A DNA stretch of 64,000 bases from NCBI RefSeq assembly GCF_002224645.1, contig NZ_CP022121.1:3192501-3256500 (forward strand), given 5' to 3'. The notes under the pieces are model-generated. The model was not told the origin of the DNA and searched no databases. It saw only the letters and a program-made list of their open reading frames with translations. The translations under genes were made by a program, and so were the position numbers. Numbering within the stretch: position 1 is the first letter of the stretch; every line of letters starts with the position of its first letter. Below are positions 1-64,000 of the stretch, one piece after another. This DNA comes from Dehalobacterium formicoaceticum. Lineage in GTDB: Bacteria; Bacillota; Dehalobacteriia; Dehalobacteriales; Dehalobacteriaceae.

Positions 1-792
1 AAAAAAGTCGGTCTGAATCTGGGATACAGCAGCCTGGTATATGGGGCCAACAAGCTGAAAAAAAAGCAGGATTATTTGGGGGTTCCTATTCCCTGGCTTC
101 TGATTTTTGATATCTACGAATCCAATTCAGATTTTTTTCATCAGATGGAGCATTTCATAGGGGAAGGGCGGGAACTGGGCATTCACAGCTATATCGCTTG
201 TCCGCACGAAAAGAATGATATACCAACCATATGTGAAATCGCCAAACGGTTTGATGAATGCCTGTTCATATTGAAAGTATCTCCCGGCTTAATTTCGGAG
301 CAAACCGCCAAGTCTCTCGGCAAAATCCATAATATGATGATTTCCGTACAGATAATGGGTACGGATTTTAGCTGTGGAAGTGATAAAACCGCATTCCGGC
401 TATTAAAACAGAACAACTGCTTATATGGTTTCCATGTAAATTATAACGAGGATACTATGAAGCAATTGACTACTCTGGAATATATCCACTCCGCGATCGG
501 CCTCGGAAATCTGTTCGGTGTGTATATCGCCGAAAACGGCGTTTCGGATACGTGCAGGGACGCCGTATATACCTTTGCGTGCAATGTCAGGGGGGAAACC
601 GGCCAGCCTTTGATTACGCTGGAATGGTTCCGGGATATGCGGGTTATCAGTGAAAAAATCCTCTCCGGCGATGGTTACATGGCGATTAACCTGGCGGAAA
701 GGGTCTATTGTGAATATATCAAAGCAAAAGATGAGCTTACAAAATCGCTTCTTGGAATACTTCAGAACACACGGCCCTGTGCAAGCTTCTGA
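1..792 (+). CDS. Unrecognised protein, 5'-truncated by window edge
   Basis: The reading frame is open from base 1 and stops at 790-792, so the N-terminus lies outside the window. An internal ATG at 76 gives 238 residues, but in-frame codons before it encode sensible sequence (GLNLGYSSLVYGANKLKKK), so 76 is unlikely to be the true start. The chain is soluble, alternates hydrophobic strands with helices as in a barrel-like fold, and has no signal peptide or membrane segment. I do not recognise the family. The AI-2E-type gene starts two bases after its stop codon, which suggests co-transcription and coupled translation. Confidence 0.6.
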   Translation, partial: KKVGLNLGYSSLVYGANKLKKKQDYLGVPIPWLLIFDIYESNSDFFHQMEHFIGEGRELGIHSYIACPHEKNDIPTICEIAKRFDECLFILKVSPGLISEQTAKSLGKIHNMMISVQIMGTDFSCGSDKTAFRLLKQNNCLYGFHVNYNEDTMKQLTTLEYIHSAIGLGNLFGVYIAENGVSDTCRDAVYTFACNVRGETGQPLITLEWFRDMRVISEKILSGDGYMAINLAERVYCEYIKAKDELTKSLLGILQNTRPCASF

Positions 793-794
793 TC

Positions 795-1883
795 ATGTTT
801 TATGACAATAAAAGTATGACCATAGAAAAGAAAAAAAACTTTATTATTAATTTCATCTACTTTGCCTTGATTATCGCTATTGTATTTATTGTGATAAAGT
901 ATGTACTTGGCTTATTGATGCCATTTATTATTGGTTTTATAGTAGCTTTGCTTTTGAAGCCGGTAATAAATTTTACATCGGAAAAATTCCATGTTCACAA
1001 AAAGGCTGTTGCGGTTGCCCTGATTCTGCTGTTCTATGGTGTGGCGGGCTTTTTTGTATCCTGGATCGGCATAAGGTTTCTTGCCGAGCTAAAAGATGGT
1101 ATCATCAAGCTCCCAGAAATATATGCGCTGGATATTGAGCCTGCAATTAATGAAGTCTTTGATAATGCAGAAAGAATAACAGCCCAACTTGATCCTATGA
1201 TGGTTCAGGCAATTCAAAATATGGCAGATTCTTTATCTCAATCTGTGGGATCGTTTATTTCCAGTATTTCCTCAAAGACGATTGGGTTGATAGCATCCTC
1301 GGCATCTTTTGTACCAGGGCTGTTCCTATCTATTATATTTGCGGTCATTTCATCCCTGTTTTTTGCTATGGATTACAATAAAATTACAGGGTATATTGCT
1401 AAGTTGTTTCCGTCTCAAAAACAAAACCTTTTAGCTGAGATAAAAGCTTTTGCCACCGGCATCGGCTTAAAGTATATCAAAGCTTATGCGATTTTAATGG
1501 CCGTAACATTTATTGAGCTTGCAGTGGGGCTCTCTATCTTGAAGGTGGTCGGGGCGATTACCATTGCCGCGCTGATTGCCGTTATCGACATACTGCCCGT
1601 GCTTGGCACGGGTGGCGTTGTCGTTCCATGGATCATTATTGAACTTATAAAAGGCAATATACCGCTTGCCATTGGGCTTGCGGTATTATACCTTATCATA
1701 ATTATAGTCCGTAATATATTGGAACCCAAGTTGGTAGGAAAACAAATAGGGCTGCATCCTCTTGTCATGTTAATATGCATATATATCGGATTAAAGGTCT
1801 TCGGATTAATCGGAATACTCGCTCTGCCTGTCGCCGTAGTCATAATAAAACATCTTTATGATAATGATTTTTTCAAGCAATAG
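795..1883 (+). CDS. AI-2E family transporter (permease)
   Basis: The 362-residue polytopic membrane protein has the layout of the AI-2E transporter family (PF01594). An N-terminal hydrophobic pair (about residues 17-50 and 60-85) is followed by a soluble loop at about 95-160 and a C-terminal bundle of hydrophobic segments. A glycine-rich DILPVLGTGGVVVPW stretch near residue 268 is typical of the family. Members export small molecules or act in Na+/H+ exchange; the substrate cannot be read from sequence. The ATG lies two bases after the upstream stop and has no strong ribosome site, so translational coupling is likely. A second ATG at 816 is an alternative start. Confidence 0.85.
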   Translation: MFYDNKSMTIEKKKNFIINFIYFALIIAIVFIVIKYVLGLLMPFIIGFIVALLLKPVINFTSEKFHVHKKAVAVALILLFYGVAGFFVSWIGIRFLAELKDGIIKLPEIYALDIEPAINEVFDNAERITAQLDPMMVQAIQNMADSLSQSVGSFISSISSKTIGLIASSASFVPGLFLSIIFAVISSLFFAMDYNKITGYIAKLFPSQKQNLLAEIKAFATGIGLKYIKAYAILMAVTFIELAVGLSILKVVGAITIAALIAVIDILPVLGTGGVVVPWIIIELIKGNIPLAIGLAVLYLIIIIVRNILEPKLVGKQIGLHPLVMLICIYIGLKVFGLIGILALPVAVVIIKHLYDNDFFKQ

Positions 1884-1979
1884 CTGATAAAAACAGAATA
1901 AGTTTTGGATAATGTCTGGATTAAAAGGAAGAGAAGGGACGAACACAGATAGCATTCAATTTTGTGAGGCTATAATCAT

Positions 1980-2735
1980 ATGTATAACGAAATATTTGAT
2001 ATTGGTTTCATATCAATACACGGCTACGGGCTAATGATAGGGATCGGCATCTTATGCGCTTTGATAACAGCGGGTAAACGGGCAAAAAAAAGAGGGCTTG
2101 ATGCAGATTTTGTGTATAGTTTAGGAGTTGTAACCCTTATATTCGGATTTATTGGAGCAAAACTGCTTTATTGTTTAGTAGAAATAAATGCCTTTTTCAA
2201 TGAACCTATGCGGATTGTATCCGGGAGCGGTTTCGTAGTATATGGAGGCATAATTGGCGGCATATTAGCAGCAATGATGTATTGTAGATCAAAAAGAGTT
2301 AATTTCTTTCAATACTTTGATTTAACAGTGCCATCCGTAGTACTGGCACAAGGATTTGGTCGAATTGGTTGTTTTCTTGCCGGATGCTGCTATGGACGTG
2401 AAACAGATTCGGTCATTGGTATAGTTTTTCACAATTCATCTTTTGCACCTAATGGAGTTAAACTTATACCAACCCAGTTGTTTTCAAGTGCAGGAGACTT
2501 CTTGATCGCGATAGTATTGTTATTTTATGCTCAAAAAGACCGGAGAACGGGGAAGGTAGGGTCTTTATACCTCATTCTTTATAGTGTGGGAAGATTCATA
2601 ATAGAATTCTTTAGAAACGATTACAGGGGTAGCGTCGGAATTCTGTCAACATCTCAGTTGATATCTGTAATAATTTTGGCAATTGGCATAGTGATGTTTT
2701 CTAGGAAAGAATTGCCTTGGGCTAACAAAGAGTGA
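1980..2735 (+). CDS. Prolipoprotein diacylglyceryl transferase-like protein (Lgt family)
   Basis: The 251-residue protein has about seven membrane segments. The Lgt signature GRIGCFLAGCCYG lies near residue 124, a YGGIIGG motif near residue 84, and a C-terminal GRFIIEFFRND near residue 205. Lgt moves diacylglycerol from phosphatidylglycerol to the lipobox cysteine of prelipoproteins. In E. coli Lgt the equivalent of YGG is HGG, whose His is important; here it is Tyr. The GCFLAGCCYG form also differs from the classical GNFINGE form, so this may be a divergent paralogue. A GAGG element lies about 10 bases before the ATG. It shares its strand with the AI-2E gene but is about 100 bases away. Confidence 0.8.
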   Translation: MYNEIFDIGFISIHGYGLMIGIGILCALITAGKRAKKRGLDADFVYSLGVVTLIFGFIGAKLLYCLVEINAFFNEPMRIVSGSGFVVYGGIIGGILAAMMYCRSKRVNFFQYFDLTVPSVVLAQGFGRIGCFLAGCCYGRETDSVIGIVFHNSSFAPNGVKLIPTQLFSSAGDFLIAIVLLFYAQKDRRTGKVGSLYLILYSVGRFIIEFFRNDYRGSVGILSTSQLISVIILAIGIVMFSRKELPWANKE

Positions 2736-2775
2736 ATGTTCAGCGCATTTTTCAGCTTTACGGGTTTCAGGCTTA

Positions 2776-3876
2776 TTAACTATTCTCCGAGCCCATTTCT
2801 CGTATATTTTTAACAGCCAAAGCAAACAGCGCCCTTATGGTTTGAAAAACAAACTTCCTTGTCTCATCGTCAATACCTCTGATTGCGCCAAGTACGGCAA
2901 CAGCCTTTTGGGGCCAATCTCCGGTCAGATCATAAAATGTTTTGGCATTTGTTGCTTGGATAATCTGAAAAAGAGTATTGACAAACAACTCCCGTTTTTG
3001 GTCGTCAAAGGAGTTAATCCATTGGTTTAGCGTCCCGTTCATAAAAAGCGCGCTTTTTTTAACCGATTGAACATATTGAAAATCACTGCCGTCAATTAGC
3101 CACGAAAAAGAATCATGCTGCATAAACCAGATGCGATTGCTTTTCACCACGGAATAATGTTCCTGATTCTGCAATAGCATTCCGATTATGGATGACTGAG
3201 GCAAGGTTTTATTGATTCGGTCTTTTATAGTTAAATACTCGTGGCATTGAAAAACTTCATCCCTGAATCCGGGTCCATCATGGCTAAAGACATGCGTGAT
3301 CCTATTTTGAATGGGCTGGTAGCATTTTATGGAGGAATAGACCGCAATATTTCCTCCTTTCGAGTGTCCGCCAATTTTTAATTGGCATGAAATTCTATCG
3401 GCAACGGCATTCAGGTAGGCGACGCCTTCTTCCTGCGAGGGAATAGGGCTGATGAATGCCATGTTAAAATCCTCTTTCCATCCAATAAAGGTTGAATCGG
3501 TTCCGCGATAAGCGATATAGGCTGAACAGTCGTCCAGCAAAAACGTAATGGCTGAGAACTGCTTCTCAGTCTTGTTGTCTATTTTATTGACATAAAAAGC
3601 CATTTTCAAGTCACGAAACCTTGAACTGTTCGCCAGCGCAAAGAATAGATGCCGGTTGTTTTTACTGTTCCATGTATCACGAAACAGCATATCCAGGTTT
3701 TCCTTGCTTGCTATTTCTTTTATGCTTACCGGCGTCGCGGTATCAAATAAACCGGGTACGAACTTATCAAAACGCAGATACGCCAATTGGGATAAAACCA
3801 GGCTGTCAGCCGCGTTGAATTTTCTATTTTTAAAAGTATCACTTTCTTCTATTGCGTAATCAATAATGTTTTTCAT
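2776..3876 (-). CDS. Mbeg1-like (DUF2974) alpha/beta hydrolase
   Basis: The 366-residue protein resembles the DUF2974/Mbeg1-like family. Its N-terminus (NIIDYAIEE, then DSLVLSQLAYLRF) and the nucleophile-elbow motif GGHSKGGNIA, with Ser as likely nucleophile, fit an alpha/beta hydrolase, probably lipase-like. The frame is open upstream to 3930, but I chose the ATG at 3876 because a GGAG ribosome site lies just before it and the family usually begins at this Met. No signal peptide is visible, so it is probably cytoplasmic. Substrate unknown. It lies downstream of a TetR gene on the same strand and may be controlled by it. Confidence 0.75.
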   Translation of the reverse strand: MKNIIDYAIEESDTFKNRKFNAADSLVLSQLAYLRFDKFVPGLFDTATPVSIKEIASKENLDMLFRDTWNSKNNRHLFFALANSSRFRDLKMAFYVNKIDNKTEKQFSAITFLLDDCSAYIAYRGTDSTFIGWKEDFNMAFISPIPSQEEGVAYLNAVADRISCQLKIGGHSKGGNIAVYSSIKCYQPIQNRITHVFSHDGPGFRDEVFQCHEYLTIKDRINKTLPQSSIIGMLLQNQEHYSVVKSNRIWFMQHDSFSWLIDGSDFQYVQSVKKSALFMNGTLNQWINSFDDQKRELFVNTLFQIIQATNAKTFYDLTGDWPQKAVAVLGAIRGIDDETRKFVFQTIRALFALAVKNIREMGSENS

Positions 3877-3981
3877 ACTACCTGCTCCAATTTCAGTTTG
3901 GGAATGCTTTACAGGCAGTGCAGCTTTCACATTGCTAAAATCTGATTACTGACAAATAAAAAATAATGGGCTGCCATATAA

Positions 3982-4572
3982 TCATTCCGGTTTGGTCGGA
4001 TTTTCCGTGGCGATCCCTTCGCTTTGGCTTTCCAGTTCACAAAGAATGCTTCCGTCAAATAAGCTGCGCATTTTCATTACATACTCTGCCGGATCATCTT
4101 TCATGCCATTGTCGGCCCACCGCACAATCAGACCGACAAAAGCAGTGGAAATAAATTCGACAATAAATCCCCATTTTTCTTCTTCAAATTCTGTGTTTTT
4201 GATGCTCTCTATTACAGATATCGAAATATCGCGGATGTAATCATGCAGATATTCCTGAAAAGAATTTTGCCCGGTTGTGTTAAGAGCGTTGATATAAAAC
4301 GTCTTATTTTGCCGCATATAATTGCACAAATCTGTCAGGCCATCCATCCAATGCTCCACTTTGTTATAGGAATTCATAAAACAGGCGGTCTCCGTATAAT
4401 AAATCCAATTCATAAGATCATACTTATCTTTGAAATGATAATAAAATGCTTGCCTTGTTAGTCCGCAGTTATCCACAATATCGCTGACGCAAATCTTATT
4501 AAAAGCGGTCTTTGCCATTAGCCCTTTCAATGAATTGGCAAGGGCTAGTTTCGTTATATTCGAATCAGACAT
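3982..4572 (-). CDS. TetR family regulator (DhaS-like C-terminus)
   Basis: The 196-residue protein begins with a TetR-type helix-turn-helix at about residues 8-55 (ITKLALANSLKGLM, ICVSDIVDNCGLTRQAFYYHF). Its C-terminal region, with NEY-like aromatic clusters and LCNYMRQNKTFYINAL, resembles the TetR_C_8 domain found in DhaS-like activators. Such proteins are ligand-responsive repressors or activators, sometimes without a bound ligand. It lies between yidC and the Mbeg1-like hydrolase, all on the minus strand. A GGAGGGGG ribosome site precedes the ATG. No operator was identified near it. Confidence 0.85.
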   Translation of the reverse strand: MSDSNITKLALANSLKGLMAKTAFNKICVSDIVDNCGLTRQAFYYHFKDKYDLMNWIYYTETACFMNSYNKVEHWMDGLTDLCNYMRQNKTFYINALNTTGQNSFQEYLHDYIRDISISVIESIKNTEFEEEKWGFIVEFISTAFVGLIVRWADNGMKDDPAEYVMKMRSLFDGSILCELESQSEGIATENPTKPE

Positions 4573-4612
4573 TTAAGCTGAGCCCCCTCCCAAAGTAATC
4601 CGAGAATTCATC

Positions 4613-5536
4613 TTATGCTGTATCCGTCTGACGTAATTCACTATTGCTGTTTTCGGTTTGCTTTTTCCTGTCACTACGCTTTTTTAAAACAACGATGTTT
4701 ATAAACATCTGTTGCACGATTTGATAAATATTCCCAATGATCCAATACAGGCCCAGCCCGGCAGGAACTGTAAAAGTAATTACGCCACTCATGATGGGTG
4801 AAATTAAGGCTAAGTTATTTTGTATGGACGCCTGCATCCGATCTGCGTTTGTTTTCGGCGTATCCTTCATGGAATATTTTACTGAAATATAGGATGTGAG
4901 GGCCGACAGCAACGGAATTAACAGCAGAAGGTAGCTATGTATGCTTGTACCGCTGTTGATATAATTGCTGGGATTCCAGGCGGGCACTGCTCCAAGATTG
5001 ATCCCTAAAAAATTCATATTGAGTAAATCTTCCGGTTGCAGCAAATGAGATACCGCCTGAAGCTTTTCTGAGTGGTCACTAAAATAAGCAATAATACTCA
5101 GGTCTTTCATGTTCGCAATCTTTTCGGCACCCTGCGGTATCAGTTCATAGAGCCGCGCTATGATTTCAGGAGATTTCCCAGTCATGTATTTCAAAGGCTG
5201 GGAAATAACGTAATATAAAGAAAACAAAATTGGTATCTGGATCAGCAGGGGAAGGCAGCCGCCGGTCGGATTCACCTTATTTTCCTGATAGAGTTTCATC
5301 AGCTCCGTACTCTGCTTTTCCTTGTCGTCTTTATATTTCTTTTGAATTTCCTGCATCTGTGGCTGAAGCTGACCAATTTTTGAGGTCGATTGCACCTGCT
5401 TTATGGTCAGGGGAAGCATAAGTGATTTTATTCCTACCGTTAAAAATATGACTGCGATCCCATAATTCTGAAACGCAATGTTATCATATATATATTTCAA
5501 GATGGCTCCCATCGGGATTGCTATAAAATCTAACAT
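4613..5536 (-). CDS. yidC: YidC/Oxa1 membrane protein insertase
   Basis: The 307-residue protein has the YidC/Oxa1 core. An N-terminal hydrophobic segment is followed by the cytoplasmic helical hairpin (QPQMQEIQKKYKDDKEKQ, about residues 63-80) and the substrate-groove region TGGCLPLLIQIPILFSLYYV near residue 92. The last membrane segments end in a conserved GLYWIIGNIYQIVQQ. It inserts and folds membrane proteins, alone or with SecYEG. The larger periplasmic domain of Gram-negative YidC is absent, as in monoderm bacteria. The usual rnpA-yidC-jag context is missing, so this is probably a second paralogue. The HD-domain gene lies 29 bases upstream. Confidence 0.9.
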   Translation of the reverse strand: MLDFIAIPMGAILKYIYDNIAFQNYGIAVIFLTVGIKSLMLPLTIKQVQSTSKIGQLQPQMQEIQKKYKDDKEKQSTELMKLYQENKVNPTGGCLPLLIQIPILFSLYYVISQPLKYMTGKSPEIIARLYELIPQGAEKIANMKDLSIIAYFSDHSEKLQAVSHLLQPEDLLNMNFLGINLGAVPAWNPSNYINSGTSIHSYLLLLIPLLSALTSYISVKYSMKDTPKTNADRMQASIQNNLALISPIMSGVITFTVPAGLGLYWIIGNIYQIVQQMFINIVVLKKRSDRKKQTENSNSELRQTDTA

Positions 5537-5565
5537 ACTTTTTGATCCTTTCTAAGGAAGGTGCA

Positions 5566-6087
5566 TTAACGGCACAATAGGCTTTGCAACCTACGCACAT
5601 TTTTTCTTTCTCCAAAATTGAAAGTTTCCATAAATGCACAATATTTATCTATCGCGGCCACAATGTATGCTTCCTTATATTTGGGCGGTGTTACTGTCAA
5701 AGGCCACATGTGTTTTCGGATGATATCCTGTTCCGCTTTGTTTAAATGGAAATATTTATTCGCATTCTGCAAAGCGACTTGAGGATGCGTAAGGCCATGT
5801 AGCCCATTGTACGGTTTTTCAAGATGCCAGTCGTACAGAAAAAAATCGTGAAGCAATCCTCCTCTGGCCGCCGAACGATAATCAAGCCCCATCCGCCTGC
5901 AAACAAGATAGCTGCTGTACGACACATAAAGGCTATGCTTTAAACAATTGATGTCGCTGTGTTGGATATAATTTCCCATCGACCGGACCATTTCATGGTT
6001 GATCAGCCCGCTTACACAGTCCAGGTATTCCGCATCAGCGAAGGAATCCGGTTCCAGTCTTAATTTTGAAATGATCCAGCCGTTCAT
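5566..6087 (-). CDS. HD-domain protein (putative phosphohydrolase)
   Basis: The 173-residue protein carries an HD metal-binding domain. A first His lies in the helix at about residue 50 (CLKHSLYVSYSSYLVCRRMG), the HD doublet in GGLLHDFFLYDW near residue 82, and a later histidine in the IRKHMWPL helix. HD proteins are metal-dependent phosphohydrolases acting on nucleotides or related substrates; this substrate is unknown. An AAAGGGGC ribosome site precedes the ATG. It sits between the ABC1 kinase and yidC genes, with short gaps on both sides, and probably belongs to one transcript with them. Confidence 0.8.
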   Translation of the reverse strand: MNGWIISKLRLEPDSFADAEYLDCVSGLINHEMVRSMGNYIQHSDINCLKHSLYVSYSSYLVCRRMGLDYRSAARGGLLHDFFLYDWHLEKPYNGLHGLTHPQVALQNANKYFHLNKAEQDIIRKHMWPLTVTPPKYKEAYIVAAIDKYCAFMETFNFGERKNVRRLQSLLCR

Positions 6088-6115
6088 TTAATATTGCCCC
6101 TTTTATGCGTTATTT

Positions 6116-7804
6116 TCAGCTTCTTGACCTGATCATGGAAATCACCAGTACCAAAACAATAATAGCCGCCGATGCCAAACCTACTTTTAAGACGGTAATA
6201 TTGAAAAAATACATTTCGCTGCTTCTATCCGCACTAAGGCCGGAGCTTATCAGGACTCCGGCGATGATAATGCTTACGGCAAGCAAAATCAGGCTGAAGG
6301 ATATCCTATTGAAGATTCGTTCCAGCCGCCTTTGAAGCTTATCCATCTCTTTCATCTCAAACTGAACGGCAAAGTCTGTATCTGCCGCTTTATGCAGAAG
6401 GTTTTGCATCGCGGCCGGGAATTCGCTCAACAGATTCCAATAATCTAATAAGTTCTTTTTTATTCCGCTTCCCATTCTCTCGATTGAAAGCGACTGATAA
6501 CGCAGCTTTTTAGCGATAGGTTCCGCAATAACAAGGGAGTTAATATCCGGGGCTAATTTTTCCAACAGTCCTTGAAGAGTTGTCAATGTTTTGGAAAGCA
6601 AAGCAAATTCACGGGGTGTTTTTACATGGTTCAAAAACGCAATATGGAAGATTTCCTGGATCAGCTTATCAATTTTCATCTCGTTCATAGGCATCGTAAG
6701 GTACTTTTCGATCAGCGCATCAACGCCTTTTTCAAAGCTTTTGACATTGCTTCGAGCAGTTGCGGCCTCCATAGCAAAAATGGAGTTGACCACCATTCGA
6801 CTGTCTTTGAAGGCAACCCCGATAAAAAAATTTGAAATCGCTCTTTTCCGGGATTCGTTGAAGCAACCTACCATCCCCAAATCAAGAAATATGATGGTGC
6901 CGTCCGGCATGACCTGAATATTACCCGGATGCGGGTCCGCATGAAAAAAACCGTCTCTGAGTATTTGATTACATATGGAGGCGGCAAGCCTCTCGGCGAT
7001 CTTTCTTCGATTAATGCCCGCCAGATCCAAGGCGGCAGTATCGCTGATCTTGATACCTTCAAAATACTCCATGGTGAGAACCCGCTTTGTTGTATATATC
7101 CACTTCACTTTTGGGACTGTTACGCCTTCGTCCCGGCTGAGATTAAGCCTGAAGGTATCCGCGTTTTCACCTTCTTTGGTAAAATCCAGTTCATTTTTAA
7201 GCGTGTTTTCAAAATCCGCCACCATACCGCTAAAATCATAAATCTCCCCGTATTTTGTGTGATGGTCGAGAAAATGCGCCATATCTTTTAAAATGTTTAA
7301 GTCCAGATCTATGAGTTTTTCTATCTCCGGCCTCTGAACCTTTACGGCCACCTGCTTTCCCGAAATCAGTCTGGCGCGATGGACTTGGGATATGGATGCC
7401 GCGGCCACAGGCTCCTCGTCAAATTCTTTAAAGAGATTTCCCAGCGTGTCATTAAATTCCGTTTCAATGAGCGTCTTGACCTCAGAAAAAGGAAACGGTT
7501 GCACCGAGTCTTGCAGCCTTTTAAGCTCTTCAATAATATCAGCCGGTAAAATATCCCGTCGTATGCTTAAAATTTGTCCCAGTTTAACAAACGTCGGACC
7601 CAATTCTTCCAAGGCCATCTTCAGCCTTTTTCCTGCTGAAGCTCCGGCCGTGTCAGGTGCAGTTCCGACGTCTAAAATTCTATTTTTGGACCTTAAAGAA
7701 TAAGGGAGCCTAAGTCGCTTTACAAGCAATCCAAAACCATGTTTTGTAAAAACAGCAATAATTTCTTTATATCTTCTGGCACGAACGCGCCTGTAATTCA
7801 TCAT
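6116..7804 (-). CDS. ABC1/UbiB (AarF) family atypical kinase
   Basis: The 562-residue protein contains the family-specific KxGQ motif (FVKLGQILSIRRDILP, near residue 73), the Ala-rich loop AAASISQVHRA, the lysine strand QVAVKVQRP and the metal-binding DPHPGNI / FLDLGMVG motifs. Two membrane segments near the C-terminus (about 505-530 and 535-555) anchor it. UbiB/COQ8-like proteins are membrane-linked ATPases that support quinone and isoprenoid metabolism; the role in Firmicutes is not settled. A phasin-like gene and a TetR gene lie upstream on the same strand, an arrangement that suggests joint control by the TetR. Confidence 0.92.
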   Translation of the reverse strand: MMNYRRVRARRYKEIIAVFTKHGFGLLVKRLRLPYSLRSKNRILDVGTAPDTAGASAGKRLKMALEELGPTFVKLGQILSIRRDILPADIIEELKRLQDSVQPFPFSEVKTLIETEFNDTLGNLFKEFDEEPVAAASISQVHRARLISGKQVAVKVQRPEIEKLIDLDLNILKDMAHFLDHHTKYGEIYDFSGMVADFENTLKNELDFTKEGENADTFRLNLSRDEGVTVPKVKWIYTTKRVLTMEYFEGIKISDTAALDLAGINRRKIAERLAASICNQILRDGFFHADPHPGNIQVMPDGTIIFLDLGMVGCFNESRKRAISNFFIGVAFKDSRMVVNSIFAMEAATARSNVKSFEKGVDALIEKYLTMPMNEMKIDKLIQEIFHIAFLNHVKTPREFALLSKTLTTLQGLLEKLAPDINSLVIAEPIAKKLRYQSLSIERMGSGIKKNLLDYWNLLSEFPAAMQNLLHKAADTDFAVQFEMKEMDKLQRRLERIFNRISFSLILLAVSIIIAGVLISSGLSADRSSEMYFFNITVLKVGLASAAIIVLVLVISMIRSRS

Positions 7805-7954
7805 ATCAACTCTATCCCGCGATTCCGCACTATATTTAAGCAGAGGGGAAAGGAGGCGCTTCTATCGTTTCATCACATAGCAAAAGCATATTCAGATTGA
7901 TTTGCTCTCTTTCCTGAGCCTGCTACTTTTCCGGCACTCTGAACATTATCCCCT

Positions 7955-8293
7955 TTACTTGGTGCCCTCGCTTTTGAAAAATCCTTGTTCCCGGAGTACT
8001 TGCTGCATTTGTTCTCTGACAATTTCTCTGATTTCATCTTTTGTAACAAGGTCTTCTTTTCTCGCCACATTTACATGATCCAGAGCCTTGGTGACCTCAC
8101 CCTGAATCAGCTTTTTCAGTTCTTCTCTCTGTTCTTCGCTTCTTTGCATAAGCTCGCTCGCAAACTGCCGGGCGTCTTTTTTGGCCACCTCGCCTCTGCC
8201 GACCAGTTCCTCAACCACTTCTTCCACCTTTTCCTGTGAATACAAGAAAAGCCCTAATCCTAAGTTGATTGTCTTTTCAAATGCGTTTGACAT
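7955..8293 (-). CDS. Phasin-family-like helical protein
   Basis: The 112-residue protein has a short hydrophobic start (INLGLGLFLYSQ) followed by a long charged coiled-coil-like helix (KVEEVVEELVGRGEVAKKDA, then a Gln/Glu-rich stretch), as in phasins and polyhydroxyalkanoate-regulator-like proteins. In Clostridia such genes commonly sit next to ABC1/UbiB kinases. The role is unknown here; surface binding of lipid bodies or membranes is an inference. I chose the ATG at 8293, eight bases after GGGAG, rather than the GTG three codons upstream, which is too close to the ribosome site. It begins 15 bases after the tetR stop. Confidence 0.7.
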   Translation of the reverse strand: MSNAFEKTINLGLGLFLYSQEKVEEVVEELVGRGEVAKKDARQFASELMQRSEEQREELKKLIQGEVTKALDHVNVARKEDLVTKDEIREIVREQMQQVLREQGFFKSEGTK

Positions 8294-8308
8294 AATACAC
8301 ACTCCCTC

Positions 8309-8890
8309 TTAATTTAATAGGCTCTCTGCCAAATTTAAGGATTCAAAGGCGCTGTCCCGGTCGGAACCGAGTATTATTTGAATAGATGTTCCGAGTAAAG
8401 CTCCAAGAACTAATTTAGCTACCGTTTGGGGAGAATATCCAAGATATTTTTTATTGATTTTCGTGTGGGTCAATAGGTTTCTTTCAATAACCTCCGTCAG
8501 CTCAGTAAATAAGCTGTCCAGTTGTTCTCTAAAAGATGGAATCCATAAAGCCTGTGCTATAAAATCAATAAAAAGTTTCAAAAGTTTTGGTTTATCCCTG
8601 ATCAGTTCCTTAAAGAACCTCACGAGGGACGCGAGCTTTTCTTTCTCACCCGTGACAGATTCTAAATTTCCTTCTATTTCATGTAAATATTGGAGTGTCA
8701 TCATATTGATAACTTCAATGAATAATTTTTCTTTATTCTTATAGTAGTATGTCAGTTGGCTTAACGCGACTCCGGCTTCCTCGGCAATATTACGCATGGA
8801 TACATTGGCATAGCCTCTTGTAGAAAGACATTCAAAGGCCGTTATAAGGATTTTCTCAGAGGGATTTGTTTTATCAGTCTTTTGTTGCAT
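8309..8890 (-). CDS. TetR/AcrR family regulator
   Basis: The 193-residue protein has a clear N-terminal TetR helix-turn-helix (residues about 10-58; ANVSMRNIAEEAGVALSQLTYYYKNK) and a helical C-terminal ligand-binding domain with MTLQYLHEIE and LLKLFIDFIAQAL. The ATG follows a GGAGGTGCCAC ribosome site. Its promoter (TTGACA, 18-bp spacer, TAAAAT) lies just upstream, with a TACGTACGTA palindrome immediately after the -10 box, so autoregulation is likely. It heads the minus-strand group with the phasin-like and ABC1 kinase genes and is their probable regulator. Confidence 0.9.
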   Translation of the reverse strand: MQQKTDKTNPSEKILITAFECLSTRGYANVSMRNIAEEAGVALSQLTYYYKNKEKLFIEVINMMTLQYLHEIEGNLESVTGEKEKLASLVRFFKELIRDKPKLLKLFIDFIAQALWIPSFREQLDSLFTELTEVIERNLLTHTKINKKYLGYSPQTVAKLVLGALLGTSIQIILGSDRDSAFESLNLAESLLN

Positions 8891-8910
8891 GTGGCACCTC
8901 CAAAATATTG

Positions 8911-8956
8911 GTCGTACGTACGTATTATTTTATCATAATTTTTTTGCCCATGTCAA
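8911..8956 (-). promoter_or_regulatory. Sigma-A promoter with overlapping TetR operator
   Basis: On the minus strand a consensus -35 TTGACA (8951-8956) is separated by 18 bases from TAAAAT (8927-8932). A perfect TACGTACGTA palindrome (8915-8924) lies directly downstream of the -10, at or near the expected transcription start. This is where a repressor site would block initiation. The adjacent tetR gene starts at 8890, so autorepression is the simplest reading. Confidence 0.7.
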
Positions 8957-9047
8957 GTAATCCGGCATTGATAATAGATGTAGTACAGGGAGGAGGCGTA
9001 CCTCTTTGACATAACGCTGACGCAAATGATTGATAAAGTTTCTCTAA

Positions 9048-9100
9048 AAAAAAAGATCGCCCGGCAATACCGTTTTTAGGTATTGTCGATCGGTCTTTTT
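9048..9100. terminator. Bidirectional hairpin terminator
   Basis: CAATACC and GGTATTG form an inner stem around a T-rich loop, and AAAAAGA / TCTTTTT form an outer stem, so either strand ends in a U-run. It separates the RadC-like gene from the tetR promoter and would stop transcription leaving the element to the left. Confidence 0.6.
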
Positions 9101-9129
9101 GGTATCGCACTATATTTAGAGTTCCGCCC

Positions 9130-9828
9130 TTAGCGGGTATTTTGAAATCTATTTCGCTTTTCTGCTATGGGTATTGCGCCTAATGCAATCGCATCATAAT
9201 TTGCTTTATCTTTACAGAAGTCAGGTATACTTTCTTTTTCCGCCATAGAAGAATAGTTTCCGGCACCCACAATAATGTGATCTAAGACTTTGATCTCCAA
9301 AGGATGGAAAATATCTACAATTCTTTGGGTCAACGCTTTATCTTCCGGGGAAAAGTTCCGGGAGCCTCCGGGATGGTTATGGGCCAGAATGACCGCATTG
9401 CAATCACAGGCCAAGGCGTATTTTAAGATTTCCCTCGGATACACGGCTGTCTGGCCAATACTCCCTTCCGACATGGTTTTTATTTCGATTGCGTTATTGC
9501 TCCTGTCTAAAAAAGCGACCATAAATCGTTCTTTATCCTTCATCCCGCTTAAGAGGGCGTAAAAATACTGGCCTGCCGCGGTTGAGGAATTGAAGGTAAT
9601 TTTTTCATTGCTCTCATAGATTTTCAAAAGGTTGTAGGAGGCAATGAACTCGTTGAGCAGTCCGATCTTTTCGAGCTGCTTTTCATTTGGTTCCATAATG
9701 CGGGGATGCTCCAAGATGTTAAAGGGGTTGTTTTGTTTTACATACCGCTGAAGCTTTTTGTAGGGCAGACCCGTTAAGGTTGTCAGCCCTTTTAGAAATT
9801 TCTCGGTATGCCGTGTGTCTGGCCTCAT
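9130..9828 (-). CDS. RadC-like JAB-domain protein
   Basis: The 232-residue protein has the RadC/MPN(+) domain in its C-terminal half. A catalytic-type Glu region precedes the JAMM motif AHNHPGGSRNFSPED (about residues 150-164), which binds zinc. RadC-like proteins are frequent on ICEs and plasmids; despite the name no repair activity is firmly established. I chose the ATG at 9828, preceded by GGGGGCGG, instead of the longer frame to 9864. This start sits one base after the upstream TAA, indicating coupled translation. It is the leftmost gene that clearly belongs to the conjugative element. Confidence 0.85.
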   Translation of the reverse strand: MRPDTRHTEKFLKGLTTLTGLPYKKLQRYVKQNNPFNILEHPRIMEPNEKQLEKIGLLNEFIASYNLLKIYESNEKITFNSSTAAGQYFYALLSGMKDKERFMVAFLDRSNNAIEIKTMSEGSIGQTAVYPREILKYALACDCNAVILAHNHPGGSRNFSPEDKALTQRIVDIFHPLEIKVLDHIIVGAGNYSSMAEKESIPDFCKDKANYDAIALGAIPIAEKRNRFQNTR

Positions 9829-9829
9829 A

Positions 9830-10066
9830 TTATATCCGCCCCCTTTTGTTGTCCAATATCTCAATCAGGGCTTGTATACTTCGCAGCTTCCCGGAAGTCT
9901 CAGGGGCTAAGTCCGCTGATTCAAGATGCCGAAAAAAATTTCTGATTCCCATGCGCTGAAAGCATTTCTGAATTTTTTCTTTGGCATCCCCGTCCAAGTC
10001 AAGCAATTCAGCCAGTAAATCCGCGCACTTTCTATATTCCAACTCCCTTAACGCTTCTAAATTCAT
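9830..10066 (-). CDS. Small hypothetical protein upstream of radC
   Basis: The 78-residue acidic helical protein (MNLEALRELEYRKCADLLAE) matches no family I recognise. The ATG at 10066 follows an AAAGGTGG ribosome site; a GTG four codons upstream overlaps that site and is rejected. The stop is one base before the RadC start, so the two form a coupled pair. It lies downstream of the hairpin that follows the M23-peptidase gene. Confidence 0.65.
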   Translation of the reverse strand: MNLEALRELEYRKCADLLAELLDLDGDAKEKIQKCFQRMGIRNFFRHLESADLAPETSGKLRSIQALIEILDNKRGRI

Positions 10067-10096
10067 TCTTTTTTCCACCTTTCAAATTTAGCACTA

Positions 10097-10150
10097 ATAA
10101 AAAGCACGGTGACGTGAAAGCCAAGTAATCGGCTATCACGTCTCCGTTAT
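10097..10150 (-). terminator. Hairpin terminator after the M23 peptidase gene
   Basis: On the minus strand GGAGACGTGATAGCC pairs imperfectly with GGCTTTCACGTCACC across a short loop. GTGCTTTTTATT follows. It falls between the transfer-operon end and the downstream hypothetical/RadC pair. Confidence 0.6.
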
Positions 10151-10191
10151 CTTTTGGGTGACCGTCAGCAACTTTTTAATCAGCCACATCC

Positions 10192-12195
10192 TTACCATGC
10201 CGCCGTGTAATTAGAGAAGTACAGCAGGGGGTCAACCCTGGTGCCGCCGACATAAACCTCAAAGTGCAAATGCGGACCTGTGGACAATCCCGTGCTGCCC
10301 ACGAAGCCGATGGTCTGGCCTTGCGTCACCGTCTGCCCGACACCGGCGCTCATTTGGCTCATGTGGGCGTAAAGGGTCATATTGCCGTTGCCGTGGTCGA
10401 TGATGAGATAGTTTCCGTAGCCGCCCGCGTCGTAAGCGGCGGTTGTGACCACGCCGTCCGCAGCAGCCAATATTGCCGTTTCGTATCTCGCCCCGATGTC
10501 AATGCCGCTGTGGGTTTTGTAGACGCCCAGGATGGGATGCAACCTGGTGCCAAAAAAGGAAGTTACATAATCGCTGGCGGCGCTGGGCCAGATATAAAAG
10601 CCCTCCGCAATAACCTCCGTTCCGTCCCCCAGGTGTCGGAAACCCGTGATCAGGGCTATAAAATACTGGTCATAGTCGCCGCCCAGAAGATCCTCCAGTA
10701 CTTCCCTCTGGTCGTCGTTAAAGCCGTAGATTTCCGCCTGCTCCCCTGCGGTTCGCTGGGTGATGACGATATGCAAAATGCGCTCGTACCATGTTTCCCC
10801 GTCGCTGTCTGTGTGCGCCACGGTTTCTATCCAGTGGTCAATTTCCGTCATATCCCAAAACACTTCCCGGATGAGGTCAACACGGGTCTGGTCGATGGTG
10901 ACGACATCCATGCCGTCTTCGGTCAGGGCGGTTTTAACGGCAAACACGGCCAGAATGTCTATCCAGATATTGCCCCGGCTGCCTCCGGTGCCGACGTATT
11001 GAACATCCAGCGTGTCCCAGGTGTTGTCGTTCTTGATGTCTTCTATCCGCTGGTTGTATTCCTCGTTCACTTCCTGTATCACCACGGAGACGGGCGTTAC
11101 CCCCGCGTCCTGGTTCTCGTCGGAAAAGAGCAGGCCAAAGGGAGACGAGAACAGGGCGGCCACAGCGATAATAATCAGGAACAGGGCAAGAACAGCCCCG
11201 CCTGAGCCTATAAGGGCAATCAGTCCTTTAGTCAGCACGGCGGCGGCTTTGACGGTTAGTTTTGCCATATGAATCGTAAATTTGGCTGTGGCCCTTGCCG
11301 TCTGCGTCGCTCGTTGCGCCGCTTTAGCGGTGGTCCGCGCGGTTTGGGCGGCGGCTTTCGCCGCTGTCTGAGAGGTTTTTATACCGGCCTTGGCGGTTTG
11401 TCCGGCGGTCTTGACCGATTTTGGCGCCGTTTTAATGGTGCCCTTGGCAGTTTGCTTTACGGTTTTACTGCCGGGCCGGGCAGATTGCCGGACGGTGCGG
11501 CCAGTGCCGCCGATGCCGGTTGGGGCGGTATGCCGTGTCATATTTCCGCCTGATCTGAACACGGGACTTGGAATGGCCTGGGGGGTGGTTTTGGTTTCCG
11601 CCGCCTGGATTTCTCTGTCTTGGGTAAACCGCGCCTTTGCCCGGCTCTGAACAAACCGCCGTTTTGCCAATTCGTTGGGCTTGGCCAGGGTATATTTTCG
11701 TTTACCTCTTTCCGTCACTTTGAATGGGACAGCTTTTCGCCGGGCCGATGGCTTGGCCTGCGGGGGAGATTGGGACTGTGCAGGTGCTTTTCCGGCCTTG
11801 TGCGAGGCAGCTTGCTTTCCTTGAGGGGAAACGGCGCTTCGGCGCGTTGGGGGACGCCCGGTTTCGGAAGGGGAGGAGGTCTGCTCCGTAGCATGGCCGT
11901 CGGCAGCATCGGCGTGATGGCTGTCCGAGGGAGAATTGCGGCGTTCCTTGATTTTTTGAACCGCCTTTTGGCACTGACGCCCTATCGTGTGAACAGCTTC
12001 ATTGCCGACCGTTTCCGCGCTTTCCTTTACCTTGTCTTCGGCATGCGCCACATAGCTGTCGTCTTCCGGCCGCTGCGTCCGCTCGGCCTGATCTCTGGTG
12101 CGGATAAAAGCATTTTTTGCCCTGCGGGTTACATCAAGGCTTTTGTCCAGCGCCTTAATGTCCTTGACGGTGGCTTTGGTTTTGATGTCTTTCAA
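10192..12195 (-). CDS. Conjugation-associated M23 metallopeptidase (CD1108-like)
   Basis: The 667-residue membrane-anchored protein is likely the cell-wall hydrolase of the type IV secretion system. Residues 1-310 are cytoplasmic, very basic and Ala/Thr/Lys-rich, with repeated TAK/TAR units. One membrane segment lies at about 325-355 (GSGGAVLALFLIIIAVAALF). A middle extracellular domain follows, and the last 130 residues are an M23/LytM domain with KTHSGIDIG and HLHFEVYVGG zinc motifs. Two TTG codons precede the ribosome site differently; the second, at 12195, sits nine bases after GGAGG and is preferred. It ends the transfer operon that starts upstream with virD4, virB6, prgI and virB4. Confidence 0.85.
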   Translation of the reverse strand: MKDIKTKATVKDIKALDKSLDVTRRAKNAFIRTRDQAERTQRPEDDSYVAHAEDKVKESAETVGNEAVHTIGRQCQKAVQKIKERRNSPSDSHHADAADGHATEQTSSPSETGRPPTRRSAVSPQGKQAASHKAGKAPAQSQSPPQAKPSARRKAVPFKVTERGKRKYTLAKPNELAKRRFVQSRAKARFTQDREIQAAETKTTPQAIPSPVFRSGGNMTRHTAPTGIGGTGRTVRQSARPGSKTVKQTAKGTIKTAPKSVKTAGQTAKAGIKTSQTAAKAAAQTARTTAKAAQRATQTARATAKFTIHMAKLTVKAAAVLTKGLIALIGSGGAVLALFLIIIAVAALFSSPFGLLFSDENQDAGVTPVSVVIQEVNEEYNQRIEDIKNDNTWDTLDVQYVGTGGSRGNIWIDILAVFAVKTALTEDGMDVVTIDQTRVDLIREVFWDMTEIDHWIETVAHTDSDGETWYERILHIVITQRTAGEQAEIYGFNDDQREVLEDLLGGDYDQYFIALITGFRHLGDGTEVIAEGFYIWPSAASDYVTSFFGTRLHPILGVYKTHSGIDIGARYETAILAAADGVVTTAAYDAGGYGNYLIIDHGNGNMTLYAHMSQMSAGVGQTVTQGQTIGFVGSTGLSTGPHLHFEVYVGGTRVDPLLYFSNYTAAW

Positions 12196-12225
12196 CGCGC
12201 CCAACCTCCTTCCAGGGTTTACTGA

Positions 12226-12633
12226 CTACCGCGCCTTTGCAAAAATATGGGGCGCGGTGCGTTCCAAGCTCCGGCAATATTCGGGATAGCGCAGCCGGAT
12301 GGCTTCAAAAAAATAGGGGGCAAAGCCGCAGTCAAACAGCTCGTAAGGTGTGGAACGGGTTTCTTTTCCTTCCTCCGTCCAGCCGTTCCACAGGTTGAAG
12401 GCTAGGCGGCACAAGCGGCGGGTTCCGCCCGTCTGCCACGGAGCCGCAAGGCCCTCCGATTTGATGCCGCCCTCCTCGAAATCAAAGAGGGTATGGATAT
12501 TGCGTCTCGTTTCCGCGCAGATGCCCGTTGCGTAAAAAAACGCCTGGTGGTAGACGTCGTTATTGCGGGTTTTGGTCAGCATTTGATTATAAAAAGTCTT
12601 ATGTTCCTTCTCTGCAAATCGGCTGATTTCCAT
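12226..12633 (-). CDS. Conserved ICE protein, DUF6075-like
   Basis: The 135-residue protein (MEISRFAEKEHKTFYNQML) carries conserved aromatic and Trp-rich segments such as LCRLAFNLWNGW and SPYxL-like ELFDCGFAPYFFEAIRLRYP. It resembles the DUF6075 proteins that accompany virB4 in Tn1549-type elements; the exact role is unknown. AGGAGG precedes the ATG. It lies between VirB4 and the M23 peptidase and is presumably co-transcribed. Confidence 0.7.
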   Translation of the reverse strand: MEISRFAEKEHKTFYNQMLTKTRNNDVYHQAFFYATGICAETRRNIHTLFDFEEGGIKSEGLAAPWQTGGTRRLCRLAFNLWNGWTEEGKETRSTPYELFDCGFAPYFFEAIRLRYPEYCRSLERTAPHIFAKAR

Positions 12634-12711
12634 TGTGTTTTCCTCCTAACGTCGAAAAATGAACGGCTGGCCGGAAAATTACGGCCAGCCGTTGGTGTTT
12701 GGCTGCCTAAT

Positions 12712-15048
12712 TCAGCTCTGGGCCTGTTCGCCCGGCTTGGTGGTCATCAGGTTGTAGAGCTTGGTGTTGCGCGGGAATTGGTCGGTGAAGGGCACCAGGG
12801 AACTACCCACCTTGATCAGGCCGTTGCCTGCGTCAACGTTGGTGATATAGCTGAGTTGCAGGTCGGAGATATTCAAGAGCTTGGCCAGCTCCATTCTGTC
12901 CGTGGAAGCCTGGTTGAGCATGACAATGAATTCGCTGTTGGCCAGCATGGTCCGGGCCGTGTGGCTCTGCAAAAGATCGTCCACGTTCTGGGTGATCCCC
13001 GTACAAAACGCGCCGTACTTCCTGACCCGCTTCCAGAGGGTGAACAGAAAGTTGGCGCTGTACTCATGCTGAAACAGCAAGTAGATTTCATCAATAATAA
13101 TGAAGGTGTTTTTGCCTTTGGCCCGGTTTTGGGTGATGCGGTTTAAAATGCTGTCCAATACGACCAGCATCCCGATGGGCAGCAACTGCTTGCCCAAATC
13201 CAGAATATCGTAGCAGACCAGGCGGCTGGTCACGTCCACGTTGGTGGCTTTGGCAAAGGTGTTCAGGCTGCCGGAGGTAAAAAGCTCAATGGCCAAAGCG
13301 ATTTCCTGCGCTTCCGGCTCCGCTTGCTTCAGTAACTCGGCATGGAAGTCCTGCAAGGTGGGCGTTTTTCCCTTGAAATTGCTTTGCAGGTATTTTCGGT
13401 AGATATTGGCGGTGCAGCGGTCGATCAGGGATTTCTGCTTCGCGCCCAGATTCTGGCCACCGATGAGCTGCTCGCACAGGGACAGGACGAACTCCGATTT
13501 CAGGATGACCGGGTTTGCGCCGTCGCCATAATCCTTGCTCATATCCATTGCGTTGATGTGGTTTTTCGAGGTCGCGGAAATATGAATAATCTCGCCGCCC
13601 ATTGCTTTGACAAGGGAGGAATACTCCCTTTCCGGGTCGATCAGGATGATGTCGTCGTCACCGGCCAGCATCTGGTTAACGATTTCCCGCTTGGCCGTGA
13701 AGGATTTGCCGGAGCCGGAGACACCCAATATGAAGGAATTGCCGTTCAGCAATAATTTCCGGTTGGCGATAATCATATTTTTGCTGATCACGTTCTGCCC
13801 GTAGTAAATGCCGCCGTTATGGGTGATTTCTTGCGCCCGGAAAGGGATGAACACCGCCGTGCTTTCGGTGGTTAGGGTCCGGATGGCGTGAATTTTGCGC
13901 AGGCCGTAGGGTAGCACCGTGTTCAGGCCGTCCATCTGTTGCCAGGTCAGGGGGGAGAATTGGCACAGGTGTTTTCTGGCCGTGGTCAGCAGGGTTTCCG
14001 TGTCGCTGTCAAGCTGCTCCTTGCTGTCCGCCACATGCACCATTGTAAGGACGGCGAACATCATGCGCTGGTCGCGGGTGGTCAGGTCGTCCAGAAATTC
14101 TTTGCTCTCTTTCCTTTGCTGTTCCATATCGTAGGGCACCACGGCGGAAAAGTTGTTGTTTTGGTTCTGCCGCCGCTGCCAGTTGGTGATGTTGGTCTCC
14201 ACGCCCAGCAGCCGGTTTTCCACCTCCCGCACAGCCTCGTCGGTGGGGATGGGGATGATGTCCAGAGACAGCATCATGCTGCGGTTCAGGTCGCATAATT
14301 CGGCTACCATGCTGTCCTTGATGAAGCTGGCGTACTCCCGCAGGAAAATGACGCGCCCGAACCTGCTGCCCATGCGAAAATAATCGCGTTCAAACTCCAG
14401 GGTGTCGGGGCAGATGTAGTCTTTGAAATCATGCCCCTTGCGCATGGTTTCGGACAGGTCGAAACGGAAAAACGTTTCCTCACCGGCCCGGAAAAAGTCG
14501 TGCAGGATTCTCATGCGGTCGGTGGCGTCCAGCTCCACGCATTTGGAGCCCAGGTGGGAAAAATGGGTGATGAGGTCGGTATCAATGCGGGAAAAGTAGT
14601 TCCGCGCTTCCTCAATGTTCTTTTTTGCCACCGACACGGTGACGTATTTGTCCTGCACGATGCTGTTCGCGCCGGTGGCCTTCTCTAAAAGCATCCGGTT
14701 GTATTCCCGGCGGTAGGTGTCCAGCCCGTCCTCCCGGAGGGGGATCAGAATGGAGTTTTCAAAGTCCGTCTTGTTCAGGCGGCGGTTGTTGATGGTGATC
14801 TTGGTGGTTGCCCCGCTGTCAAAGGAATTCAAAAGCTCCGAATAGGAGAGAAACATGGCTTCCTTGTCCTCCTTGGAGGCCACGGCGTAATTGATGTCCG
14901 CAAAGCGAAAGGTCCGGGAAAACTTGTTTCCTACCTGGAAAATCCCCTCCGGCCAGATGGCGCGGATGGGGATGGCCTGCTGCACACCTTTGGGGACGGC
15001 AAACCTTTCCTTGTCCTGCTTCATGATTTTTTGCAGGGTTTTAATCAT
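12712..15048 (-). CDS. virB4: VirB4-like conjugation ATPase
   Basis: The 778-residue cytoplasmic ATPase powers the type IV secretion system. Walker A GVSGSGKS lies near residue 444 and Walker B FIIIDEIYLLF near residue 651, followed by GITQNVDDLLQS typical of the VirB4/TraE C-terminal domain. The N-terminal half is the usual VirB4 membrane-contact domain. The length is normal for the family. The ATG overlaps the end of prgI by eight bases, so translation is coupled. It lies centrally in the minus-strand transfer operon. Confidence 0.95.
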   Translation of the reverse strand: MIKTLQKIMKQDKERFAVPKGVQQAIPIRAIWPEGIFQVGNKFSRTFRFADINYAVASKEDKEAMFLSYSELLNSFDSGATTKITINNRRLNKTDFENSILIPLREDGLDTYRREYNRMLLEKATGANSIVQDKYVTVSVAKKNIEEARNYFSRIDTDLITHFSHLGSKCVELDATDRMRILHDFFRAGEETFFRFDLSETMRKGHDFKDYICPDTLEFERDYFRMGSRFGRVIFLREYASFIKDSMVAELCDLNRSMMLSLDIIPIPTDEAVREVENRLLGVETNITNWQRRQNQNNNFSAVVPYDMEQQRKESKEFLDDLTTRDQRMMFAVLTMVHVADSKEQLDSDTETLLTTARKHLCQFSPLTWQQMDGLNTVLPYGLRKIHAIRTLTTESTAVFIPFRAQEITHNGGIYYGQNVISKNMIIANRKLLLNGNSFILGVSGSGKSFTAKREIVNQMLAGDDDIILIDPEREYSSLVKAMGGEIIHISATSKNHINAMDMSKDYGDGANPVILKSEFVLSLCEQLIGGQNLGAKQKSLIDRCTANIYRKYLQSNFKGKTPTLQDFHAELLKQAEPEAQEIALAIELFTSGSLNTFAKATNVDVTSRLVCYDILDLGKQLLPIGMLVVLDSILNRITQNRAKGKNTFIIIDEIYLLFQHEYSANFLFTLWKRVRKYGAFCTGITQNVDDLLQSHTARTMLANSEFIVMLNQASTDRMELAKLLNISDLQLSYITNVDAGNGLIKVGSSLVPFTDQFPRNTKLYNLMTTKPGEQAQS

Positions 15049-15406
15049 GGTGTTTCCATGCCTCCTTTTCGCGTTTTTCCAGGACGGGCTTCAGGGCTTC
15101 GTAATAGATGTTGGTCGGATGAAAAGTCAGGCGCTTGGGCAGGAGAAACTCCGACTTGACGTAGGCCCACAAAAACTGCTCCGCCGTCATGCCGTGGTAT
15201 TGAATAAAGCCGAGGGCGGCAAAGGGGGCGGCCCCCAAAATGCACATCCAGCTTACGGTTTCCGTGCCGAAGAAGCTGCGCAGGCCGAAGTAGATGCCGA
15301 TGGCCACGATGACGGCCAGAACAGAAAAAATGAACTGCCGCATGGACAGTCCAAAAAACAAGCTCTCGGTATAGTCCCGGATTTCCCGGTTGATCTTGAC
15401 TTCCAA
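15041..15406 (-). CDS. prgI: PrgI family membrane protein (VirB3-like)
   Basis: The 121-residue protein has an N-terminal tail (EVKINREIRDYTESLFFGLS) followed by two membrane segments at about 28-46 and 53-72, the typical PrgI layout. PrgI proteins are VirB3-like parts of Gram-positive conjugation channels and almost always precede a VirB4 gene, as here. The start is TTG, nine bases after GGAGG. The final codons overlap the virB4 start. Confidence 0.88.
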   Translation of the reverse strand: MEVKINREIRDYTESLFFGLSMRQFIFSVLAVIVAIGIYFGLRSFFGTETVSWMCILGAAPFAALGFIQYHGMTAEQFLWAYVKSEFLLPKRLTFHPTNIYYEALKPVLEKREKEAWKHHD

Positions 15407-15467
15407 ATATCATCACCTCCACAAAAAAATAGCGCCTCTTTCACGAAGCGCCAGTACAACAATTGCC

Positions 15468-15665
15468 TTATCGTTCCTGCTGTTTTTTCCTGTTTCGTTC
15501 TTTCTCCTTAATTACCTTGACTACCAAAGCGTCAACCTTGCGGTTTTGCGCCATAAATTCCTCATCCTGAGTGAGGGGGATACCGTTTTTCAAGGCTTCC
15601 TCCCCAAGTTTGCGCAGTTTTTCCTGCTCTTTTTCCAGCCTGTCATTGAGAGACGCCTTTTTCAT
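15468..15665 (-). CDS. Small basic helical ICE protein
   Basis: The 65-residue protein is highly charged and helical (NDRLEKEQEKLRKLGEEALK) with a basic C-terminus that ends in QQER. I recognise no family. No good ribosome site precedes the ATG, so translation may be weak or the start uncertain. It shares the -ER C-terminus seen in many genes of this element. Confidence 0.5.
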   Translation of the reverse strand: MKKASLNDRLEKEQEKLRKLGEEALKNGIPLTQDEEFMAQNRKVDALVVKVIKEKERNRKKQQER

Positions 15666-15877
15666 GGCCGAAGTCTTCTTTGCCTGATTTTAAGCCGGAT
15701 AAAAATAAGATGTTCCTTATCACTCACAATGCAGTTTGATATGCTTGTATCCCGTGAAACAACCAATTTTTGTTTCATCTTTATGTCATACTCCTTTCAA
15801 TTTTACTGCGATAATCGCATTAAAACCATTGCATCCTCACCTAAAATTGATGGGAAGAACAGTGAGGTGCGAAGGTT

Positions 15878-16132
15878 ATGAAACCACGAAAGAACCCGCC
15901 CGGCAACAAAAACATGATCGGTGCCAAGGTTGTTGCCCTTCGGAAGGCAAGGAAAATAAAACAGAAGGATTTTCTGGCGAAATTGCAAACCGTGGGCTTG
16001 GACATCAGCCCGACGAGTCTTTCCCGCCTGGAAGGACAGTACCGTCTGGTCCAGGATTATGAGATCGTTGCCATTGCGAAAGCCTTGGATATTTCTGTTG
16101 AAGAATTGTTAGGGAAAAAACGGAATAATTGA
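15878..16132 (+). CDS. XRE-family transcriptional regulator
   Basis: The 84-residue protein is a single Cro/CI-type helix-turn-helix domain: GAKVVALRKARKIKQKDFLA, then ISPTSLSRLEG and the closing ALDISVEELLG. It runs opposite to the transfer operon and starts after a divergent intergenic stretch of about 210 bases, a good place to control the minus-strand genes. The target was not identified. A GTGAGG/AAGG stretch precedes the ATG. Confidence 0.85.
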   Translation: MKPRKNPPGNKNMIGAKVVALRKARKIKQKDFLAKLQTVGLDISPTSLSRLEGQYRLVQDYEIVAIAKALDISVEELLGKKRNN

Positions 16133-16291
16133 AAGCGCAGGATAGGCCAAAATAATCCATCTTCATCTTCCTGTTGATGCTCCCGTTAAACTTCCAAGTT
16201 CGAGGTCGCTTCGATTTTTCGGTCTTATTTGTATATTTGTGCCGCGTGATATAATGGAAATATACGGTTTATGTGGAAAGGAGTGACCATT

Positions 16292-16702
16292 ATGGCAGCC
16301 GCGGCCCTCATTTCTCTTTGCCTTACAGTAGGACTGCTCATTCTTTCTTTCACCTTCAAAGCGGCAGGAAAGCTCCGGCTGACGATTCCCGTCCTTTGCT
16401 TCCTGCTTTTCGGCACCGTGCTGAACAAGTGGGCGGTGGAACATGAGACTTTGGCGTACATCATCCTGTTCTCATTGCTCGGCCTGGCCGTGTTGAGCTG
16501 GATTGTGTCTCTGATAAAGGCGATACGGCGCAAACGGGACGAGAAATACATGGAAGATGATGTCGTGTGGCAGATCCGCCGGGCCAGAGAGATGGGCGTA
16601 CCTCTTGACAAGGTTCAGTTTAACGAACAGGGGGATTTGCTTGACCCAAGAACGGGGGAGCCTGTTGTTTATGGAGAGGGCGTTCCGTTCAAGGATATGT
16701 GA
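16292..16702 (+). CDS. Small membrane protein of unknown function
   Basis: The 136-residue protein has three hydrophobic segments at about 3-22, 30-47 and 52-75, followed by a basic-then-acidic cytoplasmic tail with DLLDPRTGEPVVYGEGV. I do not recognise the family. The ATG at 16292 follows AAAGGAG; an upstream in-frame ATG at 16271 precedes that ribosome site and is rejected. A terminator hairpin follows directly, so it is probably transcribed alone or with the XRE gene. Confidence 0.7.
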   Translation: MAAAALISLCLTVGLLILSFTFKAAGKLRLTIPVLCFLLFGTVLNKWAVEHETLAYIILFSLLGLAVLSWIVSLIKAIRRKRDEKYMEDDVVWQIRRAREMGVPLDKVQFNEQGDLLDPRTGEPVVYGEGVPFKDM

Positions 16703-16703
16703 G

Positions 16704-16740
16704 GATACCGGATTTTCATGTCCGGTATCCTTTTTATAAT
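16704..16740 (+). terminator. Rho-independent terminator
   Basis: GGATACCGGA pairs with TCCGGTATCC around a short loop and is followed by TTTTTA. It directly follows the small membrane-protein gene and separates it from the convergent minus-strand genes. Confidence 0.8.
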
Positions 16741-16750
16741 TCTGCCATTA

Positions 16751-17326
16751 TCATCGCGCCCCGGTATCCCGGCTCGGAGCTTTCGGCTGGTGTTCGCGTA
16801 CCGTCCTGCCGTCTGACGGCTTGATAAAGTCCAGCCGTCCAGCCGCGTAGATGGCGTTATCGGTAAGCTGCCGCTGCCACGCGTCTTGTGACGGGGCCCA
16901 TTTGAATCCGCTGGCTTTGAGAAGCGCACGTTGGTTATCGTTCGGCCTTTCATCAAAGAAAAGCTGCAAACGGTTCATTTCAGTATTCGCTTCGGCGCGG
17001 CCGCCGTTAAATTCCCAGCCCTCAAAACCGCGTGACGCTTCGGCAAGGCTTTGTTGCAGCCGTTTGATTTTGCTGTTGTTGTTCGTAAGGTCGTAAGTGG
17101 AAAAGGGCTGCTTTTCCCACGAATAGCGCGTGGCTGCGATTTTCTCGTCCAGCTTTTTTGCCTGCGCTTCAGTAATACCGGGCGCTCCCATGCAAGTGCC
17201 GGTCTTGCGCCAATAGGCGTTGACCTCTTTCATAGTGGTTTGCGATTCCACACATTTATTTAATTCTTCGGTCAGCTTTTCCGCAGACAGCGGTTCATTG
17301 CTCGGTTTTGTTCTTTCGTATGACAT
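16751..17326 (-). CDS. Conserved ICE/phage accessory protein
   Basis: The 191-residue protein contains a C-terminal conserved segment (NDNQRALLKASGFKWAPSQD, then AWQRQLTDNAIYAA at about 133-166). This segment recurs in hypothetical proteins of Clostridia ICEs and phages. The N-terminal part is charged and helical. Function unknown. A good GGAGG ribosome site precedes the ATG. It is the first minus-strand gene after the convergent terminator. Confidence 0.65.
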   Translation of the reverse strand: MSYERTKPSNEPLSAEKLTEELNKCVESQTTMKEVNAYWRKTGTCMGAPGITEAQAKKLDEKIAATRYSWEKQPFSTYDLTNNNSKIKRLQQSLAEASRGFEGWEFNGGRAEANTEMNRLQLFFDERPNDNQRALLKASGFKWAPSQDAWQRQLTDNAIYAAGRLDFIKPSDGRTVREHQPKAPSRDTGAR

Positions 17327-17366
17327 TGTGATTTCCTCCGTTCATTCATAATGAGGTGGTTGCGGC

Positions 17367-17786
17367 TTACCGCTCCGGGTCGGATTTTTTCTTGGCCGAC
17401 CTGTTTTGCGCTTTGGCGTGTGACTCCATATAATTTTTAACGCCGTCCGGGTCAAACTCTTTAAGGCGTTCCATGTCAAAAGCGATTTTCAAATACTCGT
17501 TAAATCCCGAATATCCTTTTTCCGGCAGAAGTGTTCCCAACTGGTTTTTCAAAATAAAATCCAGCAGGCCTTCGTTTTCACCGAATGTCTTAACATAAGC
17601 CTCATTTGGTTTTAGCTTGTTTCCAAGATTTACGGTCAGGTCAGTAAATGATTCAAACTGTCCACTATTTTTCCACCACAATCCGATATAGAGATTGCCG
17701 TTCATTTGATAGGATTGAACCTCTATTGCCAGTTTGATAGGATTCTTCCTATACTTCCAATGGAATTGCAATGTTTTTATATCCAA
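17367..17786 (-). CDS. DUF4313-like ICE protein
   Basis: The 139-residue protein (TLQFHWKYRKNPIKLAIEVQ, then NGNLYIGLWW) resembles the small DUF4313 proteins of CTn/Tn1549-type elements; function unknown. The likely start is a TTG at 17786 preceded by AGAAGGG. It ends in SDPER, the recurring C-terminus of this element. It lies between the VirB6-like gene and the 191-residue accessory gene. Confidence 0.6.
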   Translation of the reverse strand: MDIKTLQFHWKYRKNPIKLAIEVQSYQMNGNLYIGLWWKNSGQFESFTDLTVNLGNKLKPNEAYVKTFGENEGLLDFILKNQLGTLLPEKGYSGFNEYLKIAFDMERLKEFDPDGVKNYMESHAKAQNRSAKKKSDPER

Positions 17787-17806
17787 TTTTTAATCCCTTC
17801 TTTCTA

Positions 17807-18646
17807 TCACAGTCCCATCATTTCCCGCACCACCCGGTCGGCCATCTTCACCGCGCCGACCAGTATCAGCATGTTGAAAACCAGCTCCCCGATATAGCTC
17901 CACACCATTGTCACGGCGCTGGCGCTGGCGTCCACCACCGGCGGGGCGGCCGCAAAGACGGAAAAGATGACACAGGCCAGGACGATGATCGCCCCCTCCA
18001 GACAGACGGCGGCATAACCTTTGAGGAAGGATTTGCCGATGCTCTGGCTCGGCTCTCCTGCAAAGGAGGCCAGCGGCACGGGGGCGATGGCGGTATAAAG
18101 ATAGAGCTTGAAAAATCTGCCGTACACCGACAGGATCATGATGAAGGACAGCACCGTGATGAACAGGCTGCCGATAATCGTCACCGCCCACAAGGGGATG
18201 CTCATCAAGAAGCCGCACTCCTCAACGGCCTGCACGATGGCCTGTGGCAAAACGGCTTCAGTCGTGGTCCCGAAGCCCGCGCTGCTCATGATGGTGGAGA
18301 TGATCCCCTGGGCAATGTCAAACAGCGCCATCATCAGCTCCAGCCCGTAGGTCACAACGCCTTTCGCCAAAGCAAAGCGGATGAACAGCTTTAGGGCGTG
18401 TTCGGGCTTTTTTACCTCCGCAAAGCTGCCGCAGGTCTTGACCACGCCAATAACAAAAAACAATACCAGCAGGGCCAGGCCGGTGGCCTGCAACGCGCCG
18501 TGGATATCGGCAATGACGTGCCAGATGCCGCCGCCGCGGAATTCCGTGGGGGACTGGGTGACAAGCTGCCAGATTTCCGCCAGCTTTTCGTTCCAGGTTC
18601 CCAGGGCGCTGTTCAGGTTCTCAATCACCCAGTTGCTGCTTTCCAA
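17807..18646 (-). CDS. VirB6/TrbL-like polytopic conjugation channel protein
   Basis: The 279-residue protein has about five or six membrane segments, at roughly 50-72, 88-112, 135-175, 180-200 and 215-265. An N-terminal soluble part includes LGTWNEKLAEIWQLV. The arrangement and place in the operon match the VirB6/TrbL channel component of Tn1549-type elements. It would form part of the translocation pore. The start is TTG, nine bases after GAGGTG. It lies between the Maff2-like gene and the accessory genes. Confidence 0.82.
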   Translation of the reverse strand: MESSNWVIENLNSALGTWNEKLAEIWQLVTQSPTEFRGGGIWHVIADIHGALQATGLALLVLFFVIGVVKTCGSFAEVKKPEHALKLFIRFALAKGVVTYGLELMMALFDIAQGIISTIMSSAGFGTTTEAVLPQAIVQAVEECGFLMSIPLWAVTIIGSLFITVLSFIMILSVYGRFFKLYLYTAIAPVPLASFAGEPSQSIGKSFLKGYAAVCLEGAIIVLACVIFSVFAAAPPVVDASASAVTMVWSYIGELVFNMLILVGAVKMADRVVREMMGL

Positions 18647-18668
18647 ATAAACTCACCTCGTTTCCAAG

Positions 18669-18699
18669 GCAAAGCCCGTGCCTGAAGCACGGGCTTTGC
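18669..18699. other. Perfect intergenic hairpin in the transfer operon
   Basis: GCAAAGCCCGTGC and GCACGGGCTTTGC form a perfect 13-bp stem around CTGAA. It sits in the transfer operon between the 75-residue gene and the VirB6-like gene. On the minus strand no U-run follows, so an RNA-processing or stabilising hairpin is as likely as a terminator. Confidence 0.6.
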
Positions 18700-18710
18700 T
18701 TTCGTGATCG

Positions 18711-18938
18711 TTACCGGCATGGTGCGTCTCTGCCGGTTTTTTTGTCCCTGATAACACCAGACTTGTCATCCACATAGAAATGATTGACAAAGGGGTTGTA
18801 GATGGCATGGCACCTGACGCCGTTATATTCGGCAAGATAATCGTTGTCGCCCAGCCTCCCCAGGATGGTGGCTTCCCGCAGTTCGCCGTCCAGGGAATGA
18901 ATATGCATGTTTTCAGCAATCGGGAATTTGTTAAACAT
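18711..18938 (-). CDS. Small conserved ICE protein
   Basis: The 75-residue protein (MFNKFPIAENMHIHSLDGEL) looks like a small beta-rich domain (REATILGRLG, then HAIYNPFVNHFYVDDKSG). I recognise no named family. An in-frame TTG start abuts AGGAGG and is rejected in favour of the ATG at 18938. It sits directly after the Maff2-like gene, consistent with a conjugation-module accessory. Confidence 0.6.
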   Translation of the reverse strand: MFNKFPIAENMHIHSLDGELREATILGRLGDNDYLAEYNGVRCHAIYNPFVNHFYVDDKSGVIRDKKTGRDAPCR

Positions 18939-18946
18939 GATGGCAA

Positions 18947-19255
18947 TCAACCTCCTGTGATGAGATTAAGAATTTCCTTGGCAAAGGTGATGATGACGCC
19001 GCCCGCCAGGGTCAGAAAGCCGTTGGCCCGCTGGCTTGGGTCGTGGGATTTCAGCGACAGGCCGATCTGCACGATGCCGAAGCCCAGCAGGATCATCCCG
19101 ATGGCGCGGATCAGGCCGAAGATAAATTCGGACAGGTTGTTGACCACCTGAAGCGGGTCGTTGGCCGCGTATGCGGGAACGGCGAAAAGGGTCAGCATCA
19201 GCGCCAGCGCGCAGCAAACGGCAAAAACCCTTTTGGTTTTTCCAGGCATTTTCAT
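18947..19255 (-). CDS. Maff2-family conjugation membrane protein (VirB2-like)
   Basis: The 102-residue protein has an N-terminal signal or hydrophobic segment (VFAVCCALALMLTLFAVPAYA) and a second pair of hydrophobic segments (FIFGLIRAIGMILLGFGIV, ANGFLTLAGGVIITFAKEIL). This is the layout of Maff2 proteins that precede VirB6 in Tn1549-like elements. It may be a pilin-like or channel component. The ATG at 19255 is nine bases after GAGGAGG; the upstream ATG at 19264 is too close. The virD4 gene ends just upstream. Confidence 0.78.
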   Translation of the reverse strand: MKMPGKTKRVFAVCCALALMLTLFAVPAYAANDPLQVVNNLSEFIFGLIRAIGMILLGFGIVQIGLSLKSHDPSQRANGFLTLAGGVIITFAKEILNLITGG

Positions 19256-19276
19256 ACGTATCATTCCTCCTCGTTT

Positions 19277-21040
19277 TTATGATGGAGACAGGCTTGCGAG
19301 TTCTTCCTCGGAAAGCAGCTCGTAATCGCCATCTTCCTTTAAAGTCACGGCTTTCCAGTCCAGGGCGTGTTCCGTGGTGCCGTGCCGGTAGAGGTGGCCG
19401 CCGCCGTCAACCGTCAGCTTCAGATTCGGATGTTTGAGAATATCGTACTTGTCGTCCATGACGGCGTGTTCGCCCCGGATGAACAGCAGGGCGTAGCGGT
19501 TGTCCAGCATCCGCACCTCGTCGGGGGTGAGAAGTTCCCGGCCCGACAACTGAAAATTGGTGGAATAGCTGCCGTGGGCGCCCTTACTCTGGCCGTAGGT
19601 GTTCAGGTCGATGGTTTCCTTGCCCAAAAGCTCGGACACATACTTGTGGGTGGATTGCTCGTTGCCGCCCAGATAGAGGAACTCATCGCAGTTGCCGACG
19701 ATGGACTCCCAAGAATCTTTGAACAGGGCCTTTAGCTGGGCCAGGTTTTGCAGGATGATGGAGACGCTGACCTCCCGGCTGCGCATGGTGGAAAGGAGCT
19801 TGTCGAATTCATCCGGCAGGGCGACATTGGAAAATTCGTCCATCACGAAATGGACGTGCAGGGGCAGCCTGCCGCCGTAAACATGGTCGGCCAGGTAGTA
19901 AAGCTGCTGGAAAAGCTGGGTGTAGAGCATGCCGACGATGAAATTAAAAGACGAATCGTTGTCGGGGATCACGGCAAAGAGGGCCGTCTTTTTCTCCCCC
20001 ATGGCGGGCAGTTTCATTTCATCCACCGTGGTGATTCCCGCGATGGTGGACAGGTTGAACTTCTCCAGCCGGACGCCCAGGCTGATTAAAATGGACTTGG
20101 CGGTTTTACCCGCCGCCAGCTTGAAGATGTTGTACTGCTTGACCGCCAGATGCTCCGGCTCCCGCATGGCCAGCCGCTCAAACAGCTCGTCCAGGGGGCT
20201 TTGGTAGGTTTCGTCCTCCTCCCGGACCTCGGCGGCGGCGATCATCTCCATGACCATCGGGAAGTTTCGCTCATCCTCCGGCGCTTCGTAGAGCAGATAT
20301 AAGATAAGCGCTTCCAGCAGCGCGGTTTCGGAGCGTTCCCAAAAGGGGTCGTTGGTGTTGCTGCCCTTGGGCGTGGTGTTGCGGATCAGGTTGGTGACCA
20401 GCTTCAGCACGTCCTTGTCGTCCTGCAAATAGGTAAAGGGGTTGTAGCAGTGGGAGAGGTGCATGTTGATCAGGTCCAGCACCTTGATGTCATAGCCCTT
20501 GGCTTGGAGCAGGTTTCCGGTATCCCGTAAAATCTCTCCCTTGGGGTCGAGGATCACAAAAGAGGTGTTGTTCTGCATAACGTTGGGTTTCGCGTAAAAC
20601 CTGGTCTTGCCGGAGCCGGAGCCGCCCACCACCAGGACATTCAGGTTGCGCCGGTGCTTCCTGCCGTCCAGCCCGATGCGGACGTTCTGGGTCAGGATTT
20701 TGTTCTTCTGCGGGTTCTTGTCCCGGTATTTCTTATCGACAGCCGCCGCGCCGCCCCAGCGGGCGCTGCCGTGTTCCTCCCTGGGCCGGTAATTGCGCTT
20801 GGTGGACAGGTAAATCCCAATGCCCATGCCGTAGGCGGCGATAAAGAGCAAAACGCACTTGAGCGAATTATCCACCCATTGGATATGAAACGGATTGTTC
20901 ATCGCCGCCGTGAGGTTTGCCAGGATTTCAGGCAGCCCGCCGGAAAGGGAAGGGGCGGTGAGCAACGCCGCCCACACCACCGGAATTAAAAAAACCGCCC
21001 AGAGGATGAGATTGCTCTTGGCGGTTTCAGCGCGTTTCAT
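19277..21040 (-). CDS. virD4: VirD4/TraG type IV coupling protein
   Basis: The 587-residue inner-membrane ATPase links the relaxosome to the secretion channel. Two N-terminal membrane segments (about 10-30 and 58-78) are followed by Walker A GGSGSGKTRFYAKPN near residue 141, VILDPKGEI, and the Walker B-like FVMDEFSNVALPDEF. It also has the conserved VSIILQNLAQLKALF and LYLGGNEQSTHKYVSELLG stretches of Tn1549-type VirD4 proteins. The length fits the family. Its start overlaps the preceding small gene by 14 bases. Confidence 0.95.
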   Translation of the reverse strand: MKRAETAKSNLILWAVFLIPVVWAALLTAPSLSGGLPEILANLTAAMNNPFHIQWVDNSLKCVLLFIAAYGMGIGIYLSTKRNYRPREEHGSARWGGAAAVDKKYRDKNPQKNKILTQNVRIGLDGRKHRRNLNVLVVGGSGSGKTRFYAKPNVMQNNTSFVILDPKGEILRDTGNLLQAKGYDIKVLDLINMHLSHCYNPFTYLQDDKDVLKLVTNLIRNTTPKGSNTNDPFWERSETALLEALILYLLYEAPEDERNFPMVMEMIAAAEVREEDETYQSPLDELFERLAMREPEHLAVKQYNIFKLAAGKTAKSILISLGVRLEKFNLSTIAGITTVDEMKLPAMGEKKTALFAVIPDNDSSFNFIVGMLYTQLFQQLYYLADHVYGGRLPLHVHFVMDEFSNVALPDEFDKLLSTMRSREVSVSIILQNLAQLKALFKDSWESIVGNCDEFLYLGGNEQSTHKYVSELLGKETIDLNTYGQSKGAHGSYSTNFQLSGRELLTPDEVRMLDNRYALLFIRGEHAVMDDKYDILKHPNLKLTVDGGGHLYRHGTTEHALDWKAVTLKEDGDYELLSEEELASLSPS

Positions 21041-21218
21041 CGTGGTTCCTGCGCTTCTGCTTTTTGGTCGGGGCGTCGATGGTTTTCAAAAGAAGTTCGT
21101 CCACGGCGTCGGTAGGCCGTTCTTCTTTTATCAGGTCGTTTCGCAGTTCATTGAGGGCGTTCACCACCACGCCGTATTCGTAATCGTCCAGGGTCAGCAC
21201 TCTTTCTTCTTCCTTCAT
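21027..21218 (-). CDS. Small acidic ICE protein upstream of virD4
   Basis: The 63-residue protein (MKEEERVLTLDDYEYGVVVN) has a helical middle (ALNELRNDLIKEERPTDAVD) and a basic tail. It is of a kind often seen just before virD4 in Tn1549-type elements; function unknown. The ATG at 21218 follows GGAGGGATTGTCC. Its end overlaps the virD4 start, implying coupling. Confidence 0.65.
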   Translation of the reverse strand: MKEEERVLTLDDYEYGVVVNALNELRNDLIKEERPTDAVDELLLKTIDAPTKKQKRRNHDETR

Positions 21219-21230
21219 GGACAATCCCTC

Positions 21231-22133
21231 CTAACGTTCCGGCTCCTGCCGTTTTTGCTGCCGTTGCTGGTTAAGCATCCGGTTCATCCGGCCGGAGATT
21301 TCGCCCGCCGCTTCCTTGATGGTGGTAAGCTCGGCACGGATCTCCTGCGGCTCCAAAGTCTCCAGCCTTTGGGGAACGCCCTCAAAGTGATAAAAACCGT
21401 TCGTTTCCACGCCGTACTGCTTGCACAGCATATACGACGCACAATAGGCGTGAAAGCCATACTCGGAGCGGTTGTAGCTGCCGTTGCCTTTGTCCATTTC
21501 CGCCTGGGCCAGTTCCTGGGCGAGAGCGCGGAAAATATGATTGGCGTCCAGGCCCCGCCGGATTTGGATTTCCCGCGTGTCCGGCTGGTACAGGGCGTTC
21601 ACGCCGCTTGGCAGCGTATCGCTGATGCGGACGGGCACGGGGGCGTGGGTCAGCAGCGCCTTGATGCGAGTGCGCTCGTCGGGATAAATGGGGGTTTCCC
21701 GTTTGCGGCTGTTTCCGGTTTGGGAAATGTCGAACATCTTTTTAGGGTTGTAGCTGATGCCGGTGGAACCGTCCTGGCGTTGATATTCCTCGCCCGGCTC
21801 AATGATGTAAAAGCCGGATTCCTTTTTGCGGATGTACGCGCCCTGGTCCTTCCAGGTGTCAAAATCTTTAATGACTGTGGCGTTTGGCCGCTGTACAAGG
21901 ATAAGCAGGGCGTTGGAAACGCTGTAGCGGTCAAAGCGGCTCTGCACGTCCAGATACTTCTGGAAGGTATCCCCGTCCCGTGCCATGGCTGTCGCCGTTT
22001 CGTCGATCATGGTGTACACCACTTCCCGCTGCTCCTGCTTTTTCTGCGCCCAGGCTTCCTTGTCGAAGGGCTGGTCGCTTATGGGCGCGGCTTGGCCTTG
22101 TTCCTGCCGGAAAAGATCGTCAAAATTGCTCAT
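21231..22133 (-). CDS. ArdC-like protein with degenerate metallopeptidase motif
   Basis: The 300-residue protein has an N-terminal ArdC-like ssDNA-binding region (SRFDRYSVSNALLILVQRP, then FDTWKDQGAYIRKK). A C-terminal part looks like an ArdC or ImmA-type metallopeptidase domain. The expected HExxH site appears as AQELAQA near residue 206, with both His replaced by Gln, so it is probably not an active peptidase. ArdC proteins are antirestriction or ssDNA-protection factors for the incoming strand. It lies between pcfB and the small gene before virD4, and ends in QEPER. Confidence 0.72.
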   Translation of the reverse strand: MSNFDDLFRQEQGQAAPISDQPFDKEAWAQKKQEQREVVYTMIDETATAMARDGDTFQKYLDVQSRFDRYSVSNALLILVQRPNATVIKDFDTWKDQGAYIRKKESGFYIIEPGEEYQRQDGSTGISYNPKKMFDISQTGNSRKRETPIYPDERTRIKALLTHAPVPVRISDTLPSGVNALYQPDTREIQIRRGLDANHIFRALAQELAQAEMDKGNGSYNRSEYGFHAYCASYMLCKQYGVETNGFYHFEGVPQRLETLEPQEIRAELTTIKEAAGEISGRMNRMLNQQRQQKRQEPER

Positions 22134-22139
22134 CTGGAT

Positions 22140-22952
22140 TTACCTCTCTTTCGGTTTGGATTTTTTGGCTTTGGATTTCGGTTGGCCCGATTTGGCGGGC
22201 TGGCTTGTGGATCTGGATTGCTCTTTGGATCGTTCGCGTTTGGGTTCGGCTTGCTCCCTGTGGGCTTCCCGGATTTCCTTCAATTCCTGCCGGACGGATT
22301 TCCGTTCCGGCTCACTCGTACCCCCGGCGGCTTTCCCGCTGCGCTCGTAAGTAGGCTCGGACGGAGGGGATTTCTCCGCCTTCGCCGCCGTAGGGTCCGT
22401 CGTGGGGTTTGGGTTGTCGGTCCGCTCCTGGTCCGGCTCCGGCTGTTCGGGCTTGGCCAGGAGTTCGTCCAGAAAATCGTCCGCGCTTTTTTCGGCGGGC
22501 GTTTCCTTTTCGGCGGACGCTTTTTCCTCCTGCCTGGCGGCCTTGGATTTCTGGATTTCGCTCTTGATGCTGGCGGTGTCCACGGTGGCCAGTTTGAAGC
22601 GTTCCACGATGCGGTTAATCTTGGAGGCGTCTTCGGCCCGCACCATGATGTCGCACATGCCATCCGTGTCCTTTTTGTCACGGAGGGCGCAATAGAGGAT
22701 GCCGTAGCGTTTGGCCTCCTGGGTGAATTTCTGCAAGTCCTCGTTCCTGACCGCAAAGACTTTCAGCTCCTTGCCGCTGCGCAACAGCCCCTCCAGCCGG
22801 ATTTTGCCCCTGGTTTTCTTTTGGTCTGTGAGAACGGCATACAAATAGGTGGCGAGGTTTTTGGCCCCCTCGCCGGAGATTTTGGCTATTACCTCGATCC
22901 CCTTAAGGCTCATGTTGACGACTTGGTCCGCGGCGGCGGCTTCGCTGTTCAT
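22140..22952 (-). CDS. pcfB: PcfB family (DUF3801) relaxase-associated protein
   Basis: The 270-residue protein has an N-terminal PcfB/DUF3801 domain (about residues 1-125; GIEVIAKISGEGAKNLATYL, then KYGILY-like KRYGILYCALRDKKDTDG). A long disordered tail of Lys/Glu/Pro repeats follows. In enterococcal pCF10, PcfB helps link the relaxase to the coupling protein. The start lies inside the 3' end of the relaxase gene (50-bp overlap), so the two are translated together. The tail ends in KPKER. Confidence 0.85.
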   Translation of the reverse strand: MNSEAAAADQVVNMSLKGIEVIAKISGEGAKNLATYLYAVLTDQKKTRGKIRLEGLLRSGKELKVFAVRNEDLQKFTQEAKRYGILYCALRDKKDTDGMCDIMVRAEDASKINRIVERFKLATVDTASIKSEIQKSKAARQEEKASAEKETPAEKSADDFLDELLAKPEQPEPDQERTDNPNPTTDPTAAKAEKSPPSEPTYERSGKAAGGTSEPERKSVRQELKEIREAHREQAEPKRERSKEQSRSTSQPAKSGQPKSKAKKSKPKER

Positions 22953-24294
22953 AGGCTTTGGCCTCCTTTCGTTGCTGGATTTCTTCCTGCTTGATCCGGG
23001 ACAGCTTTTCCTGCATCTCCCCGGAACGGGACAGGATGCCCGTGCAGAGCTTCACCTCCTTGCGAAGCTGGCTGATTTGTTGGGAAAGCCCGGCGATTTG
23101 CTCCTTATAGGCTGTCGCCTGCTCCTCGTCCTCGCACCGGCGGATGCGGTTGTAAAGGGACTTGCGCTCGGCAGACATGGTGATCATTTCCTGCTTTACG
23201 GTTGACCGATAGGCGACAAGCTGCTCCTTGCTGGAAATATGGTTTTTACAGAGCAGCTTGGTCTGGGCGGTGAGTTCATTCAAATAGCGGAGGTCCTCGC
23301 GCAATAAAAAATGCGTCCGTTTGCTGGACGCGCGGGGCTTGGGCAGGATGCCCATCTTATAGAGGTAGTGGAAGTATAACGCTTGTAGGCCGGTTATTTT
23401 TTTCGCCGTCTTGAGGGAGCCTTTGAAGGTACATTGCTTTCGCTTCGGCTCCGGCAAGGGGGGTGGCCGCTTGGGGGTGCGGTTTTGCAGGATGCGCCGT
23501 TTGATGGCTTCCTCGGTGTAATCGTCGCCCAGGGTTTTCAGGCGGACAAACCGCTCCTTGCCTAAAGGACGCACCGACATGTGTTTCACACCGGTTTTGA
23601 CTTCATATCCCTGTTTGCGCAGGGCGGCGATAAATTGCGTGAAGGTCATGGCTGCGGCAATGGCTTTATCCACGTCCTCCCGGATCAGGCCCCGCCAGGT
23701 GGGTTTGCCTTCCTGCTCGGCCTTCCATTCGGCGTAGTGTTTGGATTTGCCGCGCTGCGGGTTTTCAATGACAGAAAGGGCATGTTCCCGGCACAGCCGG
23801 TCGGAGGTTTTGCGCATGAGGGCGTAGGTGGCGTTGTTGTCGTAGTACCGCTTGCCGTCCTTAAAGGACACGGAATTCAGGACGAAATGATTATGCAAAT
23901 GATTTTTGTCCAAATGAGTGGAGACAACCACCTCAAAGCGGTCGCCCCAAAGCTCTTTTGCCAGCTTCACGCCGATGGCGTGGGCGGTTTCGGGGGTGGC
24001 CTCTCCCGGCGCAAAGGCCTGGTAGCCGTGAAAGGCCAGGATGCCGTCCTGCTTCTGATATTGCCGCTTTGTGCGGCCCATCTGCTGGCAGGCGGTGGCC
24101 GGGTCGCAGTTGATGCCGGTCACATAGAACTGCTTTTCGGTTTTGACATCCTGCTGGGTATAATTCAGCACCTTGCGCAAGCCCTGAAAGTCGGGACTGG
24201 TAAAATCGGGGTTCTCGGTTTTTTCGGGATTGGCGGCGTAGTCAATTACCCGGTCAAGGCGGTCGGTCACATCCCATATGGCTGTGGTTGCCAT
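22903..24294 (-). CDS. MOB-P type relaxase
   Basis: The 463-residue relaxase nicks oriT and leads the transferred strand. The nuclease domain at residues about 1-260 contains the HUH-type motif STHLDKNHLHNHFVLNSV (His127, His132, His134, His136), and N-terminal tyrosines at about 19 and 45 are candidates for covalent DNA attachment. A basic linker (RTPKRPPPLPEPKRKQ) and a coiled-coil C-terminus follow. It fits the Relaxase/PF03432 proteins of Tn1549-type ICEs. The upstream gene's stop overlaps its start region, and the candidate oriT lies 0.8 kb upstream. Confidence 0.94.
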   Translation of the reverse strand: MATTAIWDVTDRLDRVIDYAANPEKTENPDFTSPDFQGLRKVLNYTQQDVKTEKQFYVTGINCDPATACQQMGRTKRQYQKQDGILAFHGYQAFAPGEATPETAHAIGVKLAKELWGDRFEVVVSTHLDKNHLHNHFVLNSVSFKDGKRYYDNNATYALMRKTSDRLCREHALSVIENPQRGKSKHYAEWKAEQEGKPTWRGLIREDVDKAIAAAMTFTQFIAALRKQGYEVKTGVKHMSVRPLGKERFVRLKTLGDDYTEEAIKRRILQNRTPKRPPPLPEPKRKQCTFKGSLKTAKKITGLQALYFHYLYKMGILPKPRASSKRTHFLLREDLRYLNELTAQTKLLCKNHISSKEQLVAYRSTVKQEMITMSAERKSLYNRIRRCEDEEQATAYKEQIAGLSQQISQLRKEVKLCTGILSRSGEMQEKLSRIKQEEIQQRKEAKAYEQRSRRRGPSRQHEP

Positions 24295-24297
24295 CGG

Positions 24298-24642
24298 TCA
24301 TCGCTCCGGCTCCCCGTGTTTTTTCGTCAAAGGGTAATCCCCAAGGCCCTCTTGCTTATCACAGATTCTCGCCACGATAAGCGCAAGCATGTTTTCCGCA
24401 TACCGGAATTCCTCCTGATATTGGTCGGTCACAACCTCCAGGGGGTTTTGAAACAGCAGGAGGTAGTCCAGTTCCTCCGGTTCATAGCTGTAATTTTTTG
24501 TCATATTCCGGTGAACCTGGGTATAGGCGGAGATTTCCTCCGCTTTTTCAAAGATGCCTTCGCCGTCCACTTTGAGCAGCTTTGCCTTGTAGTCCGCAAA
24601 GTTTCGGTGGATACGGTTTATTAGTAGTGTATTCTTATCCAT
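24298..24642 (-). CDS. DUF3848-like ICE protein
   Basis: The 114-residue protein is helical and acidic (AENMLALIVARICDKQEGLG), resembling the DUF3848-type proteins of CTn elements. I am not certain of the family. It starts at the last base of the mobC stop (TAATG), follows GGAAAGGAG, and ends in GEPER just before the relaxase ATG. This makes it a link in a tightly coupled mobC / relaxase / pcfB chain. Confidence 0.6.
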   Translation of the reverse strand: MDKNTLLINRIHRNFADYKAKLLKVDGEGIFEKAEEISAYTQVHRNMTKNYSYEPEELDYLLLFQNPLEVVTDQYQEEFRYAENMLALIVARICDKQEGLGDYPLTKKHGEPER

Positions 24643-24971
24643 TAGGTTCTCCTTTCCGGCGCTGTGATCGCCTCTATAATATCCTGGACCGCCTTTCTGA
24701 GCCGGTTGGCTTCGTATTGAAATACCGTCTTGTCAATATGCCCGGTGGCATTGGCCTTGGCGGCAATCTGGTTCAGGTTGCCGCCGATGGCGTGAAGCTC
24801 TCGCGTCATGGAAAAATAGTCGGGAGGGGGCAACTCTTTGGGCACATAGCCGTTGATGAGAGAACGAATAAATGCTTCCTGTGAAAGCCCCGATTTTTTT
24901 ACTTGCTTGGCAAGAGTCTGTTGTTCTTTGGCGTTTAGCCGTACAATGATTTGGATATTCCGTTTTCTCAT
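24642..24971 (-). CDS. mobC: MobC-like relaxosome protein
   Basis: The 109-residue protein has a ribbon-helix-helix-like N-terminus (MRKRNIQIIVRLNAKEQQTL, then KQVKKSGLSQEAFIRSLING). The conserved MobC core RELHAIGGNLNQIAAKAN follows near residue 57. MobC binds oriT and helps the relaxase open the nick region. I chose the ATG at 24971, nine bases after AAAGGAG; the frame is open further upstream but without good start signals. A 30-residue small gene overlaps its start by ATGA. Confidence 0.9.
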   Translation of the reverse strand: MRKRNIQIIVRLNAKEQQTLAKQVKKSGLSQEAFIRSLINGYVPKELPPPDYFSMTRELHAIGGNLNQIAAKANATGHIDKTVFQYEANRLRKAVQDIIEAITAPERRT

Positions 24972-25060
24972 CGTTCCGGCTCCTTTCGCGGAGGATGGAT
25001 GTCCTTGCACTCGATGAGGCCGCGAAATTCCTCCCGCCACTTTTGTTGAAGCTCGTTCAT
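24968..25060 (-). CDS. 30-residue small gene coupled to mobC
   Basis: The reading frame runs from the ATG at 25060 to the TGA at 24968 and encodes MNELQQKWREEFRGLIECKD followed by IHPPRKEPER. The stop overlaps the mobC start as ATGA. An AGAGGTG ribosome site precedes its own ATG. The AAAGGAG that serves mobC lies inside its last codons, so one role may be to couple mobC translation. It ends in the recurring EPER. Confidence 0.65.
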   Translation of the reverse strand: MNELQQKWREEFRGLIECKDIHPPRKEPER

Positions 25061-25112
25061 TCATAACACCTCTTTTCTTGATTGATGGGGAGTACAACAT
25101 GAAGGGGGGGTA

Positions 25113-25192
25113 TTAGGGGCTTCGCCCCTAACAAGCGAATTTGGCTAGCCAAATTCAGTGCTTGCTGCAACGAAAGACGGCAGTCTTTCGTT
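25113..25192. other. Candidate origin of transfer (oriT), three tandem hairpins
   Basis: Just upstream of mobC stand three perfect inverted repeats. TTAGGGGC-TTC-GCCCCTAA is at 25113-25131, a 20-bp palindrome with GAATTTGGC/GCCAAATTC arms at 25137-25156, and AACGAAAGAC-GGCA-GTCTTTCGTT at 25169-25192. The position next to mobC and relaxase, the dense hairpins and the lack of coding support fit an oriT. The nick site is not determined. Confidence 0.72.
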
Positions 25193-25251
25193 GGGTGTGG
25201 GTTACGATTGTTCTCAAAAACAGCCAGCCGAAAAAGAGAAAAAGCAAGAGG

Positions 25252-25380
25252 TTATCGCTCCTGCCCGTGGTGCTTTTTATTTTTGTTTCGAGCATCCATT
25301 TCTTTTTCCTGTGTGGTAAAATCCACGCCGATAAAGTGTTCTGCGTGGAGAATGTAGTCTGCGTTGCTGTTGCTTCGCAT
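25252..25380 (-). CDS. 42-residue small gene upstream of oriT
   Basis: From the ATG at 25380 to the TAA at 25252 the frame encodes a 42-residue basic peptide (MRSNSNADYILHAEHFIGVD, then a Lys-rich tail ending HHGQER). No strong ribosome site is visible, so confidence is modest. The composition and the -QER ending match other genes of this element. It shares its strand with mobC and lies between oriT and the AT-rich cargo. Confidence 0.45.
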   Translation of the reverse strand: MRSNSNADYILHAEHFIGVDFTTQEKEMDARNKNKKHHGQER

Positions 25381-25522
25381 ACCATTACTTCGGCCTGTTG
25401 CGTATTCTTGGCTTCAACACATCAACATTAACGGACATGCTGAGTCTTGTTTCCCTGATTCCACACCCTGATAGGTTCATATCTATTGACAAAGCATCTT
25501 TTATTGAGTTTGGGACATAAGA

Positions 25523-25548
25523 AAAAGGCGCTGATTTCAGCACCTTTA
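25523..25548 (-). terminator. Terminator after the TIR gene
   Basis: On the minus strand AAAGGTGCTGA pairs with TCAGCGCCTTT and TTTCTT follows. It lies about 50 bases beyond the stop of the TIR gene and would isolate that gene from the mobC/relaxase genes. Confidence 0.7.
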
Positions 25549-25597
25549 ACAACAATTAAAAACTGATTATATTATGGATAATTATACTATTAAAATA

Positions 25598-28120
25598 CTA
25601 TGCATCTGGCAGTAGCGAAGCATCAGACACCTTATCTTCATTGTATTTTTTCTTGAATTCACTCTTTACAGAATCCATCTCTTTATAAATCATATCTGCT
25701 AATTGCAGCCTATCTGCACTTATATGCTTTTGATGTAATTTTTCTAAAAGTTGTATTTTCACAGCATACCATTGCTTATCAATATATTTACTGGGAACTG
25801 TTTGAAGTAAGTCAAGCGCACCATCTAAGTCGTTGCCATAGTATCCAATGTATCTAGCTTTTATATTCGTAAGAATGAACTTTCTTTTTCCACGTAGCGT
25901 TTTCTCAAGTTTATCAATTATTTTGGTGCAATCTACTCCATGTGAAATTTTGTAGTTTAGAAGACATAACTGAGCATCAATTTGTCGACTATTATATTGC
26001 AAAGCACTCTCATAACACTCGATTGCCGTATCAGTTTCACCTATTTCATCATGTATACGACCTCGCCTGAACATAATTTGCGATGGTTCCTCGTTAAGAA
26101 CGGTTTCACTACTTATTAATTCAAGTGCTTCTTGCCCACGGCCCTCCTTCTGAAGTATTCTACATTCCAAAAGAATCACGAAAATGTTGGTATCATCAAT
26201 ATCTTTGGCTTTATTGATATTGTTCCGTGCTTGTTGCACATCGCCTAAATATAAATAGCATTCGGCCATTTCACGATAACTTGAAATGTATCTTTGCTTT
26301 TTTTGTAATGCAGTTCTAAAATATTGAAGTGCAGATTCGTAACGCTCCTGATATTTTTCAATTCGACCAAGAGAATTATAATAACGCGGGTTTTCGGAAT
26401 CGCATAATATCAAATCTTTAATTAACTTAGTAGCTTCGAGATATTTTTCAAATCTTATATAACATAAAGCTTTAATATACAACGCATCTAAACATTTATC
26501 AGATATTTCTAAGATATCATTCGCTGTTCGAAAAGCATCATCATATTCGCGATGATTATATTGATCCCACATTGCTTGGATAATTGTGCAAATCATTTCG
26601 CTTCTTAATCTGACAGCATCCTTTACTTTTCCATTCAGTGCTAATATGCGTATGGCTACTGGCAACAAGCGGAAATAATTACTAATATCAGACTCATAAT
26701 ATCTCATTTTTGCAATAATATAACTCTCTAATTCATTGCATCGTTCATTTCGTTTACTACTGTTAAATGCCAAATCATTATAATAATCTTCGACTATATG
26801 CTCTAATTTGTAACATCCCTCATCATCAATTTTTAATATTCCAGCAAAAAAGGCCTCATTTGTAAAATTTGATATTTGAGAAGCCGTATACTCCGTAAAT
26901 ACTTCAACATACTCGACATTTCTAAGCCTTGATTGCACTAATGCTATAATCTCCATGAAACTTATGCATTCATCGGAAATTTTTGCATAAGCAATCAGTT
27001 GTTTGGCTAATCCAATTTTCAGTTCGTTAACTTTATTTGGTTGTTTCAAATAGTAATTGTAGCCAAAATTAGATACTAGAAAAGCTCCCAACTTTGCTCC
27101 TAATGGATAGCCGCACATCGACTTGGCAAACTCTAAATTTTTTTCAACATCGTAACCATCAAAAGAGATAGACAGATTGTTTTTAATTATTGATGAAATA
27201 AACGAATCTTCCATACCCGTTATTCGAAGCTGTCTGATCGAGTCTTTAAATTGATAGGACAAATCAACATAACGTGACGAAGTCATTATGACTGGCATTG
27301 TTGCAAACATTTTTGTATTAACAATCAAGTCAATTATAAAATATAAGTCTGAATTTGGTTCACCATCTTCAGTAAGCCATCCTTTAATATCTTTCATAAT
27401 AACAAAGATATTCTTTGATGAAATAAATTCCAAAAAAAATCTTAGATTATCTTTTTGAAGCTTAAGAGTAATATTCTCATAAGGAATAGATTGGTTTGTG
27501 AGTTTAGACAACGCAATTACCAATTCACCCATTCCGGGAATTCTATCGAAATCTATTACAATGCTGCTATTATACTGTCCATATATCCACTCATTAGCTC
27601 TTTTGGCTAATGATGATTTCCCGATTCCTAATATGCCGTTAAGTATGATAAGCTTATATCCTGCTCGTGTCGTTGCTTCAATATCTCCGATCTCTTTAGT
27701 TCTATTCACAAAACTGTTAAGCGACGAAACGTTTGACTCTTGAGATAATACAATTTCACATATTTTTGTGGAAGCGCCATCCAAATCAGAACTATCAATA
27801 GTATCGTATTTATATGGTTGCAGTAATGCGGGCAATTCTGTTCGATCCAACATAAATATCATGAACTTACATTTATCAGACATCATCTTGACAAACGCAG
27901 CATTCAACTCCGCTTTAACCCAATTGGAATCAGCAGCATGTTTGCTCCAAAAAAGAACAAAATGCGTCGCGTTATTGATGCCATCATTGATCTTGTCTGG
28001 AATTTTCTCTCCATTTAATATATCAACTGCATCAAACCAAGTATTTTTATCACTCAACTTTTGATGAACCAGTTTAACTAAATCTTTATTAACGCTGGAA
28101 TGTGAAAGAAATACCTTCAT
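25598..28120 (-). CDS. TIR / P-loop NTPase (STAND-like) / TPR protein, likely antiphage sensor
   Basis: The 840-residue protein has three parts. An N-terminal TIR domain (about 1-125) begins KVFLSHSS and contains WVKAEL, whose Glu71 matches the catalytic Glu of NAD-cleaving TIR domains. A P-loop NTPase (about 130-450) has Walker A GILGIGKSS at 162-170. A TPR array lies in the last third (about 530-790; ALQYFRTALQKKQRYISSYR-type repeats). This is the build of STAND immune proteins: TPRs sense, the NTPase assembles, and TIR depletes NAD. The gene is clearly more AT-rich than its neighbours and has its own ribosome site (GGGGGGAAAAT) and terminator, so it looks like recently acquired cargo. No partner gene is obvious. 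Confidence 0.85.
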   Translation of the reverse strand: MKVFLSHSSVNKDLVKLVHQKLSDKNTWFDAVDILNGEKIPDKINDGINNATHFVLFWSKHAADSNWVKAELNAAFVKMMSDKCKFMIFMLDRTELPALLQPYKYDTIDSSDLDGASTKICEIVLSQESNVSSLNSFVNRTKEIGDIEATTRAGYKLIILNGILGIGKSSLAKRANEWIYGQYNSSIVIDFDRIPGMGELVIALSKLTNQSIPYENITLKLQKDNLRFFLEFISSKNIFVIMKDIKGWLTEDGEPNSDLYFIIDLIVNTKMFATMPVIMTSSRYVDLSYQFKDSIRQLRITGMEDSFISSIIKNNLSISFDGYDVEKNLEFAKSMCGYPLGAKLGAFLVSNFGYNYYLKQPNKVNELKIGLAKQLIAYAKISDECISFMEIIALVQSRLRNVEYVEVFTEYTASQISNFTNEAFFAGILKIDDEGCYKLEHIVEDYYNDLAFNSSKRNERCNELESYIIAKMRYYESDISNYFRLLPVAIRILALNGKVKDAVRLRSEMICTIIQAMWDQYNHREYDDAFRTANDILEISDKCLDALYIKALCYIRFEKYLEATKLIKDLILCDSENPRYYNSLGRIEKYQERYESALQYFRTALQKKQRYISSYREMAECYLYLGDVQQARNNINKAKDIDDTNIFVILLECRILQKEGRGQEALELISSETVLNEEPSQIMFRRGRIHDEIGETDTAIECYESALQYNSRQIDAQLCLLNYKISHGVDCTKIIDKLEKTLRGKRKFILTNIKARYIGYYGNDLDGALDLLQTVPSKYIDKQWYAVKIQLLEKLHQKHISADRLQLADMIYKEMDSVKSEFKKKYNEDKVSDASLLPDA

Positions 28121-28340
28121 ATTTTCCCCCCTAAAACATTTAACTCCATCTATCTCCTACTTCATCATGTTCTGTGAAACGAGACATTGATTGTTTTAAT
28201 ATTGCTACCTTCACTAAGCTGCTAATAAAATCGTTGCTGATATCAATCCCTCAAATCCGTTTCTTATTTCAAAAATTTCCTACCTGTTTTCTTCAACATA
28301 ATTTTTAGGTCCAATAATTATTTGCGCCATATATCGAAAT

Positions 28341-28658
28341 CTACCTCACTAACCACCCATAATCCTGCCTGCAATCAATAATATAGTCAATGTACACCGT
28401 CTGATCCTTGATTTGATACAGAATTAGGTACCATTTTTCAACGAACATCTTATGGTATTTATTGAGCGGTATAAATTCGGCAGTCAGAAATGGACAACGC
28501 TCCGGCATTTGATGAAGGGAGCGGACGGCGTCCATCAGATCGTTTTTCATCTTGCGGGCGGCGGAGGGACTTTTCTGCGCCAGAAAACGGACATGCCCCG
28601 CCAGCATCTGACGGGCACGGTCGGAAACAAGCACCTTATATTGAGGTTTCTTTTCCAT
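28341..28658 (-). CDS. RelE/ParE family toxin
   Basis: The 105-residue protein has the RelE/ParE fold pattern. It starts YKVLVSDRARQMLAGHVRFL, has an Ala-rich helix with QKSPSAARKMKNDL, then the conserved MPERCPFL and the strand YLILYQIKDQTVYIDYIIDCRQDY. RelE toxins cut mRNA on the ribosome, ParE toxins poison gyrase; sequence alone does not decide which. It overlaps the end of the antitoxin gene by 23 bases, the usual antitoxin-first order. It probably stabilises the element. Confidence 0.87.
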   Translation of the reverse strand: MEKKPQYKVLVSDRARQMLAGHVRFLAQKSPSAARKMKNDLMDAVRSLHQMPERCPFLTAEFIPLNKYHKMFVEKWYLILYQIKDQTVYIDYIIDCRQDYGWLVR

Positions 28659-28926
28659 GCTCTACCTCGTCAATAATGCTGTCCAGATAGCTGTCCAGTT
28701 CATCCGGCGTTGTTCCGGCGCGTCCAGCCAGACGGTCTTCCTCGACGGCCAGCAGTTCTTCTCGCAGCTTCAGCATTTTTTCACGGCGGGTAAACGCCTT
28801 TATATCCATCACCACGAGATCACCTTCGCCGTTTTTGGTAAGGTACACCGGCTCACCTGTAGACCTGCACAAATCCGCTATCTCATTATAGTTCTGTCGG
28901 ATGCTTGCGGACGGTTTAATCTGCAT
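28636..28926 (-). CDS. Phd/YefM family antitoxin
   Basis: The 96-residue protein has the Phd/YefM N-terminal DNA-binding fold (SASIRQNYNEIADLCRSTGE, then PVYLTKNGEGDLVVMDIKAF). A charged C-terminal helix (LREELLAVEEDRLAGRAGTT) would wrap the toxin. Such antitoxins also repress their own promoter. An AAGGAG ribosome site precedes the ATG. It overlaps the RelE-type toxin gene. Confidence 0.87.
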   Translation of the reverse strand: MQIKPSASIRQNYNEIADLCRSTGEPVYLTKNGEGDLVVMDIKAFTRREKMLKLREELLAVEEDRLAGRAGTTPDELDSYLDSIIDEVEHGKETSI

Positions 28927-29009
28927 GGCATCAACTCCTTATAGTAAAATTCTAACCATATTATAATTCCTTCATGCTATGGAATCAACCAGCAATTTCG
29001 TTAAAGCGG

Positions 29010-29966
29010 TTAAAGCCTTTCAATTTCCTGCGGCCTTCTTATCCCCAACGTTATTTTCAAATAGTCGTTGTAATCCTTCCCGCGTTGGGACGGCTCGTCG
29101 GTAATGGCGTAGGTGAAGGGAAGGAGAGCCTTGATGGTCTCCGCCGCCAGCCTTCCCGGTGCGTCGCTGTCCAGATGCAGGGCAATTTCAGTTATTTGCG
29201 GGTAATCCTTGAGGTACTGCATCAAAGCGGCGGGCGGGGTACTTTCCTCAATATTTTTTTTCGGCTGGTAAATACCCGCCAGGGAGAGGCAGTTTTCTCG
29301 CCGCCAATCCCTGCCGGAAAGCAGCTCTAATGTGCCGTAGGACAAAAGGTCAATGGCGCTTTCAAACAAATGCAGCTTTGTGGAATTATTCCTTGCCGGA
29401 ATGGAGAAGGAAAAGTGCTTGTCGCTGCCGCTTACGTCCCCCATAAACCGGCTGCCGGATGTGCCCCGGAGCGTACCGTAGCGGGGAAGGCCTTGCCGGT
29501 CGAAGCCGACAAAGACCGCGTTGTGCCGGTAGCGGCTTTCATACAGTCTTCCGGTTTGGATGCAGTAATCAATCAAGGTGCTGTGTATGCCGCGCCCGGT
29601 GAGATAGGCAATCACGCGGTCATTGTTTTCATTTTTCTCCGGCAAAAGCAGCTTTCTTGGCTCGGCGGGTTCTCGTGCCTTTGACGGAATAGGCGGCGCG
29701 ATGGCCGCCTGTCCGTCTATCCGAAGCACTGCTTCGGGGAGCGTCATTCCCCGCACCTTGATAAGATAATCCAGGGCGGAGCGCCCGCCGATGCCGCGGG
29801 ACCACCAGTTCCATTTCCCGTTGGAAATTTTCAGGCTGTCATGGCTGCGGGTGGTATAGACGTTGCCGGAAAAGGGAACCAGTTCCTGCGGTTCGTAGTG
29901 CTGTAAATAAGTCAGCAGATCCATCTGTTTTGCGCGCTCGATCTGTTCCGGGGCCACATAGGGCAT
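29010..29966 (-). CDS. Toprim-domain primase-like protein (DUF3991)
   Basis: The 318-residue protein starts with a DUF3991-like region (about 1-110; SRDSLKISNGKWNWWSRGIG-like HDSLKISNGKWNWWSRGIGG, then ALDYLIKVRGMTLPEAV). A Toprim domain at about 195-300 has the Glu strand LHLFESAIDLLSYGTL and the acidic ALHLDSDAPG motif. These proteins are ICE or plasmid primase-like enzymes for complementary-strand synthesis. The ATG at 29966 follows GGAGGTGATAGAT; the GTG overlapping the ribosome site is rejected. It lies downstream of the large helicase-methylase gene. Confidence 0.85.
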   Translation of the reverse strand: MPYVAPEQIERAKQMDLLTYLQHYEPQELVPFSGNVYTTRSHDSLKISNGKWNWWSRGIGGRSALDYLIKVRGMTLPEAVLRIDGQAAIAPPIPSKAREPAEPRKLLLPEKNENNDRVIAYLTGRGIHSTLIDYCIQTGRLYESRYRHNAVFVGFDRQGLPRYGTLRGTSGSRFMGDVSGSDKHFSFSIPARNNSTKLHLFESAIDLLSYGTLELLSGRDWRRENCLSLAGIYQPKKNIEESTPPAALMQYLKDYPQITEIALHLDSDAPGRLAAETIKALLPFTYAITDEPSQRGKDYNDYLKITLGIRRPQEIERL

Positions 29967-30040
29967 ATCTATCACCTCCGAACGTGAAAAAGCACCGGAT
30001 GGTACTCCGATGCTTTCTCATGAAAATTTTGCAGGCACGG

Positions 30041-30370
30041 CTATATTGCGCCGATTTTTTTAAGATAGGAAAATCCGTCCGTATGCCCGCGAAAATAAAG
30101 CTGCATACGCTCCATGTCCTCCATGCGGGTCGCTATCTCCAGATAGTCCGTAAGGCTTTTATGTTCTTCCGCGCTTAGAGCAATTGGCCCTTCACCCTCT
30201 AGGACAGCCGGAATGAAAGGGGACTGCTCTATGAGTGCCTTTTTTCTTTGATGGAGTTGTCCATACTCGTCATTGTTGTGCAGCAGGTCAATGACGGTAT
30301 CGCTGTCAATTTCGGGGAATAACGCCGTAATCCGTTCCGGCAGGGTCTGGAATATAAAAGGTTCGTTCAT
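30041..30370 (-). CDS. Conserved ICE protein, DUF6664-like
   Basis: The 109-residue helical acidic protein (MNEPFIFQTLPERITALFPE) resembles small proteins usually found between the LtrC-like helicase gene and the Toprim gene in Tn1549-type elements, probably DUF6664. Function unknown. A strong AAGGAGG precedes the ATG. Confidence 0.6.
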   Translation of the reverse strand: MNEPFIFQTLPERITALFPEIDSDTVIDLLHNNDEYGQLHQRKKALIEQSPFIPAVLEGEGPIALSAEEHKSLTDYLEIATRMEDMERMQLYFRGHTDGFSYLKKIGAI

Positions 30371-30451
30371 CCCGCGCCTCCTTCCTGGTTTTTTGTTTAA
30401 CTGTAATCCTGGGAAAATAGAAAGTCAAAACTGCTAAAGCGGATTCAGCCA

Positions 30452-33400
30452 TTACCGTTCATAGCCCACGGCCTTTTTTTCGGGGATATCCAGGTCCTCG
30501 TCCGGTTGGTCGTCCATGATTTCGTTTTCCGCCTTGTCCATATTCAGCAGGATGTTCAGTTCATGCAGCCGTGCAGATTTGCTTTGCAGCTCCTGCTCCT
30601 TCTCAAAGGGGACGTCAATTTCTTTCTTGGCCGTTTCCATCTGTTGGCGGAGGGTTTTTAGCTGTTCCCGGCAATATTCCAGTTCCAATGGTATATCGGC
30701 CAGGACGTTGTTGAGTCTGGTGATGTTACCGTGAACGTCCGTACCCAATGACACCGTATGGCTGAGAGCCCCCCGCAAGGTGATCTGATACTGCTTGTTG
30801 AAGCTGTCGAAGGAAAACAGCATTGGAAAGCCCATGTAGCTGCCCAACTCCCGCGGCTCCGGCGAAGTCATGGCTTTGCAGGCTTCCAGGATGGCCGTCC
30901 CCGCCTTGGCCTTTTCGGTGTAGGTGATGTCTTTGACCGTCATGCCCGCGAATTTGCTTTCCTCGGCCTTCTCCCCGGCGGGTTCCTTTGTGCTGCACTT
31001 TTCATACAGGGCAATGTCCTTCTCATAGCCCGCAATGCGTTCCTCAGTGGATTTGATCTGCTTTGGTAAATGCTTGAGCAATCTGTCCTCCAGTGCATAC
31101 CGCTGGCTTAGATGGTTGGCTTTTAGGAGCTTCAACTTGGAAACTTGGATGTCTAAATCCATCTTCTCCTTGATGAGCGGGTTGCCCGTCGCCAGCGCCT
31201 TGACTTCTGCGTAGGAAAGCGACGTTTCGTCAATGTCCTCGGCGCTTCTCACGGGGGATTTGCTGGTCATAATCTGGCTGATAAACCGTTGCTTGTTCTC
31301 CAATATCTGATACAAATAAGCGTCAAAAGTGTTTTCCGTGACATACCGGAAGATGTGTACCTCGTCGTTTTTGTTGCCTTGCCGGACAATCCTGCCGCTG
31401 CGCTGCTCCAAATCCCTTGGCCGCCAGGGGCAGTCCAGATCGTGGAGCGCAACCAGGCGGTCCTGGACATTGGTGCCCGCGCCCATCTTAAAGGTGGAGC
31501 CCAACAGGGCGCGTACCTGTCCCGTGCGCACCCTGGCAAACAACTCCTTTTTGCGGGTTTCCGTGTTGGCCTCATGGATGAAAGCCACCTCGTCGGCGGG
31601 AACGCCGCGCGCTATGAGCTTTTGGCGCACATCGTCGTAGACGTTGAAATTCCCGTCGTTCTTGGGGGTGGACAGGTCGCAGAACACAAGCTGCGTCAGC
31701 TTTTTATCGCGGTGATCCCGCCAGAAGCGAAAGATATTATCCACGCAGGCGTTCACCTTGCTTTCTTCATGATCGGGCAGCATGGGGTTGGCCAGGCGCT
31801 GGTCAAGGGCCAGCTTGCGGCCGTCGTTGGTAATTTTCAGCATGTTGTCTTCGTGTGGCTCCACCATCCGGTTGCGCACCCTTTCGGCGCGCTCGCCAAG
31901 CTCGGCCACCATGTCCTGCTGAAACTCGCTGGGCTTGACAGCCACGTTGTGATAATTGGCTTTGGGTACGGGGAGGTCCAGCATATCCGCCGTTTTGATG
32001 TCCGCTACCTCTTTAAACATGCTCATGAGTTCAGGCAGATTGTAAAACCGGGCAAAACGTGTTTTGGCCCGGTAGCCCGTGCCCTCCGGCGCAAGTTCGA
32101 TGGCGGTCACGGTTTCCCCGAAGGTGGAGGCCCAGCAGTCGAAATGCTGTAAGCCGTTTCGCCGCAGGGTTTCATATTGCAGATACCGCTGCATGGTGTA
32201 CATCTCGGTCATGGAGTTGGAAATGGGCGTCCCCGTGGCAAAGACGATGCCGCGGCCTTCCGTCAGTTCGTCCAGGTAGCGGCATTTGGCAAACAGGTCG
32301 CTGGATTTCTGTGCCTCGGTCTGGGCCAGGCCCGCCACGTTCCTCATCTTGGTGTAGAGAAACAGGTTTTTGTAAAAGTCCGCTTCATCCACGAACAACC
32401 GGTCAACGCCCAATTCCTCGAAGGTCACAACATCGTCTTTGCGGCTGGTGTCGTTGAGCTTTTTCAGCTTTAATTCCAGGGTCTTTTTGGTCTTTTCAAG
32501 CTGCTTGATGGCGTAGCGTTCCCCTTTAGCCGTCTTGATTTCCTGTATGCCATCGGTGATTTCCCATATTTGCTCCTGCAATTGGCGCTTTTGACGCTCT
32601 GCGGAAATGGGGATTTTCTCGAACTGGCTATGCCCGATGATCACCGCGTCGTAGTCGCCGGTGGCGATGCGGGCGCAAAACTTCTTGCGGTTCTTGGTTT
32701 CAAAGTCCTTTTTGGTGGCCACAAGGATATTGGCGGAAGGATAAAGCTGCAAAAACTCTCCGGCCCATTGCTCGGTCAGATGGTTGGGCACGACGAACAT
32801 GCTTTTGTTGCACAGCCCCAAATGCTTGCCTTCCATTGCCGCCGCCGCCATCTCGTAGGTTTTTCCCCCACCGACGCAATGGGCCAAAAGGGTATTCCCG
32901 CCGTAAAGGATATGAGCCACCGCGTCCACCTGATGCTGGCGCAGGGTAATTTCCGGGTTCATGCCGGTAAAGCGGATATGGCTGCCGTCGTATTCGCGAG
33001 GACGGATGGCGTTGAAGCGGTCGTTGTAGATTCTTGTCAGCCGTTCCCGGCGCTGGGGGTCTTTCCATATCCAATCCCGGAACGCTTCCTTAATGGCCTC
33101 CTGCTTCTGCTGGGCGATGGCGGTTTCCTTTTTGTTCAGAACCCGCTTTTCAACGTTATCCTCGTAGACCGTATCAAAGATGCGCACGTCTTTGAGATTC
33201 AATGTTTCCTCGATGATCTTGTAGGCATTGATGCGTTTGGTGCCGTAGGTGACGTTGGCCTTGATGTTGTCGCTGCGGTCGTCATTCTTGCCCTTGACGT
33301 TCCAGTTGGCGGTATAATTGGAATACAGCACGTCGATATACCGCTGGTACATATACGGCGTTTCCAATAGTTCAAACATAAATTCCTTGACCACATCTGG

Positions 33401-36400
33401 GGGCAGCCAGGTCGCACCCAAACGCACGTCGATTTCAGAAGCGGAAAGGTCTTTCGGCTGCACCGCTTCCAGCGCCTTGATGTTGACCGCGATCTTTTCC
33501 GTCTGTTCGGGGGGCAGGATTTTGGCCAGTTCCTGCACCTGCTTGAGCTTTTCCCGTACATTGCCGGACAGGTAAGCGTCCGCCGTGACATAGGGGAAAG
33601 ATTCCACATGGAAAAAGGCGCGGGGGGCGTTTTCCGGCTCCGCCTTCCCGAAGTCGCGGAAGATCACGCCCTGCAGGTCGTTGGCAAGCTGTTCTTCGGA
33701 TAATCCAGTCAATGATTGCATGAGACCTAAGTCCACGCAGGCTTTTTCCGCGATGGAAATGGCCAGGGCTTCCGCGGCGGTATCCACATGGGTAACGGTG
33801 GCGCGCTGCCGGATGGTGCGCTTGCTGAACATGTCCGCCTTACGCTCCATCTCGCCGTTTTCGTCCAGCACCTCCAAAGAACAGAGCAGGCAATAGGCGC
33901 TGTCATCCGAAAAAGCCATGCTGTTGCCCCGGCTGTTGATCAGGCCGTATTTGGCGGTAAAGGCGTCATATAGACGGTTCAGCTTGCGCTGCTGCTGCAA
34001 AATGGCCTCGTCGCCGTAATCCTCGGTCTGGTATTCAATCAGGCCGCGGACGCAGTCCCGCAGCCCGATCATGCCCTTGATGCGGCCCTGGGCCGTGACG
34101 GAGGTTTCCAACCGGTTCATCCGGCTGTTTTCCCGGAAGTAGATTTGGCCGTCCACCAGGCAATAGCTGAAATTACGGACGCTGGGGTCTGCCGGGATGG
34201 AAGTATCCGCATCTTCGCTGATGTCGTCGATTTCATACTCGGTGATTTCCGCATGGATGTTTTCCAGCGCCTCGCGGAGAAGCTCGGCAAGATCGGCGTC
34301 CTCATGGGGCAGGCACGTACATTCCTGCCGTCCGTATTGTGTATTTTCCTCAGTGAGTTGTCCCAAAATCATATCGGGATTTTGGATGAAATAGCTGTTG
34401 ACGGTGAAACCTTCGGGGGTTTTGTCGAGATGCACCCAATCAGGCTCAATGTCTATCACACGGTCGCGCCTTTGCAGGAAGATGATGTCCGCCACGACCT
34501 CTGTGCCGGCGTTTTTCAAAAATGCGTTGTTCGGGAGCCTTACAGCGCCCAAAAACTCCGCCCGCTGCGCGATGTACTTTCGGATTTCAGGATTTTGCTT
34601 ATCCAGCGTACCGCTGCTTGTAATAAATGCCACTATGCCGCCCGGACGTACCTTATCTAAGGTCTTGGCGAAGAAATAGTCATGGATGAGGAAATGATGC
34701 TTGTCATATTTTTTGTCAGCTACGCCATAGTTGCCGAAAGGCACGTTGCCGACGGCCAAGTCGAAGAAGCTGTCGGGCAGATTAGTTTCCTCAAAGCCCT
34801 GGACGGCGATGTTGGCATTTTGATAGAGCTGCCTGGCGATCCGGCCTGTGATGCCGTCCAGCTCCACGCCGTAGAGCTTGGAGTTTTTCATGCTCTCCGG
34901 CACCAGGCCGAAGAAGTTGCCGATGCCGCAGGAAGGCTCCAGAATGTTGCCGGTCTGAAAGCCCATGTTTTCCAAACAGGTGTAAATCGCTTTAATAACA
35001 GTGGGCGACGTGTAGTGGGCGTTTAAGGTGGAAGCCCGCGCGGAATTGTATTCGTCCTCGTCCAGCAATTCCTTCAGTTCACCGTATTCCTTTGCCCACT
35101 GGAGGTTGGCTTCGTCAAAGGCTTGCGGCAGGCCGCCCCATCCGACATACTTTGCCAAGAACTCCTGTTCTTCCGGGGTGGCCAGCCGGTTTTCTTTCTC
35201 CAGTTGGTTGAGCAGACGGATGGCCGCAACATTCCAGCCGTATTTGGTCTTTTGGCCGCCGTGCCCCAATTCATCGTCGGTGATATGGAAATTGACGCGG
35301 GGCTGCTTCGGTTTTTCCGGCACAAGGTCAAGGCGGACTTTGGTTACTTCGCCGCCCTGTACCTTTTGCCAGACGGGTCCCGTCTGCTGCTTCAAAATGC
35401 CGCGCACGAAGCCAACCCTCTCCCGGCGGAAGATGGGGAAGCCCACGCCGTTTTGGAAGGTGATGTCCCGCAGGCTGACCGTTCCGGCTTCCTCGTCAAT
35501 CGTGTCAATGGAAAAGCGGCGGCCGTCGATGGACAATTCTAGGCCCACGGCTATTTCTTTTTCGGCTGGTTGCTTTTCCGTTTCCCCGGCTTGAGCCTTC
35601 GGCAGCTCCGGGTCCAATTCCACATCGGATTTTTCGCCCTCGCGGCTGCTGTCGATAGTGACGGTATGCCCCTGGTGGGTGACGGTAATATCGTCGGTTT
35701 GCCGCGCCCACTCCGGCGCGTCGGGGTCGTCGGCGTGGATGGTCACCAGGTCGCGGGGTTCCGTCAGGTAATCCTGGTAGGTCCGCTGGAACACGTCCTC
35801 CTGGAGCCATTCCCGAAACTGCGGCAGGGTGGCGTAGGCTTCGTAAAAGTCCGGGTGTTCCTCCCGCATGGAAAGAATGATGCTGTCAAGGGCTCTATCT
35901 AATTCCTGTTTGGCGCTGTCCGGGTCGGTGTCCCTGTCCCGCAGGTAGGGATATATCTCATCTTTTCGCACCCTGTCGATAACCTGGGGCAGATATTCCA
36001 GGTACAGCGTGCGGGCTAACGGTTTTTCCGTTTTTTCTTCGGCTGGTTGCTCCGGAGCTTCCCCGGCTGTTATAAGATGGTCGTTGAGCGGGTTTTCCCG
36101 CAGCATCCGCTCAAAGTCGCTCCGCGCAAGTTCCTTGCCGAACAGCGGGAAGCTTATGTCCCGCAGATGCACGGTGCTGTCGTCAAAGGAAAAAATCTCA
36201 TATTCATCCGCGCCAAGATAAACGGTGTCGCCAAGAGAAAAAGCATACTGCGTATTTTCCCGTGCTGGCGGCTCCGGTGTGGCGGGGGGAGGCTCTCGGT
36301 TCAGGATTTCCCGGGCGTGGGCTTCCTCGGCAAGCTGCTGGCTGCGTTCCTCCATCTGCTGTTGGTAGGCGGGGAGATGTTCCTTTTCTTTGTTGTTCAA

Positions 36401-37957
36401 ATAACGGTCGGCGGCAATTAGCTCACCGATTCGCTTTTGTACCTTTTTCCAGAGTAGAAGGATTTTCGCATCCGGCCCGGTGAGCTTTCCGCTGGTGAGA
36501 GTAATGCCTTTGCCGTCGTGCCATTCGTTGATGTTCGTGCCGATCAGGACAGGCGTCCGCCCGCCGGTGCCGTATTCATTTTTTAGAAAATCGGCGTTTT
36601 CTTTCGCGGAGGCGTTTTGCTGGAAGTGCAGATAAATCCGGTACTTGCCGTCCTGGACACCGCTTCCTTGCTGCAAAACCGCGTCAATGGCTTCCTGGGG
36701 GATAAAAAAAGCGGAGGATTTCTCGTCCTCCGCCTGTTCTATGGCCGCTATTTGCTGTTCCTCGGTTGGCAGCAGGGTTAGCTGTAAATAAGTTCCGCCA
36801 GTACGGTTTCCTCCGCCTGGTGCTTGAGGCTGTTCATGTGGCCCGTCCAGGCCATCTGTTCGCTCGCCTTGTCCGGCGCGGGGCTCTTTTCCAGGAGTTG
36901 TGCCGTGATCCGCTCGACGCGCTCCCTCGCCGTCCGGTCGATCTCCGCCAGGTGGCTGTGCAGGCCCCCCGACAGCATCAGGCTGGCGTACATTCCTTTC
37001 CGGTGGTTTTTCAGGTATGTTCTGCGCAACATCCCATATTTGCCGATGTGTGTTTGTTCTTCCGGCAGGGTCAGGTCGGGTATCAGATAATCGCCCTGCT
37101 GCGTGTAGGTCAGTTCCATGCTCACCGCTCCTTTCGTCAATTTGCTTTACGCTTTTATTGTGCGCCGCTCCTCGATTTTTGGCAAAGGTGCGGCTTTGGT
37201 TTCGCTCCGCTTTTTGCATGTCCTTGACTGTGGCCTCGATTTCCCGCAGGAGCATTTCGGCTATGTCGCTGGTGGCCGCGCCCAAGCGGGAAACGGTGTC
37301 GAGGGTGTTGAAGTTAGGAACGCTCTGAAAATCCTCAAAACGCAGATACTGGTCGGCATTGCAACCGCAGCGGGTTAAAAGCATGTAGGCCACGGAGCTT
37401 TTCAGCGCGTCCTTGAAAAACACCTCGGCGTTCAGATCATCCAATTCTTCCAAAAAACTGCCTTCCCGGAAAGAAAGCAGCTCCGGCAGGTAATCCGTGA
37501 AATTGTCGTCCACCGCGTTTACGGCGGCACTGAGCAAGGCATAGGGCAGGCTGCTTTTTTCGTCTAATTCCCCGAATGTGTTTTCCAGGGATTCTGTCAC
37601 CGCTTCGGCGTATCCGTCCCGCATTTCCCACAGTGGGACGGGACGGTTGTAGCGGCTGTTGGTGTCGCTTACGTCAAACACATGGCGGAGCCTTAACCGG
37701 CCTCCGCTGTCGTCAATGAGGGCAATGCCTTTTGCACCTTTGTTTACCCAGCGTCCCAGTTTTTCGTTCCACACTTCAATGGAAGCGCAGGCCGTCGTGT
37801 CGGGCCGCTGTACGTAAATCAAAAGCTGATCCTGAAACGGATATTTGTAACTCCAGGCCGCGGTTTTCAGGAAGGAAATCCAGTTGGCATGGCTTCTGGT
37901 GACGCTGCGGGCCGTCCTTTCGGAAAGCTCGGTGATCAGTTGCAGCTTGGTTGCCAA
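30452..37957 (-). CDS. Giant ArdC-like / N6-methylase / SNF2-helicase fusion protein
   Basis: The 2501-residue protein holds several domains. An ArdC-like ssDNA-binding region is at about 10-85 (WSYKYPFQDQLLIYVQRP). A Pro/Arg/Gly-rich linker spans about 280-390, and two YodL-like small domains lie near 575-630 and 800-850. An adenine methylase domain has EPSCGIGNF near 1007 and the motif IV variant GNVPFGNY near 1072. An SNF2-type helicase follows, with Walker A CVGGGKT near 1690, VDEADF near 1856 and a C-terminal motor with QRSGRIVRQGN near 2186. It resembles the DarB-type methylase-helicases that protect incoming DNA from restriction. The start is TTG after AAGGAGGG. A role in protecting the transferred strand is inferred. 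Confidence 0.85.
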   Translation of the reverse strand: MATKLQLITELSERTARSVTRSHANWISFLKTAAWSYKYPFQDQLLIYVQRPDTTACASIEVWNEKLGRWVNKGAKGIALIDDSGGRLRLRHVFDVSDTNSRYNRPVPLWEMRDGYAEAVTESLENTFGELDEKSSLPYALLSAAVNAVDDNFTDYLPELLSFREGSFLEELDDLNAEVFFKDALKSSVAYMLLTRCGCNADQYLRFEDFQSVPNFNTLDTVSRLGAATSDIAEMLLREIEATVKDMQKAERNQSRTFAKNRGAAHNKSVKQIDERSGEHGTDLHAAGRLSDTRPDPAGRTNTHRQIWDVAQNIPEKPPERNVRQPDAVGGPAQPPGGDRPDGEGARRADHGTTPGKEPRAGQGERTDGLDGPHEQPQAPGGGNRTGGTYLQLTLLPTEEQQIAAIEQAEDEKSSAFFIPQEAIDAVLQQGSGVQDGKYRIYLHFQQNASAKENADFLKNEYGTGGRTPVLIGTNINEWHDGKGITLTSGKLTGPDAKILLLWKKVQKRIGELIAADRYLNNKEKEHLPAYQQQMEERSQQLAEEAHAREILNREPPPATPEPPARENTQYAFSLGDTVYLGADEYEIFSFDDSTVHLRDISFPLFGKELARSDFERMLRENPLNDHLITAGEAPEQPAEEKTEKPLARTLYLEYLPQVIDRVRKDEIYPYLRDRDTDPDSAKQELDRALDSIILSMREEHPDFYEAYATLPQFREWLQEDVFQRTYQDYLTEPRDLVTIHADDPDAPEWARQTDDITVTHQGHTVTIDSSREGEKSDVELDPELPKAQAGETEKQPAEKEIAVGLELSIDGRRFSIDTIDEEAGTVSLRDITFQNGVGFPIFRRERVGFVRGILKQQTGPVWQKVQGGEVTKVRLDLVPEKPKQPRVNFHITDDELGHGGQKTKYGWNVAAIRLLNQLEKENRLATPEEQEFLAKYVGWGGLPQAFDEANLQWAKEYGELKELLDEDEYNSARASTLNAHYTSPTVIKAIYTCLENMGFQTGNILEPSCGIGNFFGLVPESMKNSKLYGVELDGITGRIARQLYQNANIAVQGFEETNLPDSFFDLAVGNVPFGNYGVADKKYDKHHFLIHDYFFAKTLDKVRPGGIVAFITSSGTLDKQNPEIRKYIAQRAEFLGAVRLPNNAFLKNAGTEVVADIIFLQRRDRVIDIEPDWVHLDKTPEGFTVNSYFIQNPDMILGQLTEENTQYGRQECTCLPHEDADLAELLREALENIHAEITEYEIDDISEDADTSIPADPSVRNFSYCLVDGQIYFRENSRMNRLETSVTAQGRIKGMIGLRDCVRGLIEYQTEDYGDEAILQQQRKLNRLYDAFTAKYGLINSRGNSMAFSDDSAYCLLCSLEVLDENGEMERKADMFSKRTIRQRATVTHVDTAAEALAISIAEKACVDLGLMQSLTGLSEEQLANDLQGVIFRDFGKAEPENAPRAFFHVESFPYVTADAYLSGNVREKLKQVQELAKILPPEQTEKIAVNIKALEAVQPKDLSASEIDVRLGATWLPPDVVKEFMFELLETPYMYQRYIDVLYSNYTANWNVKGKNDDRSDNIKANVTYGTKRINAYKIIEETLNLKDVRIFDTVYEDNVEKRVLNKKETAIAQQKQEAIKEAFRDWIWKDPQRRERLTRIYNDRFNAIRPREYDGSHIRFTGMNPEITLRQHQVDAVAHILYGGNTLLAHCVGGGKTYEMAAAAMEGKHLGLCNKSMFVVPNHLTEQWAGEFLQLYPSANILVATKKDFETKNRKKFCARIATGDYDAVIIGHSQFEKIPISAERQKRQLQEQIWEITDGIQEIKTAKGERYAIKQLEKTKKTLELKLKKLNDTSRKDDVVTFEELGVDRLFVDEADFYKNLFLYTKMRNVAGLAQTEAQKSSDLFAKCRYLDELTEGRGIVFATGTPISNSMTEMYTMQRYLQYETLRRNGLQHFDCWASTFGETVTAIELAPEGTGYRAKTRFARFYNLPELMSMFKEVADIKTADMLDLPVPKANYHNVAVKPSEFQQDMVAELGERAERVRNRMVEPHEDNMLKITNDGRKLALDQRLANPMLPDHEESKVNACVDNIFRFWRDHRDKKLTQLVFCDLSTPKNDGNFNVYDDVRQKLIARGVPADEVAFIHEANTETRKKELFARVRTGQVRALLGSTFKMGAGTNVQDRLVALHDLDCPWRPRDLEQRSGRIVRQGNKNDEVHIFRYVTENTFDAYLYQILENKQRFISQIMTSKSPVRSAEDIDETSLSYAEVKALATGNPLIKEKMDLDIQVSKLKLLKANHLSQRYALEDRLLKHLPKQIKSTEERIAGYEKDIALYEKCSTKEPAGEKAEESKFAGMTVKDITYTEKAKAGTAILEACKAMTSPEPRELGSYMGFPMLFSFDSFNKQYQITLRGALSHTVSLGTDVHGNITRLNNVLADIPLELEYCREQLKTLRQQMETAKKEIDVPFEKEQELQSKSARLHELNILLNMDKAENEIMDDQPDEDLDIPEKKAVGYER

Positions 37958-37969
37958 TGAAATCCCTCC

Positions 37970-38236
37970 TTATTTTAATGTATATTGGTTGGACAGCCTG
38001 CCGCCGTCCTCGGAGTACCGGGGAACAATGCCGATCATGTCCAACCGCCGCAAGCGGTTCAGATTGCGGCTGGTGGCCGAACGGGAAAACCCCACGCTTT
38101 TGGCAAGGTTTTTGATGGATATGACCACACTGTGGTGGCGGCCTCCCGCCATATCCAGCAGGTAGCAGTAGAGGAGCTTGGCCGACGCGGGGGCGTGGAG
38201 GCCCGCGCACAGCCTGTATCTGGTCAGATCGTTCAT
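37970..38236 (-). CDS. Winged-helix DNA-binding protein
   Basis: The 88-residue protein has a winged-helix fold: SAKLLYCYLLDMAGGRHHSV, then the recognition part IKNLAKSVGFSRSATSRNLN and the wing RYSEDGGRLSNQYTLK. Similar proteins sit before the large helicase gene in Tn1549-type elements and may be regulators or replication initiators. The ATG follows GGAGGGAAAAG and its stop lies about 12 bases before the TTG of the giant gene. Confidence 0.75.
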   Translation of the reverse strand: MNDLTRYRLCAGLHAPASAKLLYCYLLDMAGGRHHSVVISIKNLAKSVGFSRSATSRNLNRLRRLDMIGIVPRYSEDGGRLSNQYTLK

Positions 38237-38267
38237 CTTTTCCCTCCCTCCTTGAAAGCACGGGGCC

Positions 38268-38591
38268 TTACCGTTCCGGTTCGTGCTTTTTCTTATGGAT
38301 TGGTTTGCTCTGCGTTTGCTCGCTCAGTCGTTCCCTTTCATCCCCGGTGCCTCTTTGGGGCTGGAGGGAGCGCAAATACTCAATTTCCTCCAGGGCGCGC
38401 TTGCATAAATCCTCCACGGCGGCCAGCCGGTCCCCCAGGTAGTGGCCCCAAAAGTATGCTTTTTCACCCTTTCTGCACTTCCAGGTGACAAACTGCGCGG
38501 GTGCTTTCTCGCTGTATCCGATGACAAATTCCGCATCGCCCACGGCCAGTCGGTCAGTAATGACATACCCGGCGTTGATCTCCTTTTCCAT
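38268..38591 (-). CDS. Conserved ICE protein of unknown function
   Basis: The 107-residue protein (MEKEINAGYVITDRLAVGDA) contains WKCRKGEKAYFWGHYLGDRL, a conserved aromatic stretch found in CTn accessory proteins, and a basic tail ending KKHEPER. I recognise no named function. The ATG at 38591 follows AGGAGGTTCTAAGGAT; the longer frame to 38681 lies over the neighbouring gene and is rejected. Confidence 0.65.
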   Translation of the reverse strand: MEKEINAGYVITDRLAVGDAEFVIGYSEKAPAQFVTWKCRKGEKAYFWGHYLGDRLAAVEDLCKRALEEIEYLRSLQPQRGTGDERERLSEQTQSKPIHKKKHEPER

Positions 38592-38605
38592 ATCCTTAGA
38601 ACCTC

Positions 38606-39217
38606 CTAACGCTCTTGTACTTGTTTTTTGTGCTTGGCCTGTTGCCCGGCCAGTATGTGTTTTAGCTGTTCCTTCGCCCAATCGGGCAGATATTCGGGTT
38701 TCAGAACGCCCAGGATGTCCTCCCGATTCCAGCGGGATTCCTTGCCGGAGTATAGATTAACGGTGTAGACCGCCCGGCCTCTGGCATTGGCATAAGTGCC
38801 AAAGCCGCCCACGGTAAGCGCAAGCTGATTATCGGCGGTGCGGTATTCAGGGCGCAGGCGCTCCGTCCTGATGACCACGACCTTGTTTTCAATGCTTTCG
38901 CCGTAATTGTTTGGTGTGCAATGTTCCGGTGTGAAGGGCGAAAGCGGGACGGTAATTTTATCCCGTTCCGCTTTGACCGCCTCAAGCTGCGCCTGCACCC
39001 GGTTGGTAAACTCGGTCATCATTTTCAAATAATCGTCACTTCCGACAGGGTCAGAAAATTGGTCGATGCCCAAGGGATTATCCCACGTGCAATAGCACAC
39101 CATGTAGATGCAGTCGATTGTTCGGCTGTTGTCTGCACAGAAAAGGACCTCTTTATCGCCAACATGGATGGCGTGCTTGACTTCATAGGTGCTCACCATG
39201 CGTTTTTCTTCAGCCAT
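38606..39217 (-). CDS. Conserved ICE protein of unknown function
   Basis: The 203-residue soluble protein has recognisable stretches (VKHAIHVGDKEVLFCADNSR and PVGSDDYLKMMTEFTNRVQA) seen in Tn1549-type accessory proteins. A C-terminal NREDILGVLKPEYLPDWAKE follows. Function unknown. The ATG at 39217 is preferred to the GTG four codons upstream, which sits directly on the GGAG. It ends in QVQER. Confidence 0.6.
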   Translation of the reverse strand: MAEEKRMVSTYEVKHAIHVGDKEVLFCADNSRTIDCIYMVCYCTWDNPLGIDQFSDPVGSDDYLKMMTEFTNRVQAQLEAVKAERDKITVPLSPFTPEHCTPNNYGESIENKVVVIRTERLRPEYRTADNQLALTVGGFGTYANARGRAVYTVNLYSGKESRWNREDILGVLKPEYLPDWAKEQLKHILAGQQAKHKKQVQER

Positions 39218-39248
39218 TTTTATGTTCACGCTCCTTTGGGGCAGCGGA

Positions 39249-39272
39249 AAAGGGACGATTATCCGTCCCCTT
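39249..39272 (-). terminator. Hairpin terminator before the accessory gene block
   Basis: On the minus strand GGGGACG pairs with CGTCCC around GATAAT, and CTTTT/TTTTCC follows. It separates the pilus operon (upstream in transcription) from the 203-residue gene. Confidence 0.55.
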
Positions 39273-39287
39273 CACACCGCACGCCCG

Positions 39288-39374
39288 TTATTTTTCTTTC
39301 CGTCTATGCAGGTACACCGCGCTGCCGATAATCACCAGGCAAAGCACGACAGCTAAAATTGTCTTCAACTCCAC
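39288..39374 (-). CDS. 28-residue single-pass membrane peptide
   Basis: The frame runs from a GTG at 39374 to a TAA at 39288 and encodes a 28-residue peptide (ELKTILAVVLCLVIIGSAVY, then LHRRKEK). It has one hydrophobic segment and a basic C-terminal tail. AAGGAGG precedes the start by seven bases, a strong ribosome site. It resembles the small one-span proteins of Tn1549-type elements (for example DUF3789-like). Lying right after the prepilin peptidase gene, it is probably the last gene of the pilus operon. Confidence 0.65.
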   Translation of the reverse strand: MELKTILAVVLCLVIIGSAVYLHRRKEK

Positions 39375-39398
39375 ACAAAAACACCTCCTTGTATTCAA

Positions 39399-39812
39399 TC
39401 AGCAGGTTGGTCCGTAGATAAAAAGAGCACCGGCATACATAAAAAAGCCGATGCACAAAAAGACGGCCAACGGGATGCTTCTCTGCCGGGTCGCCAACCC
39501 ATAGACGCAGGCGGGAAGCAGGGCAAAAAAGAGAATGGCCGCCAACGCATTCAAGCCGAAGCAAAAACCCAGTGCCGCCGTCAGCTTTACATCGCCGCCC
39601 CCCACGCCGCCGTATTTTACGGCCAGAAGGAGCAGGCAAACACCCGGCAGCAGCAATCCCGCAATCCGCTCGGGCCAAGCCGGTTCTGGAAACAAAAAAG
39701 CGGATACGCCGCCGATCAGGAGGATGGAAATCCATGTCCAATCGGGAATAATCCGCTTTTTCCAATCCATGAAAGCCGCCCACAGGAGAGAGATAAAACA
39801 AAGCGGCAGCAT
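39399..39812 (-). CDS. tadV: A24 family prepilin peptidase (TadV/CpaA-like)
   Basis: The 137-residue membrane aspartyl protease cleaves Flp prepilins. The first catalytic Asp lies in MDWKKRIIPDW (about residue 15) and the second in the GxGD motif GGGDVKL near residue 77. About five membrane segments cover most of the chain. I chose the ATG at 39812, one base beyond the stop of the CARDB gene; the longer frame to 39860 lies inside that gene. The ribosome site is weak, so translation is probably coupled. Confidence 0.85.
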   Translation of the reverse strand: MLPLCFISLLWAAFMDWKKRIIPDWTWISILLIGGVSAFLFPEPAWPERIAGLLLPGVCLLLLAVKYGGVGGGDVKLTAALGFCFGLNALAAILFFALLPACVYGLATRQRSIPLAVFLCIGFFMYAGALFIYGPTC

Positions 39813-39813
39813 A

Positions 39814-42800
39814 TCAATTTCCCGTGGTGACATCATCGTCGTACATGCTGTCCACCACATAGATTTTCAGCGCCCCGCCGGTAATCCACTTGGACAGTGT
39901 TCCGCCGGGAGTATGAGCATCGGTGACAAGGAGCTGCGCGATGTAGTCCTTATCGTCGGGGAACCAGATGGGGACGTACTGCCTCCTATATCGGAAGGGG
40001 GAGGAGGGGTTCTCCTGGAAAACAAACTGGCCGCCTTCCTTCTCTAAGGGAATGGCGGTTTCATAACGGTGCTCGGGCAGATAAATTTCTGCAACTTGTG
40101 GAGCGGTAATCAGTTCCGGCCTGTCGTAGTTGCTATTCACGGTGGCGGTGACAAGGATGCCATAGCCATAACCCGATTTAAGATAGCCGCGGGATTTGGT
40201 GTCGTAGTCCAATGCGGCGGTAACTTTCAGCTCCGCGTAAAACTGCCGCCACACAAATTGACCGTTTTCATAGCGTTGCTCCCACCATGTCACCCTGGGC
40301 TGTTCGCTTCTTGGCGGCGGGTCGGGCAGCGTCCGGCTTTCCTCCGGTTCCGTATAGGTTACGTTTTTGATGACGGCCGATTGGGTATAGGTGTTGTTGC
40401 TTGTAGAAGTTTCATTATCCAAAATCTTATCGGGGTTGATGATGGCAATCAGGGTAACGCCCTTATCGGCCTGCACACTAGGGGTATCCCATTTGACCGA
40501 CACGGTATTCCAGGTATTTTGCTCCATGACTACCGCGTCCACGCGCTTTTGCAGCGAAAGCTCCGGAATTTGAAACAGCACGGAAACTCTCTCGCCGGGT
40601 GTAAAATCCATGCTTCCTTGGTTGGATACCCGGATGGTGCTGATCACCGTTTGGTTTTCTTTATATTGGGCGGGCGTAATGCGCTGCACGTCCAGATCAT
40701 AGGGGCGCTCCAACACCATGATTTCCGCCGCCGCCTGGTTGTTGCCCATATTGGTATCCGTGTAATCCGTAGGCGGCGACACCTGCGCCGCAAGCCGGAT
40801 GCTGGTTCCTTTTTCGCCTGCCGTGCCGGAGATAAGGAAGGATTTCTTTTCATAGGCTTTGAAATTGGCCGTGGCGGGCACGGCGGGAACCGCCTTGCCG
40901 TCGATGGCGGCATTCAGGACCACATCGGTCAAGGCCTTGCCGGTGGAATTGGCAAAGTATACGGTGAAGCTGTATTCCTCCTGCTGGTAGGCTATGGGCG
41001 GCCAGGACAGATTCACCCATACGTCGCACAGTAGGTTATCGGGGTTATCTGGATTATTCGGATTGTCCGGGTCGTCTGGATTATCCGGGTTGTCAGGGTC
41101 CGGGGGGTTATGCGGGTCCTCCGGGCTGCCGGCAGGTCTTGCCACGACCGTGACGCTTGAAACGGCGGTGTTATTGCTAGGATTTCTGTCAATAAAGCCC
41201 TCCGGCGCTTGCACGTTGGCCCACAAATGATATATCTCGCCTGCCTTTCCCGCCGTGTCCTCAATCGTAAAGGACTTGGTTTCTCCCGGCTGGAAGGCTG
41301 CTGTTTGCGGAATTTCCACCAGCGTATTTTCATCGCTTTTCCCTTCCAGGGGTACAGCATTCAGCTCCCGGCCGGAATGATTGGTGAAACTTACGGTATA
41401 GGCGTATTTTTCATATTCGTAAACGGTCGGCGGCGCAAGAATGGCAGCCGCCAGGTCGCAGGGTTCCTTCAGGCCGGGCGGTTCGTCCGGGGGATTGCCA
41501 GGATTGCCGGGGTTATCCGGCGTGTCCGGCTCGTCGGGCGTGTCGTTGTCACCGGGCGTCGGTTCCGGCGCGGGGTCAACCACCTTGATAATAGCCGTGG
41601 CTGTGTTGTTATCAGGATCGTCGTCAATAAAGCCTTCGGGCACGCCGATATGCGTCCAGAGACGGATTTCGTCGGCGGCGGTGTCCGCCGTGCGCTTCAC
41701 TTCATAGGCTTTGCTGGTATTGGCCGGGAAGTCCTGCGTGACCGGTATTTCTTTAATGGTTACGTCGTCCACCGTACCCTTTAGGGGTACGTCATAGGCC
41801 GGACTGCTTCCGCTGTTCAGGTAAATCACGGTAAAAGAATAGCTGTCGCCCCGGTTCACTGTGGCGGGGGCGCGGATGGCAACCGACAGATCGTTTCCTT
41901 CACATGCTTTGAACTTAAAGTAAAATTGAGCAGCAGGAATTTGGTAGTGGATTTTCTGCGTGATTTCGGTCTGCGTTTTGCTTTCCCCATCGGTGTATTC
42001 GGCGGTTTCCGGGGTGTAATCCCATTCAAGGCCGCAATAGATGAAGTTGCGGGACAGCGGAATATCGTCTTTGGCAAAGGTTACAGAGGTGGTTTGATAA
42101 GGATAAAGAAGTTCCGGCACACCTTTGTCTTGGGCGGTGAGCTTCCCGAAAATCTCCTGCTTATTTTCGTCGCACCAGGTTGCTTCTACATCAATCTTTA
42201 CCGGGGCTTGATAGGATAGTGCCGTGTCCCGCATGGTTTCAAAGGCGACGAGCGTCTTTGCCGTCCAGCCGTAGCGGGTGGTCAGCGGTTCAAAATCGGT
42301 GTCCGTGTCATAGGTTCCGTACAGTTTGCCGGAAGCATGGCCGTGGATTTCCACTACCAGGCTGCCTTTCAGAGTGTAGGTCCCGCCGTCACAGCGGTTG
42401 ATCCAGGCGGCGATCCGCTCCTGTTCATGGTCGGCCACAGTGTTGGCGCTGACGAGATCAATGCGCTGCGGCTCCGGGAAGGCTTTCAGCAGCGTTTCGC
42501 CCTCATAGATTTCTTTCACGTTCATGCCGATGGTGCGGTAGCGGGTGTCATATGTGGCGGGGACTTGGAAAACCACATTGGCCGTAACGACAAGAACGGC
42601 CCCTTCATCTGTCTGGGCGGTGACAGTATAAGGGCCGCAAGCCTCCTTGTTTTCAATGGTCAATGGATAGTTTGGGGTTATCGCTTGGCTTTGGCCGCCG
42701 TACTCCAGCCGAACCTCTGTAAGATTGCCGGTTTTAGCCGTGGTATTTATAGAAATCCGGGCCGGGAATTGCTCCACGGCGATCACTCCGCTTTCACTGG

Positions 42801-42927
42801 CCAGGCTGTCTATGGGAGAAGCGATATTGATGGCCATGTCGCTCTCCGACAAGGCGAAGGCTTGTGCCGACATCAGCAGGCAGCAGACCAGCACAAGCGG
42901 AATGGCAAGGATGAGCTTTTTAATCAT
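39814..42927 (-). CDS. Secreted CARDB-repeat protein, possible pilus-linked adhesin
   Basis: The 1037-residue protein has a signal peptide (KKLILAIPLVLVCCLLMSAQ, cleavage near AFA). Four CARDB-like beta-sandwich domains lie at about 350-450, 500-600, 640-740 and 745-850, three of them ending in variants of GFIDxxPxNNTA. Between domains lie Pro/Asp/Asn-rich spacers (PDNPDNPDDPDNPNN). No LPXTG motif or C-terminal membrane anchor is seen, so it is either released or held by the pilus. It sits inside the Tad operon: its ATG overlaps the frame-restored end of the TadE-like gene by four bases, and its stop abuts the prepilin peptidase. An adhesin role is inferred. Confidence 0.8.
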   Translation of the reverse strand: MIKKLILAIPLVLVCCLLMSAQAFALSESDMAINIASPIDSLASESGVIAVEQFPARISINTTAKTGNLTEVRLEYGGQSQAITPNYPLTIENKEACGPYTVTAQTDEGAVLVVTANVVFQVPATYDTRYRTIGMNVKEIYEGETLLKAFPEPQRIDLVSANTVADHEQERIAAWINRCDGGTYTLKGSLVVEIHGHASGKLYGTYDTDTDFEPLTTRYGWTAKTLVAFETMRDTALSYQAPVKIDVEATWCDENKQEIFGKLTAQDKGVPELLYPYQTTSVTFAKDDIPLSRNFIYCGLEWDYTPETAEYTDGESKTQTEITQKIHYQIPAAQFYFKFKACEGNDLSVAIRAPATVNRGDSYSFTVIYLNSGSSPAYDVPLKGTVDDVTIKEIPVTQDFPANTSKAYEVKRTADTAADEIRLWTHIGVPEGFIDDDPDNNTATAIIKVVDPAPEPTPGDNDTPDEPDTPDNPGNPGNPPDEPPGLKEPCDLAAAILAPPTVYEYEKYAYTVSFTNHSGRELNAVPLEGKSDENTLVEIPQTAAFQPGETKSFTIEDTAGKAGEIYHLWANVQAPEGFIDRNPSNNTAVSSVTVVARPAGSPEDPHNPPDPDNPDNPDDPDNPNNPDNPDNLLCDVWVNLSWPPIAYQQEEYSFTVYFANSTGKALTDVVLNAAIDGKAVPAVPATANFKAYEKKSFLISGTAGEKGTSIRLAAQVSPPTDYTDTNMGNNQAAAEIMVLERPYDLDVQRITPAQYKENQTVISTIRVSNQGSMDFTPGERVSVLFQIPELSLQKRVDAVVMEQNTWNTVSVKWDTPSVQADKGVTLIAIINPDKILDNETSTSNNTYTQSAVIKNVTYTEPEESRTLPDPPPRSEQPRVTWWEQRYENGQFVWRQFYAELKVTAALDYDTKSRGYLKSGYGYGILVTATVNSNYDRPELITAPQVAEIYLPEHRYETAIPLEKEGGQFVFQENPSSPFRYRRQYVPIWFPDDKDYIAQLLVTDAHTPGGTLSKWITGGALKIYVVDSMYDDDVTTGN

Positions 42928-43408
42928 GGGGAACCTCCTTCCTCAATGCGGATGTTGACGCTGGATATGGTAAAGGGAAGCCGGATCGTGCCGCTCAGAA
43001 AGTTAAAAACGCTGCGGGTTTTCAGCGCCCCGGTCAGCGTCAGGCAGGGGGGCTGTCGGTGGCGTCGATGCGCTCAACTTCAAGCTGGTAAACCCACTGA
43101 TTCCCGGCATACTTATTTAATCCAGAATCCAGCTCCATATTTTCGTAGAAATAGGCGTACAGCATCTCTTGGGCCAGGGCGCTGTCCATCCGGGAATAGC
43201 CGTCCCGACGGTAATCGTCCCGCATGGCGTATTCCACGGAGCTGTTTACGCCCCGCTGGAGAACATATTCCACCTGCTGATACAGGCTTTCCATGCGGAA
43301 GTATTCGATAAGCATTACGGAAAGGGTCAGAATGAAAAAGACAAGGATCAGGATAAACAAAAAAACGTCGCCTTTGCGGTTGTTCATCATTCGATTAAAA
43401 TGGCCCAC
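42924..43408 (-). pseudogene. TadE-like minor pilin, frame broken at a C6 run
   Basis: From the GTG at 43408 (after AAAGGAGG) the protein has one N-terminal membrane segment (GDVFLFILILVFFILTLSVM) and a soluble part typical of TadE/TadG minor pilins. It stops at 43040 after DATDSPPA. Adding one C to the C6 run (plus-strand G6 at 43047-43052) restores a frame that continues CLTLTGALKTRSVFNFLSGT and ends at 42924. There it overlaps the CARDB start as ATGA. The restored end fits the operon so well that either a real frameshift, phase variation or an assembly error is present. Confidence 0.7.
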
Positions 43409-43429
43409 GGCTTTCCTCCTTTCCGGCGC

Positions 43430-43918
43430 TTATTCGGGCAGTTTCCAGTATTTCTCCGACATGCCGGTGATACTTACGCGCATGGGAATATGGATTTGAA
43501 TGGGGGCCGTAAAGGACGGCCTGAAAAGAGTAAAGGCGTGGCTGTATGCCATTGTGATGGTGAAAGTGTCCCTTAACTGGATTTTTTGGTTTTGCTCATC
43601 GCAATACGCCACGTCTTCGACGGTCATTTCCGGCGACAGGCCGGTTTGCTGCTTCAACCGATAAAACACGTCATAGGCGGGTTCGGCTATTTGCCCCTCC
43701 AGTTCAACCACGCGCACAACCCGGCGGCACATGTGATTCAAATTCAAATAGGTCGTGAAAACGCCCAAAAAGCTGATTACCGTGGCCATAAGCGTAATCA
43801 CTACCAGGGTCTTGATGATCAGATCGATATAACTGCTGCCTTTTTGGTTCAAAAGCAGCTTAGGAAAAGGCCGGGGGAGAGAAGCTCTCCCCCATAAGCC
43901 CCGGTGCTGTCTGTTCAT
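43430..43918 (-). CDS. DUF4320-like Tad pseudopilin
   Basis: The 162-residue protein has one N-terminal hydrophobic segment (LIIKTLVVITLMATVISFLG, about residues 32-52) and a soluble C-terminal domain with VEDVAYCDEQNQKIQLRDTF and IPMRVSITGMSEKYWK. It resembles DUF4320 proteins that follow Flp1-like pilins. It is likely a minor pseudopilin. The ATG at 43918 follows GGGAGGTGCAAGAGCA; the frame is open further upstream but only by overlapping the Flp gene. It lies 21 bases upstream of the TadE-like gene. Confidence 0.75.
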   Translation of the reverse strand: MNRQHRGLWGRASLPRPFPKLLLNQKGSSYIDLIIKTLVVITLMATVISFLGVFTTYLNLNHMCRRVVRVVELEGQIAEPAYDVFYRLKQQTGLSPEMTVEDVAYCDEQNQKIQLRDTFTITMAYSHAFTLFRPSFTAPIQIHIPMRVSITGMSEKYWKLPE

Positions 43919-43965
43919 TGCTCTTGCACCTCCCGCATCCGCGGATATGCTTTTTGCGCCTTTCA

Positions 43966-44175
43966 TCAGTTCAACAGGTTGGTGATTTTGGCAACGATAC
44001 TGTTCCAGATAGTGGTGATGGAGCCTTGATACAGGGTCATAAAGACCGCGCCCACCACCACGACAATGAGCACCACGATGAGCCAACCGGTCATTTGGTC
44101 CCCGGAGGGGTTTGCCAGTACGTTCCGGGCTTTCAGGCCCGCCATTTTGATTTTGTTTTTCAAAGCAGTCATCAT
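43966..44175 (-). CDS. flp: Flp1-like pilin, second copy
   Basis: The 69-residue pilin precursor has a basic leader (TALKNKIKMAGLKARNVLAN) and then the hydrophobic pilin core MTGWLIVVLIVVVVGAVFMT. The C-terminus is LYQGSITTIWNSIVAKITNL. This is the Flp1-like family of monoderm Tad systems. The start at 44175 follows GGAGGT. It is a close tandem paralogue of the next gene upstream; nearly all differences are in the leader. Confidence 0.88.
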   Translation of the reverse strand: MMTALKNKIKMAGLKARNVLANPSGDQMTGWLIVVLIVVVVGAVFMTLYQGSITTIWNSIVAKITNLLN

Positions 44176-44255
44176 GATAAATACCTCCATATTTGTTAGA
44201 TTTGGTTGGAAAGGGAAGCAATGCCTCCCCTTGGGCCGCTGCCTTTTGGCGGCAA

Positions 44256-44453
44256 TTAGTTCAAAAGGCCGGTAATTTTGGTGACGATACTGTTCCAGAT
44301 GTCGGTGATGGAACCCTGATACAGGGTCATGAAGATTGCGCCCACCACCACGACAACCAGCACCACAATCAGCCAGCCGGTCATTTGGTCGCCGTCGCGC
44401 TTTGCCAGCACGTTTCCGGCTTTCACCAGAGCGGTAGTCATCCTTTTTCTCAT
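44256..44453 (-). CDS. flp: Flp1-like pilin, first copy
   Basis: The 65-residue pilin precursor has a basic leader (RKRMTTALVKAGNVLAKRDG), the hydrophobic core MTGWLIVVLVVVVVGAIFMT and the C-terminus LYQGSITDIWNSIVTKITGL. The ATG at 44453 follows AAAGGAGG; the longer frame to 44492 contains that ribosome site. The core is nearly identical to the second copy at 43966-44175, pointing to tandem duplication of the major pilin. Confidence 0.88.
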   Translation of the reverse strand: MRKRMTTALVKAGNVLAKRDGDQMTGWLIVVLVVVVVGAIFMTLYQGSITDIWNSIVTKITGLLN

Positions 44454-44556
44454 GGATTTTCCTCCTTTCTTCGGTATTGAGGGGGTCCGCATTTTTTTAC
44501 ATGCTCTACCTCCTAGAAGATGGTTATTTGAAAGGGGCTTTCCCCGTTTCAGCGCG

Positions 44557-45462
44557 CTAAAAAAGGCCCCCCATTGATCGGGTCATGTGGGAGCCGATGA
44601 CGTAGAGCAGGGTAGCCAGGGTCACGGCCACCAGCGGTATAGATGCGATTTTGACCCGGCGGGGCAGCAGATTCAGTTTTGTCTTGAGGGCTTCCCTGGC
44701 TTTGAGGTCCATGTCCCGGGCGAGATAGGCCAAGGCATCCCCTTGGCGCTCGCCCCGGTGCAGTCCGATGAGGGCGTTGACGAGAAAGGAAATATCGGTC
44801 AGGCCGAGACGCGCGTTGAAGTTGCGCAGCGCGGCTTCAATGCTGATGGACTTCATCTCCAGGACCAGAATGGAGATGTCGTCATAGAACACGTCGCTGG
44901 CAACGCGCAGATAATCTTCAAAGATTTGCACCAGGTCCGCCTGGACGACGGTTTTTTGGCTGTCTCCCCGCATGTCGTCCAGCTTGTACAGGATGGAGCG
45001 GATAAAACTTGGCATTTCCATTTCAATGCGCTTCTTTTTCGCTTTCAGTTGGTCTTTCAGGTCGGACGTAAAATGGAAATAGACAACCACCGCGAAGATG
45101 ACAATGATCGGAGTGAGGCTTGCCGCGCCGATGAGCAAAAGCGGAATCAGGAGCAGCAGGGTGAAGGCGGCGCAGATAAGCGCCCTTGCCTGGTATTCCT
45201 GGGGTGTGAGGCCCAGCCCCCCACGCCGCAGCATGGAGAACATCCTTGCTTCCTGTACGGGGTCGAGCCGGATCAGCCGGGCAACCGGCTTGACCAGGGG
45301 CATGACCAAGCGGTTCAGCAGCCGTTTGCCCGGTTTCTCTTTTTGGGTCTGCAAATTTCTCAGGTTTTTCTTCATGCTGGCCCTGGGGATTTTCCAAAGC
45401 TCCCGGCAAATGAAAAATCCTGCCGCCAGCAGCAGGATGAAAACGACAATTTGGTAAAACAA
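44557..45462 (-). CDS. tadC: TadC-like inner-membrane pilus assembly protein
   Basis: The 301-residue protein has a T2SSF (GspF-like) core with an N-terminal hydrophobic segment (FYQIVVFILLLAAGFFICRE), a central pair (ICAAFTLLLLIPLLLIGAAS) and a last segment near the C-terminus. It is the platform protein that works with TadA. A long frame reaches 45528, but the TTG at 45462 lies seven bases after AAAGGAGG and beyond the tadB stop, so I use it. It follows tadB with a short gap. Confidence 0.85.
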   Translation of the reverse strand: MFYQIVVFILLLAAGFFICRELWKIPRASMKKNLRNLQTQKEKPGKRLLNRLVMPLVKPVARLIRLDPVQEARMFSMLRRGGLGLTPQEYQARALICAAFTLLLLIPLLLIGAASLTPIIVIFAVVVYFHFTSDLKDQLKAKKKRIEMEMPSFIRSILYKLDDMRGDSQKTVVQADLVQIFEDYLRVASDVFYDDISILVLEMKSISIEAALRNFNARLGLTDISFLVNALIGLHRGERQGDALAYLARDMDLKAREALKTKLNLLPRRVKIASIPLVAVTLATLLYVIGSHMTRSMGGLF

Positions 45463-45478
45463 CGGTGAACCTCCTTTG

Positions 45479-46393
45479 CTATCGGTTGGCCGGTTTCGTC
45501 GCCCGCAGCACGTAAAAGGCCGTGCCAAGGGCGGTCAGCAGCATGAGGACAACCAGCAGCTTGCCGATGGCGGTTGCGGTTAGGATGGAAAACCATTCGG
45601 CGTTGGAGAAGCGCATGAGGGGAATCACGCTGAACATCAGGGCCGCGGTCAATAAATAGTCCCGCCAGACGCGTACCATCATGCCGTCGCTCTCCACTTG
45701 CATGGACTTGGCGTCGTTCATGGCCTTTACTATAGGAAACAAAGCGAATTTCAACCGCCGGTCGTGATGACAAAGAATAAGCATTTTGGTCCACTCGGCA
45801 AAATAGCGGTTGCGTATTTTTGCCGACAAACGGTACAATCCATGTTCGATGTTGGGATTGATGTATTTTATTTCCGAAATAAACTCGTCAAAGGGCGTGA
45901 TGGTTCTCAGATGGATTGGAAGGTAACGGTTTTTTTCTTCAACATACAACTCGATTGCTTTGACAATATCGTCGCAAGAGGCGTAGGCGTTGGTAATGAC
46001 GGACATTGTGTTCTCCAATCCTTCTATTTCCTCCCGCGCCACCGTCGCGCTTTTTACGGTCAGGAAGATGTAGGGGACGGGAAGCAGACATGCCGCCGCT
46101 ACCGCCGCCAGGTCCGGGCTGTTAAACAGCATCATTCCGGACAGAAAACCACCTGCCGCCGTTGCCAGCATCATCATGAGAAATTTCTTCCGCGTGCAGC
46201 GGGTCTGCCGGAACAGGGTTTGCAAGCGGATGGCGATTCGCTCGGCGGTTTTCAGCTTTGCGCCTGTGAGATAGAGGCGGCGTTTTTTCAGCAGGTTCTG
46301 CTCCACCGCAAAAGGGTTCAGGTTTAGCAGAAGGAACAGGGCAAAGCTAATAAGCCCGAACACAAGCATCAGGAATAGATGAATAGAGTTCAT
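45479..46393 (-). CDS. tadB: TadB-like inner-membrane pilus assembly protein
   Basis: The 304-residue protein has an N-terminal membrane segment (LFLMLVFGLISFALFLLLNL), a pair at about 80-120, a soluble GspF-like domain with SVITNAYASCDDIVKAIELY, and a C-terminal pair. It forms the platform with TadC. Its start overlaps the tadA stop by four bases (ATGA), so the genes are coupled. Confidence 0.85.
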   Translation of the reverse strand: MNSIHLFLMLVFGLISFALFLLLNLNPFAVEQNLLKKRRLYLTGAKLKTAERIAIRLQTLFRQTRCTRKKFLMMMLATAAGGFLSGMMLFNSPDLAAVAAACLLPVPYIFLTVKSATVAREEIEGLENTMSVITNAYASCDDIVKAIELYVEEKNRYLPIHLRTITPFDEFISEIKYINPNIEHGLYRLSAKIRNRYFAEWTKMLILCHHDRRLKFALFPIVKAMNDAKSMQVESDGMMVRVWRDYLLTAALMFSVIPLMRFSNAEWFSILTATAIGKLLVVLMLLTALGTAFYVLRATKPANR

Positions 46394-47790
46394 GGGGAGC
46401 CTCCTTCCGCACCTTCCGCAAAGCGGCGGATTTCCTTTTGCGGAACGCCACCTATTAAGAGCTTTTCGGCCAGCGCCGGGGAAATGTTGCCCAAACGCCG
46501 GTGGCTTCCCGCTACTTTGGCAATTCTTTCGGCTTTGTCATGCTCATAGTGGTCCACTGCATAGCGGTAAAGGGTGGTGCCGGTGACTTCACCATTCCGC
46601 ACGCCGGTGGCTTCAAAAATCTCCATGTATTTGCGGGATTTGTCCGGGAGCTGCCGTTTGAAAACCATAATCGGAAACGCTTCAACGATATTGCGCAGCA
46701 ACCGTTCCTCCGACAGTGAGGTCCCGGCTTCCAGGCACATGGTTAAAATCCTGTCGTAAGCGGATCCGGCGCTGTTGGCGTGCAGGGTGCTCACAATGGT
46801 GTGCCCCGTCCGCCCGGCCTCCTGCACGGTCAAGGCCTCCGAACCGCGCATTTCCGCCGGGACAAGTATTTCCGGGTGCAGCCGTAGCGACAGCTTTAAT
46901 AAGTCCAGCATGGTGACGGGATTTGGCGCTTCTTTTGTCAAAAGGTGAATCACGTCATTGGACATAATGCCGTTTTCATCGTACTTGGCCAGGGATAATT
47001 CCCGCGTGTCCTCGATGGTGACAATGCGCTTTGCGGGAGCTACGGAACTGAGGATATAGCCCATGTCTGCCGTTTTGCCGCTGCCGGTGGCTCCGGCGAT
47101 GGCTATGGAAACGCCATTGTTGACACAGATAGTCAAAAAGTCCAATTCCTCCGCCGTCGCCGTCCCCCAGCGAATCAGGTTCTGCCTGGTGATGAAAGAC
47201 GGCTTTTGCTTGCGGATGGAGGCGATGGCTCCGGCGTTTGCGTCAACACAGGGCTCTATTGCGCCCGACATTCTGACGCCCCGTGAAATATAGCTGTCCC
47301 CGACAGGCTTCGAGCCATCAAGGATTACGCCGCCAAACCTGCTCATTTTCCTGACGATGTTGGCGCAGGCTTCCGGGCTGCCGAAGGTTTCCGGCAGGCG
47401 CACCTTTTTGTCCTTGTACTGCACCCAGACGCCGCTATAGCCATTGACATTGATTTCCTCGGTATCGTCGTCCTGCAAATAGGGGGATAAAAGCCCCATA
47501 AAGGCCATATCGTTATATACCGCGTCCACCAGCTCGGAAATGTTCCGCACGTCCTTAGCTACCAATTGTTCGCTGGCTAAGTAGCGCATAATCAGGTCTT
47601 TGAGCTTGGCTTCAGCTTCTTGGGAGTACAGGACCTGGGCTAGCTCCGTGGAATGGTTTTGAGCGATAATGCGCTGTAATTTGTCTAAAATCTCGCCGTA
47701 GTCCCGCGCCTCCAGGTTGCTTTCCTCAGTGGCGGAACGCCGCTTATTAGCGCGATAGATCAAGTCATGGATGGAAAATCGGCTGTTCAT
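46390..47790 (-). CDS. tadA: TadA/CpaF pilus assembly ATPase
   Basis: The 466-residue hexameric secretion ATPase powers Flp pilus assembly. Walker A IAGATGSGKTADMGY lies near residue 235, ASP-box-like RIVTIEDTRELSLA follows, and the Walker B region LRLHPEILVPAEMRGSEA and His-box TGHTIVSTLHANSAGSAYDR come after. The length is standard for CpaF. Its start overlaps the tadZ stop by four bases. The order cpaB-tadZ-tadA-tadB-tadC is the classic Tad order. Confidence 0.94.
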   Translation of the reverse strand: MNSRFSIHDLIYRANKRRSATEESNLEARDYGEILDKLQRIIAQNHSTELAQVLYSQEAEAKLKDLIMRYLASEQLVAKDVRNISELVDAVYNDMAFMGLLSPYLQDDDTEEINVNGYSGVWVQYKDKKVRLPETFGSPEACANIVRKMSRFGGVILDGSKPVGDSYISRGVRMSGAIEPCVDANAGAIASIRKQKPSFITRQNLIRWGTATAEELDFLTICVNNGVSIAIAGATGSGKTADMGYILSSVAPAKRIVTIEDTRELSLAKYDENGIMSNDVIHLLTKEAPNPVTMLDLLKLSLRLHPEILVPAEMRGSEALTVQEAGRTGHTIVSTLHANSAGSAYDRILTMCLEAGTSLSEERLLRNIVEAFPIMVFKRQLPDKSRKYMEIFEATGVRNGEVTGTTLYRYAVDHYEHDKAERIAKVAGSHRRLGNISPALAEKLLIGGVPQKEIRRFAEGAEGGSP

Positions 47791-48524
47791 GGCTTGCCAC
47801 CTCCGCAGATTCCGTCAGCAATCTGTTCCAGCACCTTGCCGTAATACCGGCAGGCCCGGTCGCGGTGGAAATACAAGGGCGTTCCAGCGTTTTGCAGCTC
47901 GCTGGCTCGCTTGACGTAAGGCAGCTCAAAGGGAAAGTAAAGTCCGGTCATCTCCCGGTAGGTCTGATCGTCGAATTCGCCGTTAGGAGCTTGCAGGATA
48001 TGGATTTGCTTTTCCGCTATGTGCAACTCCCGCACAAAATCGGCAACGCCCTGATGCCACATCTGCGCCGCAATGGAAGGCCGGTGCAGGGTGCAGATTG
48101 TTTCCGCCAGCCACAAGCCCACGCCTGACACCGGGTTTGTCAGCTCCGCGGCTCCGTCGATGATTAGAATGTCGAACACCACGGATGCGGCGTTGATCAT
48201 CTGTTCCACCTGCTCAAGGGTCACGGTATCACAGAGAAGGCCGGTATAGCGGCTGGGTGGGGACAGGAAAAACAGGTTTTTGCTCTCTCCGGACGCTACG
48301 AATTTTTCCCCGATGTTGGGGTTGTCTTCGCTTAGTGCCCGGAACATGCCCTTATCCGGGGGGACATTCTGGCCGAAGAAGATTTGCAGCTCTCCGAAGA
48401 CCAAATTGGAAGAAATGAGGGCCACCAGACGCTCACGGACGGAAAGGGCGTAAGCCAGGTTGGTCGCGAAGGTGCTTTTTCCGCTGTTGTTGCCGCCCCA
48501 GACGGTGATGATTTTACTGCTCAT
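47787..48524 (-). CDS. tadZ: TadZ/CpaE-like localisation ATPase
   Basis: The 245-residue ParA-like ATPase starts with the P-loop TVWGGNNSGKSTFATNLAYA and contains FDILIIDGAAELTNPVSGVG. Proteins of this kind place Tad pili at the right site in the cell. The CheY-like N-terminal domain of some CpaE proteins is absent. It overlaps the CpaB-like gene by 11 bases and tadA by four. Confidence 0.82.
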   Translation of the reverse strand: MSSKIITVWGGNNSGKSTFATNLAYALSVRERLVALISSNLVFGELQIFFGQNVPPDKGMFRALSEDNPNIGEKFVASGESKNLFFLSPPSRYTGLLCDTVTLEQVEQMINAASVVFDILIIDGAAELTNPVSGVGLWLAETICTLHRPSIAAQMWHQGVADFVRELHIAEKQIHILQAPNGEFDDQTYREMTGLYFPFELPYVKRASELQNAGTPLYFHRDRACRYYGKVLEQIADGICGGGKP

Positions 48525-49224
48525 GGCTCACACCCCGTTTCTCAAAGACCAAGTGCAGTTTGCCGGTGTATTCGGCCTGGATAAGCCTTTCCGCTTGCGC
48601 TTCGGTGACGATCAATGTCACGGCTTTCACGATGGGGTCCCCGGTGGAGGACTGGCTTTCGGCCTGCTGCTTCCGGACCTGGGCGGCATCCTGGGCGCGG
48701 GCATTCTCCGCGCTGTAAACCTCCAGTTCTTTTAATTCGGAATAGATGATCACCTGCGGAGAGGCGCTTTGCCCGTTGGGTGATTTGTCCGTAAACACGG
48801 CCACCGTTACGATGTCACCGCTTCTTAGGTGGGAGGATAATCCCGCCGCGATGCTGGGCACGCTGATAGTGACCAAACGTTGATTGTTTGCGGCAATGCG
48901 GTCAAGCAGCTTGCTGGCAACCGTTCCGCCGAGTTTTTGCGGAAACAAAAAATCTCCCTTGGCAATGTCCGTCTGCGCGATTTTTCCAATAATCAGGGAC
49001 TTGTCATTCATGACATTCTCCGGCAGGCCATAGCTTCCGACTTCCGCTGAAACAAGGTGTTTGTCCTGGATTTCCGTCCCTGCTGGGATGTCCGCTGCCG
49101 CCCGCAACACTGTCGCGGTCGCGTTTTTGCTTTCGTAAAAGCGAGGCAACAGAAAAAACGAAACGCCCGCCGCCAGGATTAGGCAAAGGGCGCTTAAAAA
49201 TATCCGATTCTTGAGTAGCTTCAA
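48514..49224 (-). CDS. cpaB: CpaB/RcpC-like SAF-domain protein
   Basis: The 236-residue protein has an N-terminal membrane segment (IFLSALCLILAAGVSFFLLP) and a SAF domain (ATVLRAAADIPAGTEIQDKH, then ISVPSIAAGLSSHLRSGDIV). It is the first Tad gene after parAB. In Gram-negative bacteria CpaB stabilises the secretin; here no secretin exists, so the role in the monoderm system is unknown. The start is a TTG after AAAGGAGG. Confidence 0.83.
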   Translation of the reverse strand: MKLLKNRIFLSALCLILAAGVSFFLLPRFYESKNATATVLRAAADIPAGTEIQDKHLVSAEVGSYGLPENVMNDKSLIIGKIAQTDIAKGDFLFPQKLGGTVASKLLDRIAANNQRLVTISVPSIAAGLSSHLRSGDIVTVAVFTDKSPNGQSASPQVIIYSELKELEVYSAENARAQDAAQVRKQQAESQSSTGDPIVKAVTLIVTEAQAERLIQAEYTGKLHLVFEKRGVSHEQ

Positions 49225-49275
49225 ATTGTTTTGTTCCTCCTTTCAAGTTTTTAAAAATAAGGATAAAGGAAGGCT

Positions 49276-49317
49276 TTACCAGCCGAAAAAGAGCAGAATT
49301 TTTTTTTCGGCTGGTAA
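49276..49317. other. Strong hairpin ahead of the pilus operon
   Basis: TTACCAGCCGAAAAA and TTTTTCGGCTGGTAA form a perfect 15-bp stem around a 12-base loop. It lies between the 57-residue zinc-ribbon-like gene and the CpaB start on the minus strand. It could be a terminator or an mRNA-processing site that separates parAB from the pilus genes. CAGCCGAAAAAGAG recurs near 25230. Confidence 0.6.
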
Positions 49318-49412
49318 GTTTTCAGTGGGATAAAGGCATTGAGAAGGAGAATGAGGAAAAAGCGGCGCTATTTGCACTTTTCGTAAGCCACCCTCGGGGT
49401 AAAACCACTTTT

Positions 49413-49586
49413 TTAATCATGGAATGTTACACACTTTTTTTTGCCGCATTTTCCTTTATACTCGTCGAAGTGTAAACAATACTTGCAATCCCGTTCCTCC
49501 GCCACTTTAACGGGTTTGCGGTCATGTCCCGGTTTTTCCTGCATTAAGCGTTCGTATGCGCGCAGAGGGCCTTCTGTAAAGTGCAT
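49413..49586 (-). CDS. Small Cys-rich protein, possible zinc ribbon
   Basis: The 57-residue protein (MHFTEGPLRAYERLMQEKPG) ends with a CKYCLHFDEYKGKCGKKKC cluster that could bind one zinc. The ATG at 49586 follows AAAGGAGGTGCTTTC; a longer frame to 49628 includes that ribosome site. It sits just downstream of the parB terminator. Function unknown. Confidence 0.65.
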   Translation of the reverse strand: MHFTEGPLRAYERLMQEKPGHDRKPVKVAEERDCKYCLHFDEYKGKCGKKKCVTFHD

Positions 49587-49611
49587 GAAAGCACCTCCTT
49601 TCAAAAGAAGG

Positions 49612-49642
49612 CACAAAAAAACCCTCATTCATTAAAGAGGGG
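49612..49642 (-). terminator. Terminator after parAB
   Basis: On the minus strand CCCTC pairs with GAGGG around TTTAATGAAT and is followed by TTTTTTTG. It lies just after parB and would end the parAB transcript before the Cys-rich gene. Confidence 0.7.
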
Positions 49643-49671
49643 ATTGCTATAGGTAGCGGTCAAATACCGAT

Positions 49672-50613
49672 TTATCGTTCCTGCTCCCGCTGTCGCTTTT
49701 TGTACCAGCTTTCAAGCAACTGAACAATTAAGTCCTCTTTTTGTTTTTCGGTAAAGTTACTAGGGAAAAAACGGTCGATGCGCTCACGCTGGATATTGAA
49801 TTTTTCCTTTTGATTGGGCTTTTCTTCAGTGAGAATAGAAAAGATGACGTCCACACTCAGCCGCCCGTCCTGACTGAGCTTTTTCATCCGTTGCGCCTGC
49901 GCCAAAGACGGAGTGCAGTCTTCCGATTGCATGGTTTCATAAAGCTCCTGCTGTTCCTTTTCGGCCAAATAGGAAAGCTCCACAGCAGGATTAAAGGCAA
50001 TTTGCTTTTCGTCTACCATTTCAAGAATGGAGGGGAGCAAGGAGGTAAGGCGAATATGGCGGAAAATCTGATTTTTACTTTCGCCCATTTGTTCTGCTAA
50101 AATTTCACTTGATTTTTTACCGTCTAACTTGTTCCCAACTTGGGAACAAGTTAAATCTGTTCTTTGTCCCTGCCTGTTCATGGCTTCCAGCTTCATTTTA
50201 TAGGCAAAAGCTTTCTCGCTTGGCAGGATGCTTTCCCTTTGTAGGTTGCTGTCAACCATAATAATGGTGGCCTGATCATCGTCCAGTTCCCGGACAATGC
50301 AGGGCATTGTTTCCAATCCCGCAAGCTTGCTTGCCTTTTTGCGCCGGTGCCCGGCCACCATTTCAAAGCCGCCGCCTGTTTTTGGCCGCACGAGGCCGGG
50401 GACCAAAACGCCATACTGCTTTACGCTGTCCGCCATTTCCAGCATGGCTTCATCCGCTTTTACCTTAAAAGGATGGTTTGGGAAGTCGCTGATTTCAGAC
50501 AGGGGAATGTCCAGCACCTTTTCACGCTGTTCCTCGGCGCGGCTTTCCTCTGTGGTGAAAAGATCATCTACTGAGGCCAGCTTGATGCTGTCTCTTGCGC
50601 TGCTTTTCGCCAA
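49672..50613 (-). CDS. parB: ParB-like partition protein
   Basis: The 313-residue DNA-binding partner of ParA has a ParB/Srx-like N-terminal domain (LDIPLSEISDFPNHPFKVKA), the box MVAGHRRKKASKLAG, and a central helix-turn-helix region containing SSEILAEQMGESKNQIFRHI. It ends in QREQER. I chose the TTG at 50613, nine bases after AAGGAGG, overlapping parA by 50 bases; the frame to 50799 runs backwards through parA and is rejected. It helps keep the element or its circular form. A 29-bp palindrome lies in its coding sequence. Confidence 0.85.
   Translation of the reverse strand: MAKSSARDSIKLASVDDLFTTEESRAEEQREKVLDIPLSEISDFPNHPFKVKADEAMLEMADSVKQYGVLVPGLVRPKTGGGFEMVAGHRRKKASKLAGLETMPCIVRELDDDQATIIMVDSNLQRESILPSEKAFAYKMKLEAMNRQGQRTDLTCSQVGNKLDGKKSSEILAEQMGESKNQIFRHIRLTSLLPSILEMVDEKQIAFNPAVELSYLAEKEQQELYETMQSEDCTPSLAQAQRMKKLSQDGRLSVDVIFSILTEEKPNQKEKFNIQRERIDRFFPSNFTEKQKEDLIVQLLESWYKKRQREQER
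50125..50153. other. 29-bp perfect palindrome inside parB (candidate parS)
   Basis: Arms TAACTTGTTCCCAA and TTGGGAACAAGTTA meet at a single C. The palindrome encodes part of LTCSQVGNKLD in ParB, so both coding and palindrome are conserved here. A self-encoded ParB binding site (parS) is the likeliest reading; a translation-control hairpin is an alternative. Confidence 0.6.
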
Positions 50614-51388
50614 TGTCCTGTACCTCCTTCGTAAAGGCTTCATAGGCTTTTGCCGCCAGACCGTGAGGGTCGTGAAGGTAAATACTCTTTCCTCTGGCGC
50701 TGGTTTCCGCCGCACGGATAGACAAGGGGATTTCCGTTTGGAAAATGCGCAGTTTGTCACCGTAGTCGCGGCGCAGGATAAAGGAAATGTCCTTGGCAAA
50801 GTTGGTGCGGGTATCCACCATTGTCACCAAAACGCCGTCAATGGTCAGCTTCGGATTGATTTGCCGTCTTACCCTGGCTATGGTCTGTAAGAGCTGCGTC
50901 ATTCCTTTGGCGGGCAAATAGTGTGCCTGAACGGGAATGATAACACTGTCTGCGGCAGCAAGGGCGTTGATGGTCATCATACCTAAGCTCGGCATACAGT
51001 CGATCAGTACATAGTCGTACTTGTCTTTGACGGTGTTGATGTAGCTGCGCAACACCGTTTCCCGGCTCATGGTGTTGACGAGTGACACCTCAATCGCGGA
51101 CAATTCGATGTTTCCCGGCATGAGGTCAACACCTTCCGAATGGCGAAGGATGCCCTCGTCAGATCCATACGGTTCCTCCATCATTGTCTTAGTAAGGATA
51201 GTAGCCAGCGTAACGGGTAAATTGTCCGGTTCCCGATAACCCAATGAGTCTGTCAGGTTTCCTTGAGCATCCGCGTCTACCAGTAACACCTTTTTTTCTT
51301 GTGTCGCAAGGCCGATACCCAGGTTGACCGTTGTGGTCGTTTTGCCCGTGCCGCCTTTCTGGTTGGCAAGGGCGATTACTTTTGACAC
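50564..51388 (-). CDS. parA: ParA-family partition ATPase
   Basis: The 274-residue ATPase has the deviant Walker A KGGTGKTTTTVNLGIGLA at residues about 11-28, VLLVDADAQGNLTDSLG and YDYVLIDCMPSLGMMTINAL. It moves DNA by a Brownian-ratchet mechanism together with ParB. The GTG start lies nine bases after AAAGGAGG. An IS element now lies about 50 bases upstream, inside a hairpin of the 5' region, so its normal promoter may have been cut off. Confidence 0.92.
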   Translation of the reverse strand: MSKVIALANQKGGTGKTTTTVNLGIGLATQEKKVLLVDADAQGNLTDSLGYREPDNLPVTLATILTKTMMEEPYGSDEGILRHSEGVDLMPGNIELSAIEVSLVNTMSRETVLRSYINTVKDKYDYVLIDCMPSLGMMTINALAAADSVIIPVQAHYLPAKGMTQLLQTIARVRRQINPKLTIDGVLVTMVDTRTNFAKDISFILRRDYGDKLRIFQTEIPLSIRAAETSARGKSIYLHDPHGLAAKAYEAFTKEVQDIGEKQRKRQHQAGLSR

Positions 51389-51500
51389 TTAAATTTCCTC
51401 CTTTCACGTAAATGAAGCCGTCTGCTTTATATTGATATGCTCCCCTTTGAGTAGACACCTGAAATAACAAAAATTCAGGACTACGCAAAGGGGAGTTTTT

Positions 51501-52184
51501 ATGGGAAAAAGATATGTTAGTTATGAAGAAAAATTGGAAGCAGTAGAAAAATACAATCGCGGGGAAGGAAGCCAGAAGAATATAGCGCATGAATATGGGG
51601 TACATCAAGCCAGCTTTCAGCAATGGATAGCAAATTACGATGCCATGGGGCCATTAGGGCTGGCAACTGGACATATGAACAACAGATACAGCCTAGAATT
51701 AAAAACTGTAGCAGCAGAAGCGTATCTCCGGGGCGAAGGAAGCCAAGTAGAGATATGTAAAAGGTATAGCATCCGCAGTAAGAAGCAACTCCAGGATTGG
51801 ATAACATTGTATAATGGTCATAAAGAGTTTCGGGCTATCGGAGGCCCAGGGAGAGGAATCTATATGACCAAAGGACGTACCACCACGTTAGACGAGCGGA
51901 TTGAAATTGTCAGCTACTGCATAGCTAAAGGCAAGGACTATGGCGCGGCAATCGAGAAATACGCGGTGTCCTACCAGCAGATATACAGCTGGGTTGGCAA
52001 GTATGAGGAAAAAGGCGTAGACGGGCTGATCGATAAGCGCGGGAAACACAAGCAGCTGGAGGAAATGACTGAAGTCGAGCGCCTTCGAGCGGAGAACAAG
52101 ATGCTCAAAGCCGAGAACAAACAAAAAGAAATGGAGATTGCTGTGCTAAAAAAAGTCCGGGAAATCGAAAGGAGGCGGGGCTAA
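51501..52184 (+). CDS. IS3-family OrfA (DNA-binding subunit)
   Basis: The 227-residue protein has three successive helix-turn-helix segments (for example YEEKLEAVEKYNRGEGSQKN, then LKTVAAEAYLRGEGSQVEIC, then RIEIVSYCIAKGKDYGAAIE). A C-terminal leucine-zipper-like coiled coil (VERLRAENKMLKAENKQKEM) follows. This is longer than the usual 90-100 residue OrfA. The run of seven A at 52148-52154 is a likely -1 frameshift site; the -1 frame is open into orfB. Confidence 0.88.
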   Translation: MGKRYVSYEEKLEAVEKYNRGEGSQKNIAHEYGVHQASFQQWIANYDAMGPLGLATGHMNNRYSLELKTVAAEAYLRGEGSQVEICKRYSIRSKKQLQDWITLYNGHKEFRAIGGPGRGIYMTKGRTTTLDERIEIVSYCIAKGKDYGAAIEKYAVSYQQIYSWVGKYEEKGVDGLIDKRGKHKQLEEMTEVERLRAENKMLKAENKQKEMEIAVLKKVREIERRRG

Positions 52185-52210
52185 GCGGCGTTCGGCAGGA
52201 AAGTTTTTAC

Positions 52211-53071
52211 TTGTCTGTAAAGGAGCTGCATGAAAACGAAGCATACCCAATAGGGAATATTTGCAGGATATTAGACCTGAACAGGTCGTCCTATTACAAA
52301 TGGCTCCACCGCAACAAGAGCACCCGTGAGTGTGAGAACGAGGATCTTCTTCACAAGCTTGGATATCTTTACGCTGAATTCAACGGTACATATGGATACA
52401 GGAGACTGACAGACGAACTGAACGCTAAATACAAAACCAACTACAACTACAAACGTATATACCGTCTTACCCAACTGGTAGGAATAAAAGCGGTCATCCG
52501 CAGGAAACGTCCGCAATACCAGCGTTCTACGCCGGAAGTTACGGCGGAGAACATTCTGAACCGTGATTTCACGGCAGAAAATCTTAACGAGAAGTGGCTA
52601 ACCGATGTGACAGAATTCAAATACGGAGAAAATGCAAAGCTGTATTTGAGCGCAATCCTTGATCTCAAAGATAAAGGTATTGTCTCTTTCGCAATTGGCC
52701 GTAGCAACAATAACCAGCTCGTATTTGAAACCTTTGATTTGGCTGTTTCCAAATACCCGGATGCCCACCCGATATTTCATAGTGACCGGGGTTATCAATA
52801 TACAAGTAAGCAATTCAAGACCAGATTGGACAAGGCTGGAATGATACAAAGCATGTCGCGGGTCGGTCGCTGCATCGACAACGGACCCATGGAAGGCTTT
52901 TGGGGCATTCTCAAATGCGAAATGTACTACCTTGGCAATTTCAAGGATTACGACAGTCTAGTAGCAGCCGTTGAGAGCTACATATATTTCTACAACTACG
53001 AACGCAGGCAAAAGAAGCTGAACAAAATGCCTCCGATGACCTACCGCCAGTTGTTCGAAAATGCAGCATAA
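52211..53071 (+). CDS. IS3-family OrfB (DDE transposase)
   Basis: The 286-residue protein is the catalytic subunit. HTH_21-like KLGYLYAEFNGTYGYRRLTD is followed by the rve core with the DDE triad: TDVTEFKYGE (Asp), FHSDRGYQYTS (Asp) and MEGFWGILKCEMYY (Glu). The frame is open in -1 relative to orfA back to the slippery run, so an OrfAB fusion of about 520 residues is expected. A GTG-type independent start is also possible. Confidence 0.9.
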   Translation: MSVKELHENEAYPIGNICRILDLNRSSYYKWLHRNKSTRECENEDLLHKLGYLYAEFNGTYGYRRLTDELNAKYKTNYNYKRIYRLTQLVGIKAVIRRKRPQYQRSTPEVTAENILNRDFTAENLNEKWLTDVTEFKYGENAKLYLSAILDLKDKGIVSFAIGRSNNNQLVFETFDLAVSKYPDAHPIFHSDRGYQYTSKQFKTRLDKAGMIQSMSRVGRCIDNGPMEGFWGILKCEMYYLGNFKDYDSLVAAVESYIYFYNYERRQKKLNKMPPMTYRQLFENAA

Positions 53072-53279
53072 AAAATGGACCCCGTTTTGACGGAGTCCAG
53101 GAAAAATGACTTTATTTTTTCATCTGTCTACTTGACAGGGAGCAGTTCATATGAGAATAAAGCAAACGGCTTTTTTTCTTAGTTTATATGAAAAGAGAAC
53201 ACCGTGTAAAAAACGACATTCTCTCAATCATTACTCATTCTAAAATTTGAACACTTTACATATGTCACCACTGGGATAA

Positions 53280-53453
53280 AATAATACATATAAACATGCC
53301 GAACATGGTTTTTTCAATACCTCTTTTATTGCAAAGTTAAATAAGGAACATTTTAGAACCTTGACTGTATTACAAATAAACTCTAACCATCCAAATTTGA
53401 GTGCCAAAAATAAAACGAAGCATGGTTCTGGTGCTATTGGCTATGGCAGTTAG
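53280..53453 (+). pseudogene. Possible 3' remnant of a lost gene
   Basis: After the IS a plus-strand frame with no ATG runs for 57 codons and ends ...NKTKHGSGAIGYGS, converging on the type III res stop. The tail resembles an ATP-binding (HATPase/GHKL-like) end, but too weakly to name. It may be the end of a gene removed when the cargo came in, or chance. The rest of the 53.1-53.4 kb gap holds only the hairpin half described above. Confidence 0.25.
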
Positions 53454-55980
53454 TCATCATCACAATCCTCTAACAATATTTCCAGATGACTACGGAATTT
53501 CAATTCAAATATTCTACCATCCTTAACATTATCGGCAAACGTATTATAATCTACCGGACTTAAGAACGTAAAATAATACCGATCTGGTTTCCTATGTTTT
53601 TCAAGTTCCGCATTTAGAAGTTCAAAATGCCTTTTAGCTGCTCTGTTTTTTGCTTTATTTTCAAGGCTATCATCATTGTCTGACTTAATTTCTACGACAA
53701 TAATGTTATTGTCTTTCTTGATAAAAAAGTCAGGATTAAAAGCTTTAAATTTACTTCCCTTATTTTTTTGATAATCAATGCTGTAGAACCCTTTATCTCT
53801 TGATTTAATCCATGTATCAATATGTTGCGAAAATCCGTCGCTGGTCAATAGCTCTACGAATTTTTTCTCAGGTTCAAGGGTGGTAAAAACTACATTAACT
53901 GGTGTTTTGAAATTATACCTGTTAATTTCGTTATCTTGGCGTTTTTTTAATTCTTGACGCACTGCTTCAAAAATAGTCAGTTCATCCTCTTCTATCTCAT
54001 TTTTATAATTATCCGAGAAAAATAGCGACACATCTCTAATCAGAGTCCCATATCTTGAAGTTTCTGATTTCATATCTGCCGTATTTAATGGAACTAAAAT
54101 ATCTACCGCCTTTTCCAATACAGGAGTAGTCGGCTTTTTTCTAAGTAATCCATTAAAACGGCCATATATTTTATCGGCATTTTCTAAAGTAAGGAATGAA
54201 CCATTCTCCCCAATATCTCTCATTGATTTTTCAATGAAGGTTCTAATATCTTGTATAGATGGAAGTTTCTCTTGCTCATATTCGCCACTGGGAAAGATCA
54301 ACTTTGCTTCCAATGCACGACCTTTAAAACTCTCAATAATTTTATTGATCACTTCATCAATAGAAATCAATTCTTTTTGAATAATTGTCGATTTTAAATG
54401 AAGATGTCCCTTTATATCCTCATAAGTCGTTTTCTTGGGCTCTTTTTCGCTTTGAGAGACCAATTTAATACCATTTGTTAGGTCAAATACTTCTTGAGTC
54501 TTATTATCTTTTTTTCAATGGTACGCTCTTTCTTTGTGTAATTAATTGTATATACTCCAAAGTTATATTTATTTTTTTCAGTTAAGTTTACAATTTTACT
54601 GGAGACTGTCATTTCTTTTTCCAGCACTTCGTCCACCAGAGACTGTATACTCTTACTCCAGCTAGCATGATTAAAGACCCTAACCTTTGGTTGACCACTT
54701 GTGTTTTCAGGTATTCTAAGGCCTCTGCCTAATACTTGCGCTATTAGCAACTTGGAATTAAAAGCCCTGTCTTCCCAAGGTACTATTTGAAAAACGTTCT
54801 TTACATCCCAACCTTCGGTTAACATAGATACAGAAATTACCCACTCTGCTGGATTGCTCTTATCATCAACCGTTTTTAAGGCAATAACATTCTTTTTATG
54901 TTTAGGTGCCGACGTTACAACAAGTACTTTATCGTCAAATTCAGTTCGGCGTATACCTTCCTGTTTTTCAATAAAATCTAAAAAATCTTCATATAGGTAT
55001 CCTGCCGATTTTATATCCTTTGTAACCATTATTGTTATAGGCTTAATATCACCATATTTCTTTTGAAATTCTTTATGATTATCATATATTTTTTGAAACT
55101 TTTCATATGGATCTCCATTTTCATCTTCGGCCACATATTCGACCAGTTTTACAAAACTTCTTTCCATAGCTTCTCTAAGAGAAAAGCGATATATTACATC
55201 AGAGAAATACTCGTTTTCTATGTAAGCTGTTCCAGTAAAACCAAGCAAATATTTAAAATGGAAATCTTCACTCATTAAAAAAGTTTTCCACTTCCTAATG
55301 TCGTTCTCTCCGCTGGAATTATATGCATGATGCACTTCATCACTTAAAACTAATGTTTTTTCTCCATACCCCTTAAGACTTGCTATTATGGATGAGCCTG
55401 TCCCATCATAAACAGCATGAATATTTTCTACACAAATATCTCCATCTTTTATAGTGCTGTTCGCATCAATTATTCTAGGATTTTTAAAAAACGCCGTTTC
55501 AGGGATACTTGCTTTTAATCTTACATCACTGGTTTTTTCTTCAAATTTTTCCATTAAACCTGACTCAATTGTCAAAGACGGGCACAAAACTAAAACTTTG
55601 GTTACTAAACCCAGGGACAACATAATTTGCGCTATGCCATAAATAACATAGCTTTTACCCGTAGCGGTTGCCAAATCAATAACACCGGAAAGCTTCCCTT
55701 TTAATGGGATATGTTGAATAAAATCATGCTCTGTACGATAAAGTCTTTGTAAATCTTGATTATTCTTATAATTCTCTCTTGCTAACTGATCAATATTGGA
55801 ATACTCACCTGAAGCTAAGTATATGATAGCTGTCTTTATGGCCTCTTTCTGGTAATCGCGGTTTCCGCAAAGAATATCCAGATAATCTTCCCATTCATAT
55901 AGATTTAGCTTTTTGACATCATAACTACTTCTAACTTTAAGAGTAAGATCTGAAGCATTGTTTCTAATAATGCCTTCCAT
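53450..55980 (-). pseudogene. res: Type III restriction subunit Res, frameshifted
   Basis: Two frames together encode one Res protein of about 840 residues. The first (55980-54478) has the helicase motifs LATATGKSYVIYG, LSDEVHHAYNS, LGFTGTAYIENEY and VLGRGLRIPENTSG. The second (54463-53450) ends in the endonuclease domain FNPDFFIKKDNNIIVVEIKS. They join if one A is added to the A7 run at 54509-54515, which converts TIEKKIIRL into TIEKKDNKTQEVFDLTNGIK. As written, Res lacks its nuclease domain. It starts directly at the mod stop. The region is AT-rich. A real lesion, phase variation or a sequencing error are all possible. Confidence 0.8.
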
Positions 55981-58086
55981 CTACTGCACCCCCACAGAGA
56001 ACTCTTCTTTAAACTCATTCCCATATATGTCGATATATATTGCTAAAACTTTCTTGCCCGGATTTTTTATGGGGATATTGATAATATTGGCATTTTTGAG
56101 GTCTTTTCTAACATCATCGGAAATATCTTTGTGTGTAGTTGCCCTTTTTTTACTTTTGGATATTAAATCTTTAGCAAAATAATAATCCTTCATGATAAAA
56201 TCTCTGCTATAATCGTTGTCGATGAGTACTATAGACAAACTCTCAAAGTTATTTATTTCTTTTCCCGTTTCATCCATACTATAATCGGACATAAATTTTT
56301 TCATAGTTATATAGTAATTCCCATCGATATTGGTCAGTTCAGTTCCAACTTCTGGTTGCCTAATAAAATGAAACCCTACTGCTTCGTCTAAATCATTAAT
56401 CTGGCTTTGACTTTGAGGCTGTTTGATTTTCTTGAAGTTTTGGTTATGTAGTTCTTTGATTACTTGATAAGGTATTTTCAAAAAATAATACCTTATACTG
56501 TCTATTTCATAATAATCATTTACAAAAGCAACATTATTGGCAGGAGCTACAATATAAAACCGATTTCTTATCCGCTCGCCTATGTTTCTATGAAGATCAT
56601 GTAGATATTCTGAATCAACATCTGCATTACGCATCTTTTCATCCCAATACGGATAAATTTTAACAAAGGAACCCCTTTTTTCTCCATCAATTGATACACC
56701 GTTGATATTGTCTTTATCAATATCCTCAATGTCAAATAAATTTTTAACAAAAGACTTATATTTATCTTCCGTTAATGAAAACACCTTTCCTAAGTCATAT
56801 AGACCTGCAGTTACCACAGAAAATGCTTTTGCATTCTGTTTATATTCTTTCTTAGGATTAACAACATCCTTGCTTTTTGATATTTCCAGCAACCTTTTTT
56901 GTATAGTGTACATTGATAATTTTCCAATGTCACACCCGATCCATCTGCGGTTTAATTTTTCAGCTACAGCTAATGTTGTTCCCGATCCAGCGAAACAGTC
57001 CATTACTAGATCGCCCTCTTGTGTACAGCTTTCAATAACTCGTTTTAGCAATTCTTCAGCATTTTCTGTTGGATAATTATTAGAAAACGCATATCCCTTG
57101 ATGTCTGTCCAGTTATTATCAATGGGAACAGAATCTGTTTGTAAATACTCCGGGCGAGCTTCAATTTTTTTGCCCTCTAAATCATAATAGGGGATGTCAG
57201 GGTTTAAACGTAGCCTTCCTTCTTTTTCAAAAACGTCAATCTTTTCTTGGGTATATGTAAAATGCCTTCCTCGTCTCGGTAAATACTGCTTTCCAAAAAT
57301 GACCCGTTCAGGAGGATTCCTTAAACCGGGTGATGTTAAATCGTCCCAAATGGGTTCTTTTTCTTTACCGCAAAAATTACATTTCCGAGGCATTTCGGGA
57401 TTATTGAAATAGAAAGTGGACGATTTTGAGTAGAAGAAAATTGATTCCGTGCTAACATTAAATCTTGTAAGGTTTCGGAGAGACCGTTTGACCCTATTGA
57501 TAACAATTTCGTTTCTAATATTATTTTTGCCGAAGACTTCATCCATAATAATTTTAATGTAATGACCAAAATGATAATCTAAGCGAACAAAAATCACCGC
57601 ATCATCCGCCATCACTTCGCGCAATAATATGAGTCGGCGTCTAAGAAACTCAACAAAATCTGCACCTTTCCGCTTTGCACTATATGCACTTTGACCTTTG
57701 TTTCCGTCATAATCATCTCCCGTACCAAACGGGGGATCTATATATACAAGCTTAACTTTCCCTTTGATTTTTTTGGCAATAATCGGATCTTTATCATAAT
57801 ATATAGTTTTCAGCACTTGAAGATTATCTCCAAATATCAAAAGATTCTTCCAATCTTCATTTACTGACGGATGTTCATCCCCATTGTAGGTTTTTTCAAT
57901 TTGTAAAGGTACGTTAGATATTTCATCAGTATCTGACAGTATATCTTCTTTACGCATTTTCCCTGCATAAGCAAGTTCGTATTCCTTTTGAATAGTAGGG
58001 AATAAAGAATATTTGTATTCAGCAGGAATACTCTGACCATCCTTTAAACACTTAACTATATAGTCAATATCATATTGGTTTAGCAT
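55981..58086 (-). CDS. mod: Type III DNA adenine methyltransferase Mod
   Basis: The 701-residue beta-class methyltransferase has motif IV VYIDPPFGTGDDYDGNKG (about residues 104-121) ahead of motif I MDCFAGSGTTLAVAEKLNRR near residue 385. This order is typical of type III Mod. A variable specificity region lies between them and after motif I. I chose the ATG at 58086 preceded by GGAGGAG; the GTG before it overlaps that site. It directly precedes res with no gap, so the two are coupled. With Res broken, it may act alone as an orphan methylase. Confidence 0.93.
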   Translation of the reverse strand: MLNQYDIDYIVKCLKDGQSIPAEYKYSLFPTIQKEYELAYAGKMRKEDILSDTDEISNVPLQIEKTYNGDEHPSVNEDWKNLLIFGDNLQVLKTIYYDKDPIIAKKIKGKVKLVYIDPPFGTGDDYDGNKGQSAYSAKRKGADFVEFLRRRLILLREVMADDAVIFVRLDYHFGHYIKIIMDEVFGKNNIRNEIVINRVKRSLRNLTRFNVSTESIFFYSKSSTFYFNNPEMPRKCNFCGKEKEPIWDDLTSPGLRNPPERVIFGKQYLPRRGRHFTYTQEKIDVFEKEGRLRLNPDIPYYDLEGKKIEARPEYLQTDSVPIDNNWTDIKGYAFSNNYPTENAEELLKRVIESCTQEGDLVMDCFAGSGTTLAVAEKLNRRWIGCDIGKLSMYTIQKRLLEISKSKDVVNPKKEYKQNAKAFSVVTAGLYDLGKVFSLTEDKYKSFVKNLFDIEDIDKDNINGVSIDGEKRGSFVKIYPYWDEKMRNADVDSEYLHDLHRNIGERIRNRFYIVAPANNVAFVNDYYEIDSIRYYFLKIPYQVIKELHNQNFKKIKQPQSQSQINDLDEAVGFHFIRQPEVGTELTNIDGNYYITMKKFMSDYSMDETGKEINNFESLSIVLIDNDYSRDFIMKDYYFAKDLISKSKKRATTHKDISDDVRKDLKNANIINIPIKNPGKKVLAIYIDIYGNEFKEEFSVGVQ

Positions 58087-58137
58087 AATAAACTCCTCCA
58101 CGAATTAGTTTGCAACTGCTTCTTAGTTCTTTAATAG

Positions 58138-58344
58138 CTATTCATCGGGTGTTAAGTCCATAATGTCAGCAGAAGTACAATCCAACTCATTACAGATCTT
58201 TTGTATTACCTCGATGCTAACTGGTTGATTTTTGCTTAATTTAGAAAGAGTGGATGGGCTTATTTTGCATACCTTACGTAAATCCATTTTTTTCATACCT
58301 TTGTCAATTAATAGCTTCCATAGTTTGTTGTAGCTAATAGCCAT
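58138..58344 (-). CDS. XRE-family regulator upstream of mod
   Basis: The 68-residue Cro/CI-type protein (NKLWKLLIDKGMKKMDLRKV, then CKISPSTLSKLSKNQPVSIE) lies just upstream of mod on the same strand. It is placed like a controller protein of restriction-modification systems, which delays Res until methylation is complete. The ATG at 58344 follows GGAGGTGTCAGT. The control role is inferred. Confidence 0.8.
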   Translation of the reverse strand: MAISYNKLWKLLIDKGMKKMDLRKVCKISPSTLSKLSKNQPVSIEVIQKICNELDCTSADIMDLTPDE

Positions 58345-58496
58345 ACTGACACCTCCACTTAGTAAGAGAATATCAGAATACCCAGGGGAGAGCAATGCAA
58401 TATTGTAAAATTATTCTATGTTTGCGTATTTAATTTATATAAAAAGAGAACATAAGCGCAAAACCTATGTCCTCATGTTCATCATTTTAATTACTG

Positions 58497-58745
58497 CTAA
58501 ATCTGTACTTTCAGCTCTTGCCGGTATTGGGCGTAATGGTCGCTTAACACATACTCGATAACCCACACTTTAGGTATCCTATAGGCACTGCGGATGAAAA
58601 AATACTTTATATGGTTGCCATGCAAAATCTTTCGTGCCGTGGTCTCTCCAATGCCGCCTAACATGGCTCTAAATTCATCCAGTGTAACGACATCAGGATA
58701 CGACTCAAAAAGCTGCTCGTAGTATTCTTGATTTTTCACAGTCAT
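58497..58745 (-). CDS. xis: Excisionase-like HTH protein (Xis)
   Basis: The 82-residue protein (YYEQLFESYPDVVTLDEFRA, then MLGGIGETTARKILHGNHIK) has a winged helix-turn-helix of the excisionase/MerR-like type usually encoded beside the tyrosine integrase of Tn1549/CTn elements. Its position next to the element end agrees. No integrase follows; the XRE/mod/res genes occupy the place where it would be expected. Confidence 0.75.
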   Translation of the reverse strand: MTVKNQEYYEQLFESYPDVVTLDEFRAMLGGIGETTARKILHGNHIKYFFIRSAYRIPKVWVIEYVLSDHYAQYRQELKVQI

Positions 58746-58838
58746 CAGCTCCTAAAAATATTTGTCAATGGTAGGATGACTGTTACAATATTGGTTTTTG
58801 ATTAAACACGTTCGACGTTTCGACGGCAGACGGTTCGG

Positions 58839-58872
58839 ATATCCCTCCTGAATATCCCTCCAATATCCCTCC
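58839..58872. repeat. Three direct repeats, likely recombinase arm sites
   Basis: ATATCCCTCC occurs three times (58839, 58852, 58863) at spacings of 13 and 11 bases, between xis and the tRNA-Leu fragment. GTTCGACG-type repeats lie just before. Such arrays near an att core are typical arm-type binding sites of tyrosine integrases or Xis. The remaining 58.75-59.03 kb sequence shows no gene. Confidence 0.6.
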
Positions 58873-59032
58873 AACGTCCAAAATTGATGTCAAAAACGCT
58901 CTTTTGAGAGAGCCTTGGAGTGACGTGGGTTTCCGGGTTTTAAGTGCCGCAAACCCGCATTATACAAGGTTTTTGAGGGTCTGAGGATTCCGGTAGAGTA
59001 CGTTGCATTCCCAATGCTTCCGGTGAAGCTGA

Positions 59033-59091
59033 GGGACTCAAAATCCAGTGGTAGCGATACCGTGTCGGTTCGACCCCGACCTTCGGCACCA
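59033..59091 (+). tRNA. 3' fragment of tRNA-Leu(CAA), right attachment site (attR)
   Basis: GGGACTCAAAATCC is the anticodon arm of tRNA-Leu(CAA). A GTGGTAGCGATACCG variable arm, the T-arm GTCGGTTCGACCCCGAC and the acceptor end CTTCGGCACCA follow. The 5' half (D-arm and GCCGAAG strand) is absent; the DNA before GGGACTC is element sequence. So the element is inserted in the tRNA gene and leaves the 3' part as attR. The intact gene should be at the other element end, outside this window. Confidence 0.75.
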
Positions 59092-59124
59092 AAGACTCTC
59101 AGGTTATCCTGAGAGTCTTTTTAG
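59091..59124 (+). terminator. tRNA-Leu terminator
   Basis: AAAGACTCTCAGG and CCTGAGAGTCTTT form a perfect 13-bp stem around TTAT and are followed by TTAG. It directly follows the CCA of the tRNA-Leu fragment, as expected for the original tRNA gene. Confidence 0.85.
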
Positions 59125-59129
59125 TTCAA

Positions 59130-59150
59130 ACAGGGGACGGTTCTTTGTTC
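59130..59150 (+). repeat. RAYT-associated 21-bp repeat, copy 1
   Basis: ACAGGGGACGGTTCTTTGT with A and T ends lies at the border between the tRNA terminator and the UDG-like gene, overlapping its stop. Copies 2 (59755-59775) and 3 (60585-60605, inverted) flank the RAYT gene. Confidence 0.7.
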
Positions 59151-59731
59151 TATCCCAAACAATCTGCCACTATTTTTCTTAAAATAGGCAAAACATCCTT
59201 TTCAAACCATGGATTGCGTTTTAACCAACCAAGGTTTAATGGGGAAGGATGAACTAATGGTAAATATTTTGGTAAGTATTTTTGAAAGTTTCTTAATGTT
59301 TCAGTTAAATTTTTCTCGCATTCTTTACCTAAATAGTATTTTTGTGCGTAATTTCCAGTAAGAACTATCGTTTCAATATTTGGCATTTCTTTTAATAAAC
59401 GAGGATGCCATTTTTCTGCAAACCCCTTTCGAGGTGGCACATCTCCCGTTTTTGCTTTGCCTGGATAGTAAAAATCCATGGGTAATTGGGCGATACGGTT
59501 TGTTTTATAAAATTCTTCTCGTGATATTCCCATCCAATCTCGCAAACGGTCACCGCTTGGATCATTCCAAAACAAACGGGTTTCCTCTGCTTTACGACCC
59601 GGTGCTTGCCCAACAATAGCAATACGAGCATCTTTAGATGCTTTAAACAAAGGTGCAATCCCCGCTCTTGTGTAGGATTCGTTCTTTGGATCAGTCATTA
59701 TTTCTTGTTTAATATTTTCAAATATTGTCAT
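59150..59731 (-). CDS. Uracil-DNA glycosylase family protein
   Basis: The 193-residue protein has the UDG superfamily pattern. The N-terminal motif IAIVGQAPGRKAEETRLFWN lies near residue 38, the active-site region DPSGDRLRDWMGI follows, and the C-terminal LVHPSPLNLGW lies near residue 160. Members remove uracil from DNA. I chose the ATG at 59731, a few bases after AAAGGA; the GTG before it is too close. The stop overlaps the 21-bp repeat copy 1, and copy 2 lies just before its start, so the gene is bracketed by two direct copies. Confidence 0.78.
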   Translation of the reverse strand: MTIFENIKQEIMTDPKNESYTRAGIAPLFKASKDARIAIVGQAPGRKAEETRLFWNDPSGDRLRDWMGISREEFYKTNRIAQLPMDFYYPGKAKTGDVPPRKGFAEKWHPRLLKEMPNIETIVLTGNYAQKYYLGKECEKNLTETLRNFQKYLPKYLPLVHPSPLNLGWLKRNPWFEKDVLPILRKIVADCLG

Positions 59732-59754
59732 ATTATACACGTCCTTTGGGGCAA

Positions 59755-59775
59755 ACAGGGGACGGTTCTTTGTTC
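59755..59775 (+). repeat. RAYT-associated 21-bp repeat, copy 2
   Basis: The same repeat as at 59130, in the same orientation, lies between the UDG gene and the RAYT stop. With copy 3 it brackets the RAYT gene as inverted repeats. Confidence 0.7.
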
Positions 59776-60536
59776 TAACTTCGGTAAATCTTATTGACAG
59801 TAAAACCGGTAAGTCTGGATATCTGTCTTAACGAACTTCCCTCAATCTTTTTTAAATATTTTAGTACTTCTTTCTGCGTCTCCTCCGGTTGATTCTGTAA
59901 TGATGATAATACCAGACGATACTTGGACATAACTAATTCTTTTATTTCTTTGTCAGAGATTGTTTTTCTCGCTTCCGTAACTTCTAAACATTCATCATTA
60001 CTGGTTTCCCTATTGAATATAATAAAATCCTGTTTGGATTTGTTTCTATCAGAATCCCACATATTTAAGACAAATTCAGTATCAACAATCCTTTTTCCGC
60101 CTATATATTCTTGATAGCTGCTCCATTCATATGCTCCTATGTCTTTTACTATTCCTGCTTTTATCGGATTTTGATGTATGTATCTTAACACTGTTAAAAA
60201 ATATCTATCATCTTCCACTGCCTCACTTTTATATCGATCCTGGAATAAGTGCCCTTTTCTGCTATACTGCCAATTATACCAATATACATAACTGGCGCCT
60301 ATTCTTTTCATGGTATTGGAAAGCTCCTCTTTCCCCTCTTTCATTAATAAATGCACATGATTTCCCATTAAACAATAAGCATATATTTTGTAGTTTATCT
60401 CTTCCTGATATTTTTCAAGAATATCAATAAATTTTTCATTATCTTCTTCATCCTCAAATAAGGTCTGCTGGTTGATTCCTCTTAACATAATATGATATAT
60501 TCCACTTTCGCTTTTTTCTCTTGCCGTTCTTGGCAT
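59775..60536 (-). CDS. REP-associated tyrosine transposase (RAYT, Y1 family)
   Basis: The 253-residue Y1 HUH transposase relative has the HUH motif YCLMGNHVHLLM near residue 56 and the tyrosine motif VLRYIHQNPIKAGIV near residue 121. A C-terminal extension (KYLKKIEGSSLRQISRLTGF) looks like a DnaA-type or HTH tail. RAYT proteins mobilise short repeated palindromes. The gene is flanked by inverted copies of the 21-bp repeat and has a hairpin just upstream of the start. Confidence 0.85.
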   Translation of the reverse strand: MPRTAREKSESGIYHIMLRGINQQTLFEDEEDNEKFIDILEKYQEEINYKIYAYCLMGNHVHLLMKEGKEELSNTMKRIGASYVYWYNWQYSRKGHLFQDRYKSEAVEDDRYFLTVLRYIHQNPIKAGIVKDIGAYEWSSYQEYIGGKRIVDTEFVLNMWDSDRNKSKQDFIIFNRETSNDECLEVTEARKTISDKEIKELVMSKYRLVLSSLQNQPEETQKEVLKYLKKIEGSSLRQISRLTGFTVNKIYRS

Positions 60537-60540
60537 AAAA

Positions 60541-60580
60541 AATCACCTCACCAGTAGATTACCATACTGATGAGGTGATT
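60541..60580. repeat. Hairpin just upstream of RAYT (REP-like)
   Basis: AATCACCTCACCAGTA pairs with TACTGATGAGGTGATT around GATTACCA, with one mismatch. It sits between the RAYT start and the inverted 21-bp repeat and is the kind of structure a Y1 protein could recognise. Confidence 0.6.
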
Positions 60581-60584
60581 GTCA

Positions 60585-60605
60585 AACAAAGAACCGTCCC
60601 CTGTT
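60585..60605 (-). repeat. RAYT-associated 21-bp repeat, copy 3 (inverted)
   Basis: This copy is in the opposite orientation to copies 1 and 2. It lies about 10 bases downstream of the grdB stop, so the RAYT unit ends directly after the grd operon. Confidence 0.7.
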
Positions 60606-60615
60606 CTACCCTGTT

Positions 60616-61923
60616 CTACTTAAATACTGTTTGGTCGTTCACTGGTATTGTCAGTGCATCCAGAGCCTGGTCCACCAGTTTCCTGCGCAGGGATTTTTCG
60701 TCTTCCTTGGTTAACTGGGGATTACCCAAGGGGTAGGGAATGGCCACAGTGGGTACAATGCGGTTCGCCCCGACTGTCAGGGAAATGGGTACCACGGTAC
60801 ACATATGGACCACCGGCAGGCCTGTACTTTCAATTTCTTTCACCATCGTTGCGCCGCAACGGGTACAGGTGCCTCAGGTGGAAGTAAGAATCACGCCGTC
60901 CACACCGGCGTCCAGCAAATCCCGGGCAATTTCGGCTGCGAATTTCTTGGAATTGGCCACGGAGGTCCCGTTACCAACTGTGCTGTAATAATATTCATGA
61001 AGTTTGCCGATCTTCCCCTCGGCTTCAATTTCCTTCAGCACATCCACGGGCATGACCCGATCCCCATCCTGATTGGCATAAACAGGATCATAGCCCCCAT
61101 GAGCCGTTTCACTGTTAGCCTCAGTCAGATCATTCAGTTCTGCCAGGCTGTATTTCCCGTATTTGGATGCACTGGAGGACTCAATCCGGTCCGGATTGCC
61201 TTTGGGCACAATACCACCGGTGGTAACCAAAGCGATGGTTGCCTGGGAAAGGTCTTTAATTGGGGCTCCGGGAGGAACCCGGTCAAACACCGGCATGGGA
61301 TATTCGGTTTCAAAGCTCGCACCTTTCAGCTTCTTGACCAGCATCTCGACGGCTCTTTTCGCGCCCCGGTCTTCGGCGAAAAGGTTCACCCTGATCCCTC
61401 GGGGCAGATAGCCTTCTTCTGCCGGACTGCCGACAGCCTCCCCTTGGCCTAGTTTTAATGCCAGCTTAGCCATAGGTGCCACCGCTTTTCTCATACCTGC
61501 CGCCGAATTTCCTGTTTCAATAATATAGGCATACTTTTTATAGAGATCTACCCCCGGATTTTCCGGATACATGCCGGAGACCACCGGAACATTCAGCTCC
61601 TCCGTAACTGCTTTGGCAACCGCCCCGCAGGCAACTCCATAGCGTCCTGCATTAAAGGCCGGGCCGGCAATGACCACATCAGGATGATATTCTCTGATCA
61701 TGGCAATGATCTCTTTACTGACCTGCTCGATGTTCTCATTAAAATATGAATCGCCGCAAATCATGGTGGCGACAATCTCCCCTTCTTCTCCCATGGCGGC
61801 GTTCAAAGCCATCCCTGGCCCCAGGACACCTGCCCGAAGCTCCGGAGGAACATCGGCTTTTTCTTCACCGCCGATTTGTCCGAAGAATTGGTTCAGATAA
61901 TGGACAACCTTAATTTTGCTCAC
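60616..61923 (-). CDS. grdB: Glycine reductase component B subunit, selenoprotein
   Basis: The 435-residue protein is GrdB (or the paralogous GrdF/GrdH), the substrate-binding subunit of glycine/sarcosine/betaine reductase, which makes acetyl-phosphate on the GrdA-GrdC complex. An in-frame UGA at 60874-60876 is codon 350 in the context LTST-Sec-GTCTRCG, so it is read as selenocysteine; reading continues to the TAG at 60616. The N-terminal MSKIKVVHYLNQFFGQIGGE and GPAFNAGRYGVACGAVA are typical. I chose the GTG at 61923, eight bases after GAGGGGG. It follows grdE by 38 bases. A stop-only reading gives two fragments of 349 and 76 residues. Confidence 0.92.
60841..60873 (-). promoter_or_regulatory. 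Bacterial SECIS hairpin
   Basis: Directly downstream of the UGA on the minus strand, CGTTGC pairs with GCAACG around the loop GGC. An outer CACC/GGTG stem lies beyond a small internal loop. The spacing is right for SelB-guided selenocysteine insertion. Confidence 0.8.
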
Positions 61924-61961
61924 GCTTTTTCCCCCTCTCAATGGTGGATAAGTGATATTGA

Positions 61962-63251
61962 TTAATATCCCCGGGCGGTCAGATTACCAAAGCCCAATTC
62001 ATTAGTGGCTCCCGTAATCACTTGGATTTCCGCCGTGATGCTCCCATCTGTCCCCAAGCTTCCCGCTGAACCACCGGCGATCATATCTGCCGCTTCCGGA
62101 TAGCCAATGACTTTTTCCATGGGAGGCAGGGTCACCACCTGATTCGCATTGCCTGCAGTTACAACAGCATTGCCCAGGGGCGTGGAATCAGCCAGAGACT
62201 GGGATGCCCCATCCTGTCCGGCATATTCATCACATATTAAAACCGTTTTGATGCCCTTGTTTTCCAATTTAGTGCAGTTCATCACCAAGTCCGCATCGGG
62301 ATTTCCGAAACCTTCTTCTGAAACAATGGCTGCGTCGGCACCCAAAAATTCCACCAGTTTGGCTGTATAACAGGAAGAACGTTCTTTATCCGCCAAGGTT
62401 ACATTCTCATTGGTCAGGACAACCCCGATAAAATTAATATCTTTACCATGGCGTTCATAAAGTTCATGGATTACAGGGCTGTTTTGATGCACATAGGTAG
62501 GATTTTTGTCACAGGCAGAGACACAGTTCCCACTGGCAATGGCTCCGTCCATCACCTCGGTGGGATAAATCAAGGTGGGCAGGATTTTCTTGACATCTTC
62601 CCCGTAAAGGTAAGTATCATGGAGCAAGCCCTGACTTTGCAGCATATAAACATAAACCACCTTGGGGAGATCAGGATACTCCTGCACTTGCTCCACCAGG
62701 GGTTTGGTTTCGTATGCTTTCACTTCGTCCGGCTCGATGTTTCGACCCGCCTCTCCCAAATAGGCGGCAGCTCTAAATCCGGCCATTCTTACCACCAATT
62801 CATGTTCATGCTGGTTCAAGCCTGCTTCAGGCTCTACCTTCAGCACAATGTTTTGGGTGACGGAAAAGGGGGTATATTTGGCTCCGATCCCGGACATATC
62901 AATAATTCCCTCCTGAAAACCAACAATTCTGCCCGTGGTAACGACAGCAGCCCCTTTCAGCACATGGGTTCTTCCCTCCCCGACTGTGTCTACGGAACTG
63001 ATAAATCCCGGCAAAATGCCCCCGCTGCCGGATACCTTTACTCTGGGCTCGATGACATCCTTCACCGGGATAATCCTGGTTTTGTCTCCCGGTTTAGCCA
63101 GATCAATCACTAACGAAACAATCCGTTCATCATCACCGGCAGCAGCCTTTGCCAGTTGATCCCGGTCGATAAAAAGAGTCTGATTGACAACTTCAGTTTT
63201 ACTGCCGAATTGTACATCCCTAATGAAAATGTTCCCCAATTCTAAGCGCAC
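61962..63251 (-). CDS. grdE: Glycine reductase component B proprotein, pyruvoyl-forming
   Basis: The 429-residue proprotein is cut between Asn and Cys of SGNCVSACDKN (about residues 242/243). This produces the pyruvoyl group that binds the amino group of the substrate as a Schiff base; the two chains form protein B with GrdB. The N-terminus RLELGNIFIRDVQFG is characteristic. I chose the GTG at 63251, eight bases after AGGAGG; an earlier GTG is adjacent to it. It could be GrdG or GrdI (sarcosine, betaine), but the glycine riboswitch points to glycine. Confidence 0.9.
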   Translation of the reverse strand: MRLELGNIFIRDVQFGSKTEVVNQTLFIDRDQLAKAAAGDDERIVSLVIDLAKPGDKTRIIPVKDVIEPRVKVSGSGGILPGFISSVDTVGEGRTHVLKGAAVVTTGRIVGFQEGIIDMSGIGAKYTPFSVTQNIVLKVEPEAGLNQHEHELVVRMAGFRAAAYLGEAGRNIEPDEVKAYETKPLVEQVQEYPDLPKVVYVYMLQSQGLLHDTYLYGEDVKKILPTLIYPTEVMDGAIASGNCVSACDKNPTYVHQNSPVIHELYERHGKDINFIGVVLTNENVTLADKERSSCYTAKLVEFLGADAAIVSEEGFGNPDADLVMNCTKLENKGIKTVLICDEYAGQDGASQSLADSTPLGNAVVTAGNANQVVTLPPMEKVIGYPEAADMIAGGSAGSLGTDGSITAEIQVITGATNELGFGNLTARGY

Positions 63252-63370
63252 AACCTTCACCTCCTATGAAATATTCCTGCAAATTTTTCTTAATCTTCTC
63301 TTTTTAATTCGTTTTAAATTCGCTTTAAGGTTGTATTTAAAACGAAACCATCTTTTTAAAATTTTCGTCA

Positions 63371-63757
63371 TCATTTTTCAAAATAGATCGTGTTTGGCAG
63401 AGCGTCAATCGCTGACTGCAACAGGTTTAAATCAATCATGGCAAAATCTTCGATAACCGAATTGTTCCAAGACCTTGCCAAAACCGGCATTTTGTTTAGT
63501 ATTTCCATTGCGGACTCAATCATGCTTAAGGATTGGTAATCAAGGGTTCCCCTTTCCTGGGTCAGGATCAGAGATTTAAAAGGGGTTTCATTTGGTTTGA
63601 TGCTTCCTGCCAAGGGATGATTCAAGAGCTTGCTGCCCTGGTGAATGAAGTTCCTTGCATCCACGAAAACCTCCTGTAAAGACCCCTTTACTTGGCGCGC
63701 CTGCCGGTAAGATTGCCATACCGCAGGATTATTGCTGATAATAAAGGCTTTCTCCAT
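63371..63757 (-). CDS. grdX: GrdX family protein
   Basis: The 128-residue GrdX family protein (MEKAFIISNNPAVWQSYRQA) is the usual first gene of glycine reductase operons; its function is unknown. It has VDARNFIHQGSKLLNHPLAG and FKSLILTQERGTLDYQSLSM. The ATG at 63757 lies a few bases after AGGTG. It is preceded by the tandem glycine riboswitch and followed by grdE after a 119-base gap with no gene. Confidence 0.85.
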   Translation of the reverse strand: MEKAFIISNNPAVWQSYRQARQVKGSLQEVFVDARNFIHQGSKLLNHPLAGSIKPNETPFKSLILTQERGTLDYQSLSMIESAMEILNKMPVLARSWNNSVIEDFAMIDLNLLQSAIDALPNTIYFEK

Positions 63758-63838
63758 TTTTATCACCTGAAATCAAATTTAATAATCAAATTTAATCATC
63801 GTAAAATTAGGTAAAAATTTAATAAAAAAATTTAAAAA

Positions 63839-63883
63839 TAAAAAGACACAGCAAAGAAAATATTGCCGTGCCTCTGTCTTTTT
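63839..63883 (-). terminator. Riboswitch expression platform (terminator)
   Basis: On the minus strand AAAAAGACAG...GGCAA pairs with TTTGC..TGTGTCTTTTT. The 5' arm overlaps the P1 strand of the second aptamer, so glycine binding should prevent the terminator and switch the grd operon on. Confidence 0.75.
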
Positions 63884-64000
63884 ACCTGAGAGATTAGCTG
63901 TAGACCAACCAGTTTGCTCCGTCGGTGTCTTTTGACTTTCCAGAGTTGAGTCCTGACGCGGTCCTTTTACCTGAAAGTTTCACTTTCAATTTGCTAAAAT
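63870..64000 (-). promoter_or_regulatory. Tandem glycine riboswitch (5' end cut by window)
   Basis: The second aptamer shows CTCTGGAAAG, GACACCGACGGAGCAAACTG and TCTCTCAGGTAAAAAGACAG on the minus strand, the glycine-riboswitch hallmarks. The end of the first aptamer (TTTCAGGTAAAAGGACCGCG) lies at about 63955-63985. The rest of it is beyond the window edge. It controls grdX-grdE-grdB. Confidence 0.9.

Follow-up and report, generated by a model that had tools for sequence, protein, structure and literature searches.

A Tad-like pilus operon linked to the type IV secretion genes of conjugative elements in Bacillota: a candidate mating-contact module

Why should a conjugative element of a Gram-positive bacterium carry the genes of a Tad pilus? 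Outside the aggregation-substance plasmids, little is known to us of the ways in which Gram-positive donors locate recipients and keep hold of them, and we know of no pilus described for grabbing recipients in ordinary Gram-positive conjugation. The question is raised by a 64,000-nucleotide stretch of the Dehalobacterium formicoaceticum genome (the window, to which positions below refer), in which a sequence-only reading had noticed a Tad/Flp operon accompanied by parAB and type IV secretion system (T4SS) genes. Our analysis points to Tad-type pilus genes that form a family apart, come with a surface protein of their own, reside in transfer elements across Gram-positive bacteria and probably let donors grab their recipients.

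The carrier of the operon is an integrative conjugative element (ICE) bounded by tRNA-Leu sequences and equipped with a tyrosine integrase and a T4SS of the CD1110/CD1115 type, which bears out the proposed location inside a conjugative element that also encodes VirB4, a VirB6-like protein, VirD4 and a relaxase. The ICE spans 68.5 kb (G000:C1:3183033-3251550, i.e. window -9467 to 59050) and is larger than what the window shows. A 17-bp exact repeat at its ends splits a tRNA-Leu gene, and joining of the flanks restores an intact tRNA-Leu(CAA) fold (ARAGORN). The left partner of the core GGACTCAAAATCCAGTG lies outside the window, at G000:C1:3183033, and the integrase (PF00589 1.2e-28) is encoded at window -9039 to -7564. 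The right end and the remaining element genes are:

59034-59050, plus strand: attachment-site core GGACTCAAAATCCAGTG; right element end, exact repeat; the tRNA-Leu(CAA) 3' half comes after it
30452-37957, minus strand: 2501-aa helicase/methylase-type protein (SNF2-like by inspection alone; element A homologue 81%)
22903-24294, minus strand: MOB_P-type relaxase (PF03432 4.5e-40)
19277-21040, minus strand: VirD4 coupling protein, CD1115 family (NF045973 545 bits, cut-off 250)
17807-18646, minus strand: VirB6/TrbL-like protein (PF19478 9e-4, under the curated cut-off; element A 88.5%)
12712-15048, minus strand: VirB4 ATPase, CD1110 family (NF045971 1062 bits, cut-off 325)
10192-12204, minus strand: M23 peptidoglycan hydrolase, VirB1-like role (PF01551 6e-33)

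The Tn1549/CTn4-type ICEs of Bacillota resemble this element in the VirB4 and VirD4 families (both above the curated cut-offs), the MOB_P relaxase and the tyrosine integrase. The present element differs from them in its integration into tRNA-Leu and in its Tad-like operon; we know of no tad genes in the published descriptions of Tn1549. Genes of the elements are under purifying selection, with dN/dS of 0.08-0.16 between two collinear elements, for which dS is saturated. The contents of the 24.6-29 kb region are not alike in these two elements.

The Tad-like operon comprises 11 genes in a single minus-strand run, from 49224 down to 39399, with overlaps of 11, 4 and 4 nt, as had been noticed, and another of 47 nt. 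All the Tad genes named by the sequence-only reading are found in this run, and parB and parA lie upstream (50799-49672 and 51388-50564), as it had stated. Its description of the system as full has to be qualified on two counts: the tadE gene is frameshifted in this copy, and Glu5 of canonical Flp pilins is missing. The operon and the upstream genes are:

50564-51388, minus strand: ParA partition ATPase (Pfam AAA_31 2e-57)
49672-50799, minus strand: ParB (Pfam ParB_N 5.8e-18; element A homologue of 313 aa, 86% identical)
48514-49224, minus strand: CpaB/RcpC (RcpC, PF16976, 2.7e-17; SAF 1.5e-9)
47787-48524, minus strand: TadZ, MinD-like localisation ATPase (MinD 3e-5, weak; position; in 51/51 testable loci)
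46390-47790, minus strand: TadA/CpaF-like assembly ATPase (T2SSE 1.3e-26; TIGR03819 2.2e-38, under its own cut-off)
45479-46393, minus strand: putative TadB platform protein (homology to the annotated TadB of pCCELLA01)
44557-45459, minus strand: putative TadC platform protein (start by alignment, ORF opens at 45528; homology to annotated "secretion protein F"/T2SSF genes)
44256-44492, minus strand: pilin 1, GDQMTGW type (class III signal G|DQMTGW and hydrophobic stretch; alignment of 111 pilins)
43966-44190, minus strand: pilin 2, GDQMTGW type (DUF6133 0.011, weak and under the curated cut-off; same alignment)
43430-43915, minus strand: DUF4320 pseudopilin (PF14208 5.5e-38; start by alignment with relatives)
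43040-43408, minus strand: TadE-like pseudopilin (frameshift close to a C6 tract, from three-frame translation against relatives)
39814-42927, minus strand: 1037-aa secreted surface protein (CARDB 1.5e-9; domain mapping; AF2 models)
39399-39860, minus strand: A24 prepilin peptidase (PF01478 6.9e-17)

The complete core gene set was present in 46 of the 51 testable loci, and ParA is also kept upstream of the Tad operon in element A and in loci L027, L031 and L032. The true start of ParB is probably internal to the annotated ORF, since its relatives have about 313 aa. TadB and TadC gave no Pfam match, T2SSF included, and were named by homology to annotated genes of relatives and by their expected position. 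When the TadA profile was compared with PDB, CpaF was the top match (1e-46), ahead of FlaI and VirB11. Rfam, run on the window, detected no riboswitch within the operon; scanning for promoters and terminators did not yield convincing signals for it, and a PHROGs search returned nothing useful.

In the alignment of 111 pilins, position 5, which is Glu in canonical Flp pilins (G|xxxxE), is Asp across the broad clade (G|EGYID) and Gly in the group of the window (G|DQMTGW), and we therefore call the system Tad-like, i.e. a variant. Because Glu5 is missing, the pilins may form a short pseudopilus instead of a long fibre. The TadE of the window has 122 aa, compared with 161 aa in its relatives; the frameshift may be real or a sequencing error.

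The largest and most informative gene of the operon, absent from the sequence-only reading, encodes the surface protein, which consists of a signal peptide, a variable N-terminal region, three Ig-like/CARDB repeats and a conserved C-terminal part of about 280 aa. This C-terminal part is kept in nearly all relatives, while the N-terminus is swapped. The protein was present at 49/51 loci, and among 72,556 plasmids it occurred in only six, all of which also carry tadA of the same clade. The AF2 model of the protein from the window is poor overall (pLDDT 58) and trustworthy in the repeats only. A fold search with the model of a 579-aa relative returned generic Ig-like matches and the CARDB domain 3idu (TM 0.54 on target), with no ligand or enzyme hint.

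A single branch with 99% support parts the TadA proteins of this group (clade TadA) from canonical TadA. Within 47 genomes of relatives, 55 clade tadA genes had some VirD4 gene on their contig; for 53 of these it lay within 50 kb, without exception on the same strand, as against 0/39 for canonical tadA of the same genomes (Fisher p=9e-12, with counts that are not independent across the clade). An even sample of the phylum, in which 15 of 299 genomes (about 5%) were positive, gave VirD4 linkage in 18/18 cases, including 9/9 in single-contig genomes. The Tad gene set is thus found beside VirB4/VirD4 in other elements across Bacillota, as had been suggested, and this survey contradicts the contrary expectation, that such clusters exist only as chromosomal loci with no relation to ICEs. 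Clade tadA genes without VirD4 on the contig (37/92) are mostly located on short MAG contigs, with at least two on large ones (G055:C13 and G047:C23). In the D. formicoaceticum genome all three Tad loci reside in conjugative elements, each in a separate one. Surveys of its own order (4 genomes) and own class (16 genomes) found no relatives. In 11 loci the Tad block is flanked by the VirD4 and VirB4 genes. TadA distances correlate with those of VirD4 (r=0.87) and VirB4 (r=0.85; Mantel p=0.0005), so that TadA has co-diverged with the T4SS, to which its genetic linkage looks obligate. The reverse does not apply: many VirD4-bearing elements in the surveyed genomes have no Tad, and Tad is therefore not universally needed.

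Taking into account this synteny and co-divergence, which favour a role in mating contact, we consider it reasonably probable that the operon is an accessory module, composed of a Tad-like pilus and a modular adhesin, of the Gram-positive conjugative element and its T4SS. The short pilins would be processed by the A24 peptidase and built into the pilus by TadA, TadB, TadC and TadZ, with CpaB and the pseudopilins (DUF4320, TadE/G) serving in initiation or anchoring. The CARDB/Ig-repeat protein would sit on the pilus or its tip via its conserved C-terminal part and bind the recipient by the variable part at its N-terminus. By extending, and perhaps also retracting, the pilus would then draw the recipient to the T4SS of the element (VirB4, VirB6, VirD4, M23 hydrolase, MOB_P relaxase), which would move the DNA. 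We infer that the operon makes a pilus, that the surface protein is located on it, and that its target is a recipient cell and not a eukaryotic host. A far-reaching version, in which a Bacillota clade possesses a composite Tad-T4SS machine whose pilus and swappable adhesin are required for DNA transfer and set the recipient range (a true monoderm conjugative pilus, with an evolutionary origin apart from VirB2 pili and from the type IV pili known in IncI plasmids and PAPI-1), is offered tentatively and seems to us rather doubtful.

The Tad proteins might also form no free pilus but a short pseudopilus inside the transfer channel, akin to PAPI-1, in which a type IV pilus together with VirB4/VirD4 performs the transfer, with TadA as the VirB11-type ATPase that is usually absent from Gram-positive T4SSs. 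The flanking of the Tad block by VirD4 and VirB4 in those 11 loci, the tight co-divergence of TadA with both proteins, its membership in the VirB11/CpaF superfamily, the non-canonical pilins and the PAPI-1 precedent (reviewed in PMC12857230) agree with such a machine. We nevertheless think it unlikely, as the elements retain a normal T4SS set (VirB4, VirB6-like protein, VirD4, M23 hydrolase), the best solved relatives of TadA are CpaF and not VirB11, and a large extracellular modular protein in nearly all loci better fits a surface fibre. Moreover, near relatives of such T4SSs function without Tad.

The Tad block is a fixed part of the elements, keeps its synteny and lies within the run of T4SS genes, whereas cargo genes vary between elements (e.g. 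in the 24.6-29 kb region), and its carriers include environmental genera (Desulfosporosinus, Geosporobacter, Paenibacillus) besides many gut bacteria. These observations make it quite improbable that the operon is cargo with no role in transfer, encoding an adhesion pilus by which the bacterial host colonizes a host or surface, even though Tad pili elsewhere are adhesins, the gut carriers would suit this reading, and tissue adhesion was proposed by the authors for a linear plasmid of Cutibacterium acnes with tad and VirB4/TcpC genes (PMC5696575). Enclosure of the operon by exact element ends, the unlinked canonical TadAs of the same genomes (none of 39 within 50 kb), the consistent linkage in the phylum sample and the separation of the clade by one supported branch refute chance hitch-hiking, i.e. 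an ordinary chromosomal Tad locus lying beside, or picked up by, an unrelated element, to which we attach almost no probability. What speaks for such an event is that bacteria commonly have Tad loci and that these have frequently been transferred horizontally.

Among known systems, the Tad/Flp pilus (Aggregatibacter tad, Caulobacter cpa) shares with the mating-contact module proposed here a single operon of CpaB, TadZ, TadA/CpaF, TadB and TadC (both putative in the module), small pilins, a TadE-like pseudopilin and an A24 peptidase. The present operon differs in having no secretin or outer-membrane parts, in pilins without Glu5 of the Flp motif, in the added DUF4320 pseudopilin and large CARDB/Ig-type surface protein, in its location on a conjugative element and in its separate TadA clade. 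In IncI plasmids (R64, TP114) the type IVb thin pilus, with the PilV shufflon adhesin, likewise combines a type IV filament and a modular adhesin with a T4SS on one mobile element, and it aids transfer in liquid and in the gut (PMC9045228, PMC8213034). That system is built of T4bP genes in Gram-negative bacteria, and its role in transfer was demonstrated for TP114 and R64, whereas here Tad genes are involved and the role is a proposed one; our family searches with the operon found no T4bP pilin or PilV matches. PAPI-1 of Pseudomonas aeruginosa joins a T4P-type machine with VirB4/VirD4 on an integrative element, but the element described here has a fuller, Gram-positive T4SS and a Tad-like pilus. 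On our preferred reading, the Tad-like pilus would work in the way of the type IV pili that IncI plasmids or PAPI-1 encode, to which it is unrelated. By gene content, the C. acnes plasmid (p15.1.R1, pIMPLE-HL096PA1) is also similar, since this one Gram-positive plasmid carries both a tad locus and genes of the VirB4/TcpC type; it differs in being actinobacterial and in its FtsK-type and TcpC genes. Plasmid-positive C. acnes cells bear appendages (PMC5696575), and a connection with conjugation was left open by the authors.

A T4SS review of December 2025 describes conjugation that involves type IV pili in IncI plasmids and PAPI-1, and names Patescibacteria as monoderms with potential conjugative pili; the word "Tad" is absent from it (PMC12857230). 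In the library that we searched, we found no prior description of the Tad-T4SS arrangement in Bacillota, nor an experiment demonstrating a pilus of this clade or its influence on transfer. The recurrent gene set described in this study, which links a T4SS with a Tad-like pilus and a modular surface protein, opens pilus-assisted conjugation of Gram-positive bacteria to direct tests in which genes are removed one by one, the surface protein being the likeliest to affect which recipients are bound. DUF4320 together with clade TadA may serve as a marker for annotating conjugative elements, and many of the Tad loci of gut Bacillota that have been taken for chromosomal adhesion systems may in fact belong to conjugation.

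A phage origin was considered and dropped, the matches in phage collections being mostly unannotated faecal contigs. An association of c-di-GMP riboswitches with clade tadA found no support (only 4 riboswitches within 30 kb, 4.7 by chance). Near VirD4 genes, 16 riboswitches were counted for 5 expected.

The 3.77-Mb genome, assembled as a single contig, carries in the window (G000:C1:3192501-3256500) the following operon:

49224 down to 39399, minus strand: Tad-like operon of 11 genes

From 49224, these encode CpaB, TadZ, TadA, TadB, TadC, two small pilins, a DUF4320 pseudopilin, a TadE-like pseudopilin, a 1037-aa secreted protein and an A24 prepilin peptidase. Overlaps join CpaB/TadZ (11 nt), TadZ/TadA and TadA/TadB (4 nt each) and the secreted-protein and peptidase genes (47 nt), and ParA and ParB genes adjoin the operon directly upstream. 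All genes named in the sequence-only reading were found on the minus strand, but its list was incomplete, lacking the secreted protein. TadE changes frame near a C6 tract (43040-43060) and stops at 122 aa, the remainder of its coding sequence being still readable in another frame; relatives have an intact protein of 161 aa. The shift may be a sequencing error. An IS3-type transposase pair (51501-53071) directly upstream of parA may alter par-tad expression.

The same reading placed the operon within a conjugative element, and this was borne out. A 17-bp direct repeat, GGACTCAAAATCCAGTG, has its left copy 9.5 kb to the left of the window (G000:C1:3183033) and its right copy at window position 59034. 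Between them they split a tRNA-Leu(CAA) gene, whose 5' half ends with the left copy and whose 3' half begins with the right one; the joined flanks yield a complete 87-nt tRNA-Leu(CAA), while neither side alone was read as a tRNA. The element thus bounded comprises 68,518 bp (G+C 48%, versus 43-44% in the flanks), with a tyrosine integrase just inside its left end. It encodes a CD1110-family VirB4 (1062 bits; cut-off 325) and a CD1115-family VirD4 (545 bits; cut-off 250), together with a VirB6-like protein, an M23 hydrolase and a MOB_P relaxase. It is therefore an integrative and conjugative element (ICE), which resembles Tn1549/CTn4 in the type of its transfer apparatus. Next to the integrase at the left end lies a second, intact tRNA-Leu(CAA) (10705-10790 of L023, a region holding part of this ICE), a spare that may replace the gene split by the element.

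A TadA search of the genome revealed two further loci, in elements that we term A and B; other TadA-like matches were partial, weak and of another pilus ATPase type. Element A (590-633 kb) shares its gene order with the window's ICE from ParA to RadC, its tad and most transfer proteins being 72-92% identical and its M23 protein only 42%. The dN/dS values between these two tad sets (0.08-0.16, with dS saturated) indicate that the genes have been kept by selection. Divergence is much greater in element B (about 139-174 kb; TadA 36%), which again contains a Tad set, a surface protein and VirB4-like and VirD4 genes.

A profile built from six TadAs and run on the genome collection gave 80 loci, all in Bacillota (Clostridia and Paenibacillus). 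Across 47 of these genomes, 92 matches above 500 bits (the clade) were cleanly separated from the 39 taken over as canonical TadAs at or under 400 bits, with one partial match in between, and in a tree of 107 TadAs the two sets fall on opposite sides of one branch (support 99). VirD4 genes were located independently. Among the VirD4 matches listed, the strongest of the set, 55 clade TadAs share a contig with VirD4, 53 of them within 50 kb and all 53 on the same strand, versus 3/39 canonical TadAs sharing a contig and none that close (Fisher p=9e-12; members of one clade do not give independent linked counts). A second, less biased search covered 299 genomes drawn evenly from the phylum. Fifteen (about 5%) carry the clade, and 18/18 TadAs with VirD4 on their contig lie within 50 kb of it on the same strand (read by eye; a weak 355-bit match in one genome, G337, is excluded), with 9/9 linked in five single-contig genomes; five further TadAs have no VirD4 on their contig. 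The check proposed in the sequence-only reading, a search for this gene set beside VirB4/VirD4 in other elements, was thus positive; the interpretation is supported and extends from one locus to a Bacillota-wide module.

All 51 loci with enough flank have CpaB, TadZ, TadB, TadC, DUF4320 and TadE/G; 50 have the peptidase, 49 the surface protein and 48 a pilin, and the set is complete in 46. VirD4 recurs in two positions relative to TadA, upstream at 4-15 kb or downstream at 20-40 kb, and in 11 loci the entire Tad block has VirD4 on one side and VirB4 on the other. Plasmids pTPHSE1 and pESS10701c likewise carry the Tad set immediately upstream of VirD4, along with a MobP2 relaxase. TadA distances track those of VirD4 (r=0.87, 19 loci) and VirB4 (r=0.85, 17 loci), with Mantel p=0.0005; those of VirD4 and VirB4 are correlated at r=0.98. 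Taken together, linkage, strand, layout and co-divergence mark the Tad set as resident in these elements and not as cargo.

Flp pilins have Glu at position 5, whereas the 111 pilins aligned begin, once processed, with G|E-x-[YF]-[VI]-D in most cases and G|DQMTGW in the window's group, so that Glu is replaced by Asp or Gly; in view of this departure we call the system Tad-like. The surface protein is modular. Its common 580-aa form gave no match in Pfam. The window's 1037-aa form has only the last ~280 aa in common with that form, whereas its N-terminal region and its three Ig-like CARDB repeats are peculiar to it. An AF2 model of the 579-aa form (pLDDT 77) is rich in beta-strands and matches the structure of a CARDB domain; this form occurs in six records among 72,556 plasmids, the same six that carry clade tadA. 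We infer a pilus-borne adhesin, of which a conserved C-terminal anchor and exchangeable outer parts would be expected.

Beyond the established genes, element ends, linkage, co-divergence, selection and modular partner protein, we propose that a Tad-like pilus would be built, bear the surface protein and draw recipients to the T4SS. IncI plasmids offer the working parallel: PilV adhesins of their type IV pilus select recipients, and this pilus is dispensable on solid support but required in liquid and in the gut (PMC9045228). The main alternative is that TadA and a pseudopilus would serve the transfer channel itself as parts of a composite machine, as has been proposed for PAPI-1 (PMC12857230). 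Colonisation cargo, a role proposed for a C. acnes plasmid (PMC5696575), accords less well with the fixed synteny.

The authors of a C. difficile genome paper noted a contig that holds CpaB/CpaE/CpaF genes as well as parAB, and suspected a plasmid. A 2025 T4SS review describes T4P-T4SS partnerships for Gram-negative bacteria and, among monoderms, credits Patescibacteria with potential conjugative pili; the word 'Tad' is absent from it (PMC12857230). No mention of DUF4320 was found in the literature searched, which excluded most subscription journals and all bioRxiv preprints, so an earlier description is possible.

Several neighbouring features were also observed. A TIR-TPR gene (25598-28120; TIR_2 1e-18) lies between the Toprim protein and the relaxase region of the ICE; since element A has different genes there, the site resembles a hotspot for cargo, possibly defence. 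DNA methylase, ResIII helicase and TnsA-like nuclease genes (53450-58101), likely a restriction-modification set, lie between the IS3-type element and the ICE right end. In relatives, AbiTii, Schlafen-AlbA/TIR and GmrSD-HNH genes, likely for defence, are inserted within or beside the tad block (regions L094:7196-17676 and L105:6464-8029). pemK RNA motifs (RF02913) occur near the integrase ends of the window's ICE (L023:12922-13019) and element A (L014:8505-8605, in a region holding part of it), and a third ~19 kb beyond the element B VirD4 (L018:10070-10166, likewise). c-di-GMP-I riboswitches are in excess near VirD4 in the genomes searched (16 observed, 5 expected; 15 of them share its strand, and most lie 1-16 kb downstream), which suggests c-di-GMP control of some transfer-element genes; one lies at L018:11314-11402, and another is found 5.3 kb upstream of tadA in each of three Desulfosporosinus-type loci. 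Just outside the ICE, a glycine reductase locus contains a glycine riboswitch (63864-63953) and a SECIS_4 element (60836-60873) beside an ORF whose end is at 60874. The gene probably encodes a selenoprotein and would be truncated at the TGA by standard ORF calling.
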